Origin: Nitratireductor thuwali
GTDB lineage: Bacteria; Pseudomonadota; Alphaproteobacteria; Rhizobiales; Rhizobiaceae
Reading direction: 5' to 3'
NCBI RefSeq assembly: GCF_036621415.1
Contig: NZ_CP030941.1
Location: forward strand, 2,168,001 to 2,232,000
DNA: 64,000 nt
Position 1 is the stretch's first letter. Each line of letters opens with the position of its first letter. The notes beneath the pieces are model-generated. The model did not search any database. It was not told the DNA's origin and saw only the letters and a program-made list of their open reading frames with translations. Both the position numbers and the translations under genes were made by a program. This document shows, one piece after another, positions 1-64,000 of this stretch.

Positions 1-100
1 CCGCGCGGCCCGCACGCATCGCCTGCCAGATCGCCGGTGCATCCGTGCCGAGCGAGCAAATCCCGCCGAGGCCGGTAATGACGATACGCTTTCCGGCCAT
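1..100 (-). CDS. beta-ketoacyl-ACP synthase, N-terminal fragment
   Basis: Only the first 33 codons are inside the window; the gene runs off the left edge. The start ATG is at 98-100. The translation opens with [15 protein letters not shown], the usual N-terminus of FabF/NodE-type beta-ketoacyl-acyl carrier protein synthases, which condense malonyl-ACP with an acyl chain in the cytoplasm. It begins 2 bases after the stop codon of an acyl carrier protein gene, so the two are almost certainly one operon. The active-site Cys and His residues lie outside the window, so activity cannot be judged. The pairing with a dedicated ACP suggests a specialised fatty acyl or polyketide-like product rather than bulk fatty acid synthesis (inference). 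Confidence 0.8.
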
Positions 101-102
101 AT

Positions 103-375
103 TCAAGCTTTGTCGTCGACCAGTTTGCGCACCGATTCAACAATGTCGCGCACCGTGCTTAGGTGCTCCCATGCTTCCGCCGTGTTCATCTCCACCTCGA
201 TGCCGAATTCTTCCTCGAGGTCAAAGATGATTTCCGTCAGTTCCAGCGAGTGAATGCCAAGGTCGGTCAGTGGGGTAGACAGGGTGACGTTCGTGTCGCC
301 CTCTGCATGGGCCTTGATCTTGGCGAGAATTTTCTCGCCAATCTCATCGGTATGCTGTTGACCGTCAACGCCCAT
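103..375 (-). CDS. acyl carrier protein, NodF-like
   Basis: A 90-residue acidic protein with the ACP motif [11 protein letters not shown]; the Ser in GIHSLEL is the expected 4'-phosphopantetheine attachment site. The start at 375 is chosen because GGAGGGG lies 8 bases upstream; an in-frame ATG at 390 overlaps that ribosome binding site. It is larger and more divergent than the housekeeping AcpP and resembles the specialised NodF/ACP type, which carries acyl intermediates for a partner ketosynthase. That partner starts 2 bases downstream. The exact product (lipid tail, polyketide or secondary metabolite) cannot be read from this fragment. Confidence 0.85.
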
Positions 376-506
376 TTCAGGCCCCTCCATGATCGTACTG
401 CTTCCGTGCCTGCAGGCTGCTGCCTGGTCTGGACACGGGGACGTCCCTTTGAGTGCATATGACCCCAATCCACGGCGGGCGGCAAGCCTCATGGGAGGTT
501 TGCAGC

Positions 507-1001
507 CTAACTCTCTTTGCCGTGCACAAATATCGTCACCGTGTTATCGTCGGCAAACTCGACTGCAATGATGTCGCTGAGCATGATGGAGCGGGAATCG
601 ACCGCATGATAAAACATGGCGCTGCCCTCTATGGCGTCACGCAGGGCTTCGATTTCTTCGTCATGTTCGGAAACCGCTTCCTTGACCCGCCCGGCCAATT
701 CGGGGACGAACACGATCTCGAGCGTGTCGAGGCTGAAGGCCTTACGGACCTCCTGGGTACTTTCCATTGCATTCTCGACCGCTGTCACCACCCGATCCAC
801 CTGGGCTTCCTTGCCGGTTTCGGCCGTTTTCACGTCCGAGCCGACGATTGCGTCGATCGCCTCTTCGCGGTCGAGCCCTTGGGCAAATCCCGGCAGATCG
901 GTGACGGGCCCGACCAGAATGAGCAGCGCTATAAGTATCGGCAATCCGCGCCAAGCGGTCTTTCCTCCCATACCGGGGGCATGTGTCGCCGTTGCATCCA
1001 T
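507..1001 (-). CDS. exported protein of unknown function
   Basis: A 164-residue protein that I do not assign to a known family. The start ATG at 1001 has AAGGAG 9 bases upstream. Residues about 18-41 form a hydrophobic segment (PILIALLILVG) ending near FAQG, so it is a signal peptide or an N-terminal membrane anchor. The rest is acidic, charged and probably helical over residues 45-125, with a beta-rich end (NTVTIFVHG). It is on the same strand as the ACP gene but 131 bases away, so co-transcription is uncertain. Periplasmic location is inferred. Confidence 0.6.
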   Translation of the reverse strand: MDATATHAPGMGGKTAWRGLPILIALLILVGPVTDLPGFAQGLDREEAIDAIVGSDVKTAETGKEAQVDRVVTAVENAMESTQEVRKAFSLDTLEIVFVPELAGRVKEAVSEHDEEIEALRDAIEGSAMFYHAVDSRSIMLSDIIAVEFADDNTVTIFVHGKES

Positions 1002-1090
1002 GTCGGTCTACTCCTTGAGATTTTTGTCCGTGTCCCCGATAGATGGACGGGGAAAACGCCGCTATGGCACCGCGGTTCCTGGTTCCGCCT

Positions 1091-1717
1091 TCACAAGATG
1101 ATATCGGGCAGGCGAGAATGCGCGATCACCCTATCGGCATTGGGCAGGTCGTTGGTCGCGACCCATCGCCGCGCATCGTCCTGCGCGCGTCCATGCTTTC
1201 GCCAGCGCTCCAGAAGCCGCCGCTCAAGCTCCGGGCGCGGCACGTCCAGATAGCACGAAGCATCGAACATGTCCGCAAGTCCGCGCCACGGCTCTTCGTC
1301 CAGCAGCAGGTAGTTGCCCTCGACCAGGACTATCCGCGTATCGCCATCCACAATGGCGGCGGCGGCCCGTGATAGCTCCATGCTACGGTCGAATAGCGGA
1401 ATTGCAACCTCGCCGCTCTCCTCCCGCAGGCGACGAAGCAGTGTGCGAAGCCCCGCGAAGTCGAAAGTCTCGGGCGCGCCCTTGCGCGAGGACAGGCCTT
1501 TTTCGGCAAGAACGGCGTCGTCATAATGGAAGCCGTCCATGGGCACGACGGCGCATTTCACGCCTCGCGCGCCGATTTCCACGCAAAGTTCGGCCGCAAT
1601 GGTCGATTTCCCAGAGCCGGGCGCTCCCGCTATCGCGGCAACGAAACGGCGTCTGTCTCCGGCCTGGGCAATCAGCCGATCGGCCAGCTCGCCCACGGAT
1701 GAAAGGCGCATGCTCAT
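1091..1717 (-). CDS. P-loop sugar/nucleoside kinase (FrcK / uridine-kinase-like)
   Basis: A 208-residue P-loop kinase with Walker A GAPGSGKST near residue 32 and an MDGFHYDD segment typical of the uridine kinase / pantothenate kinase / FrcK group, in which such residues position the acceptor substrate. An ATG at 1735 would overlap the preceding gene by 13 bases; the ATG at 1717 leaves a 5-base gap and gives the usual short N-terminus. It follows a D-lyxose isomerase gene with almost no gap, so the pair is likely one operon. The kinase probably phosphorylates the ketose that the isomerase makes (xylulose or fructose). Substrate is inference. Confidence 0.75.
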   Translation of the reverse strand: MSMRLSSVGELADRLIAQAGDRRRFVAAIAGAPGSGKSTIAAELCVEIGARGVKCAVVPMDGFHYDDAVLAEKGLSSRKGAPETFDFAGLRTLLRRLREESGEVAIPLFDRSMELSRAAAAIVDGDTRIVLVEGNYLLLDEEPWRGLADMFDASCYLDVPRPELERRLLERWRKHGRAQDDARRWVATNDLPNADRVIAHSRLPDIIL

Positions 1718-1722
1718 TCCGG

Positions 1723-2409
1723 TCAGGACAGCCATTTGTCATAGTCGGAGACCAGGAGCCGGTACGGCTCCTCATCCTCTTCGATCTCCGAAAAGCGATC
1801 TATCGGCTCGGCAAAGATGTTGTCGGTCAGGTCGTCATTGACGGTGGATACTTCGCCGATCAGCACGTCCGAGCCTTCGCCCCAGAACTCGTGCCAGACG
1901 CCCGGCATGAGAGTGACGCTCTCGCCCGGCGAAAGCGACAGCACCTCGCCCGCCCCGAATTCGCGGATGACGCCGTCGGTGGGCACGGCGATGTCTGCGC
2001 TATCGTCGATGGCGCCGTCCGGGGCCGACGCGTACAGCTTGATGCACAGCGTGCCGCCGCCGCGGTTGATGATGTCTTCCGCCTTGATCACGTGCCGGTG
2101 CATGGGCGAGATCTGGTCCTTGCGGGAAATCATGATCTTTTCGGCATAGAGCATGCCGCGGCCCTGTTGGAGGTCGCTGGCATCGCCGTTGCGCGCGGTG
2201 AAGAGAAAAAGGCCCCGATTGTCAAAATCGCCCACGCCATAGTCCGTGATGTCCCAGCCCAGCCGCCGCAGGACAATACTGTCGATCTCGCCCCGGCGAT
2301 CCTTCATTTCGGCCGGCGTCAGGTTAGCGAAGGGCGGCAGAACGTAGCCGAAGGACCCTATGAACTCTTCCCCCGACCGCAATATCTCGTTCACGCGCGA
2401 GCGTTTCAT
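1723..2409 (-). CDS. D-lyxose ketol-isomerase family protein
   Basis: A 228-residue cupin-type sugar isomerase that matches the D-lyxose isomerase family in length and motifs. Metal ligands are visible as HRHVIKAED (His, His, Glu) and a later His in GVWHEFWGE. The family interconverts D-lyxose and D-xylulose, and some members also act on D-mannose and D-fructose. The gene is followed directly by a small P-loop kinase, which points to a two-step route from aldose to ketose phosphate. Family assignment is firm; physiological sugar is not. Confidence 0.8.
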   Translation of the reverse strand: MKRSRVNEILRSGEEFIGSFGYVLPPFANLTPAEMKDRRGEIDSIVLRRLGWDITDYGVGDFDNRGLFLFTARNGDASDLQQGRGMLYAEKIMISRKDQISPMHRHVIKAEDIINRGGGTLCIKLYASAPDGAIDDSADIAVPTDGVIREFGAGEVLSLSPGESVTLMPGVWHEFWGEGSDVLIGEVSTVNDDLTDNIFAEPIDRFSEIEEDEEPYRLLVSDYDKWLS

Positions 2410-2525
2410 GGTTCCTCCTCGTGCTACCAGCGTTCCGAGGGAGTTTCGTACAGGATCGCGGCCCGGGCGTGAAGGGCTCTGCAGTACCGCGGTACTTCGA
2501 GAAGCAAAGCACGATGCGCTAGGCT

Positions 2526-2762
2526 TCAGAAGGCCTTGAATGTCAGCGTCGTGAGCGAACGGACGATGCCGGGAACATTGGCGACATTGTCGTTGATGAA
2601 CTTCCCGACGTCGACGCCGTCTTCGATGTAGACCTTCAGAAGGAGATCAAATTCGCCGCTGGTCGAATAGAGCTCGGAGGCAATCTCCCGCTCATAGAGC
2701 ATGTCGGCGACTTCATAGGTCTTGCCGGGCTGGCAGCGCAATTGAACGAATACGGGTCTCAT
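2526..2762 (-). CDS. stand-alone Lrp/AsnC-type RAM (ligand-binding) domain protein
   Basis: A 78-residue protein that contains only the C-terminal alpha/beta RAM domain of Lrp/AsnC regulators (FVQLRCQPGK ... GEFDLLLKVY ... IVRSLTTLTF), with no helix-turn-helix. Such stand-alone domains oligomerise and bind small ligands, often amino acids. It lies 37 bases downstream of the formamidase-like hydrolase on the same strand and is probably co-transcribed with it. A role as ligand sensor or modulator for the catabolic island is inference. Confidence 0.75.
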   Translation of the reverse strand: MRPVFVQLRCQPGKTYEVADMLYEREIASELYSTSGEFDLLLKVYIEDGVDVGKFINDNVANVPGIVRSLTTLTFKAF

Positions 2763-2799
2763 CTCTTCTTTCCGGAATTGTCTCGCCGAGGCTCCGCCC

Positions 2800-3639
2800 T
2801 CAGCTTCGGTCTGTCAACAGGGCGTCAAGCATTGGATGATGGGGCGACTTTAGGCCATCGATAACGTCGAAATGGTGACGGTCCGGCTCCTCGACCGCCA
2901 CGGTGCGCGCGCCGAGGCCCGTCCAGACATTGGCGAGCAACGCGTTCTGGCGGACGAATTCCGCGCGCTCGGCGGCTCCAACCCAGCAGATGAGCCTTGT
3001 ACCGGCGCGGGGAGCGAGAAGCGCCGGGCTCTCGACCGCTGCCTCGGCCTCGTCCAGAAGCAGCTGCCCGTTCATCCCCGTGCGCATGATCGGGCGCAGG
3101 TCGTGGACGCCGGAAATCGAAAGAACTGTCTTTATGCGCTCGCCGACATTTTCGGCCAGCGGCGTCGTCTCCGTTACCATGCGGGTGGCCAGATGCCCGC
3201 CCGCCGAATGCCCGGAAAGCCATATGGGGCCGTCGATCCGATCTGCTGCAGCCTCCACTGCGCGCGCGATTTCCTCCCCGATGCCGGCGATGCGGATCTG
3301 CGGGCATAGCGTGTAGGAAGGCATGGCGACCGCCATGCCCCGCGCCAGCGCGCCTTCGGACAGGTGCGACCAGAAGCTCTTGTCGAGCTTCGTCCAGAAA
3401 CCGCCATGGATGAAGATGAACAGACCGCGCGGCGCCCGTTCCGGCAGGAACAGATCGAACCTGTTGCGCGGCCCCTCGCCATAGGCGATGTCCAGCTCGG
3501 CACGGCCCGCCGCCAGCATCGCCACGCGAAAGGGCACAGCCGCCTCGGACCAGGCCTGCGGCCAGCGATCGCCGCCGGGAATATTGGGCCCGTTGGCATA
3601 GGCGTCGTCCCAATCTGTGATGTATCTTTCAAACGCCAT
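2800..3639 (-). CDS. alpha/beta hydrolase, arylformamidase (kynurenine formamidase)-like
   Basis: A 279-residue alpha/beta hydrolase. It has the HGGFW motif (about residue 97), which resembles the HGGxW of eukaryotic-type arylformamidases, and the nucleophile motif GHSAGG. A late Asp and DRHHFDVIDG supply the likely acid and His. The start at 3639 has AGGAGGGG just upstream. It is transcribed away from the anthraniloyl-CoA monooxygenase gene across a 155-base promoter region. A fitting role would be to deformylate N-formylkynurenine or N-formylanthranilate and so supply anthranilate. A carboxylesterase is the alternative. Confidence 0.7.
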   Translation of the reverse strand: MAFERYITDWDDAYANGPNIPGGDRWPQAWSEAAVPFRVAMLAAGRAELDIAYGEGPRNRFDLFLPERAPRGLFIFIHGGFWTKLDKSFWSHLSEGALARGMAVAMPSYTLCPQIRIAGIGEEIARAVEAAADRIDGPIWLSGHSAGGHLATRMVTETTPLAENVGERIKTVLSISGVHDLRPIMRTGMNGQLLLDEAEAAVESPALLAPRAGTRLICWVGAAERAEFVRQNALLANVWTGLGARTVAVEEPDRHHFDVIDGLKSPHHPMLDALLTDRS

Positions 3640-3733
3640 CTTCCCCTCCTGTGGCTGCATAGCGCGCGGTCCCGCCGCTGTCACGCCCGTGGAAACCACG
3701 ATGCAGCGTTCGGCGGATTGCTTCAACGTTAAA

Positions 3734-3749
3734 ATTTCATACTTGAAAT
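3734..3749. promoter_or_regulatory. candidate operator, ATTTCA-N4-TGAAAT dyad
   Basis: A perfect 6+6 inverted repeat (ATTTCA TACT TGAAAT) in an AT-rich stretch between the divergent hydrolase and monooxygenase genes, 46 bases upstream of the latter's start. Its size and symmetry fit a MarR-family operator, and a marR-type gene lies in the operon it would control. Binding is inferred. Confidence 0.5.
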
Positions 3750-3794
3750 ATATTCCGGGCGGTGCGATGCTTTTTCTGAAGAGAGGAGAAGGCG

Positions 3795-6086
3795 ATGAAG
3801 ATAGCTGTCCTTGGCGGCGGGCCTGCCGGCCTCTACTTCGCAATCTCGATGAAGCTGCGTAACGCCGATCACCAAGTGACGGTGTTCGAGCGCAACAGGC
3901 CGGACGACACTTTCGGCTGGGGCGTTGTCCTTTCCGACGAAACGCTGGACAACCTGGCCGAAAACGACCCGGTGAGCGCCGCCAGCATTCGCGAGCATTT
4001 CGCCTATTGGGACGACATCGCCGTCATCCACAAGGGGACGCGCACGGTTTCGACTGGCCATGGCTTCTGCGGCATCGGCCGCATGCGGCTGCTTCTCCTT
4101 CTGCAGGAACGTGCTCGCGCGCTCGGCGTCGACCTACGCTTCAGTTCGGAAGTCGACGATCCGCGCCCGTTCATGGCCGAATACGACATGGTGCTGGCCG
4201 CCGACGGGCTGAACTCGAAGTCGCGCGCGGCGTTCCCGGAGGTGTTCAAGCCGGATATCGACGTGCGCAAGTGCAAGTTCGTCTGGCTCGGCACCCATCA
4301 GAAATTCGACGACGCCTTCACCTTCATCTTCGAAAAGACCCCGCATGGCTGGGTATGGGCGCATGCCTACCAGTTCGACGCTGATACGGCGACCTTCATC
4401 GTCGAGTGCTCGCAGCAGACCTATGACAGGTTCGGCTTTGCCGACATGACGAAGGAAGAGTCCATCGCCACCTGCGAGACGATCTTCAAGGATCATCTGG
4501 GCGGCCACAGGCTGATGTCGAACGCCAGCCACATTCGCGGCTCGGCGTGGATCAGCTTTCCGCGCGTATTGTGCGAGCGCTGGTCGCACGAGAACTTGGC
4601 GTTAATGGGCGATGCCGCGGCCAGCGCGCATTTTTCCATAGGGTCCGGCACCAAGCTGGCGCTGGAAAGCGCCATCGCGCTGGCTGACTACCTGCATTCC
4701 GAACCCACGCTGGACGGGGCCTTCGCCAAATATGAGGATGCACGGCGGCTGGAGGTTCTGCGGTTGCAATCGGCCGCGCGCAATTCGCTCGAATGGTTCG
4801 AGGAGGTGGAGCGTTACCTCGATCTCGATCCGGTGCAGTTCAACTATTCGCTTCTGACCCGCTCCCAGCGCATCAGCCACGAAAACCTGCGCCTGCGCGA
4901 TCCCGAATGGCTTGCCGGGGCGGAAGGGTGGTTCCAGCGGCAGGCGGGCGCGGGAAGCAATGTCAGCCGCCCGCCCATGTTCGCTCCGTACCAGTTGCGC
5001 GGGCTGCGCCTGAAGAACCGCGTCGTCGTCTCGCCCATGGCGCAGTACAAGGCGGTCGATGGCTGCCCCACCGACTGGCATTTCGTGCATTATTGCGAGC
5101 GGGCCAAGGGCGGGGCCGGCCTCGTCCATATCGAGATGACCTGCGTTTCGCCGGAAGGCCGCATCACGCCGGGGTGTCCTGGCTTCTACAAGCCGGAACA
5201 CGAGGCCGCGTGGAAGCGCATCGTCGATTTCGTGCATGCCGAGACCGAGGCCAAAATCTGCGCCCAGATCGGCCATTCCGGTCCGAAGGGGTCCACCCAA
5301 CTCGGCTGGGAGGAGATGGATGCGCCGCTTCCCGACGGAAACTGGCCGCTTATGGCTGCATCGCCGGTGCCTTGGTCGGACCGCAACCAGGTACCGAGGG
5401 AAATGGACCGCGCCGACATGGATATGGTGCGCGATCAGTTCGTTTCGTCGGCAAGGATGGCCGAGCGCTGCGGCTTCGACATGCTGGAGCTGCACTTCGC
5501 CCACGGCTATCTGCTTTCCTCCTTCATCTCGCCCCTGACCAACAGGCGCACGGACGAATATGGCGGCAACCTGCATAACCGCATGCGCTATCCGCTGGAA
5601 GTCTTCCACGCGGTGCGTGCCGTATGGCCGGACGACAAGCCGATCTCGGTCCGCATTTCGGCCAATGACTGGGTTGGCGACGACGGCATAACGCCTGCCG
5701 ACGCCGTCGAGATCGCGCGGATGCTGCGGACCGCCGGCGTCGACATCTGCGACGTTTCGGCGGGGCAGACCTCGAAGCTTGCAAGGCCCGTCTACGGGCG
5801 CATGTTCCAGACCCCCTTCTCGGACCGCATCCGCAACGAGACCGGCATGGCCACCATGGCGGTGGGCAATATCTACGAGCCCGACCACGTGAACTCTATC
5901 CTGATGGCGGGCCGCGCCGACCTCGTCTGCCTCGCCCGCCCGCATCTGGCCGATCCCTACTGGACGCTCCACGCGGCGGCCCGGCTCTGCGACAGGGGCG
6001 TCGCATGGCCCGATCCATACCTGCCGGGCCGCGATCAGCTTTACCGGCTCGCCGAAAGAGCCGAGCAGATGACGGGGAAGGTATGA
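3795..6086 (+). CDS. anthraniloyl-CoA monooxygenase/reductase (bifunctional; also named salicylyl-CoA 5-hydroxylase/oxidoreductase)
   Basis: A 763-residue two-domain flavoprotein. Residues 1 to about 380 are an FAD aromatic hydroxylase with the N-terminal Rossmann motif GGGPAGLY and the later [11 protein letters not shown] segment. Residues about 395-763 are an old-yellow-enzyme (FMN) domain, starting near [10 protein letters not shown], with [11 protein letters not shown] and the C-terminal FMN-binding [10 protein letters not shown]. This order and length match 2-aminobenzoyl-CoA monooxygenase/reductase, which hydroxylates anthraniloyl-CoA at C5 and then reduces the ring. The start has GAGAGGAGAAGG upstream. 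It is the first gene of the long catabolic operon and its stop overlaps the next start (ATGA). Salicylyl-CoA is the main alternative substrate. Confidence 0.88.
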
Positions 6087-6844
6087 TGGCAGGATCGCGT
6101 CACGCATTGGTGACGGGCGGCGGCTCCGGGGTGGGCAAGGCCGTCGCCGTTGCGCTGGCGGGAGCCGGCATCGCGGTGACCGTTTGCGGACGGCGGCTGG
6201 AGCCCCTCGAGGCGGTCGCGACGGAGCATGAAAACGTCCACGCCCTCGTTGCGGACGTAACGGATGAGGCGTCCATCGCAGCGCTGTATGCAAAGGCGGA
6301 GGCCGCTCGTGGGCCCTTCGACATCGTCGTCGCCAATGCCGGCATCGCCTCCAGCGCGCCGGCGCACAAGATATCGCTCGACGAGTGGAACCGCATCGTC
6401 AACGTCAACCTCACGGGCGCTTTCTTGACCGTAAAGCCGGCCTTGGCCCGGATGAGGGAGCAGGGAACCGGCAGGATCGTCTTCCTCGCCTCGACCGCCG
6501 GCATAAAGGGTTATGCCTATGTGGCGCCCTATGTGGCCTCCAAGCATGGGGTTGTCGGCCTGATGCGGGCGCTCGCCAGCGAGCTTGCCGCGACGGGCGT
6601 CACGGTAAATGCGGTCTGCCCCGGCTTCGTGGAGACGGAAATGCTCACCGAAACCGTCGCGCGCATCACCGAGAAAACCGGGCGCAGCCGCGAGGAAGCG
6701 CGCGCCGGCCTGGCCGCCGTCAACCCGCAGGGCAGGTTCATTCAGCCGGACGAAGTGGCGTCCGCGGTCCAGTGGCTCGTCAGCGACGGCGCGCGCTCCG
6801 TGAGCGGGCAGACGATTTCGGTTTGCGGAGGAGAAACATGGTGA
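6083..6844 (+). CDS. SDR family NAD(P)-dependent oxidoreductase
   Basis: A 253-residue classical short-chain dehydrogenase: TGGGSGVG cofactor motif at the N-terminus, NAG motif (VANAGIASS), and an intact triad with Ser in LAST followed 13 residues later by Tyr in YVASK. The start overlaps the monooxygenase stop by four bases; a second ATG follows directly. In the pathway it probably oxidises or reduces a 3-hydroxyacyl-CoA or alicyclic ketone intermediate formed after ring reduction. Substrate is inferred from the operon only. Confidence 0.85.
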
Positions 6845-7308
6845 GCGCTCCACTGACGGCCGAAAGGCCCGGCACGGACAGCAAGGAAAGGCTGCGTCTG
6901 TGGATCAGGCTGCTCAGGGCATCGCGCTCGATCGAAAGCGAACTGCGTGAGAGGCTGAAGCGGGATTTCGGCTCCACTCTGCCGCGCTTCGACGTGATGG
7001 CGGCGCTCTACCGGGAGACCGGCGGGATGGCGATGACCGATCTCTCGCGCTTCCTGCTGGTGTCCAACGGCAACGTGACCGGCATCGTGGACCGCCTGGT
7101 GGCCGACGGCTATGTGGCCCGCAGCAAGCGCGAAGGCGACCGGCGAACCAGCATCGTGCGGCTGACGGCGGCCGGGCGCGAAACCTTCGCGCGGATGGCC
7201 GAGGCCCACGAGGTGTGGGTGGACGAGTTGCTGGCCGGAGTGGGCGAGACGGAGGCGCGCGAGCTCTCCTCCAAGCTCAAGGCGTTCAGAAGCGATTGGG
7301 AGGGCTGA
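6838..7308 (+). CDS. MarR family transcriptional regulator
   Basis: A 156-residue winged-helix regulator with the MarR core ([10 protein letters not shown] ... [15 protein letters not shown] ... [17 protein letters not shown]). The start ATG lies within the end of the SDR gene (7-base overlap), and the crotonase gene starts 2 bases after its stop. Many MarR proteins inside aryl-CoA operons are repressors released by the aryl-CoA thioester (BadR, CouR and similar). By analogy this one likely represses the divergent promoter region at 3640-3794. Confidence 0.88.
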
Positions 7309-7310
7309 AA

Positions 7311-8123
7311 ATGGCCGCAATGGCAGGGCTGAAGCCCGAACATTTCCTGTGGAGGATGGAGGGCAGCGTGGCCCTTGTCCAACTCGACCGGCCCGACAGG
7401 AAGAACCCCCTTACCTTCGATTCCTATGCCGAGTTGCGCGACATGTTTCGCGCGCTGCCCTATGCCGACGATGTCGACGCAGTGGTTTTCCTGCCCAATG
7501 GCGGCAATTTCTGCTCGGGCGGCGATGTGCACGACATCATCGGCTCCCTCGTCGGCAGGGATATGAAGGGCCTGCTCGCCTTCACCCGCATGACCGGCGA
7601 TCTGGTCAAGGCGATGCTGAATTGCCAGAAGCCGATCGTTGCAGCGGTGGACGGCGTGGCCGTGGGGGCCGGCGCGATCATCGCCATGGCCTCCGACATT
7701 CGCCTGGCGACGCCGGAGGCGAAGACGGCCTTCCTTTTCACCCGCGTGGGTCTTGCTGGCTGTGACATGGGTGCCTGCGCGATGCTGCCGCGCATTATCG
7801 GCCAGGGCCGCGCGGCGGAACTGCTCTATACCGGCCGGTCCATGAGCGGCGAGGAGGGCGAGCGCTGGGGCTTCTACAATCGGCTGGTCGAGACGGGCCA
7901 GTTGGAAGCCGAGGCGCTGGCCTTGGCCGCGCGCATTGCCTCCGGCCCTACCTTCGCCCACGGCATCACCAAAACCCAGCTTAACCAGGAATGGTCGATG
8001 GGGCTGGAGCAGGCCATCGAGGCCGAGGCGCAGGCGCAGGCGATCTGCATGCAGACCCGCGACTTCAAGCGCGCTTACCGCGCTTTCGTCGAAAAGAAGA
8101 CACCGGTTTTCGAGGGGGATTGA
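7311..8123 (+). CDS. crotonase-superfamily enzyme, probably a non-hydratase (ring-opening hydrolase type)
   Basis: A 270-residue crotonase fold protein with the oxyanion-hole motif [10 protein letters not shown]. The two glutamates of true enoyl-CoA hydratases are not conserved: the GGCEL position reads GAGAI, and the PEI position reads TRV in [14 protein letters not shown] nearby Asp in GCDMG could act instead, as acidic residues do in crotonase-type hydrolases and dehalogenases. The protein sits between MarR and acyl-CoA dehydrogenase with 2-base and 1-base contacts. Hydrolytic ring opening of an alicyclic 3-oxoacyl-CoA is a reasonable but unproven role. Confidence 0.8.
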
Positions 8124-9319
8124 TGCCTGACCGCTCCTTCCTCGACTGGCCCTTCCTCGAACAGCGCCACCGCGACTGGGCGGAGCGGCTGGAGGCTTGG
8201 TGCGCCGCTAATTTGCCGGTCGACCACGGCGATGTCGATGCCGCCTGCCGCGATCTCGTGGCCAAGCTCGGCAAGGCCGGCATCCTGGAACCGACGGCGC
8301 TCGACACGACAGCTCCCGGACCGCTTGACGTGCGCACCTTGTGCATCGCGCGCGAGACGCTGGCGCGGCATGACGGGTTGGCCGACTTCGCCTTTGCGAT
8401 GCAGGGGCTAGGCACCGGCGCCATCAGCCTGTTCGGCAGCGACCAACAGCGAAATTGGCTGCGGAAGACCCGCAAGGGCGAGGCGATTTCCGCCTTCGCG
8501 CTTTCCGAGCCGCGGTCCGGGTCCGATGTCGCCAATATGGATATGACCGCCAGGCGGGATGGAGGGGATTTCATTCTGTCGGGCGAGAAAACCTGGATCT
8601 CCAATGGCGGCATCGCCGATATCTACACCGTCATCGCGCGCACCGGCGAAGCGCCGGGCGCCAAGGGTCTTTCCGCCTTCCTGGTGCCGGCCGATACGCC
8701 AGGGCTGAAGATCGCCGAGCGCATCGAGGTCGTCGCGCCGCACCCGCTCGCGAGCCTATCGTTCCAGGATGTGCGCGTCCCGGCCTCCGCCATGATCGGC
8801 AAGCCGGGCGACGGCTTCAGGATCGCCATGTCGGTGCTCGACGTCTTCCGTTCGACGGTCGGCGCGGCGGCGCTCGGTTTCGCCCGCCGCGCGCTGGACG
8901 AATCGATCGCGCGGGCATCGAGCCGCCAACTCTTCGGCGCGCCGCTGTTCGATCTGCAGATGGTGCAGGGGCACCTGGCGGATATGGCTCTGGACGTCGA
9001 TGCGGCGGCACTGCTCGTCTACCGCGCCGCATGGGCAAAGGATATGGGCGCGCCGCGCGTGACACGCGAAGCGGCCATGGCCAAGCTCTACGCTACCGAT
9101 CGCGCCCAGGAGGTCATCGACAAGGCCGTGCAGATCCACGGCGGCGACGGCGTTCGGCGCGGACACATCGTCGAGAGCCTTTACCGGGAGATAAGGGCGC
9201 TGCGCATCTATGAAGGGGCGTCGGACGTGCAGAAGGTCGTGATAGCACGGCAGCTAGAGCGCGATCCCGAAAAGCGGGCATCGGTTTTCGGAAAAGATCG
9301 TGCTCCAACAAGAAGATAA
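8123..9319 (+). CDS. acyl-CoA dehydrogenase
   Basis: A 398-residue flavin acyl-CoA dehydrogenase. Visible motifs are [15 protein letters not shown] (FAD/substrate binding), [19 protein letters not shown], and YEGASDVQ, whose Glu matches the catalytic base of MCAD-type enzymes. It probably desaturates a ring-derived acyl-CoA. The start overlaps the crotonase stop by one base. The last 16 or so residues are unusual: the DNA from 9257 to 9305 is a copy of a rhizobial palindromic repeat, so the normal C-terminus (IARQLER) continues into a repeat-encoded tail. Confidence 0.87.
9257..9305. repeat. rhizobial palindromic repeat (family A) inside a coding region
   Basis: Inverted ends GAGCGCGATC and GATCGTGCTC (one mismatch) with an inner CCGAAAA / TTTTCGG pair. 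The second copy is at 30476-30524. This copy lies within the final codons of the acyl-CoA dehydrogenase gene and is read through in frame. Confidence 0.75.
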
Positions 9320-9335
9320 ATGAGGGTGAGCTCCA

Positions 9336-10955
9336 ATGCTGGGACCATCGGCGCATGTCGATACATTCACGCGGGACAACCTCCCGCCGCCAGATCAATG
9401 GCCGGACTTCCTTCTGGAGGGGTTCGATTATCCAGAATATCTGAACGCCGGCGTCGAACTTACCGATTGCATGGTGGAGAAGGGATTCGGCGATCATGTC
9501 GCGCTGATCGGCAATGGCCGGCAGCGCACCTATAAGGAGTTGGCCGACTGGACCAGCCGGCTCGCCCATGCCCTGGTTGAAGATTACGGCGTTAAGCCGG
9601 GCCATCGGATCCTGATCCGCTCGGCCAACAATCCCGCCATGGTCGCCTGCTGGTTGGCCGCCACCAAGGCTGGGGCGGTGGTCGTCAACACGATGCCGAT
9701 GCTGCGCGCCGGCGAGCTCGCCAAGATCGTCGACAAGGCCGAGGTCGCGCTGGCGCTCTGCGACACGCGCATCAAGGATGAGCTCGTCGCTTGCGCCAAG
9801 GACAGCAGATACTTGAAGCAGGTGGTAGGCTTCGACGGCACGGCCAATTTCGACGCCGAGCTCGACCGCATCGCGCTCAACAAGCCGGTAAGGTTCGATG
9901 CGGTGAAGACGGGGCGCGACGATGTTGCGCTGCTGGGCTTCACCTCGGGCACCACCGGCATTCCCAAGGCGACCATGCATTTCCACCGCGACCTGCTGAT
10001 CATCGCCGACGGCTATGCGAAGGAAGTGCTCCAGGTCACGCCGGACGACGTTTTCGTCGGCTCGCCGCCGCTGGCCTTCACCTTCGGGCTCGGCGGGCTG
10101 GCGATTTTTCCATTGCGCTTCGGCGCCGCCGCCACGCTCCTGGAAAGCGCGACGCCGCCGAACATGATCGAGATCATCGAAAAATACCGCGCGACGGTCA
10201 GCTTCACCGCCCCCACCGCCTACCGCGCCATGCTGGCGGCCATGGATGAAGGGGCCGACCTTTCCTCGCTGCGCGCGGCGGTCTCCGCGGGCGAGACGTT
10301 ACCGGGCCCGGTCTGCGAGGAATGGCTGCGCAAGACGGGCAAGCCCATTCTCGACGGCATCGGCGCGACCGAGATGCTGCATATTTTCATCTCGAACCGC
10401 TTCGACGACATGCGCCCCGCCTGCACCGGAAGGCCGGTGACGGGGTATGAGGCGCGCGTCGTCGACGAGGACATGAACGAGGTGCCGCGCGGCGAGATCG
10501 GCCGGCTGGCCGTACGCGGCCCCACCGGCTGCCGCTATCTCGCCGACGACCGGCAGAAGGACTATGTGCGCGACGGCTGGAATTTGACGGGCGATTCCTT
10601 CATTGAGGATGAGGAAGGCCGCTTCCACTTCGCCGCGCGCTCCGACGACATGATCGTTTCCGCCGGCTACAATATCGCCGGACCCGAAGTCGAGGCGGCG
10701 CTGCTGGCTCACGCGGATGTGGCCGAATGCGCGGTTATCGGCGCCGAGGACGCCGAGCGCGGGCAGATCGTCCAGGCCCACGTGGTCGTTGCTTCCGGTG
10801 TCGCCTGCGATCAGGCGACCGTCAAGCGCCTGCAAGACCATGTGAAGGCGGTCATTGCGCCCTACAAATATCCACGCTCGATCGTTTTCGTGGAAAGCTT
10901 GCCCAAGACGGCGACTGGAAAGATACAGCGCTTCCGGTTGCGGGAGGGGCAGTGA
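9336..10955 (+). CDS. 2-aminobenzoate-CoA ligase / benzoate-CoA ligase family enzyme
   Basis: A 539-residue acyl-adenylate-forming enzyme. Signature motifs are FTSGTTGIPKATMH (phosphate loop), GIGATEMLHIFIS, DGWNLTGDSF and the C-terminal catalytic Lys in LPKTATGKIQR. The overall pattern matches benzoate- and 2-aminobenzoate-CoA ligases, which activate the aromatic acid with ATP and CoA in the cytosol. It supplies the substrate for the monooxygenase encoded upstream and follows the dehydrogenase by 16 bases. Whether anthranilate, salicylate or benzoate is preferred cannot be settled by motif reading. Confidence 0.85.
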   Translation: MLGPSAHVDTFTRDNLPPPDQWPDFLLEGFDYPEYLNAGVELTDCMVEKGFGDHVALIGNGRQRTYKELADWTSRLAHALVEDYGVKPGHRILIRSANNPAMVACWLAATKAGAVVVNTMPMLRAGELAKIVDKAEVALALCDTRIKDELVACAKDSRYLKQVVGFDGTANFDAELDRIALNKPVRFDAVKTGRDDVALLGFTSGTTGIPKATMHFHRDLLIIADGYAKEVLQVTPDDVFVGSPPLAFTFGLGGLAIFPLRFGAAATLLESATPPNMIEIIEKYRATVSFTAPTAYRAMLAAMDEGADLSSLRAAVSAGETLPGPVCEEWLRKTGKPILDGIGATEMLHIFISNRFDDMRPACTGRPVTGYEARVVDEDMNEVPRGEIGRLAVRGPTGCRYLADDRQKDYVRDGWNLTGDSFIEDEEGRFHFAARSDDMIVSAGYNIAGPEVEAALLAHADVAECAVIGAEDAERGQIVQAHVVVASGVACDQATVKRLQDHVKAVIAPYKYPRSIVFVESLPKTATGKIQRFRLREGQ

Positions 10956-11115
10956 AAGGACACGGTGCCGCCGTTCATGACCGCTTGTCTTTGTTATTTT
11001 CTACGGCGCGCCGATGTGGAACTATCCTGCCCGGTTCGGGTGGGATGGCAATGAGAGGCCAAGGAGCGCATTCAGCGCCCGCAGCCACCAGACGGGAACA
11101 AAGGGAGTTGAACCA

Positions 11116-12255
11116 ATGAAGAAAATGATTGCAGCCGGGCTGTTTGCCCTTTCCATGAGCGTAGCGGGTTCGGCCATGGCCGAGCCGGTCAAGGTGGGCA
11201 TGATCACCACGCTTTCGGGCGGCGGAGCGGGGCTGGGCGTCGACGTGCGCGACGGCTTCATGCTGGCGGTGAAGCAGGCCGGCAACGACGAGCTCGAAGT
11301 CGTCGTCGAGGACGATGCGCAGAAGCCGGAACTGGCCGTCCAGATCGCCGACAAGATGCTGCAGAGCGACAAGGTGGACATCCTGACCGGCATCATCTGG
11401 TCGAACCTGGCGATGGCGGTCGTGCCGAATGCGGTCAACCAGGGCACTTTTTATATATCGCCCAATGCCGGTCCGTCGCAGCTTGCCGGCAAGATGTGCA
11501 ATGAAAACTATTTCAATGTCGCCTGGCAGAACGACAATCTGCACGAGGCCGCCGGCGCCTACGCCAATTCGGCCGGCCACGAGAACGTCTTCATCATGGC
11601 GCCCAACTACCCGGCGGGCACCGATGCGCTGACCGGCTTCAAGCGCATGTATGAGGGCGAACTGGCGGGCGAGGTTTACACCCAGCTCGGCCAGACCGAC
11701 TACGCCGGCGAAATCGCTCAGATCCGCGATTCAGGCGCGGACGCGGTCTTCGTCTTCCTGCCGGGCGGAATGGGCATCGCCTTCACCAAGCAGTACGCCC
11801 AGGCGGGCGTCGACGCCCCGCTCATCGGCCCGGCCTTCTCCTTCGGCCAGGACATACTGGGCGCGGTGGGCGATGCGGCATTGGGCGTCAAGAACACCTC
11901 GCAATGGTCCAAGGATATAGACAACGAGACCAACAAGGCCTTCGTCGAAAGCTTCCAGGCCGAGTATGGCCGCCTGCCTTCGCTCTATGCCAGCCAGGGC
12001 TTCGACACGGCTAACCTCATCCTGTCCGCCATGGAAAAGGCCGACGTGAAGGACAAGGATGCCTTCCGCGCCGCCCTCAAGGAAGCCGATTTCAAGTCGA
12101 CCCGCGGCGATTTCGAATTCGGCAACAACAATCACCCGATCCAGGACATCTACGTCCGTGAGGTGGTCAAGGAAGGCGACGTGCTGACCAACAAGATCGT
12201 CGGCGTTGCGCTGGAGGATCACCAGGACGCCTATGCCGCCGAGTGCGGGATGTAG
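11116..12255 (+). CDS. ABC transporter substrate-binding protein, branched-chain amino acid/aromatic acid type
   Basis: A 379-residue periplasmic protein of the Leu/Ile/Val-binding family (Peripla_BP_6). The signal peptide is MKKMIAAGLFALSMSV to about AMA-EP. Then follow VGMITTLSGGGAGLG and repeated Rossmann-like lobes. The start at 11116 has GGGAG 8 bases upstream; upstream in-frame codons lack a signal peptide. It lies 160 bases after the aryl-CoA ligase and is followed by two permeases and two ATPases, so it should be the receptor for the aromatic substrate of the cluster (inference). Confidence 0.88.
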   Translation: MKKMIAAGLFALSMSVAGSAMAEPVKVGMITTLSGGGAGLGVDVRDGFMLAVKQAGNDELEVVVEDDAQKPELAVQIADKMLQSDKVDILTGIIWSNLAMAVVPNAVNQGTFYISPNAGPSQLAGKMCNENYFNVAWQNDNLHEAAGAYANSAGHENVFIMAPNYPAGTDALTGFKRMYEGELAGEVYTQLGQTDYAGEIAQIRDSGADAVFVFLPGGMGIAFTKQYAQAGVDAPLIGPAFSFGQDILGAVGDAALGVKNTSQWSKDIDNETNKAFVESFQAEYGRLPSLYASQGFDTANLILSAMEKADVKDKDAFRAALKEADFKSTRGDFEFGNNNHPIQDIYVREVVKEGDVLTNKIVGVALEDHQDAYAAECGM

Positions 12256-12261
12256 TCCACG

Positions 12262-12384
12262 CCGGCTCATCCTCCTTCTCCGCTTGAGGGGAGAGGTGCC
12301 GCAGGCGGGCGGGGGCAGCGCCGACTTCTTGCTGCCCCTCGCCTTCACCCTCTCCCGGCAAAGGGGTGAGGGATCCTTCATCGC
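12262..12384. repeat. intergenic mosaic repeat with stem-loops (family C)
   Basis: The region between the binding-protein and permease genes is made of GC-rich inverted blocks, including a perfect GGGGCAGC (12312-12319) / GCTGCCCC (12331-12338) stem and CCTTCTCC / GGGGAGAGG blocks. Related palindromes occur at 27934-27971 and 35776-35821. Stem-loops here could also protect the binding-protein mRNA end and set its higher expression. Confidence 0.6.
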
Positions 12385-12405
12385 ACCCAATTCCGGAACC
12401 AACCC

Positions 12406-13326
12406 GTGTCCTTCGCCCTCTTCATAGAGCAAATCCTCAACGGCCTTCAGTTCGGCGTCATGCTGTTCCTGATGGCGGCCGGGCTGACGCTGATCTTCGG
12501 CGTGATGGGCCTTATCAACCTCGCCCATGGCTCGCTCTTCATGGTCGGCGCGTTCGCATGCGCCGCGGTCGCCGCGGCGACGGGCTCGTTCTGGCTGGGG
12601 CTTGCGGCGAGCCTGGCGGCGGCCGCTGCCGCCGGGGCGGTCATCGAAATCCTGGTTATCCGCCGCCTTTATGACCGCGATCATCTCGATCAGGTGCTTG
12701 CCACCTTTGCGCTGATCCTCATCTTTTCGGAGGGAACGCGCTGGGTTTTCGGCTCGTTTCCGCTCTATCTCGACATTCCGCCGCTGCTTTCGGGCGCGGT
12801 AAGGCTGCCGGGCGGCGCAAACTACCCGCTCTACCGGCTCGCCGTCATCGGCGTGGGCGTGGCGGTGGCTGTCGGGCTCTATCTGCTGATCTCGCGCACC
12901 CGGCTCGGCATGCGCATCCGCGCCGGCGAATCCGACCGCGAGATGATCGCCGCCCTCGGCGTCGACATTCGCACGCTCTATACGCTCGTCTTCGCGCTGG
13001 GTGCGGCCCTTGCCGGCCTTGCCGGTGCGCTGGTCGGTGCGCTCCAGTCGGTGCAGGTCGGCATGGGTGAACCGGTTCTGATCCTCGCCTTCGTCGTCAT
13101 TGTCATCGGCGGCATCGGCTCCATCAAGGGCGCCTTGATCGGCTCGCTCCTGGTCGGGGTGACGGAGACGCTCGGCCGCTTCCTGCTGCCGCGCTTCTTC
13201 GCCTTCTTCATCGAGCCATCGGACGCCGCCGCAATAGGCGCGGCCATCGCCTCAATGCTGATTTATATCGTGATGGCTCTGGTGCTCGCGGTGCGCCCGC
13301 AGGGCCTGTTTGCGGCAAACGGATGA
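12406..13326 (+). CDS. branched-chain-type ABC transporter permease, LivH family
   Basis: A 306-residue integral membrane protein, about eight hydrophobic segments, with the LivH start (FIEQILNGLQFGVMLFLMAAGLTLIFG) and GLINLAHGS. It forms the inner-membrane channel together with the LivM-type protein whose gene overlaps its stop (ATGA at 13323). The EAA-type region near residue 180 (AGESDREMIAALG) contacts the ATPase. It is part of the importer attached to the aromatic island. Confidence 0.9.
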   Translation: MSFALFIEQILNGLQFGVMLFLMAAGLTLIFGVMGLINLAHGSLFMVGAFACAAVAAATGSFWLGLAASLAAAAAAGAVIEILVIRRLYDRDHLDQVLATFALILIFSEGTRWVFGSFPLYLDIPPLLSGAVRLPGGANYPLYRLAVIGVGVAVAVGLYLLISRTRLGMRIRAGESDREMIAALGVDIRTLYTLVFALGAALAGLAGALVGALQSVQVGMGEPVLILAFVVIVIGGIGSIKGALIGSLLVGVTETLGRFLLPRFFAFFIEPSDAAAIGAAIASMLIYIVMALVLAVRPQGLFAANG

Positions 13327-14306
13327 GGCGCGGGATGACGCGAGAAGCCATCGTCACCGCCGTCCTGATCGCCGCGCTCCTGGCGGCACCCTTTGCCGCC
13401 CAGGCCATCGATGAACCCTTCTACGTTACCCTGGCCACCCGCATCGCCATACTGGCGCTGGCCGCGACGGGGCTGAACATCGCGCTGGGGCTGGGCGGGC
13501 TGGTCTCCTTCGGGCACGCCGCCTTCTTCGGCATTGGCGGTTATGCGGCGGGAATCCTGGCCACCCACGCCTTCAATGGCGAGCCATTGTTCCTGGGCCT
13601 GCCGGGCACCAACCAGATGATCGTCATCTGGCTGGTGGGAGCGCTGGCGGCTGGCGCCGCCGCCTTCCTGATCGGCCTCGTCTCGCTGAGGACGTCCGGC
13701 GTCTATTTCATCATGATCACGCTCGCTTTCGCCCAGATGATCTACTATTTCGCCATTTCCTGGCCGGCCTATGGCGGCGAGGACGGGCTTTCGATCTACG
13801 TGCGCAACACCTTTCCCGGAGCCAACACGCTGGCGCCGATGCCGTTTTTCCTGATTTGCTTCGGCGTTCTATGCGTGGGCCTGGTGGCCTTCTGGTGCCT
13901 CATGAACTCACGTTTCGGCGCCGCTCTCCAGGCCGGTCGCCAGAACGAGGTCCGGCTAGCTGCCGTGGGTATCGCACCATTCACGATCCGCCTCGCAGCC
14001 TTCGTCGTTTCGGCGACGCTGACCGCCGTGGCCGGCGCCCTCTTCGCCGACCTCAACCGCTTCGTCAGCCCCTCCATGCTTTCCTGGCACATGTCGGGCG
14101 AGCTCATCGTCCTCATCATCCTCGGCGGTGTCGGGCGGCTGGGCGGCCCGCTGGCGGGGGCGGCGCTGTTCGTGCTGTTCGAATTCGCCCTCGGCGGCAT
14201 CACCGAGCGCTGGCAGTTGTTTCTTGGGCTCGTGCTCCTGGGCGTGGTGCTTTTCGCACGCGGCGGCGTGATGGGCTTTCTGGCGGGGAGGGCGCGGCAT
14301 GGCTGA
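13323..14306 (+). CDS. branched-chain-type ABC transporter permease, LivM family
   Basis: A 327-residue multi-spanning permease with the LivM signature ALAATGLNIALGLGGLVSFGHAAFFG and the cytoplasmic loop GRQNEVRLAAVG. The start is translationally coupled to the LivH stop. The gene ends 8 bases inside the following ATPase gene. It forms a heterodimeric channel with LivH. Confidence 0.9.
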   Translation: MRRGMTREAIVTAVLIAALLAAPFAAQAIDEPFYVTLATRIAILALAATGLNIALGLGGLVSFGHAAFFGIGGYAAGILATHAFNGEPLFLGLPGTNQMIVIWLVGALAAGAAAFLIGLVSLRTSGVYFIMITLAFAQMIYYFAISWPAYGGEDGLSIYVRNTFPGANTLAPMPFFLICFGVLCVGLVAFWCLMNSRFGAALQAGRQNEVRLAAVGIAPFTIRLAAFVVSATLTAVAGALFADLNRFVSPSMLSWHMSGELIVLIILGGVGRLGGPLAGAALFVLFEFALGGITERWQLFLGLVLLGVVLFARGGVMGFLAGRARHG

Positions 14307-15048
14307 GCCGGTGCTGGAAATTCGCGGCCTGAGAAAAAGCTTCGGCGCCCTGAAGGCCACCGACGATGTGAACCTCGACCTGAAGCCGGGTGAAATCCAT
14401 GCGCTGATCGGCCCTAACGGCGCGGGAAAATCCACCGTAATCCACCAGATCGCGGGAACGCTGACGCCGGACGGCGGGCAAGTGCGCTTTCTGGGCCGCG
14501 ATGTTCTGCGGCTGGGCGTCGCCGAGAGGGCGCGCCTCGGGCTCGGCCGCACGTTCCAGGTCTCCTCTCTCGCGCCGGAATTTTCCGCGCTGCGCAATGT
14601 CATGCTGGCGGTGCAGGCGCGGCAGGGGTCGAGCTTCCGCTTCTTTCGTCCGGTGATGAGCGACCGCACGCTGACCGCACCGGCGATGGAAGCGCTGGAG
14701 CGGGTCGGCCTGCAGAACCGCGCCGCCACTCCGGCGGCCGAGCTATCCCATGGGGAACGGCGGCAGCTCGAAATCGCGGTCGCCCTGGCGCTGGGTGCGC
14801 GGGCCTTCCTCCTGGACGAGCCGATGGCAGGCATGGGGCCGGAGGGATCGCGTGCGCTGACCGCCTTCCTGCAGGATCTGCGGCACGAGGCACCCATCCT
14901 GCTGGTGGAACATGATATGGAAGCGGTGTTCGCCCTGGCCGACCGGATCTCGGTCCTCGTCTACGGCCGCGTCATCGCCTCTGGCACGGTCGATGAAATC
15001 CGCTCCGACCCGGCGGTGCGCGAAGCCTATCTGGGGGACGCGGCATGA
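14299..15048 (+). CDS. branched-chain-type ABC transporter ATP-binding protein, LivG family
   Basis: A 249-residue ABC ATPase: Walker A GPNGAGKST, signature LSHGERRQLE (His replaces the usual Gly), Walker B FLLDEPMAGMGP, and the switch His in LLVEHDME. The insert before the signature and the C-terminal tail (EIRSDPAVREAYLGD) are LivG-like. It overlaps LivM by 8 bases and LivF by 4, so it is in the same operon and energises import. Confidence 0.9.
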   Translation: MAEPVLEIRGLRKSFGALKATDDVNLDLKPGEIHALIGPNGAGKSTVIHQIAGTLTPDGGQVRFLGRDVLRLGVAERARLGLGRTFQVSSLAPEFSALRNVMLAVQARQGSSFRFFRPVMSDRTLTAPAMEALERVGLQNRAATPAAELSHGERRQLEIAVALALGARAFLLDEPMAGMGPEGSRALTAFLQDLRHEAPILLVEHDMEAVFALADRISVLVYGRVIASGTVDEIRSDPAVREAYLGDAA

Positions 15049-15731
15049 GCCTTCTCGAAGTGCAGGAATTACAGACCTTCTACGGCAAATCGCAAGCGCT
15101 CTTCGACGTCCGGCTGACCGTGGAAGAGGGCGAGGTGGCAGCGCTGATGGGCCGCAATGGCATGGGCAAGACCACCACCATAAGGTCGATTTGCAACCTC
15201 ACGCCGGCGCGCTCAGGCAAGATCGTGTTCGCGGGGCGTCCAACGGCGGGACTGCCCCCTCATCGGGTGGCGCGGCTGGGAATCGGGCTGGTGCCGGAAG
15301 GCCGCCGCTGCTTCCCCAATCTGACGGTTGAAGAGAACCTGCTGGCCGCCGCGCGGCCCGGCAAGTGGGACCTGACGCAAATCCACCGGCTGTTCCCCCG
15401 GCTCGCCGAGCGGCGGAGCCAGAGCGCCCGCACGCTTTCGGGCGGCGAGCAGCAGATGCTCGCCATCGGGCGGGCGCTGATGACCAATCCCAGACTGGTC
15501 ATTCTGGACGAGGCGACCGAAGGTCTGGCGCCGGTGATTCGCAAGGATATCTGGGCCGCCATCCGCACCTTGAAAGGCGAAGGCCAGTCGATCCTGATCG
15601 TTGACAAGACCCTGTCGGAGCTGCTGCCGGTCGCCGACCGCTGCACCATCCTGGAGCGCGGGCAGACCGTGTGGCACGGCAGCCCCGAAACGATGACACC
15701 CGACATCCAGGAGCGGTTTCTCGGCGTCTAA
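15045..15731 (+). CDS. branched-chain-type ABC transporter ATP-binding protein, LivF family
   Basis: A 228-residue ABC ATPase with Walker A GRNGMGKTT, signature LSGGEQQMLAIGRAL and Walker B LVILDEATEGLAP. The switch position reads VDKTL where most LivF proteins have a conserved EQ/EH, a small oddity worth noting. It is coupled to livG by ATGA and completes the five-gene importer. Confidence 0.9.
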   Translation: MSLLEVQELQTFYGKSQALFDVRLTVEEGEVAALMGRNGMGKTTTIRSICNLTPARSGKIVFAGRPTAGLPPHRVARLGIGLVPEGRRCFPNLTVEENLLAAARPGKWDLTQIHRLFPRLAERRSQSARTLSGGEQQMLAIGRALMTNPRLVILDEATEGLAPVIRKDIWAAIRTLKGEGQSILIVDKTLSELLPVADRCTILERGQTVWHGSPETMTPDIQERFLGV

Positions 15732-15762
15732 ATCCATCAGCGCCAGACAACAGGAAAAAGGC

Positions 15763-16185
15763 ATGAAGATGAGCGTCAGCGCTTCACCCCACCAGATACT
15801 TCAACCTTCCGGATGGAAGGCCGCCAAGGGCTATTCCAACGGCATCGCCGCCAGCGGCCGTACACTCTATCTGGGCGGGCAGATCGGCTGGACCGCCGAC
15901 CAGACGTTTGAGACGGACGACTTCGTCGGCCAGGTCCGTCAGACGCTGGAGAACGTAGCCGTGCTGCTGCGCGAGGGCGGCGCGGGACCCGAACACGTTG
16001 TCCGGATGACATGGTTCATCACCGACAAGGCCGAATACCTTGCGCGCCTGCGCGAACTGGGCGAGGCCTATCGTGCGGTCATGGGCCGCAATTTCCCGGC
16101 GATGAGCGTGGTGGTGGTCGCCGCCCTTATCGAAGACCGGGCAAAGGTGGAGATCGAGGCGACCGCTGTGGTTCCCGGATCTTGA
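15763..16185 (+). CDS. RidA family (YjgF/YER057c/UK114) protein
   Basis: A 140-residue RidA-fold protein ([16 protein letters not shown] ... LYLGGQIGW ... [26 protein letters not shown]). RidA proteins form trimers and hydrolyse reactive enamines or imines to ketones and ammonia. The conserved Arg of the active RidA class aligns with the R in VVRMTWFI. It lies 31 bases after livF, with AGGAAAAAGG upstream, so it is likely the last gene of the aromatic operon. Release of ammonia from the amino-cyclohexene product of the monooxygenase is an attractive role (inference). Confidence 0.82.
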
Positions 16186-16261
16186 CTGCCTACCGGCTGG
16201 CACTTGTGAAGAGCCGGTCTTCGCCTTTGCAACGGCGCGGCACTTGACGCATATTCCGCCC

Positions 16262-16693
16262 ATGAACGAAACAGCCGGCCCCCAGAAGGACTATGAGCAG
16301 GATCTGCGCCGGGCGGGCGTGCGCATCACGCGCCCCCGGCAGGTGATCCTGCGCATTCTGTCCAAGACCGAAGACCATCCCGACGCCATGGAGATATTCC
16401 AGCGCGCAAGCGAAGTGGACCCCAGCATCTCGCTGTCCACGGTCTACCGGACAATGAAGCTGCTTGAGGAAAAGGGTGCCATACACCGCCATGCCTTCGA
16501 AGGCGGGCGGGCCCGGTTCGAGCAGGCCGGCGGCGAACACCACGATCACCTCATCGATATCGATACGGGTGACGTGATCGAGTTCCATTCCACGAGGATA
16601 GAGGCGCTGCAGGACGAGATCGCCAAATCGCTCGGCTATGACATCGTGCATCACCGGCTCGAGCTCTACGGCAAGAAGAGACGCAAGCGCTGA
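16262..16693 (+). CDS. Fur family transcriptional regulator (Fur/Mur type)
   Basis: A 143-residue metalloregulator with the winged-helix sequence [26 protein letters not shown] as recognition helix, and metal-site residues in [11 protein letters not shown] and HHRLELYG. The HHDHLIDxxTG form lacks the Cys-x-x-Cys zinc site of E. coli Fur and resembles the rhizobial Mur (manganese-responsive) branch. A TTG at 16244 would add six residues; the ATG at 16262 is preferred. It controls metal uptake genes elsewhere (inference). Neighbours do not suggest a local target. Confidence 0.85.
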
Positions 16694-16721
16694 ACCGACA
16701 GGCTAATTCAGGGATACACCA

Positions 16722-18140
16722 ATGAGCAAAGCGGATATCGGCCTGATCGGCCTTGGCGTGATGGGTGCGAACCTTGCGCTGAACATTGCCGAGAAGGGAT
16801 TTCGCGTCGCCGTCCATAACCGTACGGCAGCCCGCATCGGCGCTTTTTTGGGCGAAGCAGGCGCGCTTGGCGAGAACATCATCGGCTGCCAGACGGCGGA
16901 AGCGCTGGTCGAGGCGATCGAGCGTCCCCGCCCCATCATCCTCATGGTCCAGGCGGGCGAGGCTGTCGATGCTCAGATCGAGGCGCTGAAGCCGCTGCTC
17001 GATCCGGAAGACATCATCATCGACGCCGGCAATGCCAATTTCCGTGACACGCAGCGGCGGATGCGGGCACTGGATGGGCATGGCCCGGCCTTTGTCGGCA
17101 TGGGCGTATCGGGCGGTGAGGAAGGTGCGCGCCACGGGCCGTCTATCATGGTCGGCGGACCGCGGGCCGCCTATGAGCGGATCCAGCCGGTGTTGAACGC
17201 CATCGCCGCCCGCTATGAGGGAGAAGCATGCCAGGCCTGGCTTGGGCCGGAGGGAGCAGGCCACTTTGTCAAAACCATCCACAACGGCATCGAATATGCC
17301 GACATGCAGATGATCGCCGAGATATACGGCTTCCTGCGCGACAGGCACGGCCTGCCGGCGCAGGAGATTGCGGCGATCTTCGCGCGCTGGAACGAAGGGC
17401 GGCTCAATTCCTATCTGATCGAGATCACGGCGGCGGTTCTTTCCGCCGAGGATCCGCATGGCGGGCAGCCTCTCGTGGATGTGATCGTGGACCGGGCAGG
17501 ACAGAAGGGGACCGGGCGCTGGTCCGCCATCGAGGCGCAGACGCTGGGCATCCCCGCCACCGCCATAGAGGCGGCTGTCGCAGCGCGCGGCCTCTCCTCC
17601 ATGAAGGGGGAACGCGAGGCCGCCGAGAAGCTGTTTCCGCGGGAAAATGCCCGGCAAGTGGGGCCGGTCACGCCCGAACTTCTCCACACGCTGGAGCAGG
17701 CGCTGTTGGCTGGAAAGATCGTCGCCTACGCCCAGGGCTTCGCCGTCATGGCCGCCGCCTCGAGGGAATATGGCTGGAGCCTGCCGCTCGACACCGTGGC
17801 GCGCATATGGCGCGCCGGTTGCATCATCAGGTCGCAGTTTCTGGGCGAGATCGCGCAGGCCTTCGAGGCAGCGCCTGAGGTCGATAACCTGCTTGCAACG
17901 CCGGCCTTCGCATCGCTGATGCGGGAAGCGAACGGTCATCTGCGGCAGGCGGTGGCGCTCGGCATTGGTGACGGTATCGGCATGCCGGCTTTGGGCGCTG
18001 CGCTGGCCCATTTCGATATCCTGCGCCGCGGGCGCGGCACGGCCAATCTTATCCAGGCGCAGCGTGACTATTTCGGCGCGCACGGCTTCGACCGCACCGA
18101 TGGGCTGGACATCCATCACGGCGATTGGAGACAGGTATAG
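16722..18140 (+). CDS. gnd: 6-phosphogluconate dehydrogenase, decarboxylating
   Basis: A 472-residue enzyme with GLGVMGANLALNIAEKG (cofactor fold), the HNRT motif consistent with NADP use, the catalytic GPEGAGHFVKTIHNGIEYADMQ block, and the end segment TANLIQAQRDYFGAHGFDR. Length is normal for the family. It oxidises 6-phosphogluconate to ribulose 5-phosphate and CO2 in the pentose phosphate pathway. A ribulose-phosphate 3-epimerase gene that uses the same product lies about 4 kb away. It is 28 bases downstream of the fur-type gene. Confidence 0.95.
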   Translation: MSKADIGLIGLGVMGANLALNIAEKGFRVAVHNRTAARIGAFLGEAGALGENIIGCQTAEALVEAIERPRPIILMVQAGEAVDAQIEALKPLLDPEDIIIDAGNANFRDTQRRMRALDGHGPAFVGMGVSGGEEGARHGPSIMVGGPRAAYERIQPVLNAIAARYEGEACQAWLGPEGAGHFVKTIHNGIEYADMQMIAEIYGFLRDRHGLPAQEIAAIFARWNEGRLNSYLIEITAAVLSAEDPHGGQPLVDVIVDRAGQKGTGRWSAIEAQTLGIPATAIEAAVAARGLSSMKGEREAAEKLFPRENARQVGPVTPELLHTLEQALLAGKIVAYAQGFAVMAAASREYGWSLPLDTVARIWRAGCIIRSQFLGEIAQAFEAAPEVDNLLATPAFASLMREANGHLRQAVALGIGDGIGMPALGAALAHFDILRRGRGTANLIQAQRDYFGAHGFDRTDGLDIHHGDWRQV

Positions 18141-18151
18141 GGATAAAAAAT

Positions 18152-18182
18152 GCCGCCGTGGCGGAGGGGAAGCCACGGCGGC
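18152..18182. terminator. GC-rich stem-loop after gnd
   Basis: Perfect 11-bp stem GCCGCCGTGGC / GCCACGGCGGC with a 9-base loop, starting 11 bases after the gnd stop. There is no T-run on the plus side; the T-run (six T) is on the minus-strand side. It may stop or stabilise gnd mRNA, or act as a terminator for minus-strand transcription. Confidence 0.5.
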
Positions 18183-18442
18183 CTTGGTCAAATGCGCGGC
18201 AGCCCGGAGAGGGGGGTGAGGCTGCCGCCCTTGCCCGGATCAGGCGGGGGACGGGCCTTACCGGGCGTTCGGCTTGAATATTGCCGATAGGTGATATGTT
18301 GTGCGCCAAAACGGCTATTCAAGGGTCGCAAAGTTACAAGTAGGTAACATTGACGTTATCCAGGCTGCGGACGTCAGGAGGCTGATCTCCGCCGGCCATT
18401 CGGCATGGACAGAACGAGCCGGGCGCGCTACCCGTTTTTCCC
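18183..18442. other. gnd-polA intergenic region, two more hairpins and no gene seen
   Basis: With the hairpin at 18152-18182 this makes about 300 bases without a convincing gene. It holds a second perfect 9-bp stem (18196-18204 with 18220-18228) and a third (GCCCGG 18233-18238 with CCGGGC 18261-18266). A weak promoter-like TTGAAT (18274) - N15 - TATGTT (18295) precedes polA. No small ORF with a good ribosome binding site was found. Confidence 0.4.
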
Positions 18443-21391
18443 ATGAAAAAAGGTGATCATCTCTTCCTTGTCGACGGCTCGGGCTACATATTCCGCGCCT
18501 ATCATGCTCTCCCACCGCTCAACCGCAAATCCGATGGTTTGCCTGTGGGCGCCGTGCTGGGCTTCTGCAACATGGTGTGGAAGCTCTTGCGCGACGCGAG
18601 GGATACGGCCGTCGGCGTCACGCCAACTCATTTTGCGGTGATCTTCGACTATTCCTCCAAGACGTTCCGCAACGAGCTTTACCCCGAATACAAGGCCAAC
18701 CGCTCCGAACCGCCGGAAGATCTGGTGCCGCAGTTCGGGCTTATCCGCGAGGCCACCCGTGCCTTCGATCTTCCCTGCATCGAGATGGAAGGCTTCGAGG
18801 CGGACGATCTCATCGCCACCTATGCCAGGCTCGCCGTCGAGGCCGGAGGTGATGCCACCATCATCTCATCCGATAAGGATCTGATGCAGATCGTCGGGCC
18901 CTGCGTCTCCATGTACGATCCCATGAAGGATCGCGAGATCGGCGTGCCCCAGGTCATCGAGAAATGGGGCGTGCTGCCGGAGAAGATGATCGACCTGCAG
19001 GCGTTGACGGGCGATTCCATCGACAACGTTCCGGGCGTGCCAGGCATCGGCCCCAAGACCGCGGCGCAGCTTCTGGAGGAATATGGCGATCTCGACACGC
19101 TCTTGGAGCGCGCAAGCGAGATCAAGCAGACCAAGCGCCGCGAAAACCTGATCGAACACGCCGAGAAGGCGCGGATTTCGCGCGAACTGGTGCGGCTGAA
19201 GAATGACGTGACCGTTGAGCTCGAGCTGGATGCGCTGACGCTCAATCCGCCAGACGGGCCGAAGCTGGTCGCCTTTTTGAAGGCAATGGAGTTCACCACG
19301 CTGACAAGGCGCGTCGCCGAGGCAACAGGTGCCGACGCTGCGGCAATCGAGCCGGCAATCCTGGAGGTCGCCGAAAGCGCGGCCGCGCATGGGCCGGATT
19401 TGACGGTGCCTTCCTCGGGCACCGAGGAGCCCGGCGCTGAAGGCGAAGTGGCGCCCGAGCGCACGGATGGGGCAAGAACGCCGCGCAGCCTGGCCAACAA
19501 GTTGGCCGAGGAGGCCGCCGGCGATCCCATGGACCGCACCGGCTATCAGTGCATCCGCGACTTGGCGACGCTGGAGGACTGGGTGGCCGAGGCGCGTGAA
19601 GCCGGGCTGCTGGCGTTCGACACCGAGACCACGTCGCTCGATCCGATGCAGGCAGAGTTGTGCGGCTTCTCCCTGGCAACCGCGCCCGGCCGTGCCGCCT
19701 ATGTGCCCCTGTCGCACAAGAACGGTTCTGGCGACCTCCTGGGTGGCGGGCCGATCGACGGCCAGATTCCCGTCGGCCAGGCGCTCGCTGCTCTCAAGCC
19801 GCTGCTGGAGGATCCGGCGGTGCTGAAGATCGGCCAGAACATGAAGTACGATTGGCTGCTGCTTTACCGGCAAGGCATCGACATCACCCCCTATGACGAC
19901 ACGATGCTCATCTCCTATGTGCTGGAGGCCGGCGGCGGTCACGCCAATGGTGGGCACGGCATGGATTCCCTGTCTGAACGATGGCTGGGCCACCTGCCGA
20001 TCGCCTATAAGGAGCTGACCGGTTCGGGCCGCAGCCAGGTCACCTTCGACATGATCGACCTGGAGCGCGCCACGACCTATGCGGCCGAGGACGCCGACAT
20101 CACATTGCGCCTGTGGCGCGTTCTCAAGCCGCGGCTCGTCGCCGACGGGTTGGTGTCCGTCTATGAGCGACTCGAGCGGCCGATGATCTCGGTGATCGGC
20201 CGCATGGAGCATCGCGGCATCCAGGTGGACCGTCAGATCCTGTCGCGCATGTCGGGCGACTTCGCCCAGACGGCAGCCAGCATGGAAGACGAGATCTACC
20301 GGCTCGCCGGCGAACGCTTCACCATCGGTTCGCCCAAGCAACTGGGCGAAATCCTGTTCGGCAAGATGGGCCTGCCCGGAGGCGCGAAGACGAAATCGGG
20401 CCAATGGTCGACCTCGGCGCAGGTGCTTGAAGAACTGGCGGCTGCAGGCCACGAGCTGGCCCGCAAGATCGTCGACTGGCGGCAGGTCACCAAGCTCAAA
20501 TCGACCTACACCGATGCGCTGCCAGGCTATATCCACCCGGAGACCAAGCGCGTCCACACCTCCTATTCGCTGGCCTCCACGACAACCGGCCGCCTTTCCT
20601 CGTCCGAGCCGAACCTGCAGAACATTCCCGTGCGCACGCCAGAGGGACGCAAGATACGCACGGCCTTCGTCGCGCCGGAGGGTCGCAAGCTGATCTCGGC
20701 GGACTACAGCCAGATCGAGCTTCGTGTGCTGGCCCACGTTGCCGATATTCCGCAGTTGAAGCAGGCCTTCGCTGAAGGCCTCGACATTCACGCCATGACG
20801 GCGTCGGAAATGTTCGGTGTGCCGGTGGAAGGGATGCCGGGCGAGGTGCGAAGGCGGGCTAAGGCCATCAATTTCGGCATCATCTACGGCATTTCCGCCT
20901 TCGGGCTGGCCAACCAGCTTGCCATTCCGCGCGAGGAGGCGGGCGCCTATATCAAGCGCTATTTCGAGCGTTTCCCCGGCATCAAGGATTATATGGACGC
21001 GACCAAGGCCTTCGCGCGCGAGCGGGGCTATGTCGAGACGATCTTCGGGCGGCGGGCGCACTACCCCGAGATCCGCTCGTCGAATCCGTCGGTACGCGCC
21101 TTCAACGAGCGGGCGGCGATCAACGCGCCGATCCAGGGCTCGGCCGCCGACATTATCCGGCGCGCCATGATCCGCATGGACGCCGCGCTCCATGGCGCCG
21201 GCCTCGACGACGTGCAGATGCTGCTGCAGGTGCATGACGAGCTGGTCTTCGAGGCACCGGACGAAAGCGTCGACAAGGCCATCCCGGTAATCCGGCAAGT
21301 GATGGAAAGCGCTGCCTTCCCGGCGCGCGCCCTCTCGGTGCCGCTCAAGGTCGACGCCCGGGCGGCGAGCAACTGGGAAGAGGCGCACTAG
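18443..21391 (+). CDS. polA: DNA polymerase I
   Basis: A 982-residue three-domain polymerase. Residues 1 to about 290 are the 5'-3' exonuclease (FLVDGSGYIFRAYHALPPL, DNVPGVPGIGPKTA). A variable linker (about 290-370) follows. The 3'-5' exonuclease begins with an intact DTETTSLD and so should proofread. The polymerase domain has DYSQIELRVLAH (motif A), RRRAKAINFGIIYGIS (motif B) and QVHDELVFE (motif C). It replaces Okazaki primers and fills repair gaps. Length is longer than E. coli Pol I, as is usual in alphaproteobacteria. Confidence 0.96.
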   Translation: MKKGDHLFLVDGSGYIFRAYHALPPLNRKSDGLPVGAVLGFCNMVWKLLRDARDTAVGVTPTHFAVIFDYSSKTFRNELYPEYKANRSEPPEDLVPQFGLIREATRAFDLPCIEMEGFEADDLIATYARLAVEAGGDATIISSDKDLMQIVGPCVSMYDPMKDREIGVPQVIEKWGVLPEKMIDLQALTGDSIDNVPGVPGIGPKTAAQLLEEYGDLDTLLERASEIKQTKRRENLIEHAEKARISRELVRLKNDVTVELELDALTLNPPDGPKLVAFLKAMEFTTLTRRVAEATGADAAAIEPAILEVAESAAAHGPDLTVPSSGTEEPGAEGEVAPERTDGARTPRSLANKLAEEAAGDPMDRTGYQCIRDLATLEDWVAEAREAGLLAFDTETTSLDPMQAELCGFSLATAPGRAAYVPLSHKNGSGDLLGGGPIDGQIPVGQALAALKPLLEDPAVLKIGQNMKYDWLLLYRQGIDITPYDDTMLISYVLEAGGGHANGGHGMDSLSERWLGHLPIAYKELTGSGRSQVTFDMIDLERATTYAAEDADITLRLWRVLKPRLVADGLVSVYERLERPMISVIGRMEHRGIQVDRQILSRMSGDFAQTAASMEDEIYRLAGERFTIGSPKQLGEILFGKMGLPGGAKTKSGQWSTSAQVLEELAAAGHELARKIVDWRQVTKLKSTYTDALPGYIHPETKRVHTSYSLASTTTGRLSSSEPNLQNIPVRTPEGRKIRTAFVAPEGRKLISADYSQIELRVLAHVADIPQLKQAFAEGLDIHAMTASEMFGVPVEGMPGEVRRRAKAINFGIIYGISAFGLANQLAIPREEAGAYIKRYFERFPGIKDYMDATKAFARERGYVETIFGRRAHYPEIRSSNPSVRAFNERAAINAPIQGSAADIIRRAMIRMDAALHGAGLDDVQMLLQVHDELVFEAPDESVDKAIPVIRQVMESAAFPARALSVPLKVDARAASNWEEAH

Positions 21392-21417
21392 CACCTGTGG
21401 AATGTGACGTGCCGAAC

Positions 21418-21435
21418 CCGGTTCGAAGGAACCGG
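21418..21435. other. hairpin downstream of polA
   Basis: CCGGTTC GAAG GAACCGG, a perfect 7-bp stem with a 4-base loop, 27 bases after the polA stop. It has no T-run, so it is not a classical terminator. Confidence 0.35.
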
Positions 21436-21513
21436 ATGAATTGAATGATCCGCTAAAGCAGCCCTTAATCAGCTTGGACTAGCGTCGGTGCATCGAATGT
21501 TGGAGGAAATGCG

Positions 21514-22023
21514 ATGAAACGAACGCGACATATAGGTTTGACGGTGTTTGCGGCAGGGGCGCTCATGTTCGGCGTGCTGCATGGAGGTGAAGGCGTGGGC
21601 TTCGCTTCTTCCGCGCACGCTCAGGCGGGTGGACAAGGTGGTTCCGGCGGCGGTGGTGGTGGCGGCCGCGATGGTGCGGGAGAAGGGCCGGGCGCCGGCT
21701 CGAGCAACGCATCCGACCGGTCGGGCGGGTCGGGCGGGTCGGGCGCCGGTTCAAGCAGCGCATCCGAGAGCAACCAGTCGGGCGGGTCGGGCGCCAGCTC
21801 GAGCAGCGCATCCGAGAGCAACGGGTCGGGCGGGGCGGACGCTCCGGGCATGGCCACTTCAGCGGCGGCCCGCAATCCCGACACGCGGGGCGTGGAGAAG
21901 GCATTGAGCGTGGTGGAAACGACGCCGGCCACCGAGAGCGAGGCGCCCCAAACGCTTGCCGAGGCCCTTTCGCGCTGGTTGTCGCGCGGCGAGGGCGGCG
22001 AGGAAGAAGAGGCGGTCCAGTAG
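21514..22023 (+). CDS. secreted Ser/Gly/Ala-rich repeat protein, function unknown
   Basis: A 169-residue protein with a clear signal peptide (MKRTRHIGLTVFAAGALMFG to about AHA-Q). It continues with a Gly-rich run (GGQGGSGGGGGGGRDG) and three imperfect 16-17-residue repeats of the form AGSSSASESNQSGGSG (residues about 60-108), then an acidic end. The mature part is low-complexity and probably disordered. The ribosome binding site GGAGGAAA precedes the ATG. The stop codon is supplied by the first bases of a palindromic repeat. No family is recognised. Confidence 0.6.
   Translation: MKRTRHIGLTVFAAGALMFGVLHGGEGVGFASSAHAQAGGQGGSGGGGGGGRDGAGEGPGAGSSNASDRSGGSGGSGAGSSSASESNQSGGSGASSSSASESNGSGGADAPGMATSAAARNPDTRGVEKALSVVETTPATESEAPQTLAEALSRWLSRGEGGEEEEAVQ
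21692..21838 (+). repeat. three-copy tandem repeat (51+48+48 bp) in coding sequence
   Basis: Three direct units starting at 21692, 21743 and 21791, each beginning GCGCC[G/A]G[C/T]TC and containing GCATCCGA. Units 2 and 3 are nearly identical. Repeat number is likely to vary among strains by slippage (inference). Confidence 0.85.
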
Positions 22024-22115
22024 AGCAATTCCAGTGGAAGCCGATTCTCCGTCCGGAACTGCTCTATCTCTTTGTTTTTCCGCATTTATACGGACGTCAG
22101 GTGGCTCCACCTGAC
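22022..22115. repeat. composite rhizobial palindromic repeat (family B)
   Basis: GAGCAATTCC (22023-22032) pairs with GGAACTGCTC (22055-22064) with one mismatch, and a second palindrome GTCAGGTGG CT CCACCTGAC lies at 22096-22115. Its first bases form the TAG stop of the preceding gene. Related partial copies are at 38481-38523 and 55823-55868. Confidence 0.7.
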
Positions 22116-22243
22116 TGCAGAATACTATAAATCAAGTAGCTGGATCAGCTCGGCGTTTCCATGAAACGGTGAACTGGTCCAGCCACTCCTCCGGGTTCAC
22201 CTTCGCCTCGCGGGCCGTGCCAGGCCGGCGTCGACTGCCGACG

Positions 22244-22912
22244 TCAGCCGCCTGCGGATTTCCTGATGGCCGCGATGTTATCACGGTAGTCGGCTTCGCC
22301 CGCGCCTCTGAAGACGGCCGAGCCCGCCACCAGCACATTGGCGCCCGCCTTCACCACCGCGCTTGCCGTTTCCGGTGTAACGCCGCCATCGATCTCGATA
22401 TCGATGGGGCGATGGCCGATCATCGCCCTCACACGTTTGATCTTGTCGATCACCGAGGGGATGAAGGCCTGCCCGCCGAAGCCGGGATTGACCGTCATGA
22501 GAAGCACCAGATCGACCTCGTCGAGCACATACTCGATGACGTTTTCCGGTGTCGAGGGATTGAGCGAGACACCCGCCTTCTTGCCCAGCCGGCGAATGGT
22601 CTGCAGCGACCGGTGCAGATGCGGGCCGGCTTCCGCATGGACGGTGATGACGTCGCAGCCCGCCTCTGCGAAGGCCTCCAGATAGGGATCGGCCGGGGTG
22701 ATCATCAAATGGCAGTCGAACACCTTGTCCGTACGGTCGCGGATGGCCTTGATGATCGGCGGCCCGAAGGTGATGTTGGGCACGAAATGCCCGTCCATGA
22801 CGTCGAGATGAATCCAGTCCGCGCCCGCCTTGGCGACAGCCGCGACCTCCTCGCCGAGGCGCGAGAAGTCGGATGCGAGAATGGAAGGGGCGATCAGGGT
22901 GGGGCGGGTCAT
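22244..22912 (-). CDS. rpe: ribulose-phosphate 3-epimerase
   Basis: A 222-residue TIM-barrel epimerase: [33 protein letters not shown] (metal-binding His and Asp), [13 protein letters not shown] (second metal site region), and [11 protein letters not shown]. It interconverts ribulose 5-phosphate and xylulose 5-phosphate. It lies between the repeat-protein gene and hutC and is transcribed on the minus strand, alone as far as can be seen. Confidence 0.95.
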
Positions 22913-23021
22913 GCGCTGGTTCCGGACACGGCTGCGATTGCCCTGCCCCTACAGCATTTTGCTGCACAGTGGAATTGCCTGCGGCTCGAAAGCTTCCCCG
23001 CTCCTGCGAGCGATGGCGGCA

Positions 23022-23711
23022 TTACATGCGAGAGATCATGCGGTGGCTCGCCGGATGCGTCATGCGCACCAGCGTGATCGGCCGGTCGTGCAGCCAGGTG
23101 ATGCGTTCTCCGACGAAGACCGGATCGCCTTCCCGCAGATCGAGAAGCGCGGCCTCCTGCCGGTTGGCCGCGGCGGCCAGGAAGGTAAACTCCGCATCGG
23201 TGAAGGGCGAATTGCGCACCAGCCATTCATTCGGGCTGGTCTCGCCGAAATCCGCCTCGCGCGCCGAAGGCACGGCGCCCATATTGATCCAGCGGTCCTC
23301 TAGCTGATAGGCGCTCCCGTCCGAAAGATGCAGACAGCGCACATGCAGAAGCGATGCCGCAGCGGTCAGGTTCAGGCGCTTGTGAACGGCCTCCGGGGCA
23401 GGTTCTTCCTCCGCGTCCAGCAGGCGATAGCGGTACTCGCCGCCCTTGGCCTCGATTTCCTGGCGCACCAGCGGGATGACGAAACGCGCCTCTCGCACGG
23501 GATGCAGGGCGACACGTGTTCCGGCCTTGCGCTTGCGTTCGATGAGGCCGGAACGGGCAAGCTCCTGCAAGGCCCGATTGACCGTGGCGCGCGCCGCGCC
23601 GAACTCGCGCGCCAGTTCTTCCTCGCCCGGAATCAGCGCGCCCGGCGCCCAGGCGCGCTCGGCAATGCGGCGGGCCATCTCGTCGCGAATGGCGCGGAAG
23701 GAGGCGCGCAT
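23022..23711 (-). CDS. hutC: histidine utilisation repressor (GntR/HutC family)
   Basis: A 229-residue regulator: N-terminal GntR winged helix ([27 protein letters not shown]) and a C-terminal UTRA ligand domain ([10 protein letters not shown]). HutC proteins repress hut genes and are released by urocanate. The gene starts 2 bases after hutF stops and so belongs to the hutF-hutC operon. The likely operator is the TGTATATACA palindrome at 25103-25112. Confidence 0.9.
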
Positions 23712-23713
23712 GG

Positions 23714-25078
23714 TCAGATCTGTCCCATGAGGCGCTTCATCGCGGCAAAATAGCGCCCGGCGATGGCCTCGCGCGCAACATGCCGTCCGCCCTTCACGCG
23801 ATGGCGACCGGCCGACCAGAGATCGGTCACCGCATCGTTGGAGCCGGTGAAGAGCCAGCCGTCGAGACGGCCGTCATCCTCCTCAAAGCCGGCAAAGGAC
23901 TTGGGATCGATGGCCACCAGGTCCGCCCAGTTTCCGACGTCCAGGGAGCCGGTCCGCCTGCCGAGCGCCCGCGCGCCGCCGCCGAGCGCCGCGTGATAGA
24001 GCGCGCGGCCGCTCGACGCGCCATGATCGGCCAGCACGACGCGGGCGCGGTCGCGCAGGCGCTGCGAATATTCGAGCTGCCGCAATTCCTCGGCAACCGA
24101 GATGCGGATATTGGAATCGGTCCCGACGCCGAGACGTCCTCCGGCAGCCCTATATTCCGGCCCGTTGAAGATGCCGTCGCCGAGATTGGCCTCGGTAACA
24201 GGACAAAGCCCGGCAACGGCGCCGGAACGGGCGAGCATATCCGTCTCCTGGCGGGTCATGTGGGTGGCGTGGATCAGGCACCAGCGCTCATCGATCGCGC
24301 ATGTGTCGAACAGCCACTCCACCGGCCGCCTACCATAGGTGCGTTCCACCTCCTCGATTTCCGGCTCCTGCTCGGCAATGTGCATGTGGATTGGCCGGCC
24401 CGGCAGAAGGCCGCTCACCGCCTTCAGCTCTTCCGGCTGCACGGCGCGGATCGAATGCGGCGCGACGCCCAGGCCTGCATCCGGCGGCAGGGCGCTGACA
24501 TGACGTTGGGCACTGGCCAGCAGGCTCTCGAAGGCAGGCAAGTCATTGCCGAAACGCTGCTGTCCCCCGGCAAGCGGCCGCCTGTCGACGCCGCCGTAGC
24601 GGTAGAGAACCGGAAGCAGCGTCAGGCCAATGCCCGTCTCCTGCGCCGCCGCGCAAATGCGGCCCGCGAGCGCGCCGATGTCGTCATAGGCTGTGCCGCC
24701 CGGCTGATGGTGGACATAGTGAAACTCGGCGCAGGCCGCGAACCCGGCCTCCTGCATCTCCATGAAGGCGAAGGCGGCGATGGCTTCGATATCGTCCGGG
24801 GTGAGCAGGTCGAGAAACCGATACATGATCTCGCGCCACGTCCAGAAACTGTCGCGGCCTTCGGGCCCGCGCCGCTCGGCAAGACCAGCCATGGCGCGCT
24901 GGAACGTATGGCTGTGCAGGTTCGAGACCGCGGGAAGAAGAACGGGAACGCGATAGGCGCCCTCCTCCCGGCTGCCGATCTCGACCGACGCTATGCGCCC
25001 CGCCTCGTCGATGCGCAGCAGAACAGCCCGCCGCCAGCCCTCGGCGGTCAGCGCGGCGTCGGCGAATATGGTCTGCAT
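23714..25078 (-). CDS. hutF: formimidoylglutamate deiminase
   Basis: A 454-residue amidohydrolase with the N-terminal metal motif [19 protein letters not shown] and later HAEQ-like [14 protein letters not shown] and GTDSN elements. HutF turns N-formimino-L-glutamate into N-formyl-L-glutamate and ammonia, the five-step variant of histidine breakdown found in pseudomonads and rhizobia. The presence of hutG downstream on the other strand supports this. It diverges from hutI across 75 bases. Confidence 0.93.
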
Positions 25079-25091
25079 GCTGAAATCCCCG

Positions 25092-25118
25092 TTGACTTAT
25101 TTTGTATATACATAATAG
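25092..25118 (+). promoter_or_regulatory. candidate hutI promoter overlapping HutC operator
   Basis: A -35-like TTGACT at 25092-25097 and an AT-rich -10 region around TAATAG (25113-25118) flank the perfect palindrome TGTATATACA (25103-25112). The palindrome matches the reported HutC operator core. It is centred between divergent hutF and hutI, so one repressor site could control both. Confidence 0.65.
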
Positions 25119-25153
25119 CATCAAGTCGAGACAAGAACAGGGCTTTAGCAGCG

Positions 25154-26362
25154 ATGGCGCGTCAAATCATTACCGGCATCCGCCTCGCGGCCATGACGGC
25201 CGGCGGCGTGCCCTACGGGCTGGTTGAGGACGCTGCGGTCGCCGTAGAGGATGGGCGCATCGCCTTTGCTGGTGAGCGGGCGGCGCTTCCGCAAGGCTGG
25301 TCGGACGCGCCGGGGCAGGACTTCGGCGGCCGGCTGGCGACGCCGGCATTTGTCGACTGCCATACCCACATCGTCCATGGCGGCCATCGCGCGCGCGAAT
25401 TCGAGATGCGGCTGCAAGGCGCGAGCTATGAGGAGGTAGCGCGCGCCGGCGGCGGCATCGTTTCCACCGTATCGGCAACGCGGGAGTTGAGCGAGGACGC
25501 GCTTGTCGCCGGCGCGCTGCCCCGGCTCGACGCCCTCATCGCCGAGGGAGTCGCAACGGTGGAAATCAAATCCGGCTACGGACTGACGGTCGCGGATGAA
25601 TTGAAGATGCTGCGCGCGGCGCGCCGGCTGGGGCTGTTGCGGCCGGTGCGCGTGAAGACCACCTATCTGGCCGCCCATGCCCTGCCGCCCGAATACAAGG
25701 GCCAGGCGAACGCCTATATCGACGATGTGGTGCTGCCCGGCATGGACGCGGCGCACGAGGAAGGCCTGGTCGACGCGGTGGATGGCTTTTGCGAGGGCAT
25801 TGCCTTCTCGCCCGACGAGATGGCCCGCGTCTTCGACCACGCGGACAAGCTCGGCCTTCCTGTTAAGCTGCATGCCGAGCAGCTTTCAAATCTCGGCGGA
25901 GCCCGGCTGGCCGCCTCCCATGGCGCGCTTTCGGCGGACCATCTGGAGTATCTGGACGAGGACGGGGTAGCGGCCATGGCGCGTGCGGGCAGTGTTGCCG
26001 TGCTCCTGCCGGGCGCCTTCTACACGCTGCGCGAGACGCAACTGCCTCCGGTGGATGCATTGCGCAGAGCCGGCGTGCCCATCGCCGTCGCCACCGATTG
26101 CAATCCCGGCTCCTCGCCGCTCGCTTCGCTTCTCCTGACCCTCAACATGGCCTGCACCCTGTTCCGCCTGACGCCGGAGGAGGCGCTTGCGGGCGCAACG
26201 CGCGAGGCTGCACGGGCCCTCGGGCTTGCCGGCGAGATCGGCACCATAGAGCCGGGCAAGCGCGCCGAGCTAGCCATCTGGGACGTCGAGCATCCGGCCG
26301 AACTCGCCTACCGCATCGGCTTCAACCCGCTCCATCGCCGCATCGTCGGAGACGCCGCATGA
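25154..26362 (+). CDS. hutI: imidazolonepropionase
   Basis: A 402-residue amidohydrolase: [20 protein letters not shown] (metal ligands and substrate binding), KLHAEQLSN, and the Asp in ATDCNPGSS. It opens the imidazolone ring to formiminoglutamate. The reading frame continues far upstream through the antisense of hutF, but the ATG at 25154 is chosen because it lies just after the operator and gives the family length. Confidence 0.95.
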
Positions 26363-27900
26363 TCCTCACGCTCTCCCCCGGCAGGGTCTCGGTTCGCGAT
26401 CTCGAACGCATCTGGCGCGAAGGACTGCCCGTCAGGATCGATCCGGCCTACCACGGGCAGATCGAAGCCGCGGCGGCGCGCATCGCACAGATCGCCGGCG
26501 GCAGCGAGGCCGTCTACGGCGTCAATACCGGCTTCGGTAAACTCGCCAGCGTCAGCATTCCCGCGCAGGACGTGGCCGCACTCCAGCGCAATCTCATCCT
26601 GTCCCATTGCTGCGGCGTGGGCGCGCCCTTGTCGGCGGAGATCGTTCGGCTCGTCATGGCGCTGAAGCTGATGTCGCTCGGGCGTGGCGCCTCGGGTGTG
26701 CGTATGGAGATCATAGCGCTTCTGGAAGCCATGCTTGAAAAAGATATTCTGCCGGTGGTCCCGGAAAAAGGTTCCGTCGGCGCGTCGGGGGACCTTGCCC
26801 CATTGGCCCATCTAGCAGCCGCGATGATCGGCGCGGGCGAAGCTTTCTTTGCCGGCGAAAGAATGCCCGCCGCCGAGGCACTGGCCAAGGCCGGCCTCGC
26901 ACCGGTGACGCTGGCCGCCAAGGAAGGGCTGGCGCTGATCAACGGCACCCAGGTTTCGACCGCGCTCGCTCTGGCCGGGCTCTTCAAGGCGCATCGGGCC
27001 GCAAGGGCAGCCGTCATCACCGGTGCGCTGTCGACCGACGCCGCCATGGGCTCGTCAGCTCCCTTCCACCCCGAGATTCACACGCTGCGCGGTCATAGAG
27101 GGCAGATCGACACCGCCGCCGCGCTCTGGACATTGCTCGAGCGCTCCGAAATCCGCGAGAGCCATCGCGAAGGCGACGAGCGTGTGCAGGACCCTTACTG
27201 CATCCGCTGTCAGCCGCAGGTGGACGGCGCTTGCCTGGACGTGCTGCGTCAGGCGGCGCGCACGCTGGAAATCGAGGCCAACGCGGTGACCGACAATCCA
27301 CTGGTGCTTTCGGACGGGCAGGTTGTCTCGGGCGGCAATTTCCACGCCGAGCCGGTGGCGCTGGCCGCCGACCAGATCGCACTTGCGGTGTGCGAAATCG
27401 GGGCGATCGCCCAGCGGCGTATCGCGCTCCTGGTCGACCCGGCGCTCTCCTTCGGCCTGCCGGCATTCCTGGCCAAGAAGCCTGGCCTGAACTCGGGCCT
27501 GATGATCGCCGAGGTGACCTCCGCCGCGCTCATGTCGGAAAACAAGCAGATGGCGCATCCGGCCTCGGTCGATTCCACCCCCACCTCCGCCAATCAGGAG
27601 GACCATGTCTCGATGGCCTGCCACGGCGCCCGGCGCCTGCTGGCGATGACCGAGAACCTCTACGGCATCGTCGGCATAGAGGCCGTGACAGCGGCGCAAG
27701 GCCTCGACCTGCGCGCTCCATTGAAGACCGGCGCCGAACTGCAGAAAGCCCATTCCGCCATCCGCGCCGTTGTGCCGGAACTCGAAGCGGACCGCTTCAT
27801 GGCGCCCGACCTGGAAAAAGCCATCGAGCTCGTGCGCTCCGGCAGCCTCAATGCCAGCATTTCGCCGGGCATCCTCCCGGAGTTGAGGAGCGAGCCGTGA
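26359..27900 (+). CDS. hutH: histidine ammonia-lyase
   Basis: A 513-residue enzyme with the MIO-forming Ala-Ser-Gly triad in [21 protein letters not shown] near the start and [13 protein letters not shown] near residue 415. It converts histidine to urocanate and ammonia. The start overlaps the hutI stop (ATGA). Length is standard. Confidence 0.96.
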
Positions 27901-27933
27901 TCGGAATGGACATTTGTTCATGGCTTGGCGCAG

Positions 27934-27971
27934 CCCCTCACCCCGCCTGGTTCCGGCAGGCGGATGAGGGG
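27934..27971. repeat. intergenic palindrome (family C) between hutH and hutG
   Basis: Inverted blocks CCCCTCA / TGAGGGG and CCGCCTG / CAGGCGG form a 14-bp interrupted hairpin in the 97-base hutH-hutG gap. It is related to 12262-12384 and 35776-35821. Confidence 0.65.
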
Positions 27972-27997
27972 CAGCGCGGCATTTCCGGAGGTCTTCG

Positions 27998-28803
27998 ATG
28001 ACCCCAGTCGACGTGCATCAGGGCACCTCGCCCATCATTCTCGGCCTGCCGCACACGGGAACCCATGTCCCGGAAGACATCCGCGCCCGTCTCAACGACC
28101 AGGGGCGGCTGCTCACCGATACGGACTGGCACGTCCACCGGCTCTATGATGGACTGCTGGAGGGCGCGACCACGGTGCGCGCGACATTCCACCGCTACGT
28201 GATCGACGCCAACCGCAGTCCTTCCGGCCAAAGCCTTTATCCCGGCCAGAACACGACCGGCCTGGTGCCGCTGATCGATTTCGACAATCGGCCGATCTGG
28301 AGACCGGGCCACGAGCCCACGGAAGCCGATACGGCCGAGCGGCTTGCCACCTTCCATGCCCCCTATCATGCGGCGCTCGCTGCCGAGATAGAGCGGGTGA
28401 AAGCTCTGCACGGCCTGGCCATCCTTTATGATTGCCACTCCATACGCTCCCATTGCCCGTTTCTCTTCGAAGGGCGGCTGCCCGATTTCAATATCGGCAC
28501 CGACCACGGCAGGACATGCGCGCCTGCGATTGAGCGGGCGGTGGTGGATGTCTGTGAGGCGGCCGATGGCCACACCAGCGTGCTCAACGGCCGCTTCGTC
28601 GGCGGCTGGACGACGCGTCACTACGGACAGCCGGACAACGGGCAGCACGCCATCCAGATGGAACTCGCGCAGGCAACTTATCTCGCCTCCGAGGCCCTGC
28701 CCTTTGCTTATGATCCGGACAAGGCGGAGCGCCTGCGCCCGCATCTGAAGGTTGTTCTTGAACGCCTCGAGGACATCGCGCTGTCGATGAAAAGGAAAGA
28801 GCG

Positions 28804-28807
<4 letters not shown>
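27998..28807 (+). CDS. hutG: N-formylglutamate deformylase
   Basis: A 269-residue protein of the N-formylglutamate amidohydrolase family ([49 protein letters not shown]). It releases formate and glutamate as the last step of the HutF branch. GGAGG lies 9 bases before the ATG. The stop overlaps the hutU start. Confidence 0.92.
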
Positions 28808-30475
<1,668 letters not shown>

Positions 30476-30477
<2 letters not shown>

Positions 30478-30524
30478 AGCATGATCCCGAAAAGGGACTC
30501 CGGTTTTCGGCAACCATCCTGATC
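30476..30524. repeat. rhizobial palindromic repeat (family A) at the hutU stop
   Basis: Starts AGAGCATGATCCCGAAAAG and continues to CGGTTTTCGG and GATC, the same design as the copy at 9257-9305. It begins inside the hutU stop codon and fills most of the 68-base gap to the TRAP gene. Confidence 0.75.
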
Positions 30525-30545
30525 TAAACGACAAGGGGAACGACA

Positions 30546-31637
30546 ATGAAAAGACGTCAATTCTTGCAGACAGCGGGTATAGCCGGCGTGGCGACGGGGC
30601 TGGCCGCACCGGCAATCGCCCAGGACAAGCGCACCTGGAACATGGTCACCGCATGGCCGAAGAACCTGCCCGGTCCCGGCGTTGCCGCGCAAATGCTCGC
30701 CGACCGCATCACCGCACTGTCGGGCGGACGGCTGGAAGTCAGGCTCCACGCGGCGGGTGAGCTGGTTCCAGGCAATGGTGTCTTCGACGCCGTCTCCGAG
30801 GGCACGGCCGAACTCTACCATGCGGTGCCTTCCTATTGGGGTTCCAAGTCGCGCGGCATTCTCCTGTTCGGATCGCAGCCCTTCGGCCTGCGCGCCGACG
30901 AGCAGCTTGGCTGGCTGATGCATGGCGGCGGTCAGGAACTCTATGACGAGATGTATGGCCGGTTCGGGCTGAAACCTTTCCTGTGCGGCAATTCGGGCCC
31001 GCAGTGGCAGGGCTGGTTCCGCAACGAGATAAACTCCGTGGACGATCTCAGGGGCCTGCGTTTCCGCACCACGGGGCTTGCCTCGGAAATGTGCGCCAAG
31101 CTGGGCATGGCCGTTCAGGCCATGGGGGGCGGCGACATGTTCCAGGCGCTGCAGTCGGGCGCGCTGGATGCCGGCGAATTCATCGGCCCGTGGAGCGATT
31201 CGGCTCTCGGCTTTTATCAGGTCGCCAAGAACTACTACTGGCCGGGCGTTGGCGAGCCTTCCTCGGCGGAGGAATGCGCGGTCAACATGGCGGCCTACGA
31301 GGAACTGCCGGAAGACCTCCAGCAGGCCGTCGCCTATGCTTGCGAGTCCCTCTACAATCCGGTCTGGACCGAATACTCCACCAAGCACGCCCAAGCGCTC
31401 AAGCAACTCGTCTCCGAGCACGGCGTTCAGGTGAAGCAACTGCCCGAGGATGTCATGGTGGCGATGGGCAATGCGGCCGGCGAGGTGATTGCGGAACTGC
31501 GCGAGGACGACGACGAACTCGTCAAGCGGATCGTCGAGAGCTTCCTTGCCTACCGCCAGAGCATCGCCGAATACATGGTCTACGCCGACAACGGGCAGAT
31601 GAACGCCCGCGCGCTGGACTATAACTACGGCGGGTGA
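30546..31637 (+). CDS. TRAP transporter substrate-binding protein
   Basis: A 363-residue DctP/TakP-type periplasmic protein. It opens with a Tat-like signal MKRRQFLQTAGIAG, cleaved near AIAQ. WNMVTAWPKNLPGPG and RLEVRLHAAGELVPGNG resemble 2-keto acid or mannitol/chloroaromatic TRAP receptors, and GPWSDSALGFYQVAKNYYWPGVGEP is typical of that branch. The ligand cannot be named. It heads a three-gene transporter 68 bases after hutU. Confidence 0.85.
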   Translation: MKRRQFLQTAGIAGVATGLAAPAIAQDKRTWNMVTAWPKNLPGPGVAAQMLADRITALSGGRLEVRLHAAGELVPGNGVFDAVSEGTAELYHAVPSYWGSKSRGILLFGSQPFGLRADEQLGWLMHGGGQELYDEMYGRFGLKPFLCGNSGPQWQGWFRNEINSVDDLRGLRFRTTGLASEMCAKLGMAVQAMGGGDMFQALQSGALDAGEFIGPWSDSALGFYQVAKNYYWPGVGEPSSAEECAVNMAAYEELPEDLQQAVAYACESLYNPVWTEYSTKHAQALKQLVSEHGVQVKQLPEDVMVAMGNAAGEVIAELREDDDELVKRIVESFLAYRQSIAEYMVYADNGQMNARALDYNYGG

Positions 31638-31725
31638 TCGACTGCTTGCGGTGGGGCGCGCCCGTCCCGCCGCGAAGTCCCTCCGGAAAGAAACCGACCC
31701 GCTTTGCGAATGGGAAAACCAATCC

Positions 31726-32235
31726 ATGCAGCGCTTGGCAACCGCGCTTGATCAGGTGAACATTGCCGTCGGCGCGACCGTGCGCTGGCTGGCGCTCATC
31801 ATGGTGCTCGTGCAGTTCGGCACTGTGGTCCTGCGCTATGTCTATGGCGTCAGCTTCATCTTCCTCAGCGAAAGCGTCCTTTATCTGCACGCCGCGCTCT
31901 TCATGCTTGGCGCGGGCTATACGCTGCTGGTGGATGCCCATGTGCGCGTCGACATCTTCTACGGCTCGCTCTCCACGCGCAAAAAGGCGCTCATCGACAT
32001 ATTGGGCGCGACCCTCTTCCTGCTGCCTTCCATGGTGATGATCGCGTGGTTCTCCTGGCCGTCGGTCCGCAATTCATGGGCGGTGATGGAAGGCGCGATC
32101 TCCGTCGGCGGCATTCCGGCTTCGTTCCTCCTGAAGTCGCTCATTCCCGCATTCTGCGGCCTGCTTGTCATTCAGGGACTGGCCTGCCTACTGCGCGATC
32201 TGGCGCTTTACCGCGACGGGACGAATGCCGCATGA
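31726..32235 (+). CDS. TRAP transporter small permease subunit (DctQ)
   Basis: A 169-residue protein with four hydrophobic segments (about residues 20-40, 52-72, 90-110 and 130-150) and the DctQ-like run LHAALFMLGAGYTLLVDAHVRVDIFYG. It bridges binding protein and large permease. ATG at 31726 is chosen over upstream codons. Its stop overlaps the next start. Confidence 0.85.
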   Translation: MQRLATALDQVNIAVGATVRWLALIMVLVQFGTVVLRYVYGVSFIFLSESVLYLHAALFMLGAGYTLLVDAHVRVDIFYGSLSTRKKALIDILGATLFLLPSMVMIAWFSWPSVRNSWAVMEGAISVGGIPASFLLKSLIPAFCGLLVIQGLACLLRDLALYRDGTNAA

Positions 32236-33782
32236 GCCTGCCGCTCGATCTTCTCATGTTCGCCGCCCTCATCGCGGCCATTCTCGTTGGTTATCCCGTT
32301 TCCTTCATGATGGCGGGAACCGCCGCCATTTTCGCCCTGATCGGATGGATGACCGGGCAGTTCCATCCCGCCCTCCTTGGTGCGCTCGGCCAGCGCGTCT
32401 TCGGCCTTTTGACGAATAACGTGCTGATCGCCATCCCGCTCTTCGTCTTCATGGGCGTGGTGCTGGAGAAGAGCCGCATTGCGGAAGAGCTTCTTGAAAC
32501 CATGGGCCGGCTTTTCGGCGCCATGCGCGGCGGCCTCGGCGTATCGGTCGTGCTGGTCGGCGCGCTGCTTGCCGCCTCGACGGGTATCGTCGGCGCGACC
32601 GTTGTGGCGATGGGCCTGATCGCACTGCCCACCATGGTGCGCAACGGATACGATCCGAAGCTTGCCTCGGGCATCGTCTGCACCTCCGGCACGCTCGGCC
32701 AGATCATCCCTCCCTCGACGCTGCTGATCATCCTCGCCGACGTCATGTCGAACGCCTTCCAGCAGGCGCAATACGAGCAGGGCAAATTCTCGGTCGAGAC
32801 CATATCCGTGGGCCAGGTCTTTGCAGCGGCGCTCCTTCCCGGCCTGACACTGGTCGGCGTCTATATCGTCTATCTGCTGATCAAGGCGACTTTCGTCCCC
32901 CAATCCGCTCCCGCGCTGGCGGAAGCCGGAGAGCGTCCCTCCGCGCGCCAGATCATGCGCGCCGTGGTGCCGCCGGTTCTGCTCATCGTGGCTGTCCTGG
33001 GCTCCATACTCGGCGGCGTCGCGACGCCCAGCGAGGCGGCAAGCGTCGGCGCGGTCGGCGCGCTGCTTCTGGCCGGCGCGCGGGCGGAGAAGAATGCCCG
33101 CCTCATCGTCGCCGGCGCGGCCGCCCTCGGCCTCGTCGCCGTCCTGGCCGGCTCCGTGCCGGTGCGCCTGCAGCGCAGCGATACCGATATGGCCGACTGG
33201 GCACTCGGCGGATTTCTCACCCTGTTGGTGCTGATGGGCCTTGCGGCCGTCCTGCAATCGGTGTGGCGGGCGCAAAAGAAGGGGATCCTGACCCCCATCG
33301 TCACTTCGACCATGACCGTGACGGCGATGATCTTCGCGACGATCCTGACCGCGTCGGTCTTTTCGCTGGTGTTCAGGGGCTTGGGCGGCGATGTGCGGGT
33401 GGAAGAATTCCTCACGCAGATGCCCGGCGGCCCGCAAGGCGCGCTGATCTTCGTGATGGTGCTCATCTTCGTGCTCGGCTTCTTTCTCGATTTCGTCGAG
33501 ATATCGGTGATCGTGCTGCCGCTGGTCGCGCCCATCCTCATCCTCATGGGGCACGATCCGCTGTGGCTGGCGGTGCTTATCGCCATCAACCTGCAGACCT
33601 CGTTCCTCACCCCGCCCTTCGGTTTCTCGCTGTTTTATCTGAGGTCGGCCGCGCCCAAGGAGATCACGACCAGGCAGATCTATCGAGGGGTTATCCCCTT
33701 CATCATGCTGCAGATCGTCGGCATGGCGGTGATCTGGTTCGCGCCGGCCGTTTCCACCTGGCTACCGCGCATCATATTCTGA
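32232..33782 (+). CDS. TRAP transporter large permease subunit (DctM)
   Basis: A 516-residue permease with many membrane segments. Motifs include LVGYPVSFMMAGTAAIFALIG, ASTGIVGATVVAMGLIALPTMVRNGYDPKLASGIV and FLDFVEISVIVLPLVAP. It is longer than the common 425-residue DctM, with an extra hydrophobic stretch about residues 250-390, as in the TakM-like branch. Sodium-driven solute import is expected. Confidence 0.87.
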   Translation: MSLPLDLLMFAALIAAILVGYPVSFMMAGTAAIFALIGWMTGQFHPALLGALGQRVFGLLTNNVLIAIPLFVFMGVVLEKSRIAEELLETMGRLFGAMRGGLGVSVVLVGALLAASTGIVGATVVAMGLIALPTMVRNGYDPKLASGIVCTSGTLGQIIPPSTLLIILADVMSNAFQQAQYEQGKFSVETISVGQVFAAALLPGLTLVGVYIVYLLIKATFVPQSAPALAEAGERPSARQIMRAVVPPVLLIVAVLGSILGGVATPSEAASVGAVGALLLAGARAEKNARLIVAGAAALGLVAVLAGSVPVRLQRSDTDMADWALGGFLTLLVLMGLAAVLQSVWRAQKKGILTPIVTSTMTVTAMIFATILTASVFSLVFRGLGGDVRVEEFLTQMPGGPQGALIFVMVLIFVLGFFLDFVEISVIVLPLVAPILILMGHDPLWLAVLIAINLQTSFLTPPFGFSLFYLRSAAPKEITTRQIYRGVIPFIMLQIVGMAVIWFAPAVSTWLPRIIF

Positions 33783-33817
33783 GGTCCAGGATGCGCCCCA
33801 AGCAGCGCGCCGGTGGA

Positions 33818-33846
33818 TTGTCAAGAAACTGACATTTCGCCGACAT
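33818..33846 (+). promoter_or_regulatory. candidate Pho box: three heptamers at 11-bp spacing
   Basis: TTGTCAA (33818), CTGACAT (33829) and CCGACAT (33840) are separated by 4 bases each, giving direct repeats every 11 bp as in PhoB sites (CTGTCAT-N4-CTGTCAT). The site lies 74 bases before the phnC start, so phosphate starvation control by PhoB is likely. Confidence 0.65.
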
Positions 33847-33919
33847 CGCAGCTTCACGCACGACCGCTAGGCCATGTCGCGAATAAGGACGAAAGCGTCC
33901 GCGGGATATGGGAGTGGTC

Positions 33920-34753
33920 ATGCTTGAGATACGCGGTGTAACCCGCCGCTTCGGCAAAACGGTTGCGGTGAAAAATGTCGATGTGAAGATCGCCGAGGGC
34001 GAGATGGTCGGCGTCATCGGCCGGTCGGGCGCCGGAAAGTCCACCCTGCTTCGCATGATCAACCGGCTGATCGAAACGAGCGAAGGCGCCATCACCTTCC
34101 GCGACCTTGAGGTCTCGAAACTCCGCGGCACAGCCCTCCGGCGCTGGAACCGCGACTGCGCGATGATCTTCCAGCAGTTCAACCTCGTACCGCGCCTCGA
34201 CGTCCTGACCAATGTGCTGCTTGGCCGGCTCAACCATCGCCCGACGGCGATGAACCTTCTCAACATCTATTCCCGCGAGGAGCGCATCCAGGCGATCGCC
34301 GCGCTGGAGCGGCTCGACATCGCCCATACCGCCCTGCAGCAGGCAGGAACGCTCTCCGGCGGGCAGCAGCAGCGCGTGGCCATCGCCCGTGCGCTGATGC
34401 AGGAGCCGCAGATGATCCTGGCGGACGAGCCCATCGCCTCGCTCGACCCGCTCAATGCCAAGGTGGTGATGGATTCGCTTGCCGACATCAACGCCCGCGA
34501 CGGCATCACGGTCATCACCAATCTGCACACGCTAGATACGGCGCGACACTATTGCAGCCGCATCATCGGCATGGCGCACGGCGAGGTTGTGTTCGACGGC
34601 ACGGCGAGCGAGCTGACCGCAGCGGCCGTGCGGGAAATCTACGGTGCCGACACAGCCGGCGAAGGCGTATCCGAGGAGATCACCTCGACCAGCATCGAAA
34701 CGCCCGCACGGCCGCGCCGCGAGCGGGCGCTTGAACCGGCATTGGCAGGTTAG
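33920..34753 (+). CDS. phnC: phosphonate ABC transporter ATP-binding protein
   Basis: A 277-residue ABC ATPase: [12 protein letters not shown] start, Walker [10 protein letters not shown], PhnC-like [28 protein letters not shown], signature [15 protein letters not shown], Walker [13 protein letters not shown]. The ATG at 33920 has GGAG 5 bases upstream; an ATG at 33908 would add four residues. First gene of the phosphonate operon, preceded by a Pho box. Confidence 0.92.
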
Positions 34754-34844
34754 GCCCGGCGGAACGCCCGCCCGGCCAAAAACGAAAGTCACAACCTCAC
34801 AAATCGATTGCCGGAAGAACCGGCATGCAACAGGAGAGACGGAC

Positions 34845-35753
34845 ATGTTGAAGAAAACTCTGTTGGGCGCCGTGGCATTCACGGCTTTGATCGTCGGCGC
34901 GGCCCAGGCCGAGGACCTCAAGGAATTCCGCATCGGCATTCTCGGCGGCGAGAACGAAGCCGACCGCATGCGCAACTTCCAGTGCATGACCGAGGCGCTG
35001 CCGGAAGTGCTGGGCGTCGAAAAGGTTTCGCTGTTCCCGGCATCCGATTATGACGGAGTCGTGCAGGGCCTGCTCGGCGGTACGCTGGACTATGCCGAAC
35101 TCGGCGCTTCGGGTTACGCCAAGGTGTATCTGGAAAATCCGGATGCGGTCGAGCCGATCCTCACGACGGTGCAGACGGACGGTTCCACCGGCTACCATTC
35201 GGTGATGGTGGCGCGCAAGGATTCGGGCATCCGCACGCTCGAAGACCTCAAAGGCAAGAAGCTCGGCTTCGCCGACCCTGATTCCACCTCCGGCTATCTC
35301 GTCCCCGCCGTGACCCTGCCAAAGGCGCTGGGCATGCCGATCGAGGAGCATGTCGCCGAAACGGGCTTCGGCGGCGGCCACGAAAACCTGGTCCTCGAAG
35401 TGGTCAAGGGCACATTCGATGCCGGCACCACCTGGGCCTCCGGCGTCGGCGATTTCTCCGACGGCTATACCTCCGGCAACCTGCACAAGATGGTGGAGAA
35501 GGGCATCCTCGACATGGACGATCTGGTCGAGGTCTGGAAATCGCCGCTGATCCCCAACGGCCCCGTCGTCGTGCGCACCTCGATGGACGACAGCATGAAG
35601 CAGGCCTTCAAGGACTTCATGATGAAGCTGCCGGAGAGCGACCCGGAATGCTTCTCCGCCATCCAGGGCGGCGACTACAAGGGCTACACGGAAGTCACGC
35701 CGGCATTCTACGAGCCCATCATCGACGCCCGCCGCTCGAAGATCGGCTCGTAA
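34845..35753 (+). CDS. phnD: phosphonate ABC transporter substrate-binding protein
   Basis: A 302-residue periplasmic protein with signal peptide MLKKTLLGAVAFTALIVGAAQA, then FRIGILGGENEADRM and GSTGYHSVMVARKDSGI, DPDSTSGYLVP, matching PhnD of the rhizobial type. AGGAGAG precedes the start. It binds phosphonates for the PhnC-PhnE transporter. Confidence 0.92.
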   Translation: MLKKTLLGAVAFTALIVGAAQAEDLKEFRIGILGGENEADRMRNFQCMTEALPEVLGVEKVSLFPASDYDGVVQGLLGGTLDYAELGASGYAKVYLENPDAVEPILTTVQTDGSTGYHSVMVARKDSGIRTLEDLKGKKLGFADPDSTSGYLVPAVTLPKALGMPIEEHVAETGFGGGHENLVLEVVKGTFDAGTTWASGVGDFSDGYTSGNLHKMVEKGILDMDDLVEVWKSPLIPNGPVVVRTSMDDSMKQAFKDFMMKLPESDPECFSAIQGGDYKGYTEVTPAFYEPIIDARRSKIGS

Positions 35754-35775
35754 ACACGATCCATTGAGGCAGCGC

Positions 35776-35821
35776 GCCGCCCTTCATCCGCCTGCCGACA
35801 GAGGCAGGGGCGAGGGGCGGC
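35776..35821. repeat. intergenic palindrome (family C) between phnD and phnE
   Basis: GCCGCCC ... GGGCGGC ends and an inner TGCC / GGCA pair form an imperfect 46-base hairpin after the phnD stop, in the same position relative to the binding-protein gene as the one after the Liv-type binding protein. Confidence 0.6.
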
Positions 35822-35858
35822 GTATGCCGGCTGAAAGCTCCGCGCGCAGAAGCACACA

Positions 35859-36827
35859 ATGACCGCAACCACCCATCATCCCGGCCTCTCCGAAGCCGGC
35901 CAGACCGTCGAACGGCATTTCCGGATGCTGGCCGGGCGCAAGCGTCTCTATACGATCGGCGGCATCTTATTCATGGTCCTGGCCATGGGCGGTTCCCTGT
36001 GGTTCGCCAATGAATCGAACGCCGGCAAATTCTTCGACCGACTGCCCTATCTGTTCGATTTCGTCGGCCAGATGGTGCCGCGCGACGGTATGGAAATATG
36101 GCGGGCGCTGTTCGATCTGCCATCGCCCTATGACGATGGCAGCCTCAAATACAACTACCCCGAAGGCCGGATCTATTTCACCCAGTCGCTCTATCTGCCG
36201 GAATATTTCTACAAGATGCTGGAGACGATCAACATAGCGCTGGTGGCGACGCTGATCGGCTTCGGTCTCGGCTTCGTGCTGTGCTTTCTGGCCGCCTCCA
36301 ACCTGATGACGCGGCGCTGGCTGCGCTTCTTCGTCCGGCGCTTCATGGAACTCCTGCGCGCCTTTCCCGAGATCGTCATAGCCGGCTTCTTTCTGGCGAT
36401 CTTCTCGCTCGGAGCGGTCCCCGCCATCATCGCCGTCGCCGTCCACACGATCGGCGCGCTGGGCAAGATGTTCTTCGAGGTCGTCGAGAACGCGGACCTG
36501 AAGGCCGAGGAAGGGCTGCGCGCGGCGGGCGGCAATTGGGTCGAAAGGGTCTGGTTCGGCGTCGTGCCCCAGGTCCTACCGAATTTCCTGAGCTACGGGT
36601 TGCTGCGGTTGGAAATAAACGTGCGCGCCTCCACCATCATCGGTGCGGTGGGCGGCGGCGGCATCGGGGAAGCGCTGCGGCTTTCGATCAGCCAGACGCA
36701 TGAGGCCAAGACCCTCGCGATCATCCTGCTCCTGTTCTGCACCATCGTGGCCGTGGACCAGTTCTCGGCGTGGCTGCGCCGCCGCCTCGTCGGCAGCCAG
36801 ACATTCGAATTCGGCCGGGGAGGCTGA
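35859..36827 (+). CDS. phnE: phosphonate ABC transporter permease, first subunit
   Basis: A 322-residue inner-membrane protein with BPD transport domain: FVRRFMELLRAFPEIVIAGFFLAIF, ENADLKAEEGLRAAGGNWVERVWFGVVPQVLPN (EAA motif) and AVGGGGIGEALRLSI. Normal PhnE length plus a short extra N-terminal part. It pairs with the larger PhnE2. Confidence 0.92.
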   Translation: MTATTHHPGLSEAGQTVERHFRMLAGRKRLYTIGGILFMVLAMGGSLWFANESNAGKFFDRLPYLFDFVGQMVPRDGMEIWRALFDLPSPYDDGSLKYNYPEGRIYFTQSLYLPEYFYKMLETINIALVATLIGFGLGFVLCFLAASNLMTRRWLRFFVRRFMELLRAFPEIVIAGFFLAIFSLGAVPAIIAVAVHTIGALGKMFFEVVENADLKAEEGLRAAGGNWVERVWFGVVPQVLPNFLSYGLLRLEINVRASTIIGAVGGGGIGEALRLSISQTHEAKTLAIILLLFCTIVAVDQFSAWLRRRLVGSQTFEFGRGG

Positions 36828-36828
36828 A

Positions 36829-38373
36829 ATGAGCATCACCCATGACATTCACGGCGTTGCGGCCCGCCATCCCGAAGTTTTCGCCCGCTCGCTGCGCAAG
36901 CGGCTGACCGGCTGGCTCGTCGGCGCCGGCATCATCGCCTATCTGGTTTTCGCCTGGTGGTTCTTCTCGATCGGGGCGGTCCTGTCCGGGGCCAATTGGG
37001 GCATTGCCGGCAACTATCTTGCCGATTGGGTCTCCTACGAAGTCCGCCCGGACATAGACTTCAAAGACAACCATCTGGAAATCTCCTATCCGCGTTTCTC
37101 CCCGCTGGGAGCCGATCCCCAGCCGGACTGGGTTTCCCTGAAATCGCAAACGGTCGAGATTCGATCCGAGGCCAAGCCGACGGCCACCGAGGGCGCGACC
37201 TCGGGAGCCGGCTTCCTCGGCAGTCTCGACGATGGCGGCTCGCAGGACGATACCGACAGCTTTCTCGGCCCGGTCGCGGGCGCAGACAGCGGATCACCGC
37301 GGCAGGCCGACAGCGAACCGGCCGCATCGAGGCGGGAAGCGGTGGTGGAAGCTTCCGTCGAGTTCGGCGACGCCGGCCGTGTCGATATCCTGCCCGGTCT
37401 GGTGCGCCTGACCCGCGGCGGCGAGACGATCATGCTGGAGATCGACCGGGCCACCGGCGTCATCGCGCCCGGCGATCTTCCTTCCTGGGCAAGCCAGCGC
37501 GAGCCTGGCGCGAAGGTGACGGTCTATTTCGGCTTCGCCGGTCGCGCCGAAATCCGCGACAACAAGGTCAAGATCAGCCGCCGGTTCTTCGGCTGGGAGA
37601 ATTTCTTCTTCGACCCGCGATCGCCCTTCTGGGGCCGGCCGGTCGGGGAGGTTGCCAGTCTCATCCTGTTCGGCCCGCGCCTGCAGCCCGATATTTCCAA
37701 CGCCGCGCTCGCCTTCGACAATTTCGTCAATAATTCCGAGTGGCAGCACGGGGACGTCTGGCTGAAGCTCTTGCAGACCATCGTCATGGCTTTCGCGGGC
37801 ACGGTGCTCGCGGTGATCGTGGCTTTTCCGCTGTCTTTTGCTGCCGCGCGCAACATCTATCCGAGCCGCATCGCCAACTTTGCTCTTAAGCGGCTGTTCG
37901 ACTTCCTGCGCTGCGTCGACATGCTCATCTGGGCGCTGTTCTTCACCCGCGCCTTCGGGCCGGGACCGCTGGCGGGCATTTCGGCGATCTTCTTCACCGA
38001 CACCGGCACCTTCGGCAAGCTCTATTCCGAAACGCTGGAGAACATTGACGACAAGCAGCGCGAGGGCGTGCGCTCCGTGGGTGCCTCACCCGTCGTGGTG
38101 CAGCGCTACGGCGTGCTGCCGCAGGTGCTGCCGGTGTTCCTGAGCCAGGCGCTCTACTTCTGGGAATCGAACACGCGCTCGGCCACGATTATTGGCGCCG
38201 TGGGCGCAGGCGGCATAGGCCTGAAGCTGTGGGAAGCCATGCGCACGAATTCGGACTGGGAGAACGTGGCCTATATGGTGCTGCTCATTTTGATGGTGGT
38301 GTTCGTTTTCGACAATATATCGAGCATGCTCCGCCAGCGTTTGATAGGAACCGACGCAAGAAGCGCGCATTGA
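36829..38373 (+). CDS. phnE: phosphonate ABC transporter permease, second subunit, with large insert
   Basis: A 514-residue PhnE. One membrane helix (about 28-50) is followed by a soluble insert of about 260 residues, including a Ser/Asp/Gly-rich stretch (GSLDDGGSQDDTDSFLG) and a beta-rich part (GRVDILPGLVRLTRGGETIMLEI). The permease domain starts near residue 315 and has the EAA segment QREGVRSVGASPVVVQRYGVLPQVLP and GAGGIGLKLWEAM. Ordinary PhnE proteins are roughly 260-320 residues, so the insert, probably periplasmic, is the odd feature. It starts one base after phnE1 stops. Confidence 0.9.
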   Translation: MSITHDIHGVAARHPEVFARSLRKRLTGWLVGAGIIAYLVFAWWFFSIGAVLSGANWGIAGNYLADWVSYEVRPDIDFKDNHLEISYPRFSPLGADPQPDWVSLKSQTVEIRSEAKPTATEGATSGAGFLGSLDDGGSQDDTDSFLGPVAGADSGSPRQADSEPAASRREAVVEASVEFGDAGRVDILPGLVRLTRGGETIMLEIDRATGVIAPGDLPSWASQREPGAKVTVYFGFAGRAEIRDNKVKISRRFFGWENFFFDPRSPFWGRPVGEVASLILFGPRLQPDISNAALAFDNFVNNSEWQHGDVWLKLLQTIVMAFAGTVLAVIVAFPLSFAAARNIYPSRIANFALKRLFDFLRCVDMLIWALFFTRAFGPGPLAGISAIFFTDTGTFGKLYSETLENIDDKQREGVRSVGASPVVVQRYGVLPQVLPVFLSQALYFWESNTRSATIIGAVGAGGIGLKLWEAMRTNSDWENVAYMVLLILMVVFVFDNISSMLRQRLIGTDARSAH

Positions 38374-38480
38374 GGTTATGATGGCTGGACCGGTCGGTGG
38401 CCGGCAACTGAATCTGTCGGCGGCTTCGTCTTTCTGTCACGCAAATCGCCTATTGCAACGCGATCGGTTATAGAAACCAG

Positions 38481-38523
38481 CGCAGTTTCAGGAACAGAGG
38501 CCGGTTTCCGCCCGGAATTGCGC
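38481..38523. repeat. partial palindromic repeat (family B)
   Basis: CGCAGTTTCAGG ... CCGGTTTCCGCCCGGAATTGCG resembles the family B repeats at 22022 and 55823. It lies in the 178-base gap before the 2H phosphoesterase gene, where no gene or clear promoter was seen. Confidence 0.5.
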
Positions 38524-38551
38524 AGAATCAGGTAATCCGGAGCGCGCGAGG

Positions 38552-39268
38552 ATGAAAAGCATGCGGTATGCGATATATTTCACGCCCGGAAAGGACGATC
38601 CGCTCGGGCAGGTTGCCGCCAGATGGCTGGGACGCAGCCCGTTTGCACGGGATGATGCAAGGCCGATTGGCGTCGACGGTTTCTCAGCCGCCGAAATGGC
38701 CTTTCATACGGCTCCGCCCCGGCGCTACGGTTTTCACGCCACGCTGAAGGCGCCTTTCCGGCTTGCAGAGGGGCGCAGCGAATCCGAGCTGGTTTCGGCC
38801 TTGGACGCATTTGCCTCCCGGCGTGAGCCCGTGGTGGTCGAACGCATTGCCGTGGCACGGCTCGACGGGTTCTTCGCCATCGTCCCGCAAGTGCCTTTTG
38901 AAGCGCTCGACCGGCTGGCCTCCGACATCGTGACGGAATTCGAACCCTTCCGTGCGCCGCTGACGCAAGCCGAGATCGAGCGCCGCAATCCAGATAGTCT
39001 TTCGCCCGCGCAGCTAAAGAATCTTCACAAATGGGGCTATCCTTACGTGCATGACGAATTCCGGTTCCACATGACGCTGACCGGCCGCGTGCCCGCCGCC
39101 GAGGCACCGCGCATGGAAAAGGCCATAGAGGCCTTCTTCGGCCCGCTGCTCCTGGAGCCGCTCGACATTTCGTCGCTGGCTCTTTTCGCCGAACCGGAAG
39201 CCGGCGCGCCATTCCACATCAAGTCCTTCCACGAGATGGGTCGTGCAAGGGAGAGGAAAACCGCCTGA
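38552..39268 (+). CDS. DUF1045 / 2H phosphoesterase-like phosphonate metabolism protein
   Basis: A 238-residue protein with two HxT motifs, HATLKAPFRL and HMTLTGRV, the signature of the 2H phosphoesterase superfamily. It matches the phosphonate-operon protein family (TIGR03223). In the C-P lyase pathway a phosphodiesterase (PhnP in E. coli) opens 5-phosphoribosyl 1,2-cyclic phosphate. No phnP is seen here and PhnN uses that product, so this protein may take the PhnP role (inference). The phnM start follows its stop by one base. Confidence 0.82.
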   Translation: MKSMRYAIYFTPGKDDPLGQVAARWLGRSPFARDDARPIGVDGFSAAEMAFHTAPPRRYGFHATLKAPFRLAEGRSESELVSALDAFASRREPVVVERIAVARLDGFFAIVPQVPFEALDRLASDIVTEFEPFRAPLTQAEIERRNPDSLSPAQLKNLHKWGYPYVHDEFRFHMTLTGRVPAAEAPRMEKAIEAFFGPLLLEPLDISSLALFAEPEAGAPFHIKSFHEMGRARERKTA

Positions 39269-39269
39269 C

Positions 39270-40412
39270 ATGACATCGCAGATAATTTTCAAGAACGCCC
39301 GCATCGTCCTGGCCGACGAGGTCATCGACGGGGCCGTCCATGTTCGGGACGGCAGGATAGAAGATATCTCCAGGGGCCCGGTCTCCGCCGGCGGCGAGGA
39401 CATGGAGGGCGATTATCTGATCCCCGGCCTCGTCGAACTGCACACGGACCACCTGGAGCGCCACTATGCGCCGCGCCCCAAGGTGCGCTGGAATCCGGTC
39501 GCCGCCGTTCTGGCCCACGATGCGCAGATCGCTGCCTCGGGCATTACCACGGTCTTCGATGCGCTGCGCGTCGGCCTCGACGAGGACAGCGATATGATGG
39601 TGGACGACGTGCGCGCATTGGCTGACGCCATCGCAGGAAGCATGGATGCCGGCCGGCTGCGGGCCGAGCATTTTCTGCATCTGCGCTGCGAAGTCTCGGC
39701 CTCCGATTGCCTGGAAGGCTTCGCCCTTCTTGCCGGCGACGACCGGGTGAAGCTTGCATCGCTGATGGATCATTCTCCGGGCCAGCGGCAGTTCACGAAC
39801 CTTCAGGCCTACGCCACCTACTACAAGGCCAAGATGAACCTGGACGATGCGGGTTTCGAGAGGTTCTGCGAAAAACGCACGAGCGAATCGCGCGCCAATT
39901 CCGCGCCCAACCGCCGGGCCATCGCCGAGGCATGCCGGGAGCGTGGGATCATCCTCGCCAGCCACGACGACGCGACCACTGACCACGTGGCTGAGGCGGA
40001 GCGCGATGGCGTGCGCGTGGCCGAATTTCCAACGACGGCCGAGGCGGCAAGGGCCTCCAAGGGTTCCGGCATGGCGGTGCTGATGGGCGCGCCCAACGTG
40101 GTGCGCGGCGGCTCGCACTCGGGCAACGTCTCGGCACGCGAACTGGCGCTTGGCGGTGACCTCGACATCCTTTCTTCCGACTATATTCCCTTCAGCCTGG
40201 TCCAGGCGGCGTTCCACCTGGGCGAGGTTGTCGATGGAATTTCCCTGCCCGAGGCGGTCGCGAAGGTATCGAAGAACCCTGCCGAAGCTGTGGGCCTGAC
40301 CGACCGCGGCGTCATCGAACCCGGCCGCCGGGCCGACCTCGTCCGCGTCCGGCTCGATACCGGCATTCCCGTCGTGCGCACCGTCTGGCGCGCCGGCGAG
40401 CGTGTGGCCTAG
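39270..40412 (+). CDS. phnM: RPnTP hydrolase (alpha-D-ribose 1-methylphosphonate 5-triphosphate diphosphatase)
   Basis: A 380-residue amidohydrolase-superfamily protein: IPGLVELHTDHLERHYAPRPKVRW (metal site), SLMDHSPGQRQF, LASHDDATTDHV and the Asp in LSSDYIPFS. PhnM removes pyrophosphate from the ribose triphosphate phosphonate before C-P cleavage. GAGAGG lies upstream of the ATG. Its presence shows that a C-P lyase should exist elsewhere in the genome. Confidence 0.93.
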   Translation: MTSQIIFKNARIVLADEVIDGAVHVRDGRIEDISRGPVSAGGEDMEGDYLIPGLVELHTDHLERHYAPRPKVRWNPVAAVLAHDAQIAASGITTVFDALRVGLDEDSDMMVDDVRALADAIAGSMDAGRLRAEHFLHLRCEVSASDCLEGFALLAGDDRVKLASLMDHSPGQRQFTNLQAYATYYKAKMNLDDAGFERFCEKRTSESRANSAPNRRAIAEACRERGIILASHDDATTDHVAEAERDGVRVAEFPTTAEAARASKGSGMAVLMGAPNVVRGGSHSGNVSARELALGGDLDILSSDYIPFSLVQAAFHLGEVVDGISLPEAVAKVSKNPAEAVGLTDRGVIEPGRRADLVRVRLDTGIPVVRTVWRAGERVA

Positions 40413-40423
40413 GAAACGGTTGT

Positions 40424-41053
40424 ATGGTTTCGGCCAGCATAGAACGCGCGCAGGCGGAGGCTCCCTTCCCGATAGGGCATGGCGTTTTCGTGGCCGTTGC
40501 CGGTCCTTCCGGCGCGGGCAAGGATTCCGTAATGGACTACGCCAGGGGGCGGCTTGGCTCCCATTCCGACGATATCGTCTTCATACGGCGAATTATCACG
40601 CGGCCCATGGAGCCGGGCTCGGAAGTCCACGACACGCTGGACGATGACGCTTTCGCCAAGGCCGAGGCTGAAGGGCGTTTCGCGGCATCGTGGCGCGCCA
40701 ACGGGCTGGCCTACGGCATTCCCGCCGAAGCCGATGACATCGTGCGTTCCGGGCGCGTGGTCGTCGCGAACGTGTCCCGCGGCGCCATGGGTGCGCTGCG
40801 CGGGCGGTATCATCACTTCCTGCCGGTGATCGTGACCGCGCCTCCCGCCATCCTCGCCGAACGTCTTTCGGCGCGCGGCCGCGAGAGCCGCGAAGAGGTG
40901 CTGGCCCGGCTTGAGCGGGCAGCAGACCGGTCGCTGCAGGTGCGCGATGCCGTGGTGATCGAGAATTCCGGTCCGCTTGAAGAAGCCGGCGAAAAGTTTC
41001 TGGAGGTCCTGCGCAAGGCGGCGGCGTGGAGCGACGTGTGTGATATGGTCTGA
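40424..41053 (+). CDS. phnN: ribose 1,5-bisphosphate phosphokinase
   Basis: A 209-residue guanylate-kinase-like enzyme with Walker [17 protein letters not shown] and [22 protein letters not shown]. PhnN makes PRPP from ribose 1,5-bisphosphate, the salvage end of the C-P lyase route. It follows phnM by 11 bases. The next gene, a purine deaminase, starts 29 bases after it. Confidence 0.92.
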
Positions 41054-41082
41054 TCCGATTCAGCTTGGAGACAGACCGCCGC

Positions 41083-42066
41083 ATGATCCCGAAAGCCGAA
41101 CTGCACTGCCATATCGAAGGGGCAGCCGCGCCAGAGCTCGTTCTGCGGCAGGCGGAAAAATATGGTGCCGATGTTTCCGCCTTCATCCGCGAGGGCGCCT
41201 ATCACTGGCATGACTTCACGAGTTTCCTGAAAGCCTATGACGGTGCGGCCGGTCTCTTCCGCACACCGGAAGATTACGCCCTCCTGGCCGAGACATATCT
41301 GTGTGAGCTTGCCGGCCAGGGCGCCATCTACGCCGAATTCTTCACCTCGCCCGATCACGCCGAACGCATAGATCTGTCCGCCCGATCCTATACGGAAGGG
41401 CTGGCCGAGGGCATGCGCCGCGCGCGCGAAACGACCGGCATCGAGGCCCGCATGATCGTAACCGGCGTGCGTCATGTCGGCGTTGAGGCTGTGGAGAAGG
41501 CAGCCCTGTTCGCGGCGCAATGCGGCCACCCGCTCGTCACCGGTTTCGGAATGGCCGGCGACGAGCGCATCGGCCATTCGCGCGATTTTGCACGCGCCTT
41601 CGATATCGCTCGTGAGGCGGGGCTGGGCGTCACCGTGCATGCCGGCGAATTCGGCGGTCCCGAGAGCGTCGAGGCGGCGCTGGATACGCTGCGGCCCGCG
41701 CGCATCGGCCACGGCGTGCGCGCAATCGAGAAACCTGCGCTGGTCGAAAGGCTGTCGGCAGAAGGCGTTGTTCTGGAGATATGCCCCGTCTCCAACATGG
41801 TGCTGGGCGTATTTCCCGATTTGGCCGGCCACCCGTTTCCCGCCCTGTATGATGCAGGATGCAAGGTCACGCTCAACTCCGACGACCCTCCGCATTTCCG
41901 CACCAGCCTCGGCTATGAATATGAAGTCGCGTCGCGGCATTTCGGGCTGGATGAGGAGGCGCTTGCCGGCATCACACGCACCGCGGTGGAAGCCGCCTTC
42001 GTGGACGAGCCGACCCGGTCGGCGCTTTTGACACGGGTCGTGCAGCCGGCGGTCCTTTCGGGATAA
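41083..42066 (+). CDS. adenosine deaminase family protein (adenosine or adenine deaminase)
   Basis: A 327-residue metal-dependent deaminase: AELHCHIEG (metal ligands), [10 protein letters not shown] (catalytic Glu), RIGHG, and LNSDDPPHF. The last motif resembles the SDDP(A)YF of adenine-acting members more than the NTD of classical adenosine deaminase, so adenine is a real alternative. A TTG at 41065 could add six residues. It lies directly after phnN; C-P lyase releases adenine, so salvage of that base would make sense (inference). Confidence 0.8.
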
Positions 42067-42236
42067 GTGCCCTCGGAGGATCGGCGCTACAAAGCTGTGG
42101 CCACCCCTTTCAGGCTATGGCCACCGCGCCGATGGCGAGGCTAGTATCCTCACGTCACGCACTTTGCAGTCGGGTTAGGATCACCTGATGTCCCCAGGGG
42201 TGCGGAAGACAAGCCGACCGCAGCCGGAGAAAGCCA

Positions 42237-42866
42237 ATGCAGGGCGTCACCATCGTCGATCACCCGCTTGTCCAGCACAAGCTCACCATCATGCGCGACA
42301 AGGAGACCTCGACGGCCGGGTTCCGCCGGCTCCTGCGTGAGATATCGCTCCTGCTTTGCTACGAGGTGACGCGCGATCTCGAGATGACCACGCGGGTGAT
42401 CGAGACGCCGATCATGGAGATGAAGGCGCCCACGCTGGAGGGCAAGAAGCTGGTATTCGCCTCGGTTCTACGAGCCGGCAACGGCCTGCTCGATGGCATG
42501 TTGGACCTGGTGCCGGCGGCGCGAGTGGCGCATGTGGGCCTTTACCGCGACCACGAAACGCTGGAGGCGGTGGAATACTTCTTCAAGGCCCCGTCCGATC
42601 TGGAAGACCGGCTGGTGATCGTGGTCGATCCGATGCTGGCGACTGCCAATTCGGCCATTGCCGCAGTGGACAGGCTCAAGGGGCGGGGCGCCACCAATCT
42701 GCGCTTCCTGTGCCTGCTGGCGGCGCCCGAAGGGGTCGAACGCTTTCGCAAAGCCCACCCGGACGTGCCGATCTTCACGGCGGCCGTCGACGAAAAGCTT
42801 AACGAAAAGGGCTATATCGTGCCTGGTCTGGGCGATGCGGGCGACCGCATGTACGGCACCAAGTAA
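42237..42866 (+). CDS. upp: uracil phosphoribosyltransferase
   Basis: A 209-residue PRTase: [54 protein letters not shown] loop [12 protein letters not shown], and [13 protein letters not shown] at the end. It makes UMP from uracil and PRPP. GGAGAAAG precedes the start. The 170-base gap from the deaminase gene suggests its own promoter. It shares PRPP as a metabolite with PhnN. Confidence 0.95.
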
Positions 42867-42970
42867 ACCCGCTTAAAGGCGCGTTAACCAACAGCCGAGC
42901 CTCCCGTGGCCCGTTAAACGGGCGGTGACACATCGCAGCCAACATGCCCGCGCGAACAAAGGGCTGGATC

Positions 42971-43540
42971 ATGCTGCGCAAGTTCATCCTGGCGGGTGCG
43001 TTCATCGGCGTCGTCGTGGCGCTGCCCGCCATACATGTCGAGAATCCGGAACTGCTTGGCCAGCTGGTTCGCCATGCCTATGAACGGGCCACGCCCCAGG
43101 CCGAGCCGACCAAGCTGACCGTGACCCTGGATCGGGCCGAGACCGCGCCCGGAACCGAGACCCTCCTGGGCAAGCGTGTGCGCATCCCCGCCGATGCGCA
43201 AGGCCACTACGAGGCTGAGTTCAAGCTGAACGGTCGCCGCGTCGATGCGCTGGTAGACACCGGCGCGACCTTCGTTGCGATAAATCAATCCACGGCCCGG
43301 CGGATCGGCCTGAAGCTTGCCCGCTCCGACTTTCGCTACAAGGTCAACACCGCCAATGGCGAGGCGGCCGCCGCCGCCGCAGAGATCGCCAGCCTGCAGA
43401 TCGGCCGCATCCATGTCGGCAATGTGCAGGCCGTGATCCTGGAAGACAAGGCTCTCGACGGGGCGTTGATCGGGCTCAGCTTCCTCAACCGCCTGGCCAG
43501 CTTTCAGATGCAGAACGGCGCCCTGCTTCTGGAGCAGTAG
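42971..43540 (+). CDS. retropepsin-like aspartic protease, TIGR02281 family
   Basis: A 189-residue protein with an N-terminal membrane anchor or signal (FILAGAFIGVVVALPAI) and a single retropepsin domain with the catalytic DTGATFVAI motif and the later LIGLSFLNRL flap-side motif. Such clan AA proteases work as dimers; this family probably faces the periplasm. An upstream ATG at 42944 adds nine residues. Substrate unknown. Confidence 0.82.
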   Translation: MLRKFILAGAFIGVVVALPAIHVENPELLGQLVRHAYERATPQAEPTKLTVTLDRAETAPGTETLLGKRVRIPADAQGHYEAEFKLNGRRVDALVDTGATFVAINQSTARRIGLKLARSDFRYKVNTANGEAAAAAAEIASLQIGRIHVGNVQAVILEDKALDGALIGLSFLNRLASFQMQNGALLLEQ

Positions 43541-43647
43541 ACGGCTGCTCGGCGCGACTGTCTTGCCAAAACCGGCAAATCACGTTTAGATGGTTGAAAG
43601 TTCCGAAGACGGGGCGATCTGGTTTGGCCAGCGTGGAAGCCGACGAT

Positions 43648-44292
43648 ATGCAAGGCATGGAAGGACCGGTTCCCTTCTTCTTTGGGGGCAGGCTGTGCCT
43701 CGATTTCGTCAACACCGTCAACAGCCGGTCGTGCCCGGCGACAAAGGACTATCTCCCCGACTATTCTTCGCTCGCCGGCTGGTGCCGGCAGACGGGCGCG
43801 CTCGACGCGCCGGTACTGTCCGGTCTTGAAGCCCATGCTGCCAGCGAACCGGCCGCTGCCGCCGCCGCCCACGGGGAAGCGGTCGCGCTGCGGGAAGCGC
43901 TATATCGGGTGTTCCGCGCGGTAATCGCCGGCTCGCACTCTCCGCCGCCGGACCTCGCGCTGCTCAATCAATGGCTGCGCGAGGCGCGTTCGCGGCAGGT
44001 GCTGGCCGAGCAGGCTGCCGGTTTTGAATGGCGCTGGGAACACCTGCGCCGGGAGTTGCGCGCGCCGCTGATGGCCGTTGCCGTTTCGGCCGGAGCGCTG
44101 CTTTGCGACGACCTGAAGCGCCTCAAGGACTGTCCGGGGCCGGAGGGCTGCGGCTGGCTCTTCTACGACGGAACCAAGAACAATTCGCGCCGCTGGTGCA
44201 GCATGGACCATTGCGGAGGCGCGGCCAAAGCGCGCCGCTACGCCGCCCGCCATGGCGGCGCCGTATCGGACCGGAAATCGGAAGCAGGGTGA
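43648..44292 (+). CDS. CGNR zinc-finger / ABATE domain protein
   Basis: A 214-residue protein. The N-terminal ABATE domain begins FFFGGRLCLDFVNTVNSR and the C-terminal zinc finger has CPGPEGCGWLFYDGTKNNSRRWCSMDHC, then GGAAKARRY in place of the canonical GNRAKxRRY (Gly for Asn). Proteins of this type are thought to be stress-related transcription regulators. The ATG at 43648 is preferred over a TTG at 43594. It overlaps the next start. Confidence 0.8.
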   Translation: MQGMEGPVPFFFGGRLCLDFVNTVNSRSCPATKDYLPDYSSLAGWCRQTGALDAPVLSGLEAHAASEPAAAAAAHGEAVALREALYRVFRAVIAGSHSPPPDLALLNQWLREARSRQVLAEQAAGFEWRWEHLRRELRAPLMAVAVSAGALLCDDLKRLKDCPGPEGCGWLFYDGTKNNSRRWCSMDHCGGAAKARRYAARHGGAVSDRKSEAG

Positions 44293-44798
44293 TGATCGGA
44301 AACTGGAACGAGAAGAAGGTGCTGGCGGTTGCGGTGGGCTTGGTCGCAATCCTGTTCGCCATCGGCTGGCTGTCGCGGGAAGACCCCTCGCATCAACCCT
44401 ATCTGAAGATCATGGGCGGCGGCTTCGTGTTCAACTACCGCAACGCCGAAGTGTTCTATGGTTTCACCGCGCAGGTCGTGCGGCCCTTGGCTAGCGGCTC
44501 CATCATCGAGGCGAGCTTTGAGGATCCCGGGGGAGGCGGGCCGCACCAGGCGTCGGAACGCGTCAGCCCCATGACCGACCGCTACTCCCTTCGCTCACCG
44601 CCCGTTCGCGGGGTCGAAGCCGGCAAGCCCTACAAGGTTGTGATCAGTGTATACGATCGCCAGCGGGAGAAGCTGATCTGGCGGACGGAGCGCAGCTACA
44701 AGAGCCAGATCAGCGACAAGGTCGTGCCCGACGCGCCCCTGACCGTCGGCCCCGGCTATCATCTCAATCCGGAACCGGCGGCAAGGCCAGGCGGCTGA
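44292..44798 (+). CDS. membrane-anchored protein of unknown function
   Basis: A 168-residue protein with one N-terminal membrane helix (VLAVAVGLVAILFAIGWL) and a beta-rich extracytoplasmic domain (MGGGFVFNYRNAEVFYGFTAQV, RSPPVRGVEAGKPYKVVISVYDR). No family is recognised. Its ATG shares one base with the preceding stop, so it is coupled to the CGNR gene. Confidence 0.65.
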   Translation: MIGNWNEKKVLAVAVGLVAILFAIGWLSREDPSHQPYLKIMGGGFVFNYRNAEVFYGFTAQVVRPLASGSIIEASFEDPGGGGPHQASERVSPMTDRYSLRSPPVRGVEAGKPYKVVISVYDRQREKLIWRTERSYKSQISDKVVPDAPLTVGPGYHLNPEPAARPGG

Positions 44799-44805
44799 GA
44801 GCGTC

Positions 44806-45384
44806 CTAGCGATAGCCGCACGATGCCATCTGAGAGGCGTAGGTGCGGGCCATGCTGGCGGTCTTTGCCGCGGCATTCTTCATGCCTGCACTGTTCTTCC
44901 ACGTCCCGCGCGCATAGCCGCCATGTCCGGCATAATAGGCAAGGTAAAGATTGTAGGCGTCGTTGAGCGCTATACCGTTCGTCCGGTTGCTCTTGTTGTG
45001 ATACCAGCCGATGAACCGGACGGCATCGCCGAAATCCGCTCGCCTCGCCGAATAGCGCCCCGTTTCCCGCTTGTACTCGGCCCATGTTCCATCCAGCGCC
45101 TGGGCATAGCCGTAGGCCGTGGAAGCACGCTTTCCGGGAATGAAACCGAGGATCTTCCGGCGCGGCGGCCGGGCGCGGGCGCGAAAGCCCGACTCCTTGT
45201 AGACCGTCGCCATCAAAATAGGCACGGGAACGCCGTATTCGCGCTCCACGCTCTTGGCCTGCCGGTACCAATTGTTGAACCAGCCGTCCTTCTGGCTGAA
45301 GATGGAGCAGGCATTCGCCGTTCCCGAAGGCGCCGACGCGCATCCTCCCAAGACCAGCATCAGAACGATAAATACGGCACGCAT
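44806..45384 (-). CDS. lytic transglycosylase-like lipoprotein
   Basis: A 192-residue protein with a lipobox (VLMLVLGGC, lipid-modified Cys near residue 15) and an SLT-type lysozyme fold: ATVYKESGF with the likely catalytic Glu, STAYGYAQALDGTW, NLYLAYYAGHGGY. Such enzymes cleave peptidoglycan between MurNAc and GlcNAc from the outer membrane or periplasmic face. It is convergent with the preceding membrane protein gene (7-base gap). Confidence 0.85.
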   Translation of the reverse strand: MRAVFIVLMLVLGGCASAPSGTANACSIFSQKDGWFNNWYRQAKSVEREYGVPVPILMATVYKESGFRARARPPRRKILGFIPGKRASTAYGYAQALDGTWAEYKRETGRYSARRADFGDAVRFIGWYHNKSNRTNGIALNDAYNLYLAYYAGHGGYARGTWKNSAGMKNAAAKTASMARTYASQMASCGYR

Positions 45385-45553
45385 GGCGGGACTCCGAACC
45401 TGCTACACCACCCACCGCCTCACGAGCCGAGTCCTCGCTGGATTTGATTGAAATTTTATTAATCGGCAACGCGCCATGGATGCGCGCAGCAGCATGTCAG
45501 GCCGGCCGCGGCCGTGACTGACGCCCTGAAATGTATTCGAACGGAAGGAAAAA

Positions 45554-45629
<76 letters not shown>

Positions 45630-45797
45630 ACACGTCGGCCACAAGGGCCGATGCCGTTTCCGGCTTAGAGGTCTGCCGCCCGTTACCGGGCGACTGTGAT
45701 GGCGGCTTCTAAACCCGCCCGTCCTGTAAATCAAGCCCGCCTGATGCCCGAGGGCTGGAATTTTCGCTCGGCATCGGCGGCAGGCTCAAGGCGCCGA

Positions 45798-46184
45798 TCA
45801 GCTTTCCTCGTCGTCTTCGCCGACGCCGATGATTCCCTTCACGTCGTCGTCTTCCTCTTCCTCATCCGCGAGGAAGGTGTCGTCGTCGTCATCGTCAAGT
45901 TCCACCTCGTCCTCGTCATCGAGGTCGGGCAGGTCGTCGCCGCTGCCCTTGGTCTCCTCATCGGCGTCTTCGAGCGAGACGATCTCCGGACCTTCTTCGG
46001 AGTCGACTTCCTTTTCCTCGATCTCTTCCTCTTCCTCGACCAGGAAATCTCCGCCGGCTTCGAAATAGCTGCGCGGATAGGACTGGCCTGTATAGGGCGA
46101 GACGATCGGGTCCCGGTTCAGATCATAGAACTTGCGGCCCGTTTCGGGGCAGATGCGTTTTGTGCCAAGTTGCGGTTTAGCCAC
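45798..46184 (-). CDS. TIGR02300 (FYDLN acid) family protein
   Basis: A 128-residue protein found across alphaproteobacteria. The first 45 residues hold a small basic domain with two possible metal-binding residues (RICPETGRKFYDLNRDPIVSPYTG). The remaining 80 residues are almost entirely Asp and Glu. The start is GTG at 46184 with GAGG 8 bases upstream. Cytoplasmic; function unknown. It diverges from aroA over 235 bases. Confidence 0.88.
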   Translation of the reverse strand: MAKPQLGTKRICPETGRKFYDLNRDPIVSPYTGQSYPRSYFEAGGDFLVEEEEEIEEKEVDSEEGPEIVSLEDADEETKGSGDDLPDLDDEDEVELDDDDDDTFLADEEEEDDDVKGIIGVGEDDEES

Positions 46185-46356
46185 CGTGGTGCCTCATCGT
46201 CTTCACGGACCGGTTCGACCGCCCATTCAGGGGCCGTTTCCGGGGAAAAAGTCTAACGCGATTTCGGACCCCATAACCACAGATCGCGCCCCTGTCAAAG
46301 CCTATTGAGGCTTGGCCCCGGATGGGCGGCGGCAGGCGGCCCGCGGCGGGGGATGA

Positions 46357-47760
<1,404 letters not shown>

Positions 47761-47769
47761 GAGAACGCT

Positions 47770-48474
47770 ATGGGTAGCGAAAAAACGGCGATGATCGTTG
47801 GCGGCGGAAGCGGCATGGGAGCCGAAGCCGCACGCAAGCTTTCCGCCGATGGCTATCAGGTCGCCATCCTGTCCTCCTCCGGCAAGGGTGAGGCGCTCGC
47901 GAACGAGTTGGGCGGCCTGGGCTTCACCGGCTCCAACCGGAATCCGGACGATCTGAAGCGCTTCGTCGACATGACAGTGGAGCGTTTCGGCCGCATCGAC
48001 GCGCTCATCAACGGAGCGGGTCACGGGCCAAAAGGCCCGGTGCTGGAGATCTCCGACGAAGATTGGCATATCGGCATGGAGACGTATCTGCTCAACGTCA
48101 TCCGTGCGACACGGCTGGTGACGCCGGTCATGCTGGCGCAGGGATCGGGCTCGATCGTCAACATATCCACCTATGCGACGTTCGAGCCGGAGGAGATGTT
48201 TCCTACCTCGGGTGTTTTCCGCGCCGGGCTGGCGGCGTTCACCAAGCTCTTCTGCGACAGATATGCGGTCCGCAATCTGCGCATGAACAACGTCCTTCCC
48301 GGCTTCATCGATTCCCTGCCGGAAAAAGAGGACCGTCGCTCGCGCATCCCCATGGGTCGCTACGGATCGGCGGACGAGGTCGCCGAGCTTATCTTGTTCC
48401 TGGCTTCCGAAAAGTCGGCCTACATCACCGGCCAGAACATCCGCATAGACGGCGGCATTACGAGGTCCGTGTGA
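47770..48474 (+). CDS. SDR-fold protein with replaced catalytic residues
   Basis: A 234-residue short-chain dehydrogenase-fold protein with an intact cofactor motif (VGGGSGMG) and NGAG. The catalytic positions differ: after NIST the expected Tyr is Ser and the expected Lys is Arg ([13 protein letters not shown]), and the catalytic Ser position is Thr. It may be non-catalytic or use other residues. It lies between aroA and cmk and its stop overlaps the cmk start, so it is made with them. Confidence 0.82.
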
Positions 48475-49118
48475 GCGGCCCCCAAAAGATCATGGCCATC
48501 GCCATCGATGGCCCTGCTGCCTCGGGCAAGGGCACGCTGGCACGTCGGCTGGCGGCGAAATACGGACTTCACCACCTGGATACCGGCCTCACATATCGGG
48601 CCGTGGCCAAGGCTCTTCTCGACAAGGGCCTTCCGCTGGACGACGAGGCCGTGGCCGAGCGCGAGGCAAGGACGCTCGATCTCTCCAGGTTGGACCGCGA
48701 GCTGCTTTCGACCCACGAGGTCGGCGAGGCGGCATCCAGGGTGGCGGTGATGCCGGGCGTGCGCCGGGCGCTGGTGGAAAAGCAGCGCGCATTTGCCGCC
48801 ATGCCGCCCGGCGCGATCCTCGATGGGCGGGACATCGGCACGGTGGTTTGCCCCGATGCACCGGTGAAGCTCTACGTGACGGCGAGCGCGGCCGTGCGCG
48901 CCGAGCGGCGCTGGAAGGAGGTCGTGGAGCAGGGCGGCAGGGCCGAATATGCGCAGATTCTGGCCGATGTGGAGCGCCGCGACGCGCGCGATATGGGCCG
49001 CGCCGACAGCCCGCTGCGGCCGGCGGACGACGCGCACTTGCTAGATACGAGCGAAATGGATATAGAGACCGCGTTTCAGGCCGCTTGCGCTTATATAGAC
49101 GCCGCATTTGGCCGCTGA
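48471..49118 (+). CDS. cmk: cytidylate kinase
   Basis: A 215-residue kinase: [18 protein letters not shown] (P-loop), [27 protein letters not shown] and [17 protein letters not shown]. It phosphorylates CMP and dCMP. GTG at 48471 overlaps the SDR stop (GTGA) and has GAGG nearby; ATG at 48492 is the alternative start. The aroA-cmk-rpsA order is conserved in rhizobia. Confidence 0.93.
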
Positions 49119-49262
49119 GACGAAAACCGGCCTGCCAAGCATCCTTATGCGCCGGAAAAGCCGCGAAAGCGGCCAGAGCAGACTGCTCGGGTGCCCGGCG
49201 GGCCACATGCAACACGAACCACCGGCGCCAGCCCCTCCAAAAGGGGTGTTTCAGGAGCATCA

Positions 49263-50969
49263 ATGTCACAATTTAATCCGACTCGCGACGATTTCGCGAG
49301 CCTTCTCGAAGAATCCTTCTCCGAGCGCGACGCGGGCGAAGGGTCCGTCGTCAAGGGCGTCATCACGGCCATCGAAAAAGACATGGCCATCATCGATGTC
49401 GGCCTCAAGGTCGAAGGGCGCGTGCCGCTGAAGGAATTCGGCGCCAAGGCCAAGGACGGCCAGATGAAGGTGGGCGACGAGGTCGAGGTCTACGTCGAAC
49501 GCATCGAGAATGCGCTCGGCGAGGCCATGCTCAGCCGTGAGAAGGCGCGCCGCGAGGAGAGCTGGGTCAAGCTCGAAGAGAAGTTCAACAATGGCGAGCG
49601 CGTCGAAGGCGTGATCTTCAATCAGGTCAAGGGCGGCTTCACTGTCGATCTCGACGGCGCCGTCGCCTTCCTGCCGCGCAGCCAGGTGGACATCCGTCCG
49701 ATCCGCGATGTATCGCCGCTCATGCACACGCCGCAGCCTTTCGAGATCCTCAAGATGGACAAGCGCCGCGGCAACATCGTCGTCTCGCGCCGTACCGTGC
49801 TCGAAGAGAGCCGGGCCGAGCAGCGCTCGGAGATCGTGCAGAACCTCGAAGAGGGCCAGGTGGTCGAGGGCATGGTCAAGAACATCACCGATTACGGTGC
49901 GTTCGTCGACCTCGGCGGCATCGACGGCCTGCTGCATGTCACCGACATGGCATGGCGCCGCGTCAACCATCCGACCGAAATCCTCAATATCGGCCAGACG
50001 GTGAAGGTGCAGATCATCCGCATCAACCAGGAGACGCACCGCATCTCGCTCGGTATGAAGCAGCTCGAGGCCGACCCGTGGGAAGGCATCGGCGGCAAGT
50101 ACCCGCTGGGCAAGAAGGTCACCGGCCGCGTTACCAACATCACCGACTACGGCGCCTTCGTGGAGCTGGAGCCGGGCATCGAGGGCCTCATCCACGTCTC
50201 CGAGATGTCCTGGACCAAGAAGAACGTGCACCCCGGCAAGATCCTGTCCACCACGCAGGAAGTCGAGGTCGTCGTTCTCGAGGTCGATCCGGTCAAGCGC
50301 CGCATCTCGCTCGGCCTCAAGCAGACGCTGGAGAACCCGTGGGAAGCCTTCGCGCGCACCCATCCGGCCGGTACGGTGGTCGAGGGCGAGGTCAAGAACA
50401 AGACCGAATTCGGCCTGTTCATCGGCCTGGAAGGCGATGTGGACGGCATGGTGCACCTGTCCGATCTCGATTGGTCGCGTCCCGGCGAGCAGGTGATCGA
50501 GGAGTACAACCGCGGGGACGTGGTTCAGGCGCAGGTTCTCGACGTGGATGTCGAGAAAGAGCGCATTTCGCTCGGCATCAAGCAGCTCGGCCGCGATTCG
50601 GTCGGCGAGGCGGCGGCCTCCGGTGATCTGCGCAAGGGCGCCGTGGTGACCTGCGAAGTCACGGGCGTGAAGGATGGCGGCCTCGAGGTTCGCCTGGTCG
50701 ATCACGATGTCGAATCCTTCATCAAGCGCTCCGACCTGTCGCGTGATCGCGACGAGCAGCGCCCGGAGCGCTTCTCCGTCGGCCAAAAGGTCGATGCCCG
50801 CGTCACCATGTTCGACAAGAAGACGAGACGCCTCAATGTCTCGATCAAGGCGCTGGAAATAGCCGAGGAGAAGGAAGCGGTCGCTCAGTTCGGCTCCACC
50901 GACTCCGGCGCTTCGCTCGGCGACATCCTGGGCGCTGCGCTCAAGAAGCAGGGCGGCGACGAGGAATAG
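49263..50969 (+). CDS. rpsA: 30S ribosomal protein S1
   Basis: A 568-residue protein with six S1/OB-fold repeats, seen as repeated DYGAFVDLGGIDGLLHVTDMAWRR-like blocks. It binds mRNA leaders and helps ribosome docking. The start has CAGGAG 5 bases upstream. A short hairpin (CCCCT ccaaa AGGGG, 49232-49246) sits just before the ribosome binding site and might take part in S1 autoregulation (inference). Confidence 0.96.
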   Translation: MSQFNPTRDDFASLLEESFSERDAGEGSVVKGVITAIEKDMAIIDVGLKVEGRVPLKEFGAKAKDGQMKVGDEVEVYVERIENALGEAMLSREKARREESWVKLEEKFNNGERVEGVIFNQVKGGFTVDLDGAVAFLPRSQVDIRPIRDVSPLMHTPQPFEILKMDKRRGNIVVSRRTVLEESRAEQRSEIVQNLEEGQVVEGMVKNITDYGAFVDLGGIDGLLHVTDMAWRRVNHPTEILNIGQTVKVQIIRINQETHRISLGMKQLEADPWEGIGGKYPLGKKVTGRVTNITDYGAFVELEPGIEGLIHVSEMSWTKKNVHPGKILSTTQEVEVVVLEVDPVKRRISLGLKQTLENPWEAFARTHPAGTVVEGEVKNKTEFGLFIGLEGDVDGMVHLSDLDWSRPGEQVIEEYNRGDVVQAQVLDVDVEKERISLGIKQLGRDSVGEAAASGDLRKGAVVTCEVTGVKDGGLEVRLVDHDVESFIKRSDLSRDRDEQRPERFSVGQKVDARVTMFDKKTRRLNVSIKALEIAEEKEAVAQFGSTDSGASLGDILGAALKKQGGDEE

Positions 50970-50999
50970 TCGAATACCGCACTGACCATTGCATCAAGG

Positions 51000-51031
51000 C
51001 CCCGCCGGAGCGATCCGGCGGGGTTTTGTTT
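51000..51031 (+). terminator. rho-independent terminator of rpsA
   Basis: Perfect 10-bp stem CCCCGCCGGA / TCCGGCGGGG, loop GCGA, followed by TTTTGTTT. It lies 31 bases after the rpsA stop. Confidence 0.95.
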
Positions 51032-51119
51032 GGTTCGGGTGCGGGATCGCGCTCGCCGGCATAAGGGCTAGGAGGCATTCCCGGCTGGCCTGCCTGGAAC
51101 GATAGTCGTCTCCTGGGTA

Positions 51120-51272
51120 CTAGTGCGAGCGCTTCGCAAGATATTGCGGGGAGAAAGCCCGCATCAGCGCAAGAAATCCCTTTCTGAGGACGTCCGAGCG
51201 CGCACGGTTCGCCTGATGGGCGTAGCGCTGCAGTCCGGCGCTGGAGCCGGCACCTATGGTGTAGTGAGACAT
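51120..51272 (-). CDS. small basic protein, 50 residues, function unknown
   Basis: A 50-codon gene below usual length cut-offs. AAGGAGG lies 8 bases before the ATG at 51272, a near-ideal ribosome binding site. The product begins MSHYTIGAGSSAG and ends SPQYLAKRSH; it is basic, with a likely amphipathic helix (VLRKGFLALMRAF). It diverges from the LysR gene across 205 bases that hold inverted repeats, so the LysR protein may control it. I do not recognise the family. Confidence 0.6.
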   Translation of the reverse strand: MSHYTIGAGSSAGLQRYAHQANRARSDVLRKGFLALMRAFSPQYLAKRSH

Positions 51273-51425
51273 TTCAGAGCCTCCTTGATGTCCGCGAGCG
51301 GCCGGGCCTGCGCCAGCGATCGCTTGCGCCGACCAGTTTTATCGCCGTCAACCTGGTGAATAGAAAGGTATCCCGGCTCACCTCGGTCCGGTGTCCGTGT
51401 GCCCAATATAGTTCGGCAGGATACG

Positions 51426-51473
51426 CACACAACATAAATGATTTTCCTCGTTGTGTGAAATATAGTAACACAC
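51426..51473. promoter_or_regulatory. candidate LysR operator with three half-sites
   Basis: CACACAAC (51426-51433) and GTTGTGTG (51450-51457) form a perfect inverted repeat with a 16-base spacer, and a third half-site CACAC (51469-51473) pairs with GTGTG (51453-51457). The last half-site ends 4 bases before the LysR start, which suggests autoregulation. Confidence 0.55.
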
Positions 51474-51477
51474 CCAT

Positions 51478-52392
51478 ATGAGCCGCCGTCTGCCGAACCT
51501 GAATGCCGTCCGCGCCTTCGATGCCGCAGCCCGGCACCAGAGCTTTTCGCGCGCGGCTGATGAACTCGGCGTTACGCATGCCTCGATCAGCCGCTATGTG
51601 AAGAATCTGGAGGCGGAGCTCGGCGTACTCCTGTTCGAACGCCGGCATCGGCAGGTCGCATTGACGGCGGCGGGATCGCGCTATGCGCAGATCGTTGCCG
51701 ACGGGCTGATGCTGATTTCGCTCGATACGGGCACCAAGGTGGCGCGGAACGCGAAAGGGAGGGTGGTCGTCGAGGCCGATTCTGACCTTGCATTGCTGTG
51801 GCTCATGCCTCTGTTGGACAAGAATGCGCTGGATACGCTCGGTATAGAACTAGAATTGCGCTCCTACGCCGAACCGCCGCGCACCATCGCTCCGGATGCG
51901 GATCTGGCCCTCACCTGGGGGCCGATGGATGTGCCGGGCTTTTCCCGTGAACTTTTCCTGGATTTCACGTCTTTTCCGGTCTGTGCCCCCGATCAGGCCG
52001 AGCAGGTAATTGATCGTGGACTGGAGGCGCAGACACTTATCCACGACCGCGCGCTGAATGGTTGGGACGAGACGCTGAAACGTAGTGGAGCCAGTCTGGA
52101 TGCCGCCAGCGGCTACCTGATGTTTCACCGGACCTATCTCTGTCTTGACGCCGCCGCAAGGGGAGTGGGAGTCGCGATCGGCGATGATGTCACGGCGGGC
52201 GCGATGCTGCGTCAGGGCAGGCTGGTCCGGCCCTGCGGCCCAAACCTCCCCGGCCGCAAATCATTCTATCTCTCCTCCAGTTCGCGCCGGCCGAGCCGGC
52301 CTGCTGTTGAGGCGATGCGCTCCTGGCTGCTGAGCCGCGCAACGGAACATGCCGAATGGGCGAAGCAGGAGGGCTTGTCGCCATCGGCGTAG
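51478..52392 (+). CDS. LysR family transcriptional regulator (GcvA-like)
   Basis: A 304-residue regulator: N-terminal LysR helix-turn-helix (LNAVRAFDAAARHQSFSRAADELGVTHASISRYVKNLEAELG) and a type 2 periplasmic-binding-fold effector domain. The DNA-binding part resembles the GcvA/AmpR group. There is no strong ribosome binding site; the operator-like repeats run up to the start. Target and effector are unknown; the divergent 50-codon gene is the nearest candidate. Confidence 0.88.
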   Translation: MSRRLPNLNAVRAFDAAARHQSFSRAADELGVTHASISRYVKNLEAELGVLLFERRHRQVALTAAGSRYAQIVADGLMLISLDTGTKVARNAKGRVVVEADSDLALLWLMPLLDKNALDTLGIELELRSYAEPPRTIAPDADLALTWGPMDVPGFSRELFLDFTSFPVCAPDQAEQVIDRGLEAQTLIHDRALNGWDETLKRSGASLDAASGYLMFHRTYLCLDAAARGVGVAIGDDVTAGAMLRQGRLVRPCGPNLPGRKSFYLSSSSRRPSRPAVEAMRSWLLSRATEHAEWAKQEGLSPSA

Positions 52393-52493
52393 ATCGCTGC
52401 CGCCTGGCGGCCAGATCGCTTCGGGAGCGGCAACGCTACTGCAAGCGTGTGTGCGCGAGGATGATCTACCTGCTTACGAAATCGATAGTTTCC

Positions 52494-52697
52494 TCACCAG
52501 TGCGGTGGCTTGGTCACCGGCACGTCCGGCGCCGTCTGCTCCTCCAGCGCCAGGAAGCGCTCGGTGAGCCTGTCGAGCTTCTTTTGCAGAAGGTCCACGG
52601 TCTTCCATTGCTCGGCGAGCCCGGCGGAAAGCTCCTCGATGGTCTTTTCCTGCTCGGCGACCAGCATTTCCAGTTTTTCGAGCCGTTTCTCGCTCAT
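52494..52697 (-). CDS. slyX: SlyX family protein
   Basis: A 67-residue coiled-coil protein: EKRLEKLEMLVAEQEKTIEELSAGL and the SlyX ending KPPHW. Function in general is unclear. It starts inside the stop of the thioesterase gene (ATGA), so the two are co-translated. Confidence 0.88.
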   Translation of the reverse strand: MSEKRLEKLEMLVAEQEKTIEELSAGLAEQWKTVDLLQKKLDRLTERFLALEEQTAPDVPVTKPPHW

Positions 52698-53131
52698 GTG
52701 GCGATTGTCTCCAGTAGCGCGCGCAATCCGGGCGCAAGTGCCTGAGGGCGGCGGCTTTCGCGGTCCACATAGACATGCACGAAGAAGCCCTCGGCCGCCG
52801 CCGTCTCTTCCTCATTGCGGAACAGCGCGACCTCGTAGCGCACCGAGCTCCTGCCCAGATGCGCCACACGCAATCCCGCGGTCACCGCGTCCGGAAATGC
52901 CATTTCGGCGAAATAGCGGCAGCCCGTCTCCACCACCAGGCCGATCTGCTCTCCCCTGCCGATATCGAGAACGCCGCTCTCGATCAGCCAGCCGTTAACC
53001 GCCGTGTCGAACAGGGAATAGTGCACGACATTGTTCATGTGGCCATAAATGTCGTTGTCCATCCATCGTGTCGGGATGGTCCGAAAGGCCCGATAGGACG
53101 CGCGATTGGAAGGGGCGGGACGGTCGATCAT
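52694..53131 (-). CDS. acyl-CoA thioesterase, 4HBT family
   Basis: A 145-residue hot-dog fold thioesterase with the 4-hydroxybenzoyl-CoA thioesterase motif [25 protein letters not shown]; the Asp in this motif is the usual catalytic residue. It probably hydrolyses acyl-CoA esters in the cytosol. It is the first gene of a pair with slyX. Specific substrate unknown. Confidence 0.87.
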
Positions 53132-53204
53132 GCCGGCGATCCAGACATGCCGCTTCGCATGAGGGGCGCTGCCGATCCTGCGAAGCTGAAAGAGCGTGGC
53201 AGGA

Positions 53205-53294
53205 TGGCGGAGAGAGAGGGATTCGAACCCTCGATACGGTTTCCCGTATACACGCGTTCCAGGCGTGCGCCTTCAACCACTCGGCCACCTCTCC
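53205..53294 (-). tRNA. tRNA-Ser (anticodon GGA)
   Basis: 90 bases including CCA, with the long variable arm of class II tRNAs. Acceptor GGAGAGG / TCTCTCC, anticodon stem CACGC/GCGTG with loop CTGGAAC giving GGA, T-loop TTCGAAT. No integrase or att-like duplication is seen beside it. Confidence 0.94.
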
Positions 53295-53568
53295 GCATAC
53301 CGTCCGCTGCTAGGCAGGCCCGACGGCTGGAACATCGAACGATGTCCGGGCTCATCTAGTCGAAATGTTGCTTAATGCCAAGACGTGGGGAGCGCTTTTC
53401 CGGCGCCGGGCAAAATTAGCTGCCTATCAAATCCTCGTGTGAAGATTGCCACCGCGTCCTGCCGGGCCTATCTCAGGGGGGCTGGAGGCGGGCGGGCGGT
53501 ATTCCGCGGCGCCGCCGGCGATAAAGGCCGGCCTTTCCGGGCGGATGAGATGACGGGAGAATGTGAGG

Positions 53569-53883
53569 ATGCGGTTCGTTGTTCGCATGCTGGGAATGGC
53601 CTCACTGGCCGTCGCCATCATCATGGCGGTATCCGACGCGACGCGCTCCATCGCGGCGGGAGAGTGGATAGCCACGCCGCTCGGCCAGAGCTGGTACTCC
53701 GTGTCCCCCGATACGCTCAACCTGGCCCAGGCGACCGTGCAGCGCTATCTCCTGCCTGCCCTTTGGGACCCGGTGATCGTCTTCGTCCTCACCCTGCCCG
53801 GCTGGGCGGTCTTTGCCGTTCTGGCCCTCATCCTTCATTTGATCGGCCTGCCGCGCCGTCATCGCAAACCGGCCTCGGCCTGA
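53569..53883 (+). CDS. small membrane protein of unknown function
   Basis: A 104-residue protein with two membrane helices (about residues 6-24 and 67-93: [25 protein letters not shown]) and a loop with a conserved-looking [21 protein letters not shown] at 53563 is an alternative start. It precedes msrA by 22 bases and may be co-transcribed. No family is recognised. Confidence 0.65.
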
Positions 53884-53905
53884 GGCTGCCGCCAGGAGAA
53901 ACGGG

Positions 53906-54571
53906 ATGTTCTTTCTTGCCGACCTGATGAACAAGAAGACCAAGCTGCCGACGCCCGACGAGGCATTGCCCGGGCGCGCCGAGCCCATTCCCACCGCCGA
54001 AAAGCACTTGGTGAGCGGGCGGCCGCTCAAAGGGCCCTATCCGGAGGGCATGGAGGTGGCTTATTTCGGCATGGGGTGCTTTTGGGGCGCCGAACGCCTG
54101 TTCTGGCAGACGGACGGCGTATGGGTGACGGCGGTCGGCTATGCCGGCGGCCACACGCCCAATCCCACCTATCGCGAGACGACGACCGGCCTCACCGGCC
54201 ACGCCGAAGTCGTGCAGGTGGTTTACGATCCTTCGATCGTCTCCTTCGAGGCGCTTTTGAAGATATTCTGGGAAAGCCACGATCCCACTCATGGCATGCG
54301 CCAGGGCAATGACGTCGGCACCACCTACCGCTCCGCCATCTACACGACGACCAACGCGCAGCTGAAAGCAGCCAAGGCCTCGAAGGAGGAGTACCAGCGC
54401 GCGCTTTCGGGTGCCGGCGGCGGCAAGATCACCACCGAGATCGCGCCAGCGCCGACATTCTATTATGCGGAGGCCGACCATCAGCAATATCTGGCTGCCA
54501 ATCCCGGCGGCTATTGCGGTCTCAGGGGCACTGGCGTCGAATGTCCGGCCCCCGCCGTGGGGGCGCGCTGA
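53906..54571 (+). CDS. msrA: peptide-methionine (S)-S-oxide reductase
   Basis: A 221-residue MsrA with the catalytic [13 protein letters not shown] motif, VGYAGG, and [11 protein letters not shown]. It repairs oxidised methionine. A recycling Cys is present in the C-terminal [13 protein letters not shown]. About 45 extra N-terminal residues precede the core, as in other rhizobial MsrA. No signal peptide, so cytoplasmic. Confidence 0.94.
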
Positions 54572-54762
54572 CGATCCGCCGGCTGCGCATGCCGGCCTGA
54601 CGGTCGAATGATGCGCAGGTCGGATTTTCCGCGTGAAATTTGCCATGGCCCATGCCAAAGTGCGGCCTGAGCGGGAAAAAATTTCCGCCGGGGGCAGGCG
54701 TCGCGAGCTGCAAGTGCGCGCTTCCAGCTTCCTCAAAATGTAACCTACAGGGTGTGGATCAC

Positions 54763-55761
54763 ATGAAGCGTTTTGTTTTGGGCCTTTTGGCCGCAACCGC
54801 ATTGTCCGGCGCAGCCGTGGCGCAGGAGGATTTCTCGCCGGCGCTGCTTTATGACCTGGGCGGGAAGTTCGACAAGTCCTTTAACGAGATGGCCTATACC
54901 GGCGCGGAACGTTTCAAGGAAGAAACCGGCGTCGAATATGTGGAGTTCGAGATTTCCAACGACGCTCAGCGCGAGCAGGCGCTGCGGCGCTTCGCCGAGC
55001 GCGGGCATAATCCCATCGTGATGGCCGGCTTCACCTGGGTCGAGTATCTCAACAAGGTCGCGCCGGAATATCCGGACGTCGATTTCACCATCATCGACGA
55101 TGTGGTCGATCAGCCCAATGTGCGCTCCGTCACCTTTAAGGAGCAGGAGGGCTCCTATCTCGTCGGCATCCTGGCCGCGATGGCTTCGGAAACCGGAACC
55201 GTGGGCTTCATTGGCGGCATGGAAGTGCCGCTCATCGGCAAGTTCGAATGCGGCTATGTGGGCGGCGTTAAGGCGGCCGATCCGGACACCACGGTCATCC
55301 GCAACTACACCGGCGACACGCCTTCGGCCTGGAATGATCCCACCAAGGGCGCCGAGATCGCCCGTACGCAGATGGATCAGGGCGCGGACGTGATCTACCA
55401 TGCCGCCGGCGGCACCGGCGTCGGCGTGCTCCAGGCGGTCGCGGATGCCGGCAAGCTGGGCATCGGCGTCGATTCCAACCAGAACAGCCTGCATCCGGGC
55501 CACGTTCTGACATCGATGGTGAAGAAGGTCGACGTCGCCGTCTACGATTCTTTCATGGACGCAAAGAACGATGAGTTCACCTACGGAGTGCAGAATGTGG
55601 GCTTGGCCGAGGACGCGGTCGGCTATTCGCTCGACGAGCATAATAAGAGCCTCATCACGGACGAGATGAAGGCGGCGGCCGAAGATGCCAAGGCGAAGAT
55701 CATCGCCGGCGAGATCGAGGTGCACAACTATCTCGAGGACAACAGCTGCCCCTACTGGTAA
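54763..55761 (+). CDS. BMP family ABC transporter substrate-binding protein
   Basis: A 332-residue periplasmic protein with signal peptide MKRFVLGLLAATALSGAAVAQ and the PnrA/BMP pattern (GGKFDKSFNEMAYTGAERF, GFIGGMEVPLIGKFECGY, DSNQNSLHPGHVLTSMVKKVD). The family binds nucleosides or related compounds for ABC import. It has no lipobox Cys. No ATPase or permease genes are next to it, so it works with components encoded elsewhere or with a different partner. Confidence 0.87.
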   Translation: MKRFVLGLLAATALSGAAVAQEDFSPALLYDLGGKFDKSFNEMAYTGAERFKEETGVEYVEFEISNDAQREQALRRFAERGHNPIVMAGFTWVEYLNKVAPEYPDVDFTIIDDVVDQPNVRSVTFKEQEGSYLVGILAAMASETGTVGFIGGMEVPLIGKFECGYVGGVKAADPDTTVIRNYTGDTPSAWNDPTKGAEIARTQMDQGADVIYHAAGGTGVGVLQAVADAGKLGIGVDSNQNSLHPGHVLTSMVKKVDVAVYDSFMDAKNDEFTYGVQNVGLAEDAVGYSLDEHNKSLITDEMKAAAEDAKAKIIAGEIEVHNYLEDNSCPYW

Positions 55762-55781
55762 TCCTTGTCTGACGCTACCGG

Positions 55782-55806
55782 AAAGGGGCCGCTTGCGGCC
55801 CTTTTT
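55782..55806 (+). terminator. rho-independent terminator after the BMP gene
   Basis: GGGCCGC (55786-55792) pairs with GCGGCCC (55795-55801) around a TT loop, followed by TTTTT. It starts 20 bases after the stop codon. Confidence 0.85.
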
Positions 55807-55822
55807 CATATCGTAGCCGCTG

Positions 55823-55868
55823 GAGCAGTTCCGGGAAAAGCGGAAGCCGGTTCCCGGCCCGGAGTTGA
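55823..55868. repeat. palindromic repeat (family B)
   Basis: GAGCAGTTCCGGGAAAAG ... CCGGTTCCCGGCCCGGAGTTG; CCGGGAA pairs with TTCCCGG. It follows the terminator and precedes the peptidase gene. Confidence 0.65.
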
Positions 55869-55906
55869 CCAGCACCCGATGAGCCGCCGTTTCAGAAGGA
55901 CTTTCC

Positions 55907-57301
55907 ATGACAGAAGTCTCCCCCGTCCTCGACAGGCTCGACGCCGACCTCGACGAAAGTCTCGAACGGCTGTTCGCGCTGCTGAGGATCCAGTCGATCT
56001 CGACCGACCCCGCCTATGCCGCCGAATGCCTCAAGGCCGCCGATTGGCTGGTGGCCGACCTGCGCTCCATCGGCTTCGAGGCCAGCGTAAGGAGCACGCC
56101 GGGCCATCCCATGGTCGTCGCCCACCATGAGGGCGAAGGGCCACACGTGCTGTTTTACGGCCATTACGACGTACAGCCGGTGGATCCGCTCGACCTGTGG
56201 GAGGACGATCCCTTTGCGCCGTCGCTCAAGGAAGTCGCGCCGGACCGCCAGATCATCGTCGGGCGAGGCAGTTCGGACGACAAGGGGCAACTCATGACCT
56301 TTGTCGAGGCGTGCCGCGCCTACAAGTCTGTGCACGGCAAGCTGCCCTGCAAGATCAGCATTCTGTTCGAGGGCGAGGAAGAATCGGGATCGCCCTCGCT
56401 GAAGCCTTTCCTCAAGGAACATGCGGAGGAGTTGAAGGCCGACTTCGCGCTCGTTTGCGACACCGCGATGTGGGACCGCGAAACGCCGGCTATCTGCGTG
56501 GGGCTGCGCGGTTTGGTTGGGGAGGAGGTGACGGTCAGGGGCGCTGACCGCGACTTGCATTCGGGCTTCTTTGGCGGCGCGGCGGCCAATCCTATCCGCA
56601 TTCTCGCGCGTGTGCTGTCCGACATGCACGACGACGACGGCGCCGTTACGATTCCCGGCTTCTACGAAGGCGTAGAGGAAACGCCGGAGGATATCCTGAA
56701 GAGCTGGGAGGCCCTTGGGCAGGATGCACGAAGCATGCTGGCGCCGATCGGCCTGTCGGAGCTCGCCGGCGAAAAGGGACGCTCGGCGCTGGAACTCGTC
56801 TGGGCGCGGCCGACGGCGGAGTTCAACGGGATCTATGGCGGCTACACGGGTCAAGGCTTCAAGACGGTGATCGCCGCGCAAGCTTCCGCCAAAGTCTCGT
56901 TTCGGCTGGTGCACAAGCAGGATCCGGACAAGATCCGGGCCGCATTCCGCGCCTTCGTGCGCGAGCGCATCCCGGCCGATTGCACGGTGGAGTTCACGCC
57001 CCATGGCGGTTCGCCGGCGATACAGCTTTCCTACGATTCGCCTCTCGTCACCACGGCCCAGGCCGCGCTGACGGAGGAGTGGAACAAGCCGGCGGTGCCG
57101 ATCGCCATGGGCGGATCCATTCCCATCGTCGGCGACTTCCAGAACCTGCTCGGCATGGATTCACTGCTGGTGGGTTTTGGCCTGTCCGACGACCGCATCC
57201 ATTCGCCCAACGAGAAATATGAGTTGAGCTCCTTCCACAAGGGACAGCGTTCCTGGGCGCGTATTCTCGACGCGCTGGCAAAGAGCACCACTGCCGAATG
57301 A
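55907..57301 (+). CDS. M20 family peptidase / dipeptidase
   Basis: A 464-residue zinc peptidase of the M20 (CNDP/DapE-like) group: YGHYDVQPVDPL (first metal His and Asp), GRGSSDDKGQL (bridging Asp), EGEEESGSP (catalytic Glu and metal Glu), and a dimerisation domain in the middle. It probably cleaves dipeptides in the cytosol. The next gene starts within or just after its stop. Confidence 0.9.
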   Translation: MTEVSPVLDRLDADLDESLERLFALLRIQSISTDPAYAAECLKAADWLVADLRSIGFEASVRSTPGHPMVVAHHEGEGPHVLFYGHYDVQPVDPLDLWEDDPFAPSLKEVAPDRQIIVGRGSSDDKGQLMTFVEACRAYKSVHGKLPCKISILFEGEEESGSPSLKPFLKEHAEELKADFALVCDTAMWDRETPAICVGLRGLVGEEVTVRGADRDLHSGFFGGAAANPIRILARVLSDMHDDDGAVTIPGFYEGVEETPEDILKSWEALGQDARSMLAPIGLSELAGEKGRSALELVWARPTAEFNGIYGGYTGQGFKTVIAAQASAKVSFRLVHKQDPDKIRAAFRAFVRERIPADCTVEFTPHGGSPAIQLSYDSPLVTTAQAALTEEWNKPAVPIAMGGSIPIVGDFQNLLGMDSLLVGFGLSDDRIHSPNEKYELSSFHKGQRSWARILDALAKSTTAE

Positions 57302-57336
57302 GCGGAAGGCCGGCACTTCGTGGCGGGGGAGAGGTG

Positions 57337-57807
57337 ATGCTGCGGGCGGCGCGCCAGCAGGACCGGGACGACATCCTGCGCATGCAGGACGCTGCCTTCC
57401 CCGGCGATGCGCTCGCCATGAGCCGCGAGGGCTTTGCCGGCGTCCTGCACGAAAGGGGCACACAGCTCATCGTTGCCGAGACGGGCGGGCAGATCGCAGG
57501 ATACTGTCTGCTGCGTCACCGCAAATGGCGGCCATGGGCTGGCGTCGATTTTCTCTGTGTGGAGGCGGCCTTTTCGGGCAGGGGACTGGGCGGGATGCTC
57601 CTGCGCGGCGCATGCGATCGCACCGCGCGGCCGCTCATCCGCCTGTTCGTCCGCCCGGACAATGAACGCGCACGGGCTCTTTACACTCGTCTCGGCTTCC
57701 GCCAAACGGGACTGAGGAAGGCCAATTACCATGATGGCACCGACGCCATCGTCTTGATGAAGTGGCTTGGCCTTTTCCGCCGCGGCGCAAACAGGGACAT
57801 CCCATGA
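57337..57807 (+). CDS. GNAT family N-acetyltransferase
   Basis: A 156-residue acetyltransferase with the GNAT core FLCVEAAFSGRGLGGMLLRGACDRT (acetyl-CoA binding R/QxxGxG/A-type loop) and the C-terminal YTRLGFRQTG. ATG at 57337 has GGGGGAGAGG upstream; an ATG at 57298 overlaps the peptidase stop and could add 13 residues. Substrate unknown. It overlaps the next gene by four bases. Confidence 0.87.
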   Translation: MLRAARQQDRDDILRMQDAAFPGDALAMSREGFAGVLHERGTQLIVAETGGQIAGYCLLRHRKWRPWAGVDFLCVEAAFSGRGLGGMLLRGACDRTARPLIRLFVRPDNERARALYTRLGFRQTGLRKANYHDGTDAIVLMKWLGLFRRGANRDIP

Positions 57808-58421
57808 CCATCCGTTTTCACAAGAACGACCTGCCCCATCTCGACAATTATAGGGTCGAGGCGGTTGCCATCGACACCGAGACATTGGGCCTCAAGCCCC
57901 ACCGCGACCGGCTCTGCGTGGTGCAGCTTTCGCCTGGGGACGGGACGGCGGATGTCGTGCAGATCGCTGCCGGACAGAGCCAGGCGCCGAACATCGCCGC
58001 ACTCCTGGGCGACCGCAAAATCACCAAGCTGTTCCACTTCGGCCGCTTCGACCTCGCCGTGCTCTACCATGCCTTTGGCGTCATGGCGGAACCTGCCTTT
58101 TGCACCAAGATCGCCTCGCGCCTGACGCGCACCTACACCGACAGGCACGGCCTCAAGGACATCTGCAATGAACTCCTGAACGTCGGCATCTCCAAGCAGC
58201 AGCAGTCGTCGGACTGGGCGGCCGAGATCCTGACGCCCGAGCAACTCGAATACGCCGCCTCCGACGTCCTTTATCTGCACCGCCTGCGCGAGGTGTTGGC
58301 CGGCCGGCTGGCACGCGAGAACCGCGCCCGCGAAGCGGAAGCCTGCTTCGAGTTCCTGCCCACGCGCGCCAAACTCGACCTCATGGGCTGGGACGAAGAG
58401 GACATCTTCGCTCACAGCTGA
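57804..58421 (+). CDS. ribonuclease D-like 3'-5' exonuclease
   Basis: A 205-residue DEDDy exonuclease domain: DTETLGL (Exo I), FHFGRFDLAVLYHAFG (Exo II), and EQLEYAASDVLYLHRL (Exo III with Tyr and Asp). It lacks the C-terminal HRDC domains of full-length RNase D, as is usual for this short alphaproteobacterial form. The start overlaps the GNAT stop (ATGA). RNA 3'-end trimming is the expected role. Confidence 0.88.
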   Translation: MTIRFHKNDLPHLDNYRVEAVAIDTETLGLKPHRDRLCVVQLSPGDGTADVVQIAAGQSQAPNIAALLGDRKITKLFHFGRFDLAVLYHAFGVMAEPAFCTKIASRLTRTYTDRHGLKDICNELLNVGISKQQQSSDWAAEILTPEQLEYAASDVLYLHRLREVLAGRLARENRAREAEACFEFLPTRAKLDLMGWDEEDIFAHS

Positions 58422-58489
58422 GATTGATGGACTGCGCACGGAACCGGCCCTGCCGTCGTCATTCTTGTCGCGGAATCGGAAATGGCAGG

Positions 58490-59665
58490 TCAGGGGGTAC
58501 CGGCGGAGCGGACCGTGCCGGCTGACACGGTCCAAAAATGCGCTCTGCCCTGAAGACTGTCGAACAATTGCGGCTCTGTGCCAGTCATGAAGGCCTGGCA
58601 GTTGAGCTCTTCCAGGATATCAAAGAGGGCGGCGCGGCGCTCGGCGTCGAAATGGGCCGCGATCTCGTCGAGAAGCAGTACCGGCGCTGTTCCTGAAAGC
58701 TCGGCGGTCAGCCTTGCATGCGCCAGCACCAGCCCCAGCAGCAGCGCCTTCTGCTCGCCGGTGGAGCAGCTTGCCGCCGGCATGTCCTTGGGCGCGTGGC
58801 GCACCAGGAACTCGGTGCGGTGCGGTCCCTCCAGCGCACGTCCTGCAGCGCGGTCGCGGCCACGCTCACCGGCCAGACGCAGGCGGAAATCCTCCTCGAT
58901 CTCGACGGCCGGGCGCGATCCCATCTGCGTGTCCACGATGCCGTCGAGGGCGATCCTGGCCTTGGGAAAGGGGCTATCCGAAGGCAGCCGCTCGATCATC
59001 GCAGCGAGCAGGCGGACCATCTCGTGGCGGGCAGCGGCAATGGCGACGCCCGTCTCCGCCATCTGCGTTTCTATGGCGGCGAACCAAGCATCGTCGCGCA
59101 CGTCGTCGGCAAATAGCCTGTTGCGGGCGCGCATTGCCTTTTCATAGTCGATTGCCCGGCGACCATGGGCTGGATCGATTGCCAGCACGAGCCTGTCGAG
59201 GAAGCGGCGACGGTCGGCGGCGGGTCCGGTGAAGAGCTGGTCCATGGCCGGCGTGACCCAGATCACCCGCAGCCATTCGAGCATCGCATCGGCGCTGCGG
59301 ACGGTCTCGCCATTGATGCGCACGCGCCGGGCGGCAGTCTCGCCGGCCGGCGCCACGACACCCGCCGTGCCCGTGCCTATGCTGCATTCGCCGAAAGGTC
59401 CCTCCACTTGTGCATGGACGGCAAAACCGGCGGCGCCCGCGCGGACGACGTCCTCGATCGTCGCCCGGCGCAGCCCGCGGCCCGGAGAAAGAAAGGAGAC
59501 GGCTTCCAGAAGATTGGTCTTGCCGGCCCCGTTCTCGCCGGTCAGCACGATCGGGCCCGGCGCCAGCTCCAGCGAAAGCGAGCGGTAGTTGCGGAAGTCG
59601 GTCAGGGAGAGCTTCGTGAGATAGACCTGTGCCGGACGGCGCGTCTCGTTCTCCGGCTGCGTCAT
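58490..59665 (-). CDS. recF: DNA replication and repair protein RecF
   Basis: A 391-residue SMC-like ATPase: TDFRNYRSLSLEL, Walker A TGENGAGKTNLLEAV, signature STGEQKALLLGLVLAHARL, Walker B VLLLDEIAAHFD. It loads RecA at gaps with RecO and RecR. GTG at 59680 overlaps the dnaN stop (GTGA) and is an alternative start adding five residues. It is downstream of dnaN in one transcript and convergent with the RNase D-like gene. Confidence 0.94.
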   Translation of the reverse strand: MTQPENETRRPAQVYLTKLSLTDFRNYRSLSLELAPGPIVLTGENGAGKTNLLEAVSFLSPGRGLRRATIEDVVRAGAAGFAVHAQVEGPFGECSIGTGTAGVVAPAGETAARRVRINGETVRSADAMLEWLRVIWVTPAMDQLFTGPAADRRRFLDRLVLAIDPAHGRRAIDYEKAMRARNRLFADDVRDDAWFAAIETQMAETGVAIAAARHEMVRLLAAMIERLPSDSPFPKARIALDGIVDTQMGSRPAVEIEEDFRLRLAGERGRDRAAGRALEGPHRTEFLVRHAPKDMPAASCSTGEQKALLLGLVLAHARLTAELSGTAPVLLLDEIAAHFDAERRAALFDILEELNCQAFMTGTEPQLFDSLQGRAHFWTVSAGTVRSAGTP

Positions 59666-59676
59666 GGCGGCAGCGG

Positions 59677-60795
59677 TCACACCCGCATCGGCATCAGGAC
59701 ATAGAGCGTGTGCGCGTCGGAGGTATCCTGGATCACGGTCGGGGAACCTGCGTCGGCCAGCATGAAACTGGCTTCCGTCCCCGACAGCTGAGCGGCGACG
59801 TCGAGCAGGTAGCGGGCGTTGAACCCGATCTCTATGGGATCGGAATCATACGTCGCCGCCAACTCCTCGGTGGCGCTGCCTGAATCGGGGTTGTTCACGG
59901 TCAGGACGACCTGGCCTTCCGAGATGGCAAGCTTCACCGCGCGGCCACGCTCGGAAGAAACCGTCGAAACGCGGTCCACAGCCGCCGAGAAGCTCTGGCG
60001 GTCGATGATCAGCTTTTTGTCGTTGCCGGTAGGGATGACCCGCTGATAATCAGGGAAGGTGCCGTCGATGAGCTTCGACGTCAGAACCACGCTGCCGATG
60101 GTGAAGCGGATCTTTGTCTCCGACAGCTCCACGGTCACCGCCACGTCCGGATCGTCGACCAGCTTCTGCAATTCCCCCACGGTCTTGCGCGGGATGATGA
60201 TGCCGGGCATGCCCTCCGAGCCCGCTGGCGCTTCGAACTCGGCCCGCGCCAGCCGATGGCCGTCCGTCGCTACGGAACGCAACTTTAAGGCGCCATCGGA
60301 CTCCACCGTGTGAAGATAGATCCCGTTGAGGTAGTAGCGCGTCTCTTCCGTGGAGATGGCGAACTGGGTCTTCTCGATAAGCCCCCGCAGTGCGGCCGCG
60401 TCCATGCGGAAGATGTGCGAGAACTGGCCGGCGGTGAGCGCCGGAAAATCTCCCTGCGGCAGGCACTGCAGCCGGAAATTCGAGCGGCCCGATATGACCG
60501 CCATGGCGGTGCCGTTATCGTCCGTCTTCAGCATCACCTCGGAGCCGTCGGGCAGCTTGCGCACGATGTCGTACAAGAGATGCGCCGGTACGGTGGTCGC
60601 GCCCCCCTGCTCGACGGTGGCCGGGGCCGCTTCCGTCACTTCCAGATCGAGATCGGTCGCCTTCATCTCCAGGCTGGCGCCATCGGCGGCAAGCAGCACG
60701 TTCGACAGGATCGGAATCGTGTTGCGCCGCTCCACCACGCGGTGAACGTGGCTCAGAGACTTCAGAAGATTTGAGCGTTCCAGAATTACGCGCAT
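59677..60795 (-). CDS. dnaN: DNA polymerase III subunit beta (sliding clamp)
   Basis: A 372-residue clamp: [35 protein letters not shown] at the start and ending with LYVLMPMRV. Three structural repeats are expected from the length. It tethers DNA polymerase III. It lies 215 bases after the dnaA stop, with a terminator-like hairpin between, so it may have its own promoter, and it overlaps recF. Confidence 0.96.
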
Positions 60796-60913
60796 GACCT
60801 GTCAATCTCGTCCGGAATGAAAACTACCGGCGGAGCAGGAAGGCACCGCCGGCAATCCCGTGAAACAAGGGATTGGATTCGCTGCAAAGTGACAGGAAAT
60901 GCGGGAAAAACGC

Positions 60914-60951
60914 AAGCCCGCGGAGCGGCATCAGCCTATTTCCGCGGGCTT
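60914..60951 (-). terminator. terminator-like hairpin after dnaA
   Basis: Perfect 11-bp stem AAGCCCGCGGA / TCCGCGGGCTT with a 16-base loop. Read on the minus strand it is followed by TTGCGTTTTTC, so it can end dnaA transcription before dnaN. Confidence 0.75.
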
Positions 60952-60953
60952 TC

Positions 60954-60962
60954 TGGGGATAA
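60954..60962 (-). promoter_or_regulatory. DnaA-box-like site between dnaA and dnaN
   Basis: TGGGGATAA on the plus strand, one mismatch from the DnaA box TGTGGATAA. A weak candidate on its own. Confidence 0.3.
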
Positions 60963-61010
60963 CGCCGGCCTGGGCCGGCCCATCCTCGCATCTGTCAGGT
61001 CTCCGGCCCG

Positions 61011-62549
61011 TCAGGCCTGGTCGCTGATCAGCCTCTTGAGCAGCTCGATCTCCTGCGCAAGCTGGCGGTCGTCGCCGGAAAGGCCCTCGATCTTGCGCAC
61101 CGCATGCAGCACCGTCGTATGGTCGCGCCCGCCGAAGCGGCGGCCGATTTCCGGCAGGGAGCGGGGCGTCAGCACCTTGGACAGATACATGGCCACCTGG
61201 CGCGGCTTGACGATGGTACGGGTGCGGCGGTTCGACAGAAGCTCGGTCTTCGACACATTGTAATGCCGCGCCACGATGCGCTGGATGTCTTCTATGCGCA
61301 CGCGCTTCGGCTCGCCCGACCGGCAGACCGGCCCGAGGATCTCGTCGATGCGCTCCAGCGTGATATGTGGTTCGAACGACTGGCGGAAGACGAGCTGGTT
61401 GAACGCACCCTCCAGTTCGCGGCCGCTTCCCGTCACCGTGCGCGCGACATGCTCCAGGATATCCAGCGGAATGTCGAGCGATGCGTCCTCCTCCCTTGCA
61501 GAGGCCAGGCGCTGCTTGAGCATGGCAAGGCGCAGATCATAGTCGGGGGCCGCGATTTCCAGCGAGACACCGCCGTTCAGGCGCGATTTGACCCGCGGCT
61601 CCAGCGATTCCAGCTCGGATGGCGGACGATCTGCCGCCACGACGACCTGACGAGCGCTGTCGAGCAGCATGTTGAGCAGGTGACAAAACTCGTTCTGGAT
61701 CGACTTGCCCTGCAGGAACTGCATGTCGTCGATGATCAGCAGGTCGATGTCCCGGAGCTGTTCCTTCAGCGTCAGCGCATTGTTGTCGCGGATCGCGGTG
61801 GCGAACCGCCACATGAAATATTCAGCCGTCAGATAGACGACGCGCGACTGCGGCTTGCGCTGGAGAGAAGCCGCGGCGATCGCTTGAAGAAGGTGGGTTT
61901 TGCCCAGACCCACGGAGGCGTGCAGGAACAGAGGGTTGAAACGGATCGAATTGGAGTCGGACTCGGCAACCGTGCGCGCTGCGGCACAGGCGACGCGATT
62001 GGAACCGCCTTCGATGAACGAATCGAACGTGTAGCGGCTGTCGAGCGGCGATCCGAAGATGTTCGGCCGCCCGTCCTGCTGCGGTCGCGTCATAGGCGGG
62101 CTGCCAGGCCGCTCGCTGCGTCCGCCGGTAAGAACGCCGGAGGAAAGTGCGGTCTGCGGCTGATGCGAGACCTTGCGTACGGGCGGGCTCACCTCGCTGC
62201 GCGCAATGGTGCCGCGCGTTGCCGTGCGAACCACGATATCGACCTTGAGGACCGATGGATCCTCGCGCTTCCAGAGTTCGGTTATGAGGTCGATGTAGTG
62301 CCCGTTGATCCAGGCCCGCAAAAAGGCCGTTGGCACGGAAATGCGGACCACGCCTTTGGAGGCTTCGGCAAGCTTCATCCGGCCAAACCAGCTGGAGTAG
62401 ACCTCCGTGCCCAAGCGGGCTTTCAATTGTGCCTGGACGCGCTCGAATACCGCATTGGAGCTGCTGGAGCCGTCCATGTCCTCTCCCTGAACTGCAGGAT
62501 TTTGAAAGGAGAATCCCCCCTCGACTTCCCTCTCGACGCCGCTTTGCAT
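61011..62549 (-). CDS. dnaA: chromosomal replication initiator DnaA
   Basis: A 512-residue initiator. Domain I spans about residues 30-110, followed by a linker rich in Pro/Ser. The AAA+ domain starts near [13 protein letters not shown] with Walker [12 protein letters not shown] (first Gly is Ala) and Walker [14 protein letters not shown]. The C-terminal DNA-binding domain has [31 protein letters not shown] and [16 protein letters not shown] at 62549 has AGGGA 6 bases upstream; the ATG at 62477 is possible. Confidence 0.96.
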
Positions 62550-62578
62550 CCTCGTTTCCCTGTTAAAAATCTTCTGGT

Positions 62579-62719
62579 TCAGATACGGGTCGTCCAAACA
62601 AATACGCTAATATGTCCTTCGCCCGTCATCATGCTCTTCTCGTCGACCGCTGCAGTGCCGTGCGTCCTTGGACGCATCGTGCCATCCGAAAATGGATTCA
62701 GATCAGCGGACGATGCCAT
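62579..62719 (-). CDS. candidate small ORF in the dnaA leader (46 residues)
   Basis: On the dnaA strand, AAAGGAGG lies 10 bases before an ATG at 62719. The 46-codon frame begins [13 protein letters not shown] and stops 29 bases before the dnaA start, in a different frame. It could be a leader peptide or a small protein; it contains the TGCGTCC/GGACGCA palindrome. The evidence is the ribosome binding site and position only. Confidence 0.35.
62661..62676. repeat. palindrome TGCGTCC-TT-GGACGCA in the dnaA leader
   Basis: A perfect 7-bp inverted repeat with a 2-base loop, preceded by GCCG. A very similar palindrome lies upstream of rpsT at 63859-63882. Confidence 0.6.
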
Positions 62720-63372
62720 AGTCTGAAAGCCTCCTTTCTTTCGCCTGTTTCCCCCTTCCCCTTGCCGCACGCCACAGCCAAAGCAATAGCGCTTCCGGCG
62801 AGACGGGCCAGAACCGACTTCCTTTAAAACAGTGACGAATCTGCCCGATCCCATGTATCGCTCGAGCAAAAAAACCCCGGCGCGCGGAAAGCTCCGCACT
62901 GCTACTGCTGCCCATTTCGGCTAGTTTTTCCCGGGCCGCTCGACTGCCCTTACGATGGCCAGACAATACCGAAATCCTTGTGGAAAGAGCAAGTGCGCGG
63001 CTAACGCTTTTTTCACGAATTCGGCCAGTGTGACATCCGTGACATACGGTTCCGAACCATTACAAAACGGATAAAGCTTTTTGATTCCAGAGCCTTTCCA
63101 TGGGGCTCCCGGTCGGCCCCCGTGGAGGAAAAAAAATACAAAAAATCTGCTTGACATACAGGCTGGTCCGGAAGCTGCCGGGCAGCGCGCCTGGCCTGTG
63201 GATAACATTTCATAACTGTATGATTACAATGGCAAAACTGGATTCTTGGCCAGAGCGGCGGCGCCCTTATATGACACTATTCCTACCGTGAGAAAACAAA
63301 ACGCCGGCAAACGAAGACGCGCCTGCATCCGGCGGGTGGAAAACCACCCACGGCAGCCGACATCAGGCAAAG
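62720..63372. other. dnaA-rpsT intergenic region, no convincing gene
   Basis: About 650 bases without a supported gene. The stretch is richer in A and T runs than its surroundings. It holds one perfect DnaA box (63197-63205) and, on the minus strand, a promoter-like TTGCTC - N18 - TATTGT around 62966-62995 that could serve dnaA. Open frames of 60-100 codons here lack good start signals. Confidence 0.5.
63197..63205 (-). promoter_or_regulatory. DnaA box upstream of dnaA
   Basis: TGTGGATAA on the plus strand is the exact reverse complement of the consensus TTATCCACA. It lies about 650 bases upstream of the dnaA start and may serve autoregulation or DnaA titration. One box alone does not make an origin. 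Confidence 0.6.
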
Positions 63373-63401
63373 AAAAACCCGGCTCAAGCGACCGGGTTTT
63401 C
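63373..63401 (-). terminator. rho-independent terminator of rpsT
   Basis: AAAACCCGG (63374-63382) pairs with CCGGGTTTT (63392-63400). On the minus strand the stem is followed by TTCTTT. It lies 20 bases after the rpsT stop. Confidence 0.88.
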
Positions 63402-63420
63402 GTTACAATGAATGCAGGTT

Positions 63421-63687
63421 TTAGGCGCCGAGCGTCTTCACGCGCTGTGCGAGGCGCGAGACCTTCCGCGAGGCCGTGTTCTTGTGAAGCACGCCCTTGC
63501 CGGCGGCGCGCATCAACTCGGGCTGCGCGGCCTTGAAGGCCTCTTCCGCCGCTGTCTTGTCGCCGGCGGCAAGTGCCTCCTCGACTTTGCGGACGAAGCT
63601 GCGAACACGCGAGCGACGGCTCTTGTTCACTGCGGTACGGCGGGCGATCTTGCGGACCGCCTTCTTGGCCGAAGTGGTGTTGGCCAT
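63421..63687 (-). CDS. rpsT: 30S ribosomal protein S20
   Basis: An 88-residue basic protein: [27 protein letters not shown] at the start and [19 protein letters not shown] at the end. It binds 16S rRNA early in 30S assembly. ATG at 63687 with GAGAGGAAAT upstream is chosen; the frame extends further upstream without S20 similarity. Confidence 0.96.
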
Positions 63688-63858
63688 ATTTCCTCTCTCG
63701 TTTTCAACTGTCGCTGCCGCGAGGCGAGCCTGCAGAATGCAGAGACGCTTGCGCGCAAAATAAAAGGGCAGCCGCAGGGCCACCTCAGTTGGAGCGGCTT
63801 ATAATCCAGCTTCCCCGATGCGTCAATGCACTTTGGGCCGCGCCTCGCGCGTTAAACG

Positions 63859-63882
63859 CCGTGCGTCCTTTTGGACGCACGG
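63859..63882. other. perfect 10-bp hairpin upstream of rpsT
   Basis: CCGTGCGTCC TTTT GGACGCACGG, 51 bases downstream of the crotonase stop. It lacks a T-run on the minus side, so it is not a standard terminator. It shares its core with the palindrome in the dnaA leader. Confidence 0.6.
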
Positions 63883-63932
63883 AAGATCCCTTGGACGCTA
63901 AAGACACTGCCACCTTCCGAGTTTCCGTGGCG

Positions 63933-64000
63933 TCAGCGGTTCCTGAACTGGGCGGATCGCTTTTCGGTAAATGCGGCCATGCCTTCCTTCTGGTCAGCGA
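63933..64000 (-). CDS. enoyl-CoA hydratase family protein, C-terminal fragment
   Basis: Only the last 22 codons are inside the window. They read ADQKEGMAAFTEKRSAQFRNR, the usual end of short-chain enoyl-CoA hydratases (crotonases), then TGA at 63933-63935. An enoyl-CoA hydratase next to rpsT and dnaA is a common rhizobial arrangement. The catalytic part is outside the window. Confidence 0.8.
   Translation of the reverse strand, partial: ADQKEGMAAFTEKRSAQFRNR

Follow-up and report, generated by a model that had tools for sequence, protein, structure and literature searches.

A 12-gene block on the plus strand of the Nitratireductor thuwali window (the whole 64-kb stretch of DNA analyzed), flanked by two divergent genes on the minus strand, probably directs the import of anthranilate and its aerobic degradation as CoA thioesters, with a Rid protein, lacking the archetypal arginine, as the proposed deaminase of the monooxygenase product. 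The block begins with a fused FAD monooxygenase/OYE reductase of the 2-aminobenzoyl-CoA monooxygenase/reductase type (3795-6086, 763 aa) followed by an SDR oxidoreductase (6083-6844), a MarR-family regulator (6838-7308, PF01047), a crotonase-superfamily enzyme (PRK08258, 7311-8123), an acyl-CoA dehydrogenase (8123-9319, PF00441/PF02770), and a predicted aryl-CoA (anthranilate-CoA) ligase (9336-10955). A Liv-type importer comes next, composed of a substrate-binding protein (SBP; 11116-12255, PF13458), LivH- and LivM-type permeases (12406-13326 and 13323-14306, both PF02653), and LivG- and LivF-type ATPases (14299-15048, PF00005/PF12399, and 15045-15731, PF00005), with the Arg-less Rid protein (15763-16185, PF01042, E=7e-22) at the end of the block. 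Six adjacent gene pairs overlap by 1-8 nt, which makes co-transcription likely. The minus strand carries an alpha/beta hydrolase with an HGGFW motif (2800-3639, PF20434/PF07859) and a stand-alone RAM-only AsnC/Lrp ligand-binding domain protein of 78 aa (2526-2762, PF01037, E=2.6e-12). All genes listed for the locus in a preliminary description are present, as judged from coordinates and family matches.

The monooxygenase scores 1284.7 bits against NF006101 (cut-off 1078) with both fused domains present (PF01494 and PF00724). C5 hydroxylation and ring reduction are the known activities of the 2-aminobenzoyl-CoA monooxygenase/reductase family. The nearest PDB entry to the ligase is the anthranilate-CoA ligase 4wv3 (E=4.9e-82), with benzoate-CoA ligases next, and the ligase lies slightly below the cut-off of TIGR02262 (370.2 versus 375.25 bits). 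For the SBP the nearest entries are 4evq/4evr and then 4ey3. NCBIfam names NF006101 salicylyl-CoA 5-hydroxylase, which favors a different substrate, salicylate or another 2-substituted benzoate, converted through gentisyl-CoA to gentisate. Copies of the family with a gentisate dioxygenase homologue 87-1007 bp away do occur, in three only (L063, L079, and L098) of 160 monooxygenase loci (159 distinct, as L181 is a duplicate of L084 and was removed), and L079 and L098 also have a YbgC-like thioesterase, both below the curated cut-off. These three copies share the family name with the window but have neither the Rid nor the crotonase, both of which the window has, and the SDR and dehydrogenase of the operon were likewise not found beside them. 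A single clade of the three is rejected (p-AU 0.0002, on a 30-row subset), and the natural control they provide rests on three copies with L098 being a long branch. Gentisate 1,2-dioxygenase (TIGR02272) was not found in the window's own genome at E<=1e-50, whereas tryptophan dioxygenase and/or kynureninase recur next to the Rid-bearing type, in 33 of the 159 distinct loci, L126 among them. Salicylate was consequently rejected as the main substrate, and the gentisate route is very improbable here. The 4wv3-like ligase, the linked tryptophan genes, and the missing gentisate dioxygenase point to anthranilate as the likely substrate. The early assignment as an aerobic aryl-CoA, probably anthranilate, operon is supported by the ligase kinship, the tryptophan genes, and the genes that travel with the monooxygenase. 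Counting against the anthranilate reading, Cupriavidus metallidurans CH34, with annotated abm genes, grows on salicylate and not on anthranilate (PMC8879955).

The Rid of the window has a methionine where RidA has Arg105 and retains Tyr17 and Glu120. In RidA and RutC the arginine is needed for deamination, and in RidA it binds the substrate carboxylate. Met105 is present in all 132 of the unique homologues that score 150 bits or more, in which Tyr17, Trp35, and Glu120 are also invariant; in an Actinomycetota sample Arg occupies position 105 in none of the 30 Rids read out of 34, and Glu120 is found in all 162 Rid sequences examined. The protein is therefore a PF01042 member that departs from archetypal RidA at Arg105 and agrees with the Arg-less subfamilies Rid4-Rid7, defined by loss of Arg105 with Glu120 kept (PMC4433059). 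In the available text of that source, the residue here is Trp in Rid4 and Rid7, differs among members of Rid5/Rid6, and is Ser in ~10% of RidA proteins. The available parts of two papers describe the RutC R104A variant as dead and deaminase activity as so far not found in the Arg-less subfamilies (PMC8113886, PMC4433059).

In the proposed pathway the Liv-type importer would take up the acid and the ligase, by homology, would form 2-aminobenzoyl-CoA, on which the fused flavoenzyme would carry out C5 hydroxylation and ring reduction giving 2-amino-5-oxocyclohex-1-ene-1-carbonyl-CoA. This product would be a beta-enamino thioester, and the step newly proposed here is that the Arg-less Rid hydrolyzes the enamine to 2,5-dioxocyclohexanecarbonyl-CoA and ammonia. 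A hydrophobic residue in place of Arg with Glu kept may be explained by the thioester offering no carboxylate at that point. The SDR would then reduce the 5-oxo group and the crotonase would split C1-C2 of the beta-keto thioester, presumably in that order, yielding 4-hydroxy- or 4-oxopimelyl-CoA, and the acyl-CoA dehydrogenase would open a beta-oxidation probably completed by genes elsewhere. The available part of a report on Arthrobacter sp. Rue61a describes a C7H8O4-CoA in anthranilate-grown cells (PMC3534580), which matches the proposed deaminated dione in composition. The same text describes the enamine product as acid-unstable and its hydrolytic deamination as seen in earlier work (PMC3534580), so a catalyst for deamination may be unnecessary.

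This acid lability, together with the Arg-less Rids being so far without deaminase activity (PMC8113886, PMC4433059), is compatible with an anthranilate-CoA operon in which the Rid is a damage-control or chaperone-like factor and the enamine hydrolyzes spontaneously or the amine is handled by the crotonase or SDR. A general protector would, however, be expected in genomes without the monooxygenase as well. In the home phylum, the Rid was found in 69/71 monooxygenase-positive versus 0/327 negative genomes (E<=1e-25, fixed beforehand; best 10 candidates scored per genome, and only the best few in the genome searches as a whole), the Fisher tests on these and on the locus counts ignoring kinship among genomes. 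The monooxygenase is within 15 kb for 61 of the 69, and eight are more distant or on another contig. The test was repeated in a sample of Actinomycetota, the phylum of an Actinomycetota MAG, with the Rid in 33/33 positive versus 1/213 negative genomes at a threshold of at least 90 bits chosen after a gap between 91.4 and 75.0 bits had been seen; G633 has the Rid and no monooxygenase. The invariance of Tyr17, Trp35, Met105, and Glu120 suggests one specific ligand, which likewise argues against a protective factor, and this explanation is unlikely. The Rid had been described as accessory; its place in the locus is confirmed, but the co-occurrence makes it a core part.

The association has exceptions. 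Seven stretches with at least 4 kb on each side (L106, L108, L109, L135, L136, L205, and L217) contain no Rid, crotonase, or gentisate dioxygenase. The genomes of L106, L108, and L109 have both Rid and crotonase elsewhere, the Rid absence in L135, L136, and L205 refers to the locus stretch alone, and L217, from a Thermoflexus MAG, is a counter-case with a best genomic Rid of 50 bits that has the Arg. The tie of the Rid could also be to another step, because the crotonase link is about equally strict (67/71 monooxygenase-positive versus 0/327 negative genomes of the home phylum, with the monooxygenase in 67/67 crotonase-positive genomes) and the SDR and dehydrogenase also recur. For the wider proposal that a whole Arg-less Rid subfamily, of a type that the literature calls functionally mysterious and inactive, is a beta-enaminoacyl-CoA deaminase providing a missing obligate nitrogen-releasing step, with Arg loss as an adaptation to CoA thioesters and with Rid lost from gentisate-linked lineages presumably acting on non-amino substrates, the case is finely balanced and falls just short of even.

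The surroundings of the monooxygenase in 80 stretches (14-20 kb) from other genomes contain the SDR in 68, MarR in 68, the crotonase in 66, the acyl-CoA dehydrogenase in 66, the Rid in 58, a count affected by several stretches stopping short of the Rid position, and the ligase in 52; 80 loci of the locus set derive from 78 genomes. This recurrence rules out a chance grouping, and the gene-order comparison bears out the expectation that the monooxygenase is accompanied in other genomes by Rid and by the beta-oxidation-type genes. Locus genes were located by six-frame searches rather than by longest-ORF calling, in which real genes were lost to antisense ORFs. Most of the largest recurrent families from the longest-ORF calls were apparent antisense shadows of conserved genes and were discarded; the neighbor families accepted are kynureninase, tryptophan dioxygenase, a FadB-like family, and a cyclase-type formamidase-like family.

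Of 72 sequences, 95% or more keep the SDR residues Ser137, Tyr150, and Lys154, and the acyl-CoA dehydrogenase retains Glu364 of the YEG motif. The crotonase scores 475 bits against NF006107 (cut-off 330). Enoyl-CoA hydratases characteristically have a pair of glutamates, which was not seen in this enzyme. Its nearest solved structures by sequence are 3g64, a "putative enoyl-CoA hydratase," and then the closest named, 1,2-epoxyphenylacetyl-CoA isomerase (4fzw), with an Asp of which the conserved Asp152 is aligned. Given this kinship, the Asp152 alignment, and the missing Glu pair, a BadI-type ring hydrolase identity could not be demonstrated, and the crotonase is a candidate C1-C2 ring-cleaving hydrolase. 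Neither a thiolase nor a FadB-type 3-hydroxyacyl-CoA dehydrogenase was identified within the block, and with tryptophan dioxygenase and kynureninase also not found in the genome, the original picture of a complete import-to-central-metabolism route is not supported.

The divergent hydrolase is a putative N-formylkynurenine/arylformamidase. Its nearest PDB entries are 2pbl first, 9n8r (a lipase) second, and 4e11 kynurenine formamidase (E=2e-15) third, and it also scores above the cut-off of an NCBIfam hormone-sensitive lipase family (362.9 versus 320 bits). Tryptophan dioxygenase occurs in 11/14 distinct loci with the hydrolase versus 15/145 without. The closest relative, L126, with a monooxygenase 96% identical and a 96% identical RAM neighbor, has kynureninase and tryptophan dioxygenase in the same operon, inserted where the window has the ligase-SBP gap (10956-11115). 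The window's own genome yielded no tryptophan dioxygenase, nor any kynureninase above the cut-off, which leaves the formamidase-like gene without a visible upstream partner. The suggested formamidase/kynurenine link thus stands by context in relatives and fails for partner genes in this genome. The hydrolase is perhaps a relic, and with the RAM gene it may be a remnant of, or be awaiting, the tryptophan-to-anthranilate arm of L126. Retention of the gene despite the missing partners could instead mean that the main substrate in this strain is N-formylanthranilate or a different N-acyl aryl amine, deformylated by the hydrolase before degradation of anthranilate by the remaining enzymes, and L124 similarly has the hydrolase with neither tryptophan gene in its 20-kb stretch. 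The same core is nevertheless found in most loci without the hydrolase (present in 8/80 stretches), the gene may be a mere relic, and NCBIfam places it with lipases, making this a rather improbable primary role.

The locus is a member of the known 2-aminobenzoyl-CoA (abm) kind of pathway, having the fused monooxygenase/OYE, the ligase (by homology), three beta-oxidation-type enzymes, MarR, SBP, and Rid, and the new element is the tie to an Arg-less Rid. The Azoarcus evansii clusters of Schuehle et al. (J Bacteriol, 2001) reportedly include a MarR-like regulator, the substrate-binding protein of an ABC transporter, and a "putative translation inhibitor," a former name of Rid-type proteins. The cluster type is already in print (Schuehle 2001, via the available parts of PMC4539516, PMC3534580, and PMC8388817), and Cupriavidus has annotated abm genes (PMC2842291, PMC8879955), so novelty of the island itself is not supported. 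By description rather than sequence, the Azoarcus evansii clusters, as far as their available accounts go, resemble the window in the ligase, in the fused monooxygenase/reductase for 2-aminobenzoyl-CoA, and in enzymes of the beta-oxidation type; the window differs in an integrated five-gene Liv importer, the divergent hydrolase and RAM protein, relatives that insert kynureninase and tryptophan dioxygenase, and a Rid that lacks the Arg and closely tracks the monooxygenase. Arthrobacter sp. Rue61a is similar in having two genes with shown anthranilate-CoA ligase activity, an inferred monooxygenase/reductase, and metabolite masses that fit the route, but its upstream arm is quinaldine, and the available part of the report does not mention a Rid (PMC3534580).

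Among Rid-family deaminases, RutC of the rut operon is also catabolic and acts on a beta-enamino acyl compound, 3-aminoacrylate, but in the available text it requires Arg104 and a free carboxylate, whereas the window Rid has Met and a proposed CoA thioester substrate (PMC8113886). A Rid/YjgF member likewise serves aromatic catabolism as 2-aminomuconate deaminase, with proposed or shown enamine deamination (PMC6449761, PMC4433059). In a nicotine cluster an induced Rid6, whose subfamily varies in the Arg residue, was already predicted to remove an enamine/imine (PMC7688666). Both belong to other pathways with non-CoA substrates, and the available parts of these sources report neither genome-wide co-occurrence nor a link to 2-aminobenzoyl-CoA. 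In the literature examined, the fate of the monooxygenase/reductase product has been a matter of gene-based proposals since 2001; it becomes directly testable, as does the role of Rids without the "essential" arginine, by means of a single small protein and a reaction already known. If the proposal is true, the arginine rule by which Rid function is predicted would mark substrate type (carboxylate versus thioester) rather than whether a Rid acts as a deaminase, and many catabolic operons would need changed annotation.

MarR probably represses from the divergent region at 3640-3794, where the palindrome ATTTCATACTTGAAAT (3734-3749) is a candidate operator. Among the 58 loci whose start was recognized with a looser start motif, 27 have CTTGAAA or its complement in the 200 bp preceding the monooxygenase, compared with a mean of 1.4/58 and a maximum of 6 for random stretches. 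Beyond the Rid gene are a Fur-family gene (16244-16693) and then 6-phosphogluconate dehydrogenase (16722-18140), and a D-lyxose isomerase is the neighbor at the opposite flank.

The fused FAD monooxygenase/OYE reductase (3795-6086, + strand) opens a block of 12 + strand genes running to the end of the Rid gene at 16185, in a host genome of 4.75 Mb and three contigs (window at 2168001-2232000 on contig 1), and all genes that the preliminary description had named between 2526 and 16185 are found where it placed them. From the monooxygenase to the ligase the junctions calculated from the coordinates are -4, -7, +2, -1 and +16 nt (negative values are overlaps), the binding protein is flanked by 160 and 150 nt, and the junctions after these are -4, -8, -4 and +31 nt. 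Two genes are directed away from this block, one for an alpha/beta hydrolase (2800-3639) and one for a stand-alone RAM domain protein (2526-2762). The borders are ordinary, with a D-lyxose isomerase on the left and a Fur-family gene plus 6-phosphogluconate dehydrogenase on the right; the Fur-family regulator (16244-16693) lies on the same strand as the Rid gene and begins 58 bp past it. The palindrome ATTTCATACTTGAAAT at 3734-3749 is a candidate MarR operator, and its CTTGAAA motif recurs ahead of the monooxygenase gene in 27 of 58 loci. At 53190-53294 ARAGORN calls a tRNA-Arg (+) and a tRNA-Ser (-) overlapping on opposite strands, at least one of them likely false.

The island itself is known in kind, since the reaction and a gene cluster that joins a ligase and the monooxygenase/reductase with beta-oxidation genes have already been reported for Azoarcus evansii (PMC4539516, PMC8388817, and by citation PMC3534580), and abm genes are listed for Cupriavidus (PMC2842291, PMC8879955). 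The window's monooxygenase scores 1284.7 bits against family NF006101. The Azoarcus evansii cluster of Schuehle 2001 reportedly also holds a MarR gene, an ABC binding protein and a "translation inhibitor."

The Rid protein (15763-16185, + strand) and the crotonase (NF006107) travel with the monooxygenase across genomes. In a home-phylum sample of 398 genomes the monooxygenase (E<=1e-150) occurs in 71, of which 69 carry the Rid (E<=1e-25) and 67 the crotonase, whereas at these thresholds the Rid is found in 0 of the 327 genomes lacking the monooxygenase, as is the crotonase (0/327). The two genes lie within 15 kb of each other in 61 of the 69 genomes, farther apart on the same contig in 3 and on another contig in 5, and the match is therefore not explained by linkage alone. 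A second sample comprised 246 genomes from the phylum of a metagenome-assembled genome titled Actinomycetota (that of locus L227) and gave 38 matches to the monooxygenase family (E<=1e-120), 15 of them over the curated cut-off, 4 being the OYE half only and 1 a contig-edge fragment. In the remaining 33 genomes a Rid scoring 90 bits or more is always present (within 15 kb of the monooxygenase in 23, on a different contig in 10), and a single genome, G633, has the Rid without the monooxygenase. No link between a Rid protein and 2-aminobenzoyl-CoA or its oxocyclohexene product was found in the open-licence full texts searched, and it could have been stated before in other literature; within the scope of these searches, the close association between an Arg-less Rid subfamily and the monooxygenase is new, and it is testable. 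Related ideas concern Rid-family 2-aminomuconate deaminases that act in aromatic catabolism and a BoxR regulon predicted to include a RidA (both PMC6449761), as well as a Rid6 from a nicotine cluster whose predicted role is to clear an enamine (PMC7688666).

In the Rid deaminases studied so far Arg105, which binds the substrate carboxylate, is described as required, and the Rid4-Rid7 groups, which lack it and for which no deaminase activity had been seen in these accounts, are termed mysterious (PMC4433059, PMC8113886, PMC7221256). The window's Rid has Met at position 105 and retains Tyr17 and Glu120. Aligned to E. coli RidA, Tyr17, Trp35, Met105 and Glu120 are present in 132 of 132 unique sequences (150 rows of at least 150 bits), a cut that itself selects the Met subfamily because the profile was made from an alignment (A2) of Met-bearing members. 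The 12 rows below 150 bits left out of this count are 4 Ser paralogues, 4 partial ends, 2 Met-bearing sequences (L251, L257) and 2 background Rids. The Ser paralogues' genome family (f3) has in L253-L256 a second Rid paralogue of 133-138 bits, placed apart from the operon, with Phe17, Ser105 and Glu120. Among the Actinomycetota-sample Rids of at least 90 bits, 30 of 34 are readable at position 105 (Met 20, Ile 4, Thr 3, Val 2, Leu 1, Arg 0); Glu120 is present in 30/30, and position 17 is Tyr in 8 and Phe in 22.

The expected monooxygenase product, 2-amino-5-oxocyclohex-1-ene-1-carbonyl-CoA, is an enamine beta to the thioester, the CoA counterpart of 3-aminoacrylate. RutC, a Rid protein, is reported to deaminate 3-aminoacrylate itself (PMC8113886), whereas the Rid here would take the CoA counterpart, and its hydrolysis by the Arg-less protein would yield 2,5-dioxocyclohexanecarbonyl-CoA. 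In Arthrobacter Rue61a growing on anthranilate a C7H8O4-CoA was found, which its authors suggest might be cyclohexanedione-carboxyl-CoA (PMC3534580). The SDR, crotonase and acyl-CoA dehydrogenase could then, probably in this order, reduce the 5-oxo group, cleave C1-C2 and start beta-oxidation; conserved residues are Ser137, Tyr150 and Lys154 in the SDR, Asp152 in the crotonase and Glu364 in the acyl-CoA dehydrogenase. The preliminary description had taken the genes around the monooxygenase as its later steps, forming a complete route to central metabolism. This reading is supported in part. The tie of Rid and crotonase to the monooxygenase favours the first half, and a FadB-like family recurrent in 17 of 80 loci is absent from the window, which fits beta-oxidation being completed elsewhere and weighs against "complete."

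Monooxygenase copies lacking the Rid form a natural control. Rid and crotonase are both missing from two monooxygenase-positive genomes, G296 (locus L079) and G349 (L098), and in G225 a second monooxygenase copy (L063) lies apart from the Rid-bearing cluster. In all three loci a gentisate 1,2-dioxygenase homologue (306-322 bits, below the curated cut-off of 442) lies 87-1007 bp from the monooxygenase, and a YbgC-like thioesterase, below its cut-off, is present as well in L079 and L098. A search of 160 loci with two of the three dioxygenases gave no further gentisate dioxygenase at E<=1e-20, and among 58 genomes searched (57 of the 71 plus G401) one that bears the Rid, G339, has a dioxygenase homologue at a distance of 9.3 kb from the monooxygenase. 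A tree of 81 monooxygenases places the three copies at two positions within Rid-bearing groups, L098 as a long branch whose pairing has a support of 92; a single clade for the three is rejected (p-AU 0.0002, 30-row subset). Counter to a simple picture, seven copies (L106, L108, L109, L135, L136, L205, L217) have stretches without Rid, crotonase or gentisate dioxygenase, each with at least 4 kb on either side, further named loci ending too near the monooxygenase to judge. For L106, L108 and L109, Rid and crotonase are present at other places in the genome, and in the genome of L217 (a Thermoflexus MAG) the only Rid is an Arg-bearing match of 50 bits. Indolepyruvate-oxidoreductase-like genes accompany the dioxygenase homologue beside the monooxygenase in L063 and L079, with a fumarylacetoacetate-hydrolase-like gene in L063 and the thioesterase in L079; this arrangement appears to be a separate, unnamed aryl-CoA route. 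Second, distant monooxygenase-family matches (29-39% identity) lie near the cluster in L196, L209, L226, L174 and L179, and the one in L196, where a ligase-like match accompanies a Liv-type importer, is possibly part of a sister pathway.

The nearest solved relative of the ligase is the anthranilate-CoA ligase 4wv3 (E = 4.9e-82), benzoate-CoA ligases ranking behind, and the nearest structures to the binding protein are 4evq/4evr and 4ey3, aromatic-acid binding proteins from Rhodopseudomonas palustris. Around the monooxygenase relatives tryptophan dioxygenase is found in 14, kynureninase in 18 and either or both in 21 of 80 unnamed loci, and in 12, 9 and 12, respectively, of 80 named loci, with kynureninase matches below 38% excluded; together this is 33 of 159 distinct loci, one being common to both sets. 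For each family a single member was verified, tryptophan dioxygenase (L074) with PF03301 and kynureninase (L126; 297.9 bits, cut-off 246.4) with TIGR01814. Across loci the hydrolase and tryptophan dioxygenase tend to occur together, the latter being present in 11 of 14 distinct loci with the hydrolase compared with 15 of 145 without it. In L126, the closest relative (monooxygenase 96% identical), the interval from the ligase to the binding protein contains kynureninase and tryptophan dioxygenase, where the window has the 160-bp gap. No tryptophan dioxygenase was found in the window's own genome and its best kynureninase match reaches 54 bits against the cut-off of 246.4, so the tryptophan arm is absent here, either lost or never gained. 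In the loci of one genus (L120, L122, L123, L127-L130) the operon has a kynureninase and no ligase within the stretch, and in L127-L130 a FadB-like gene follows the Rid gene.
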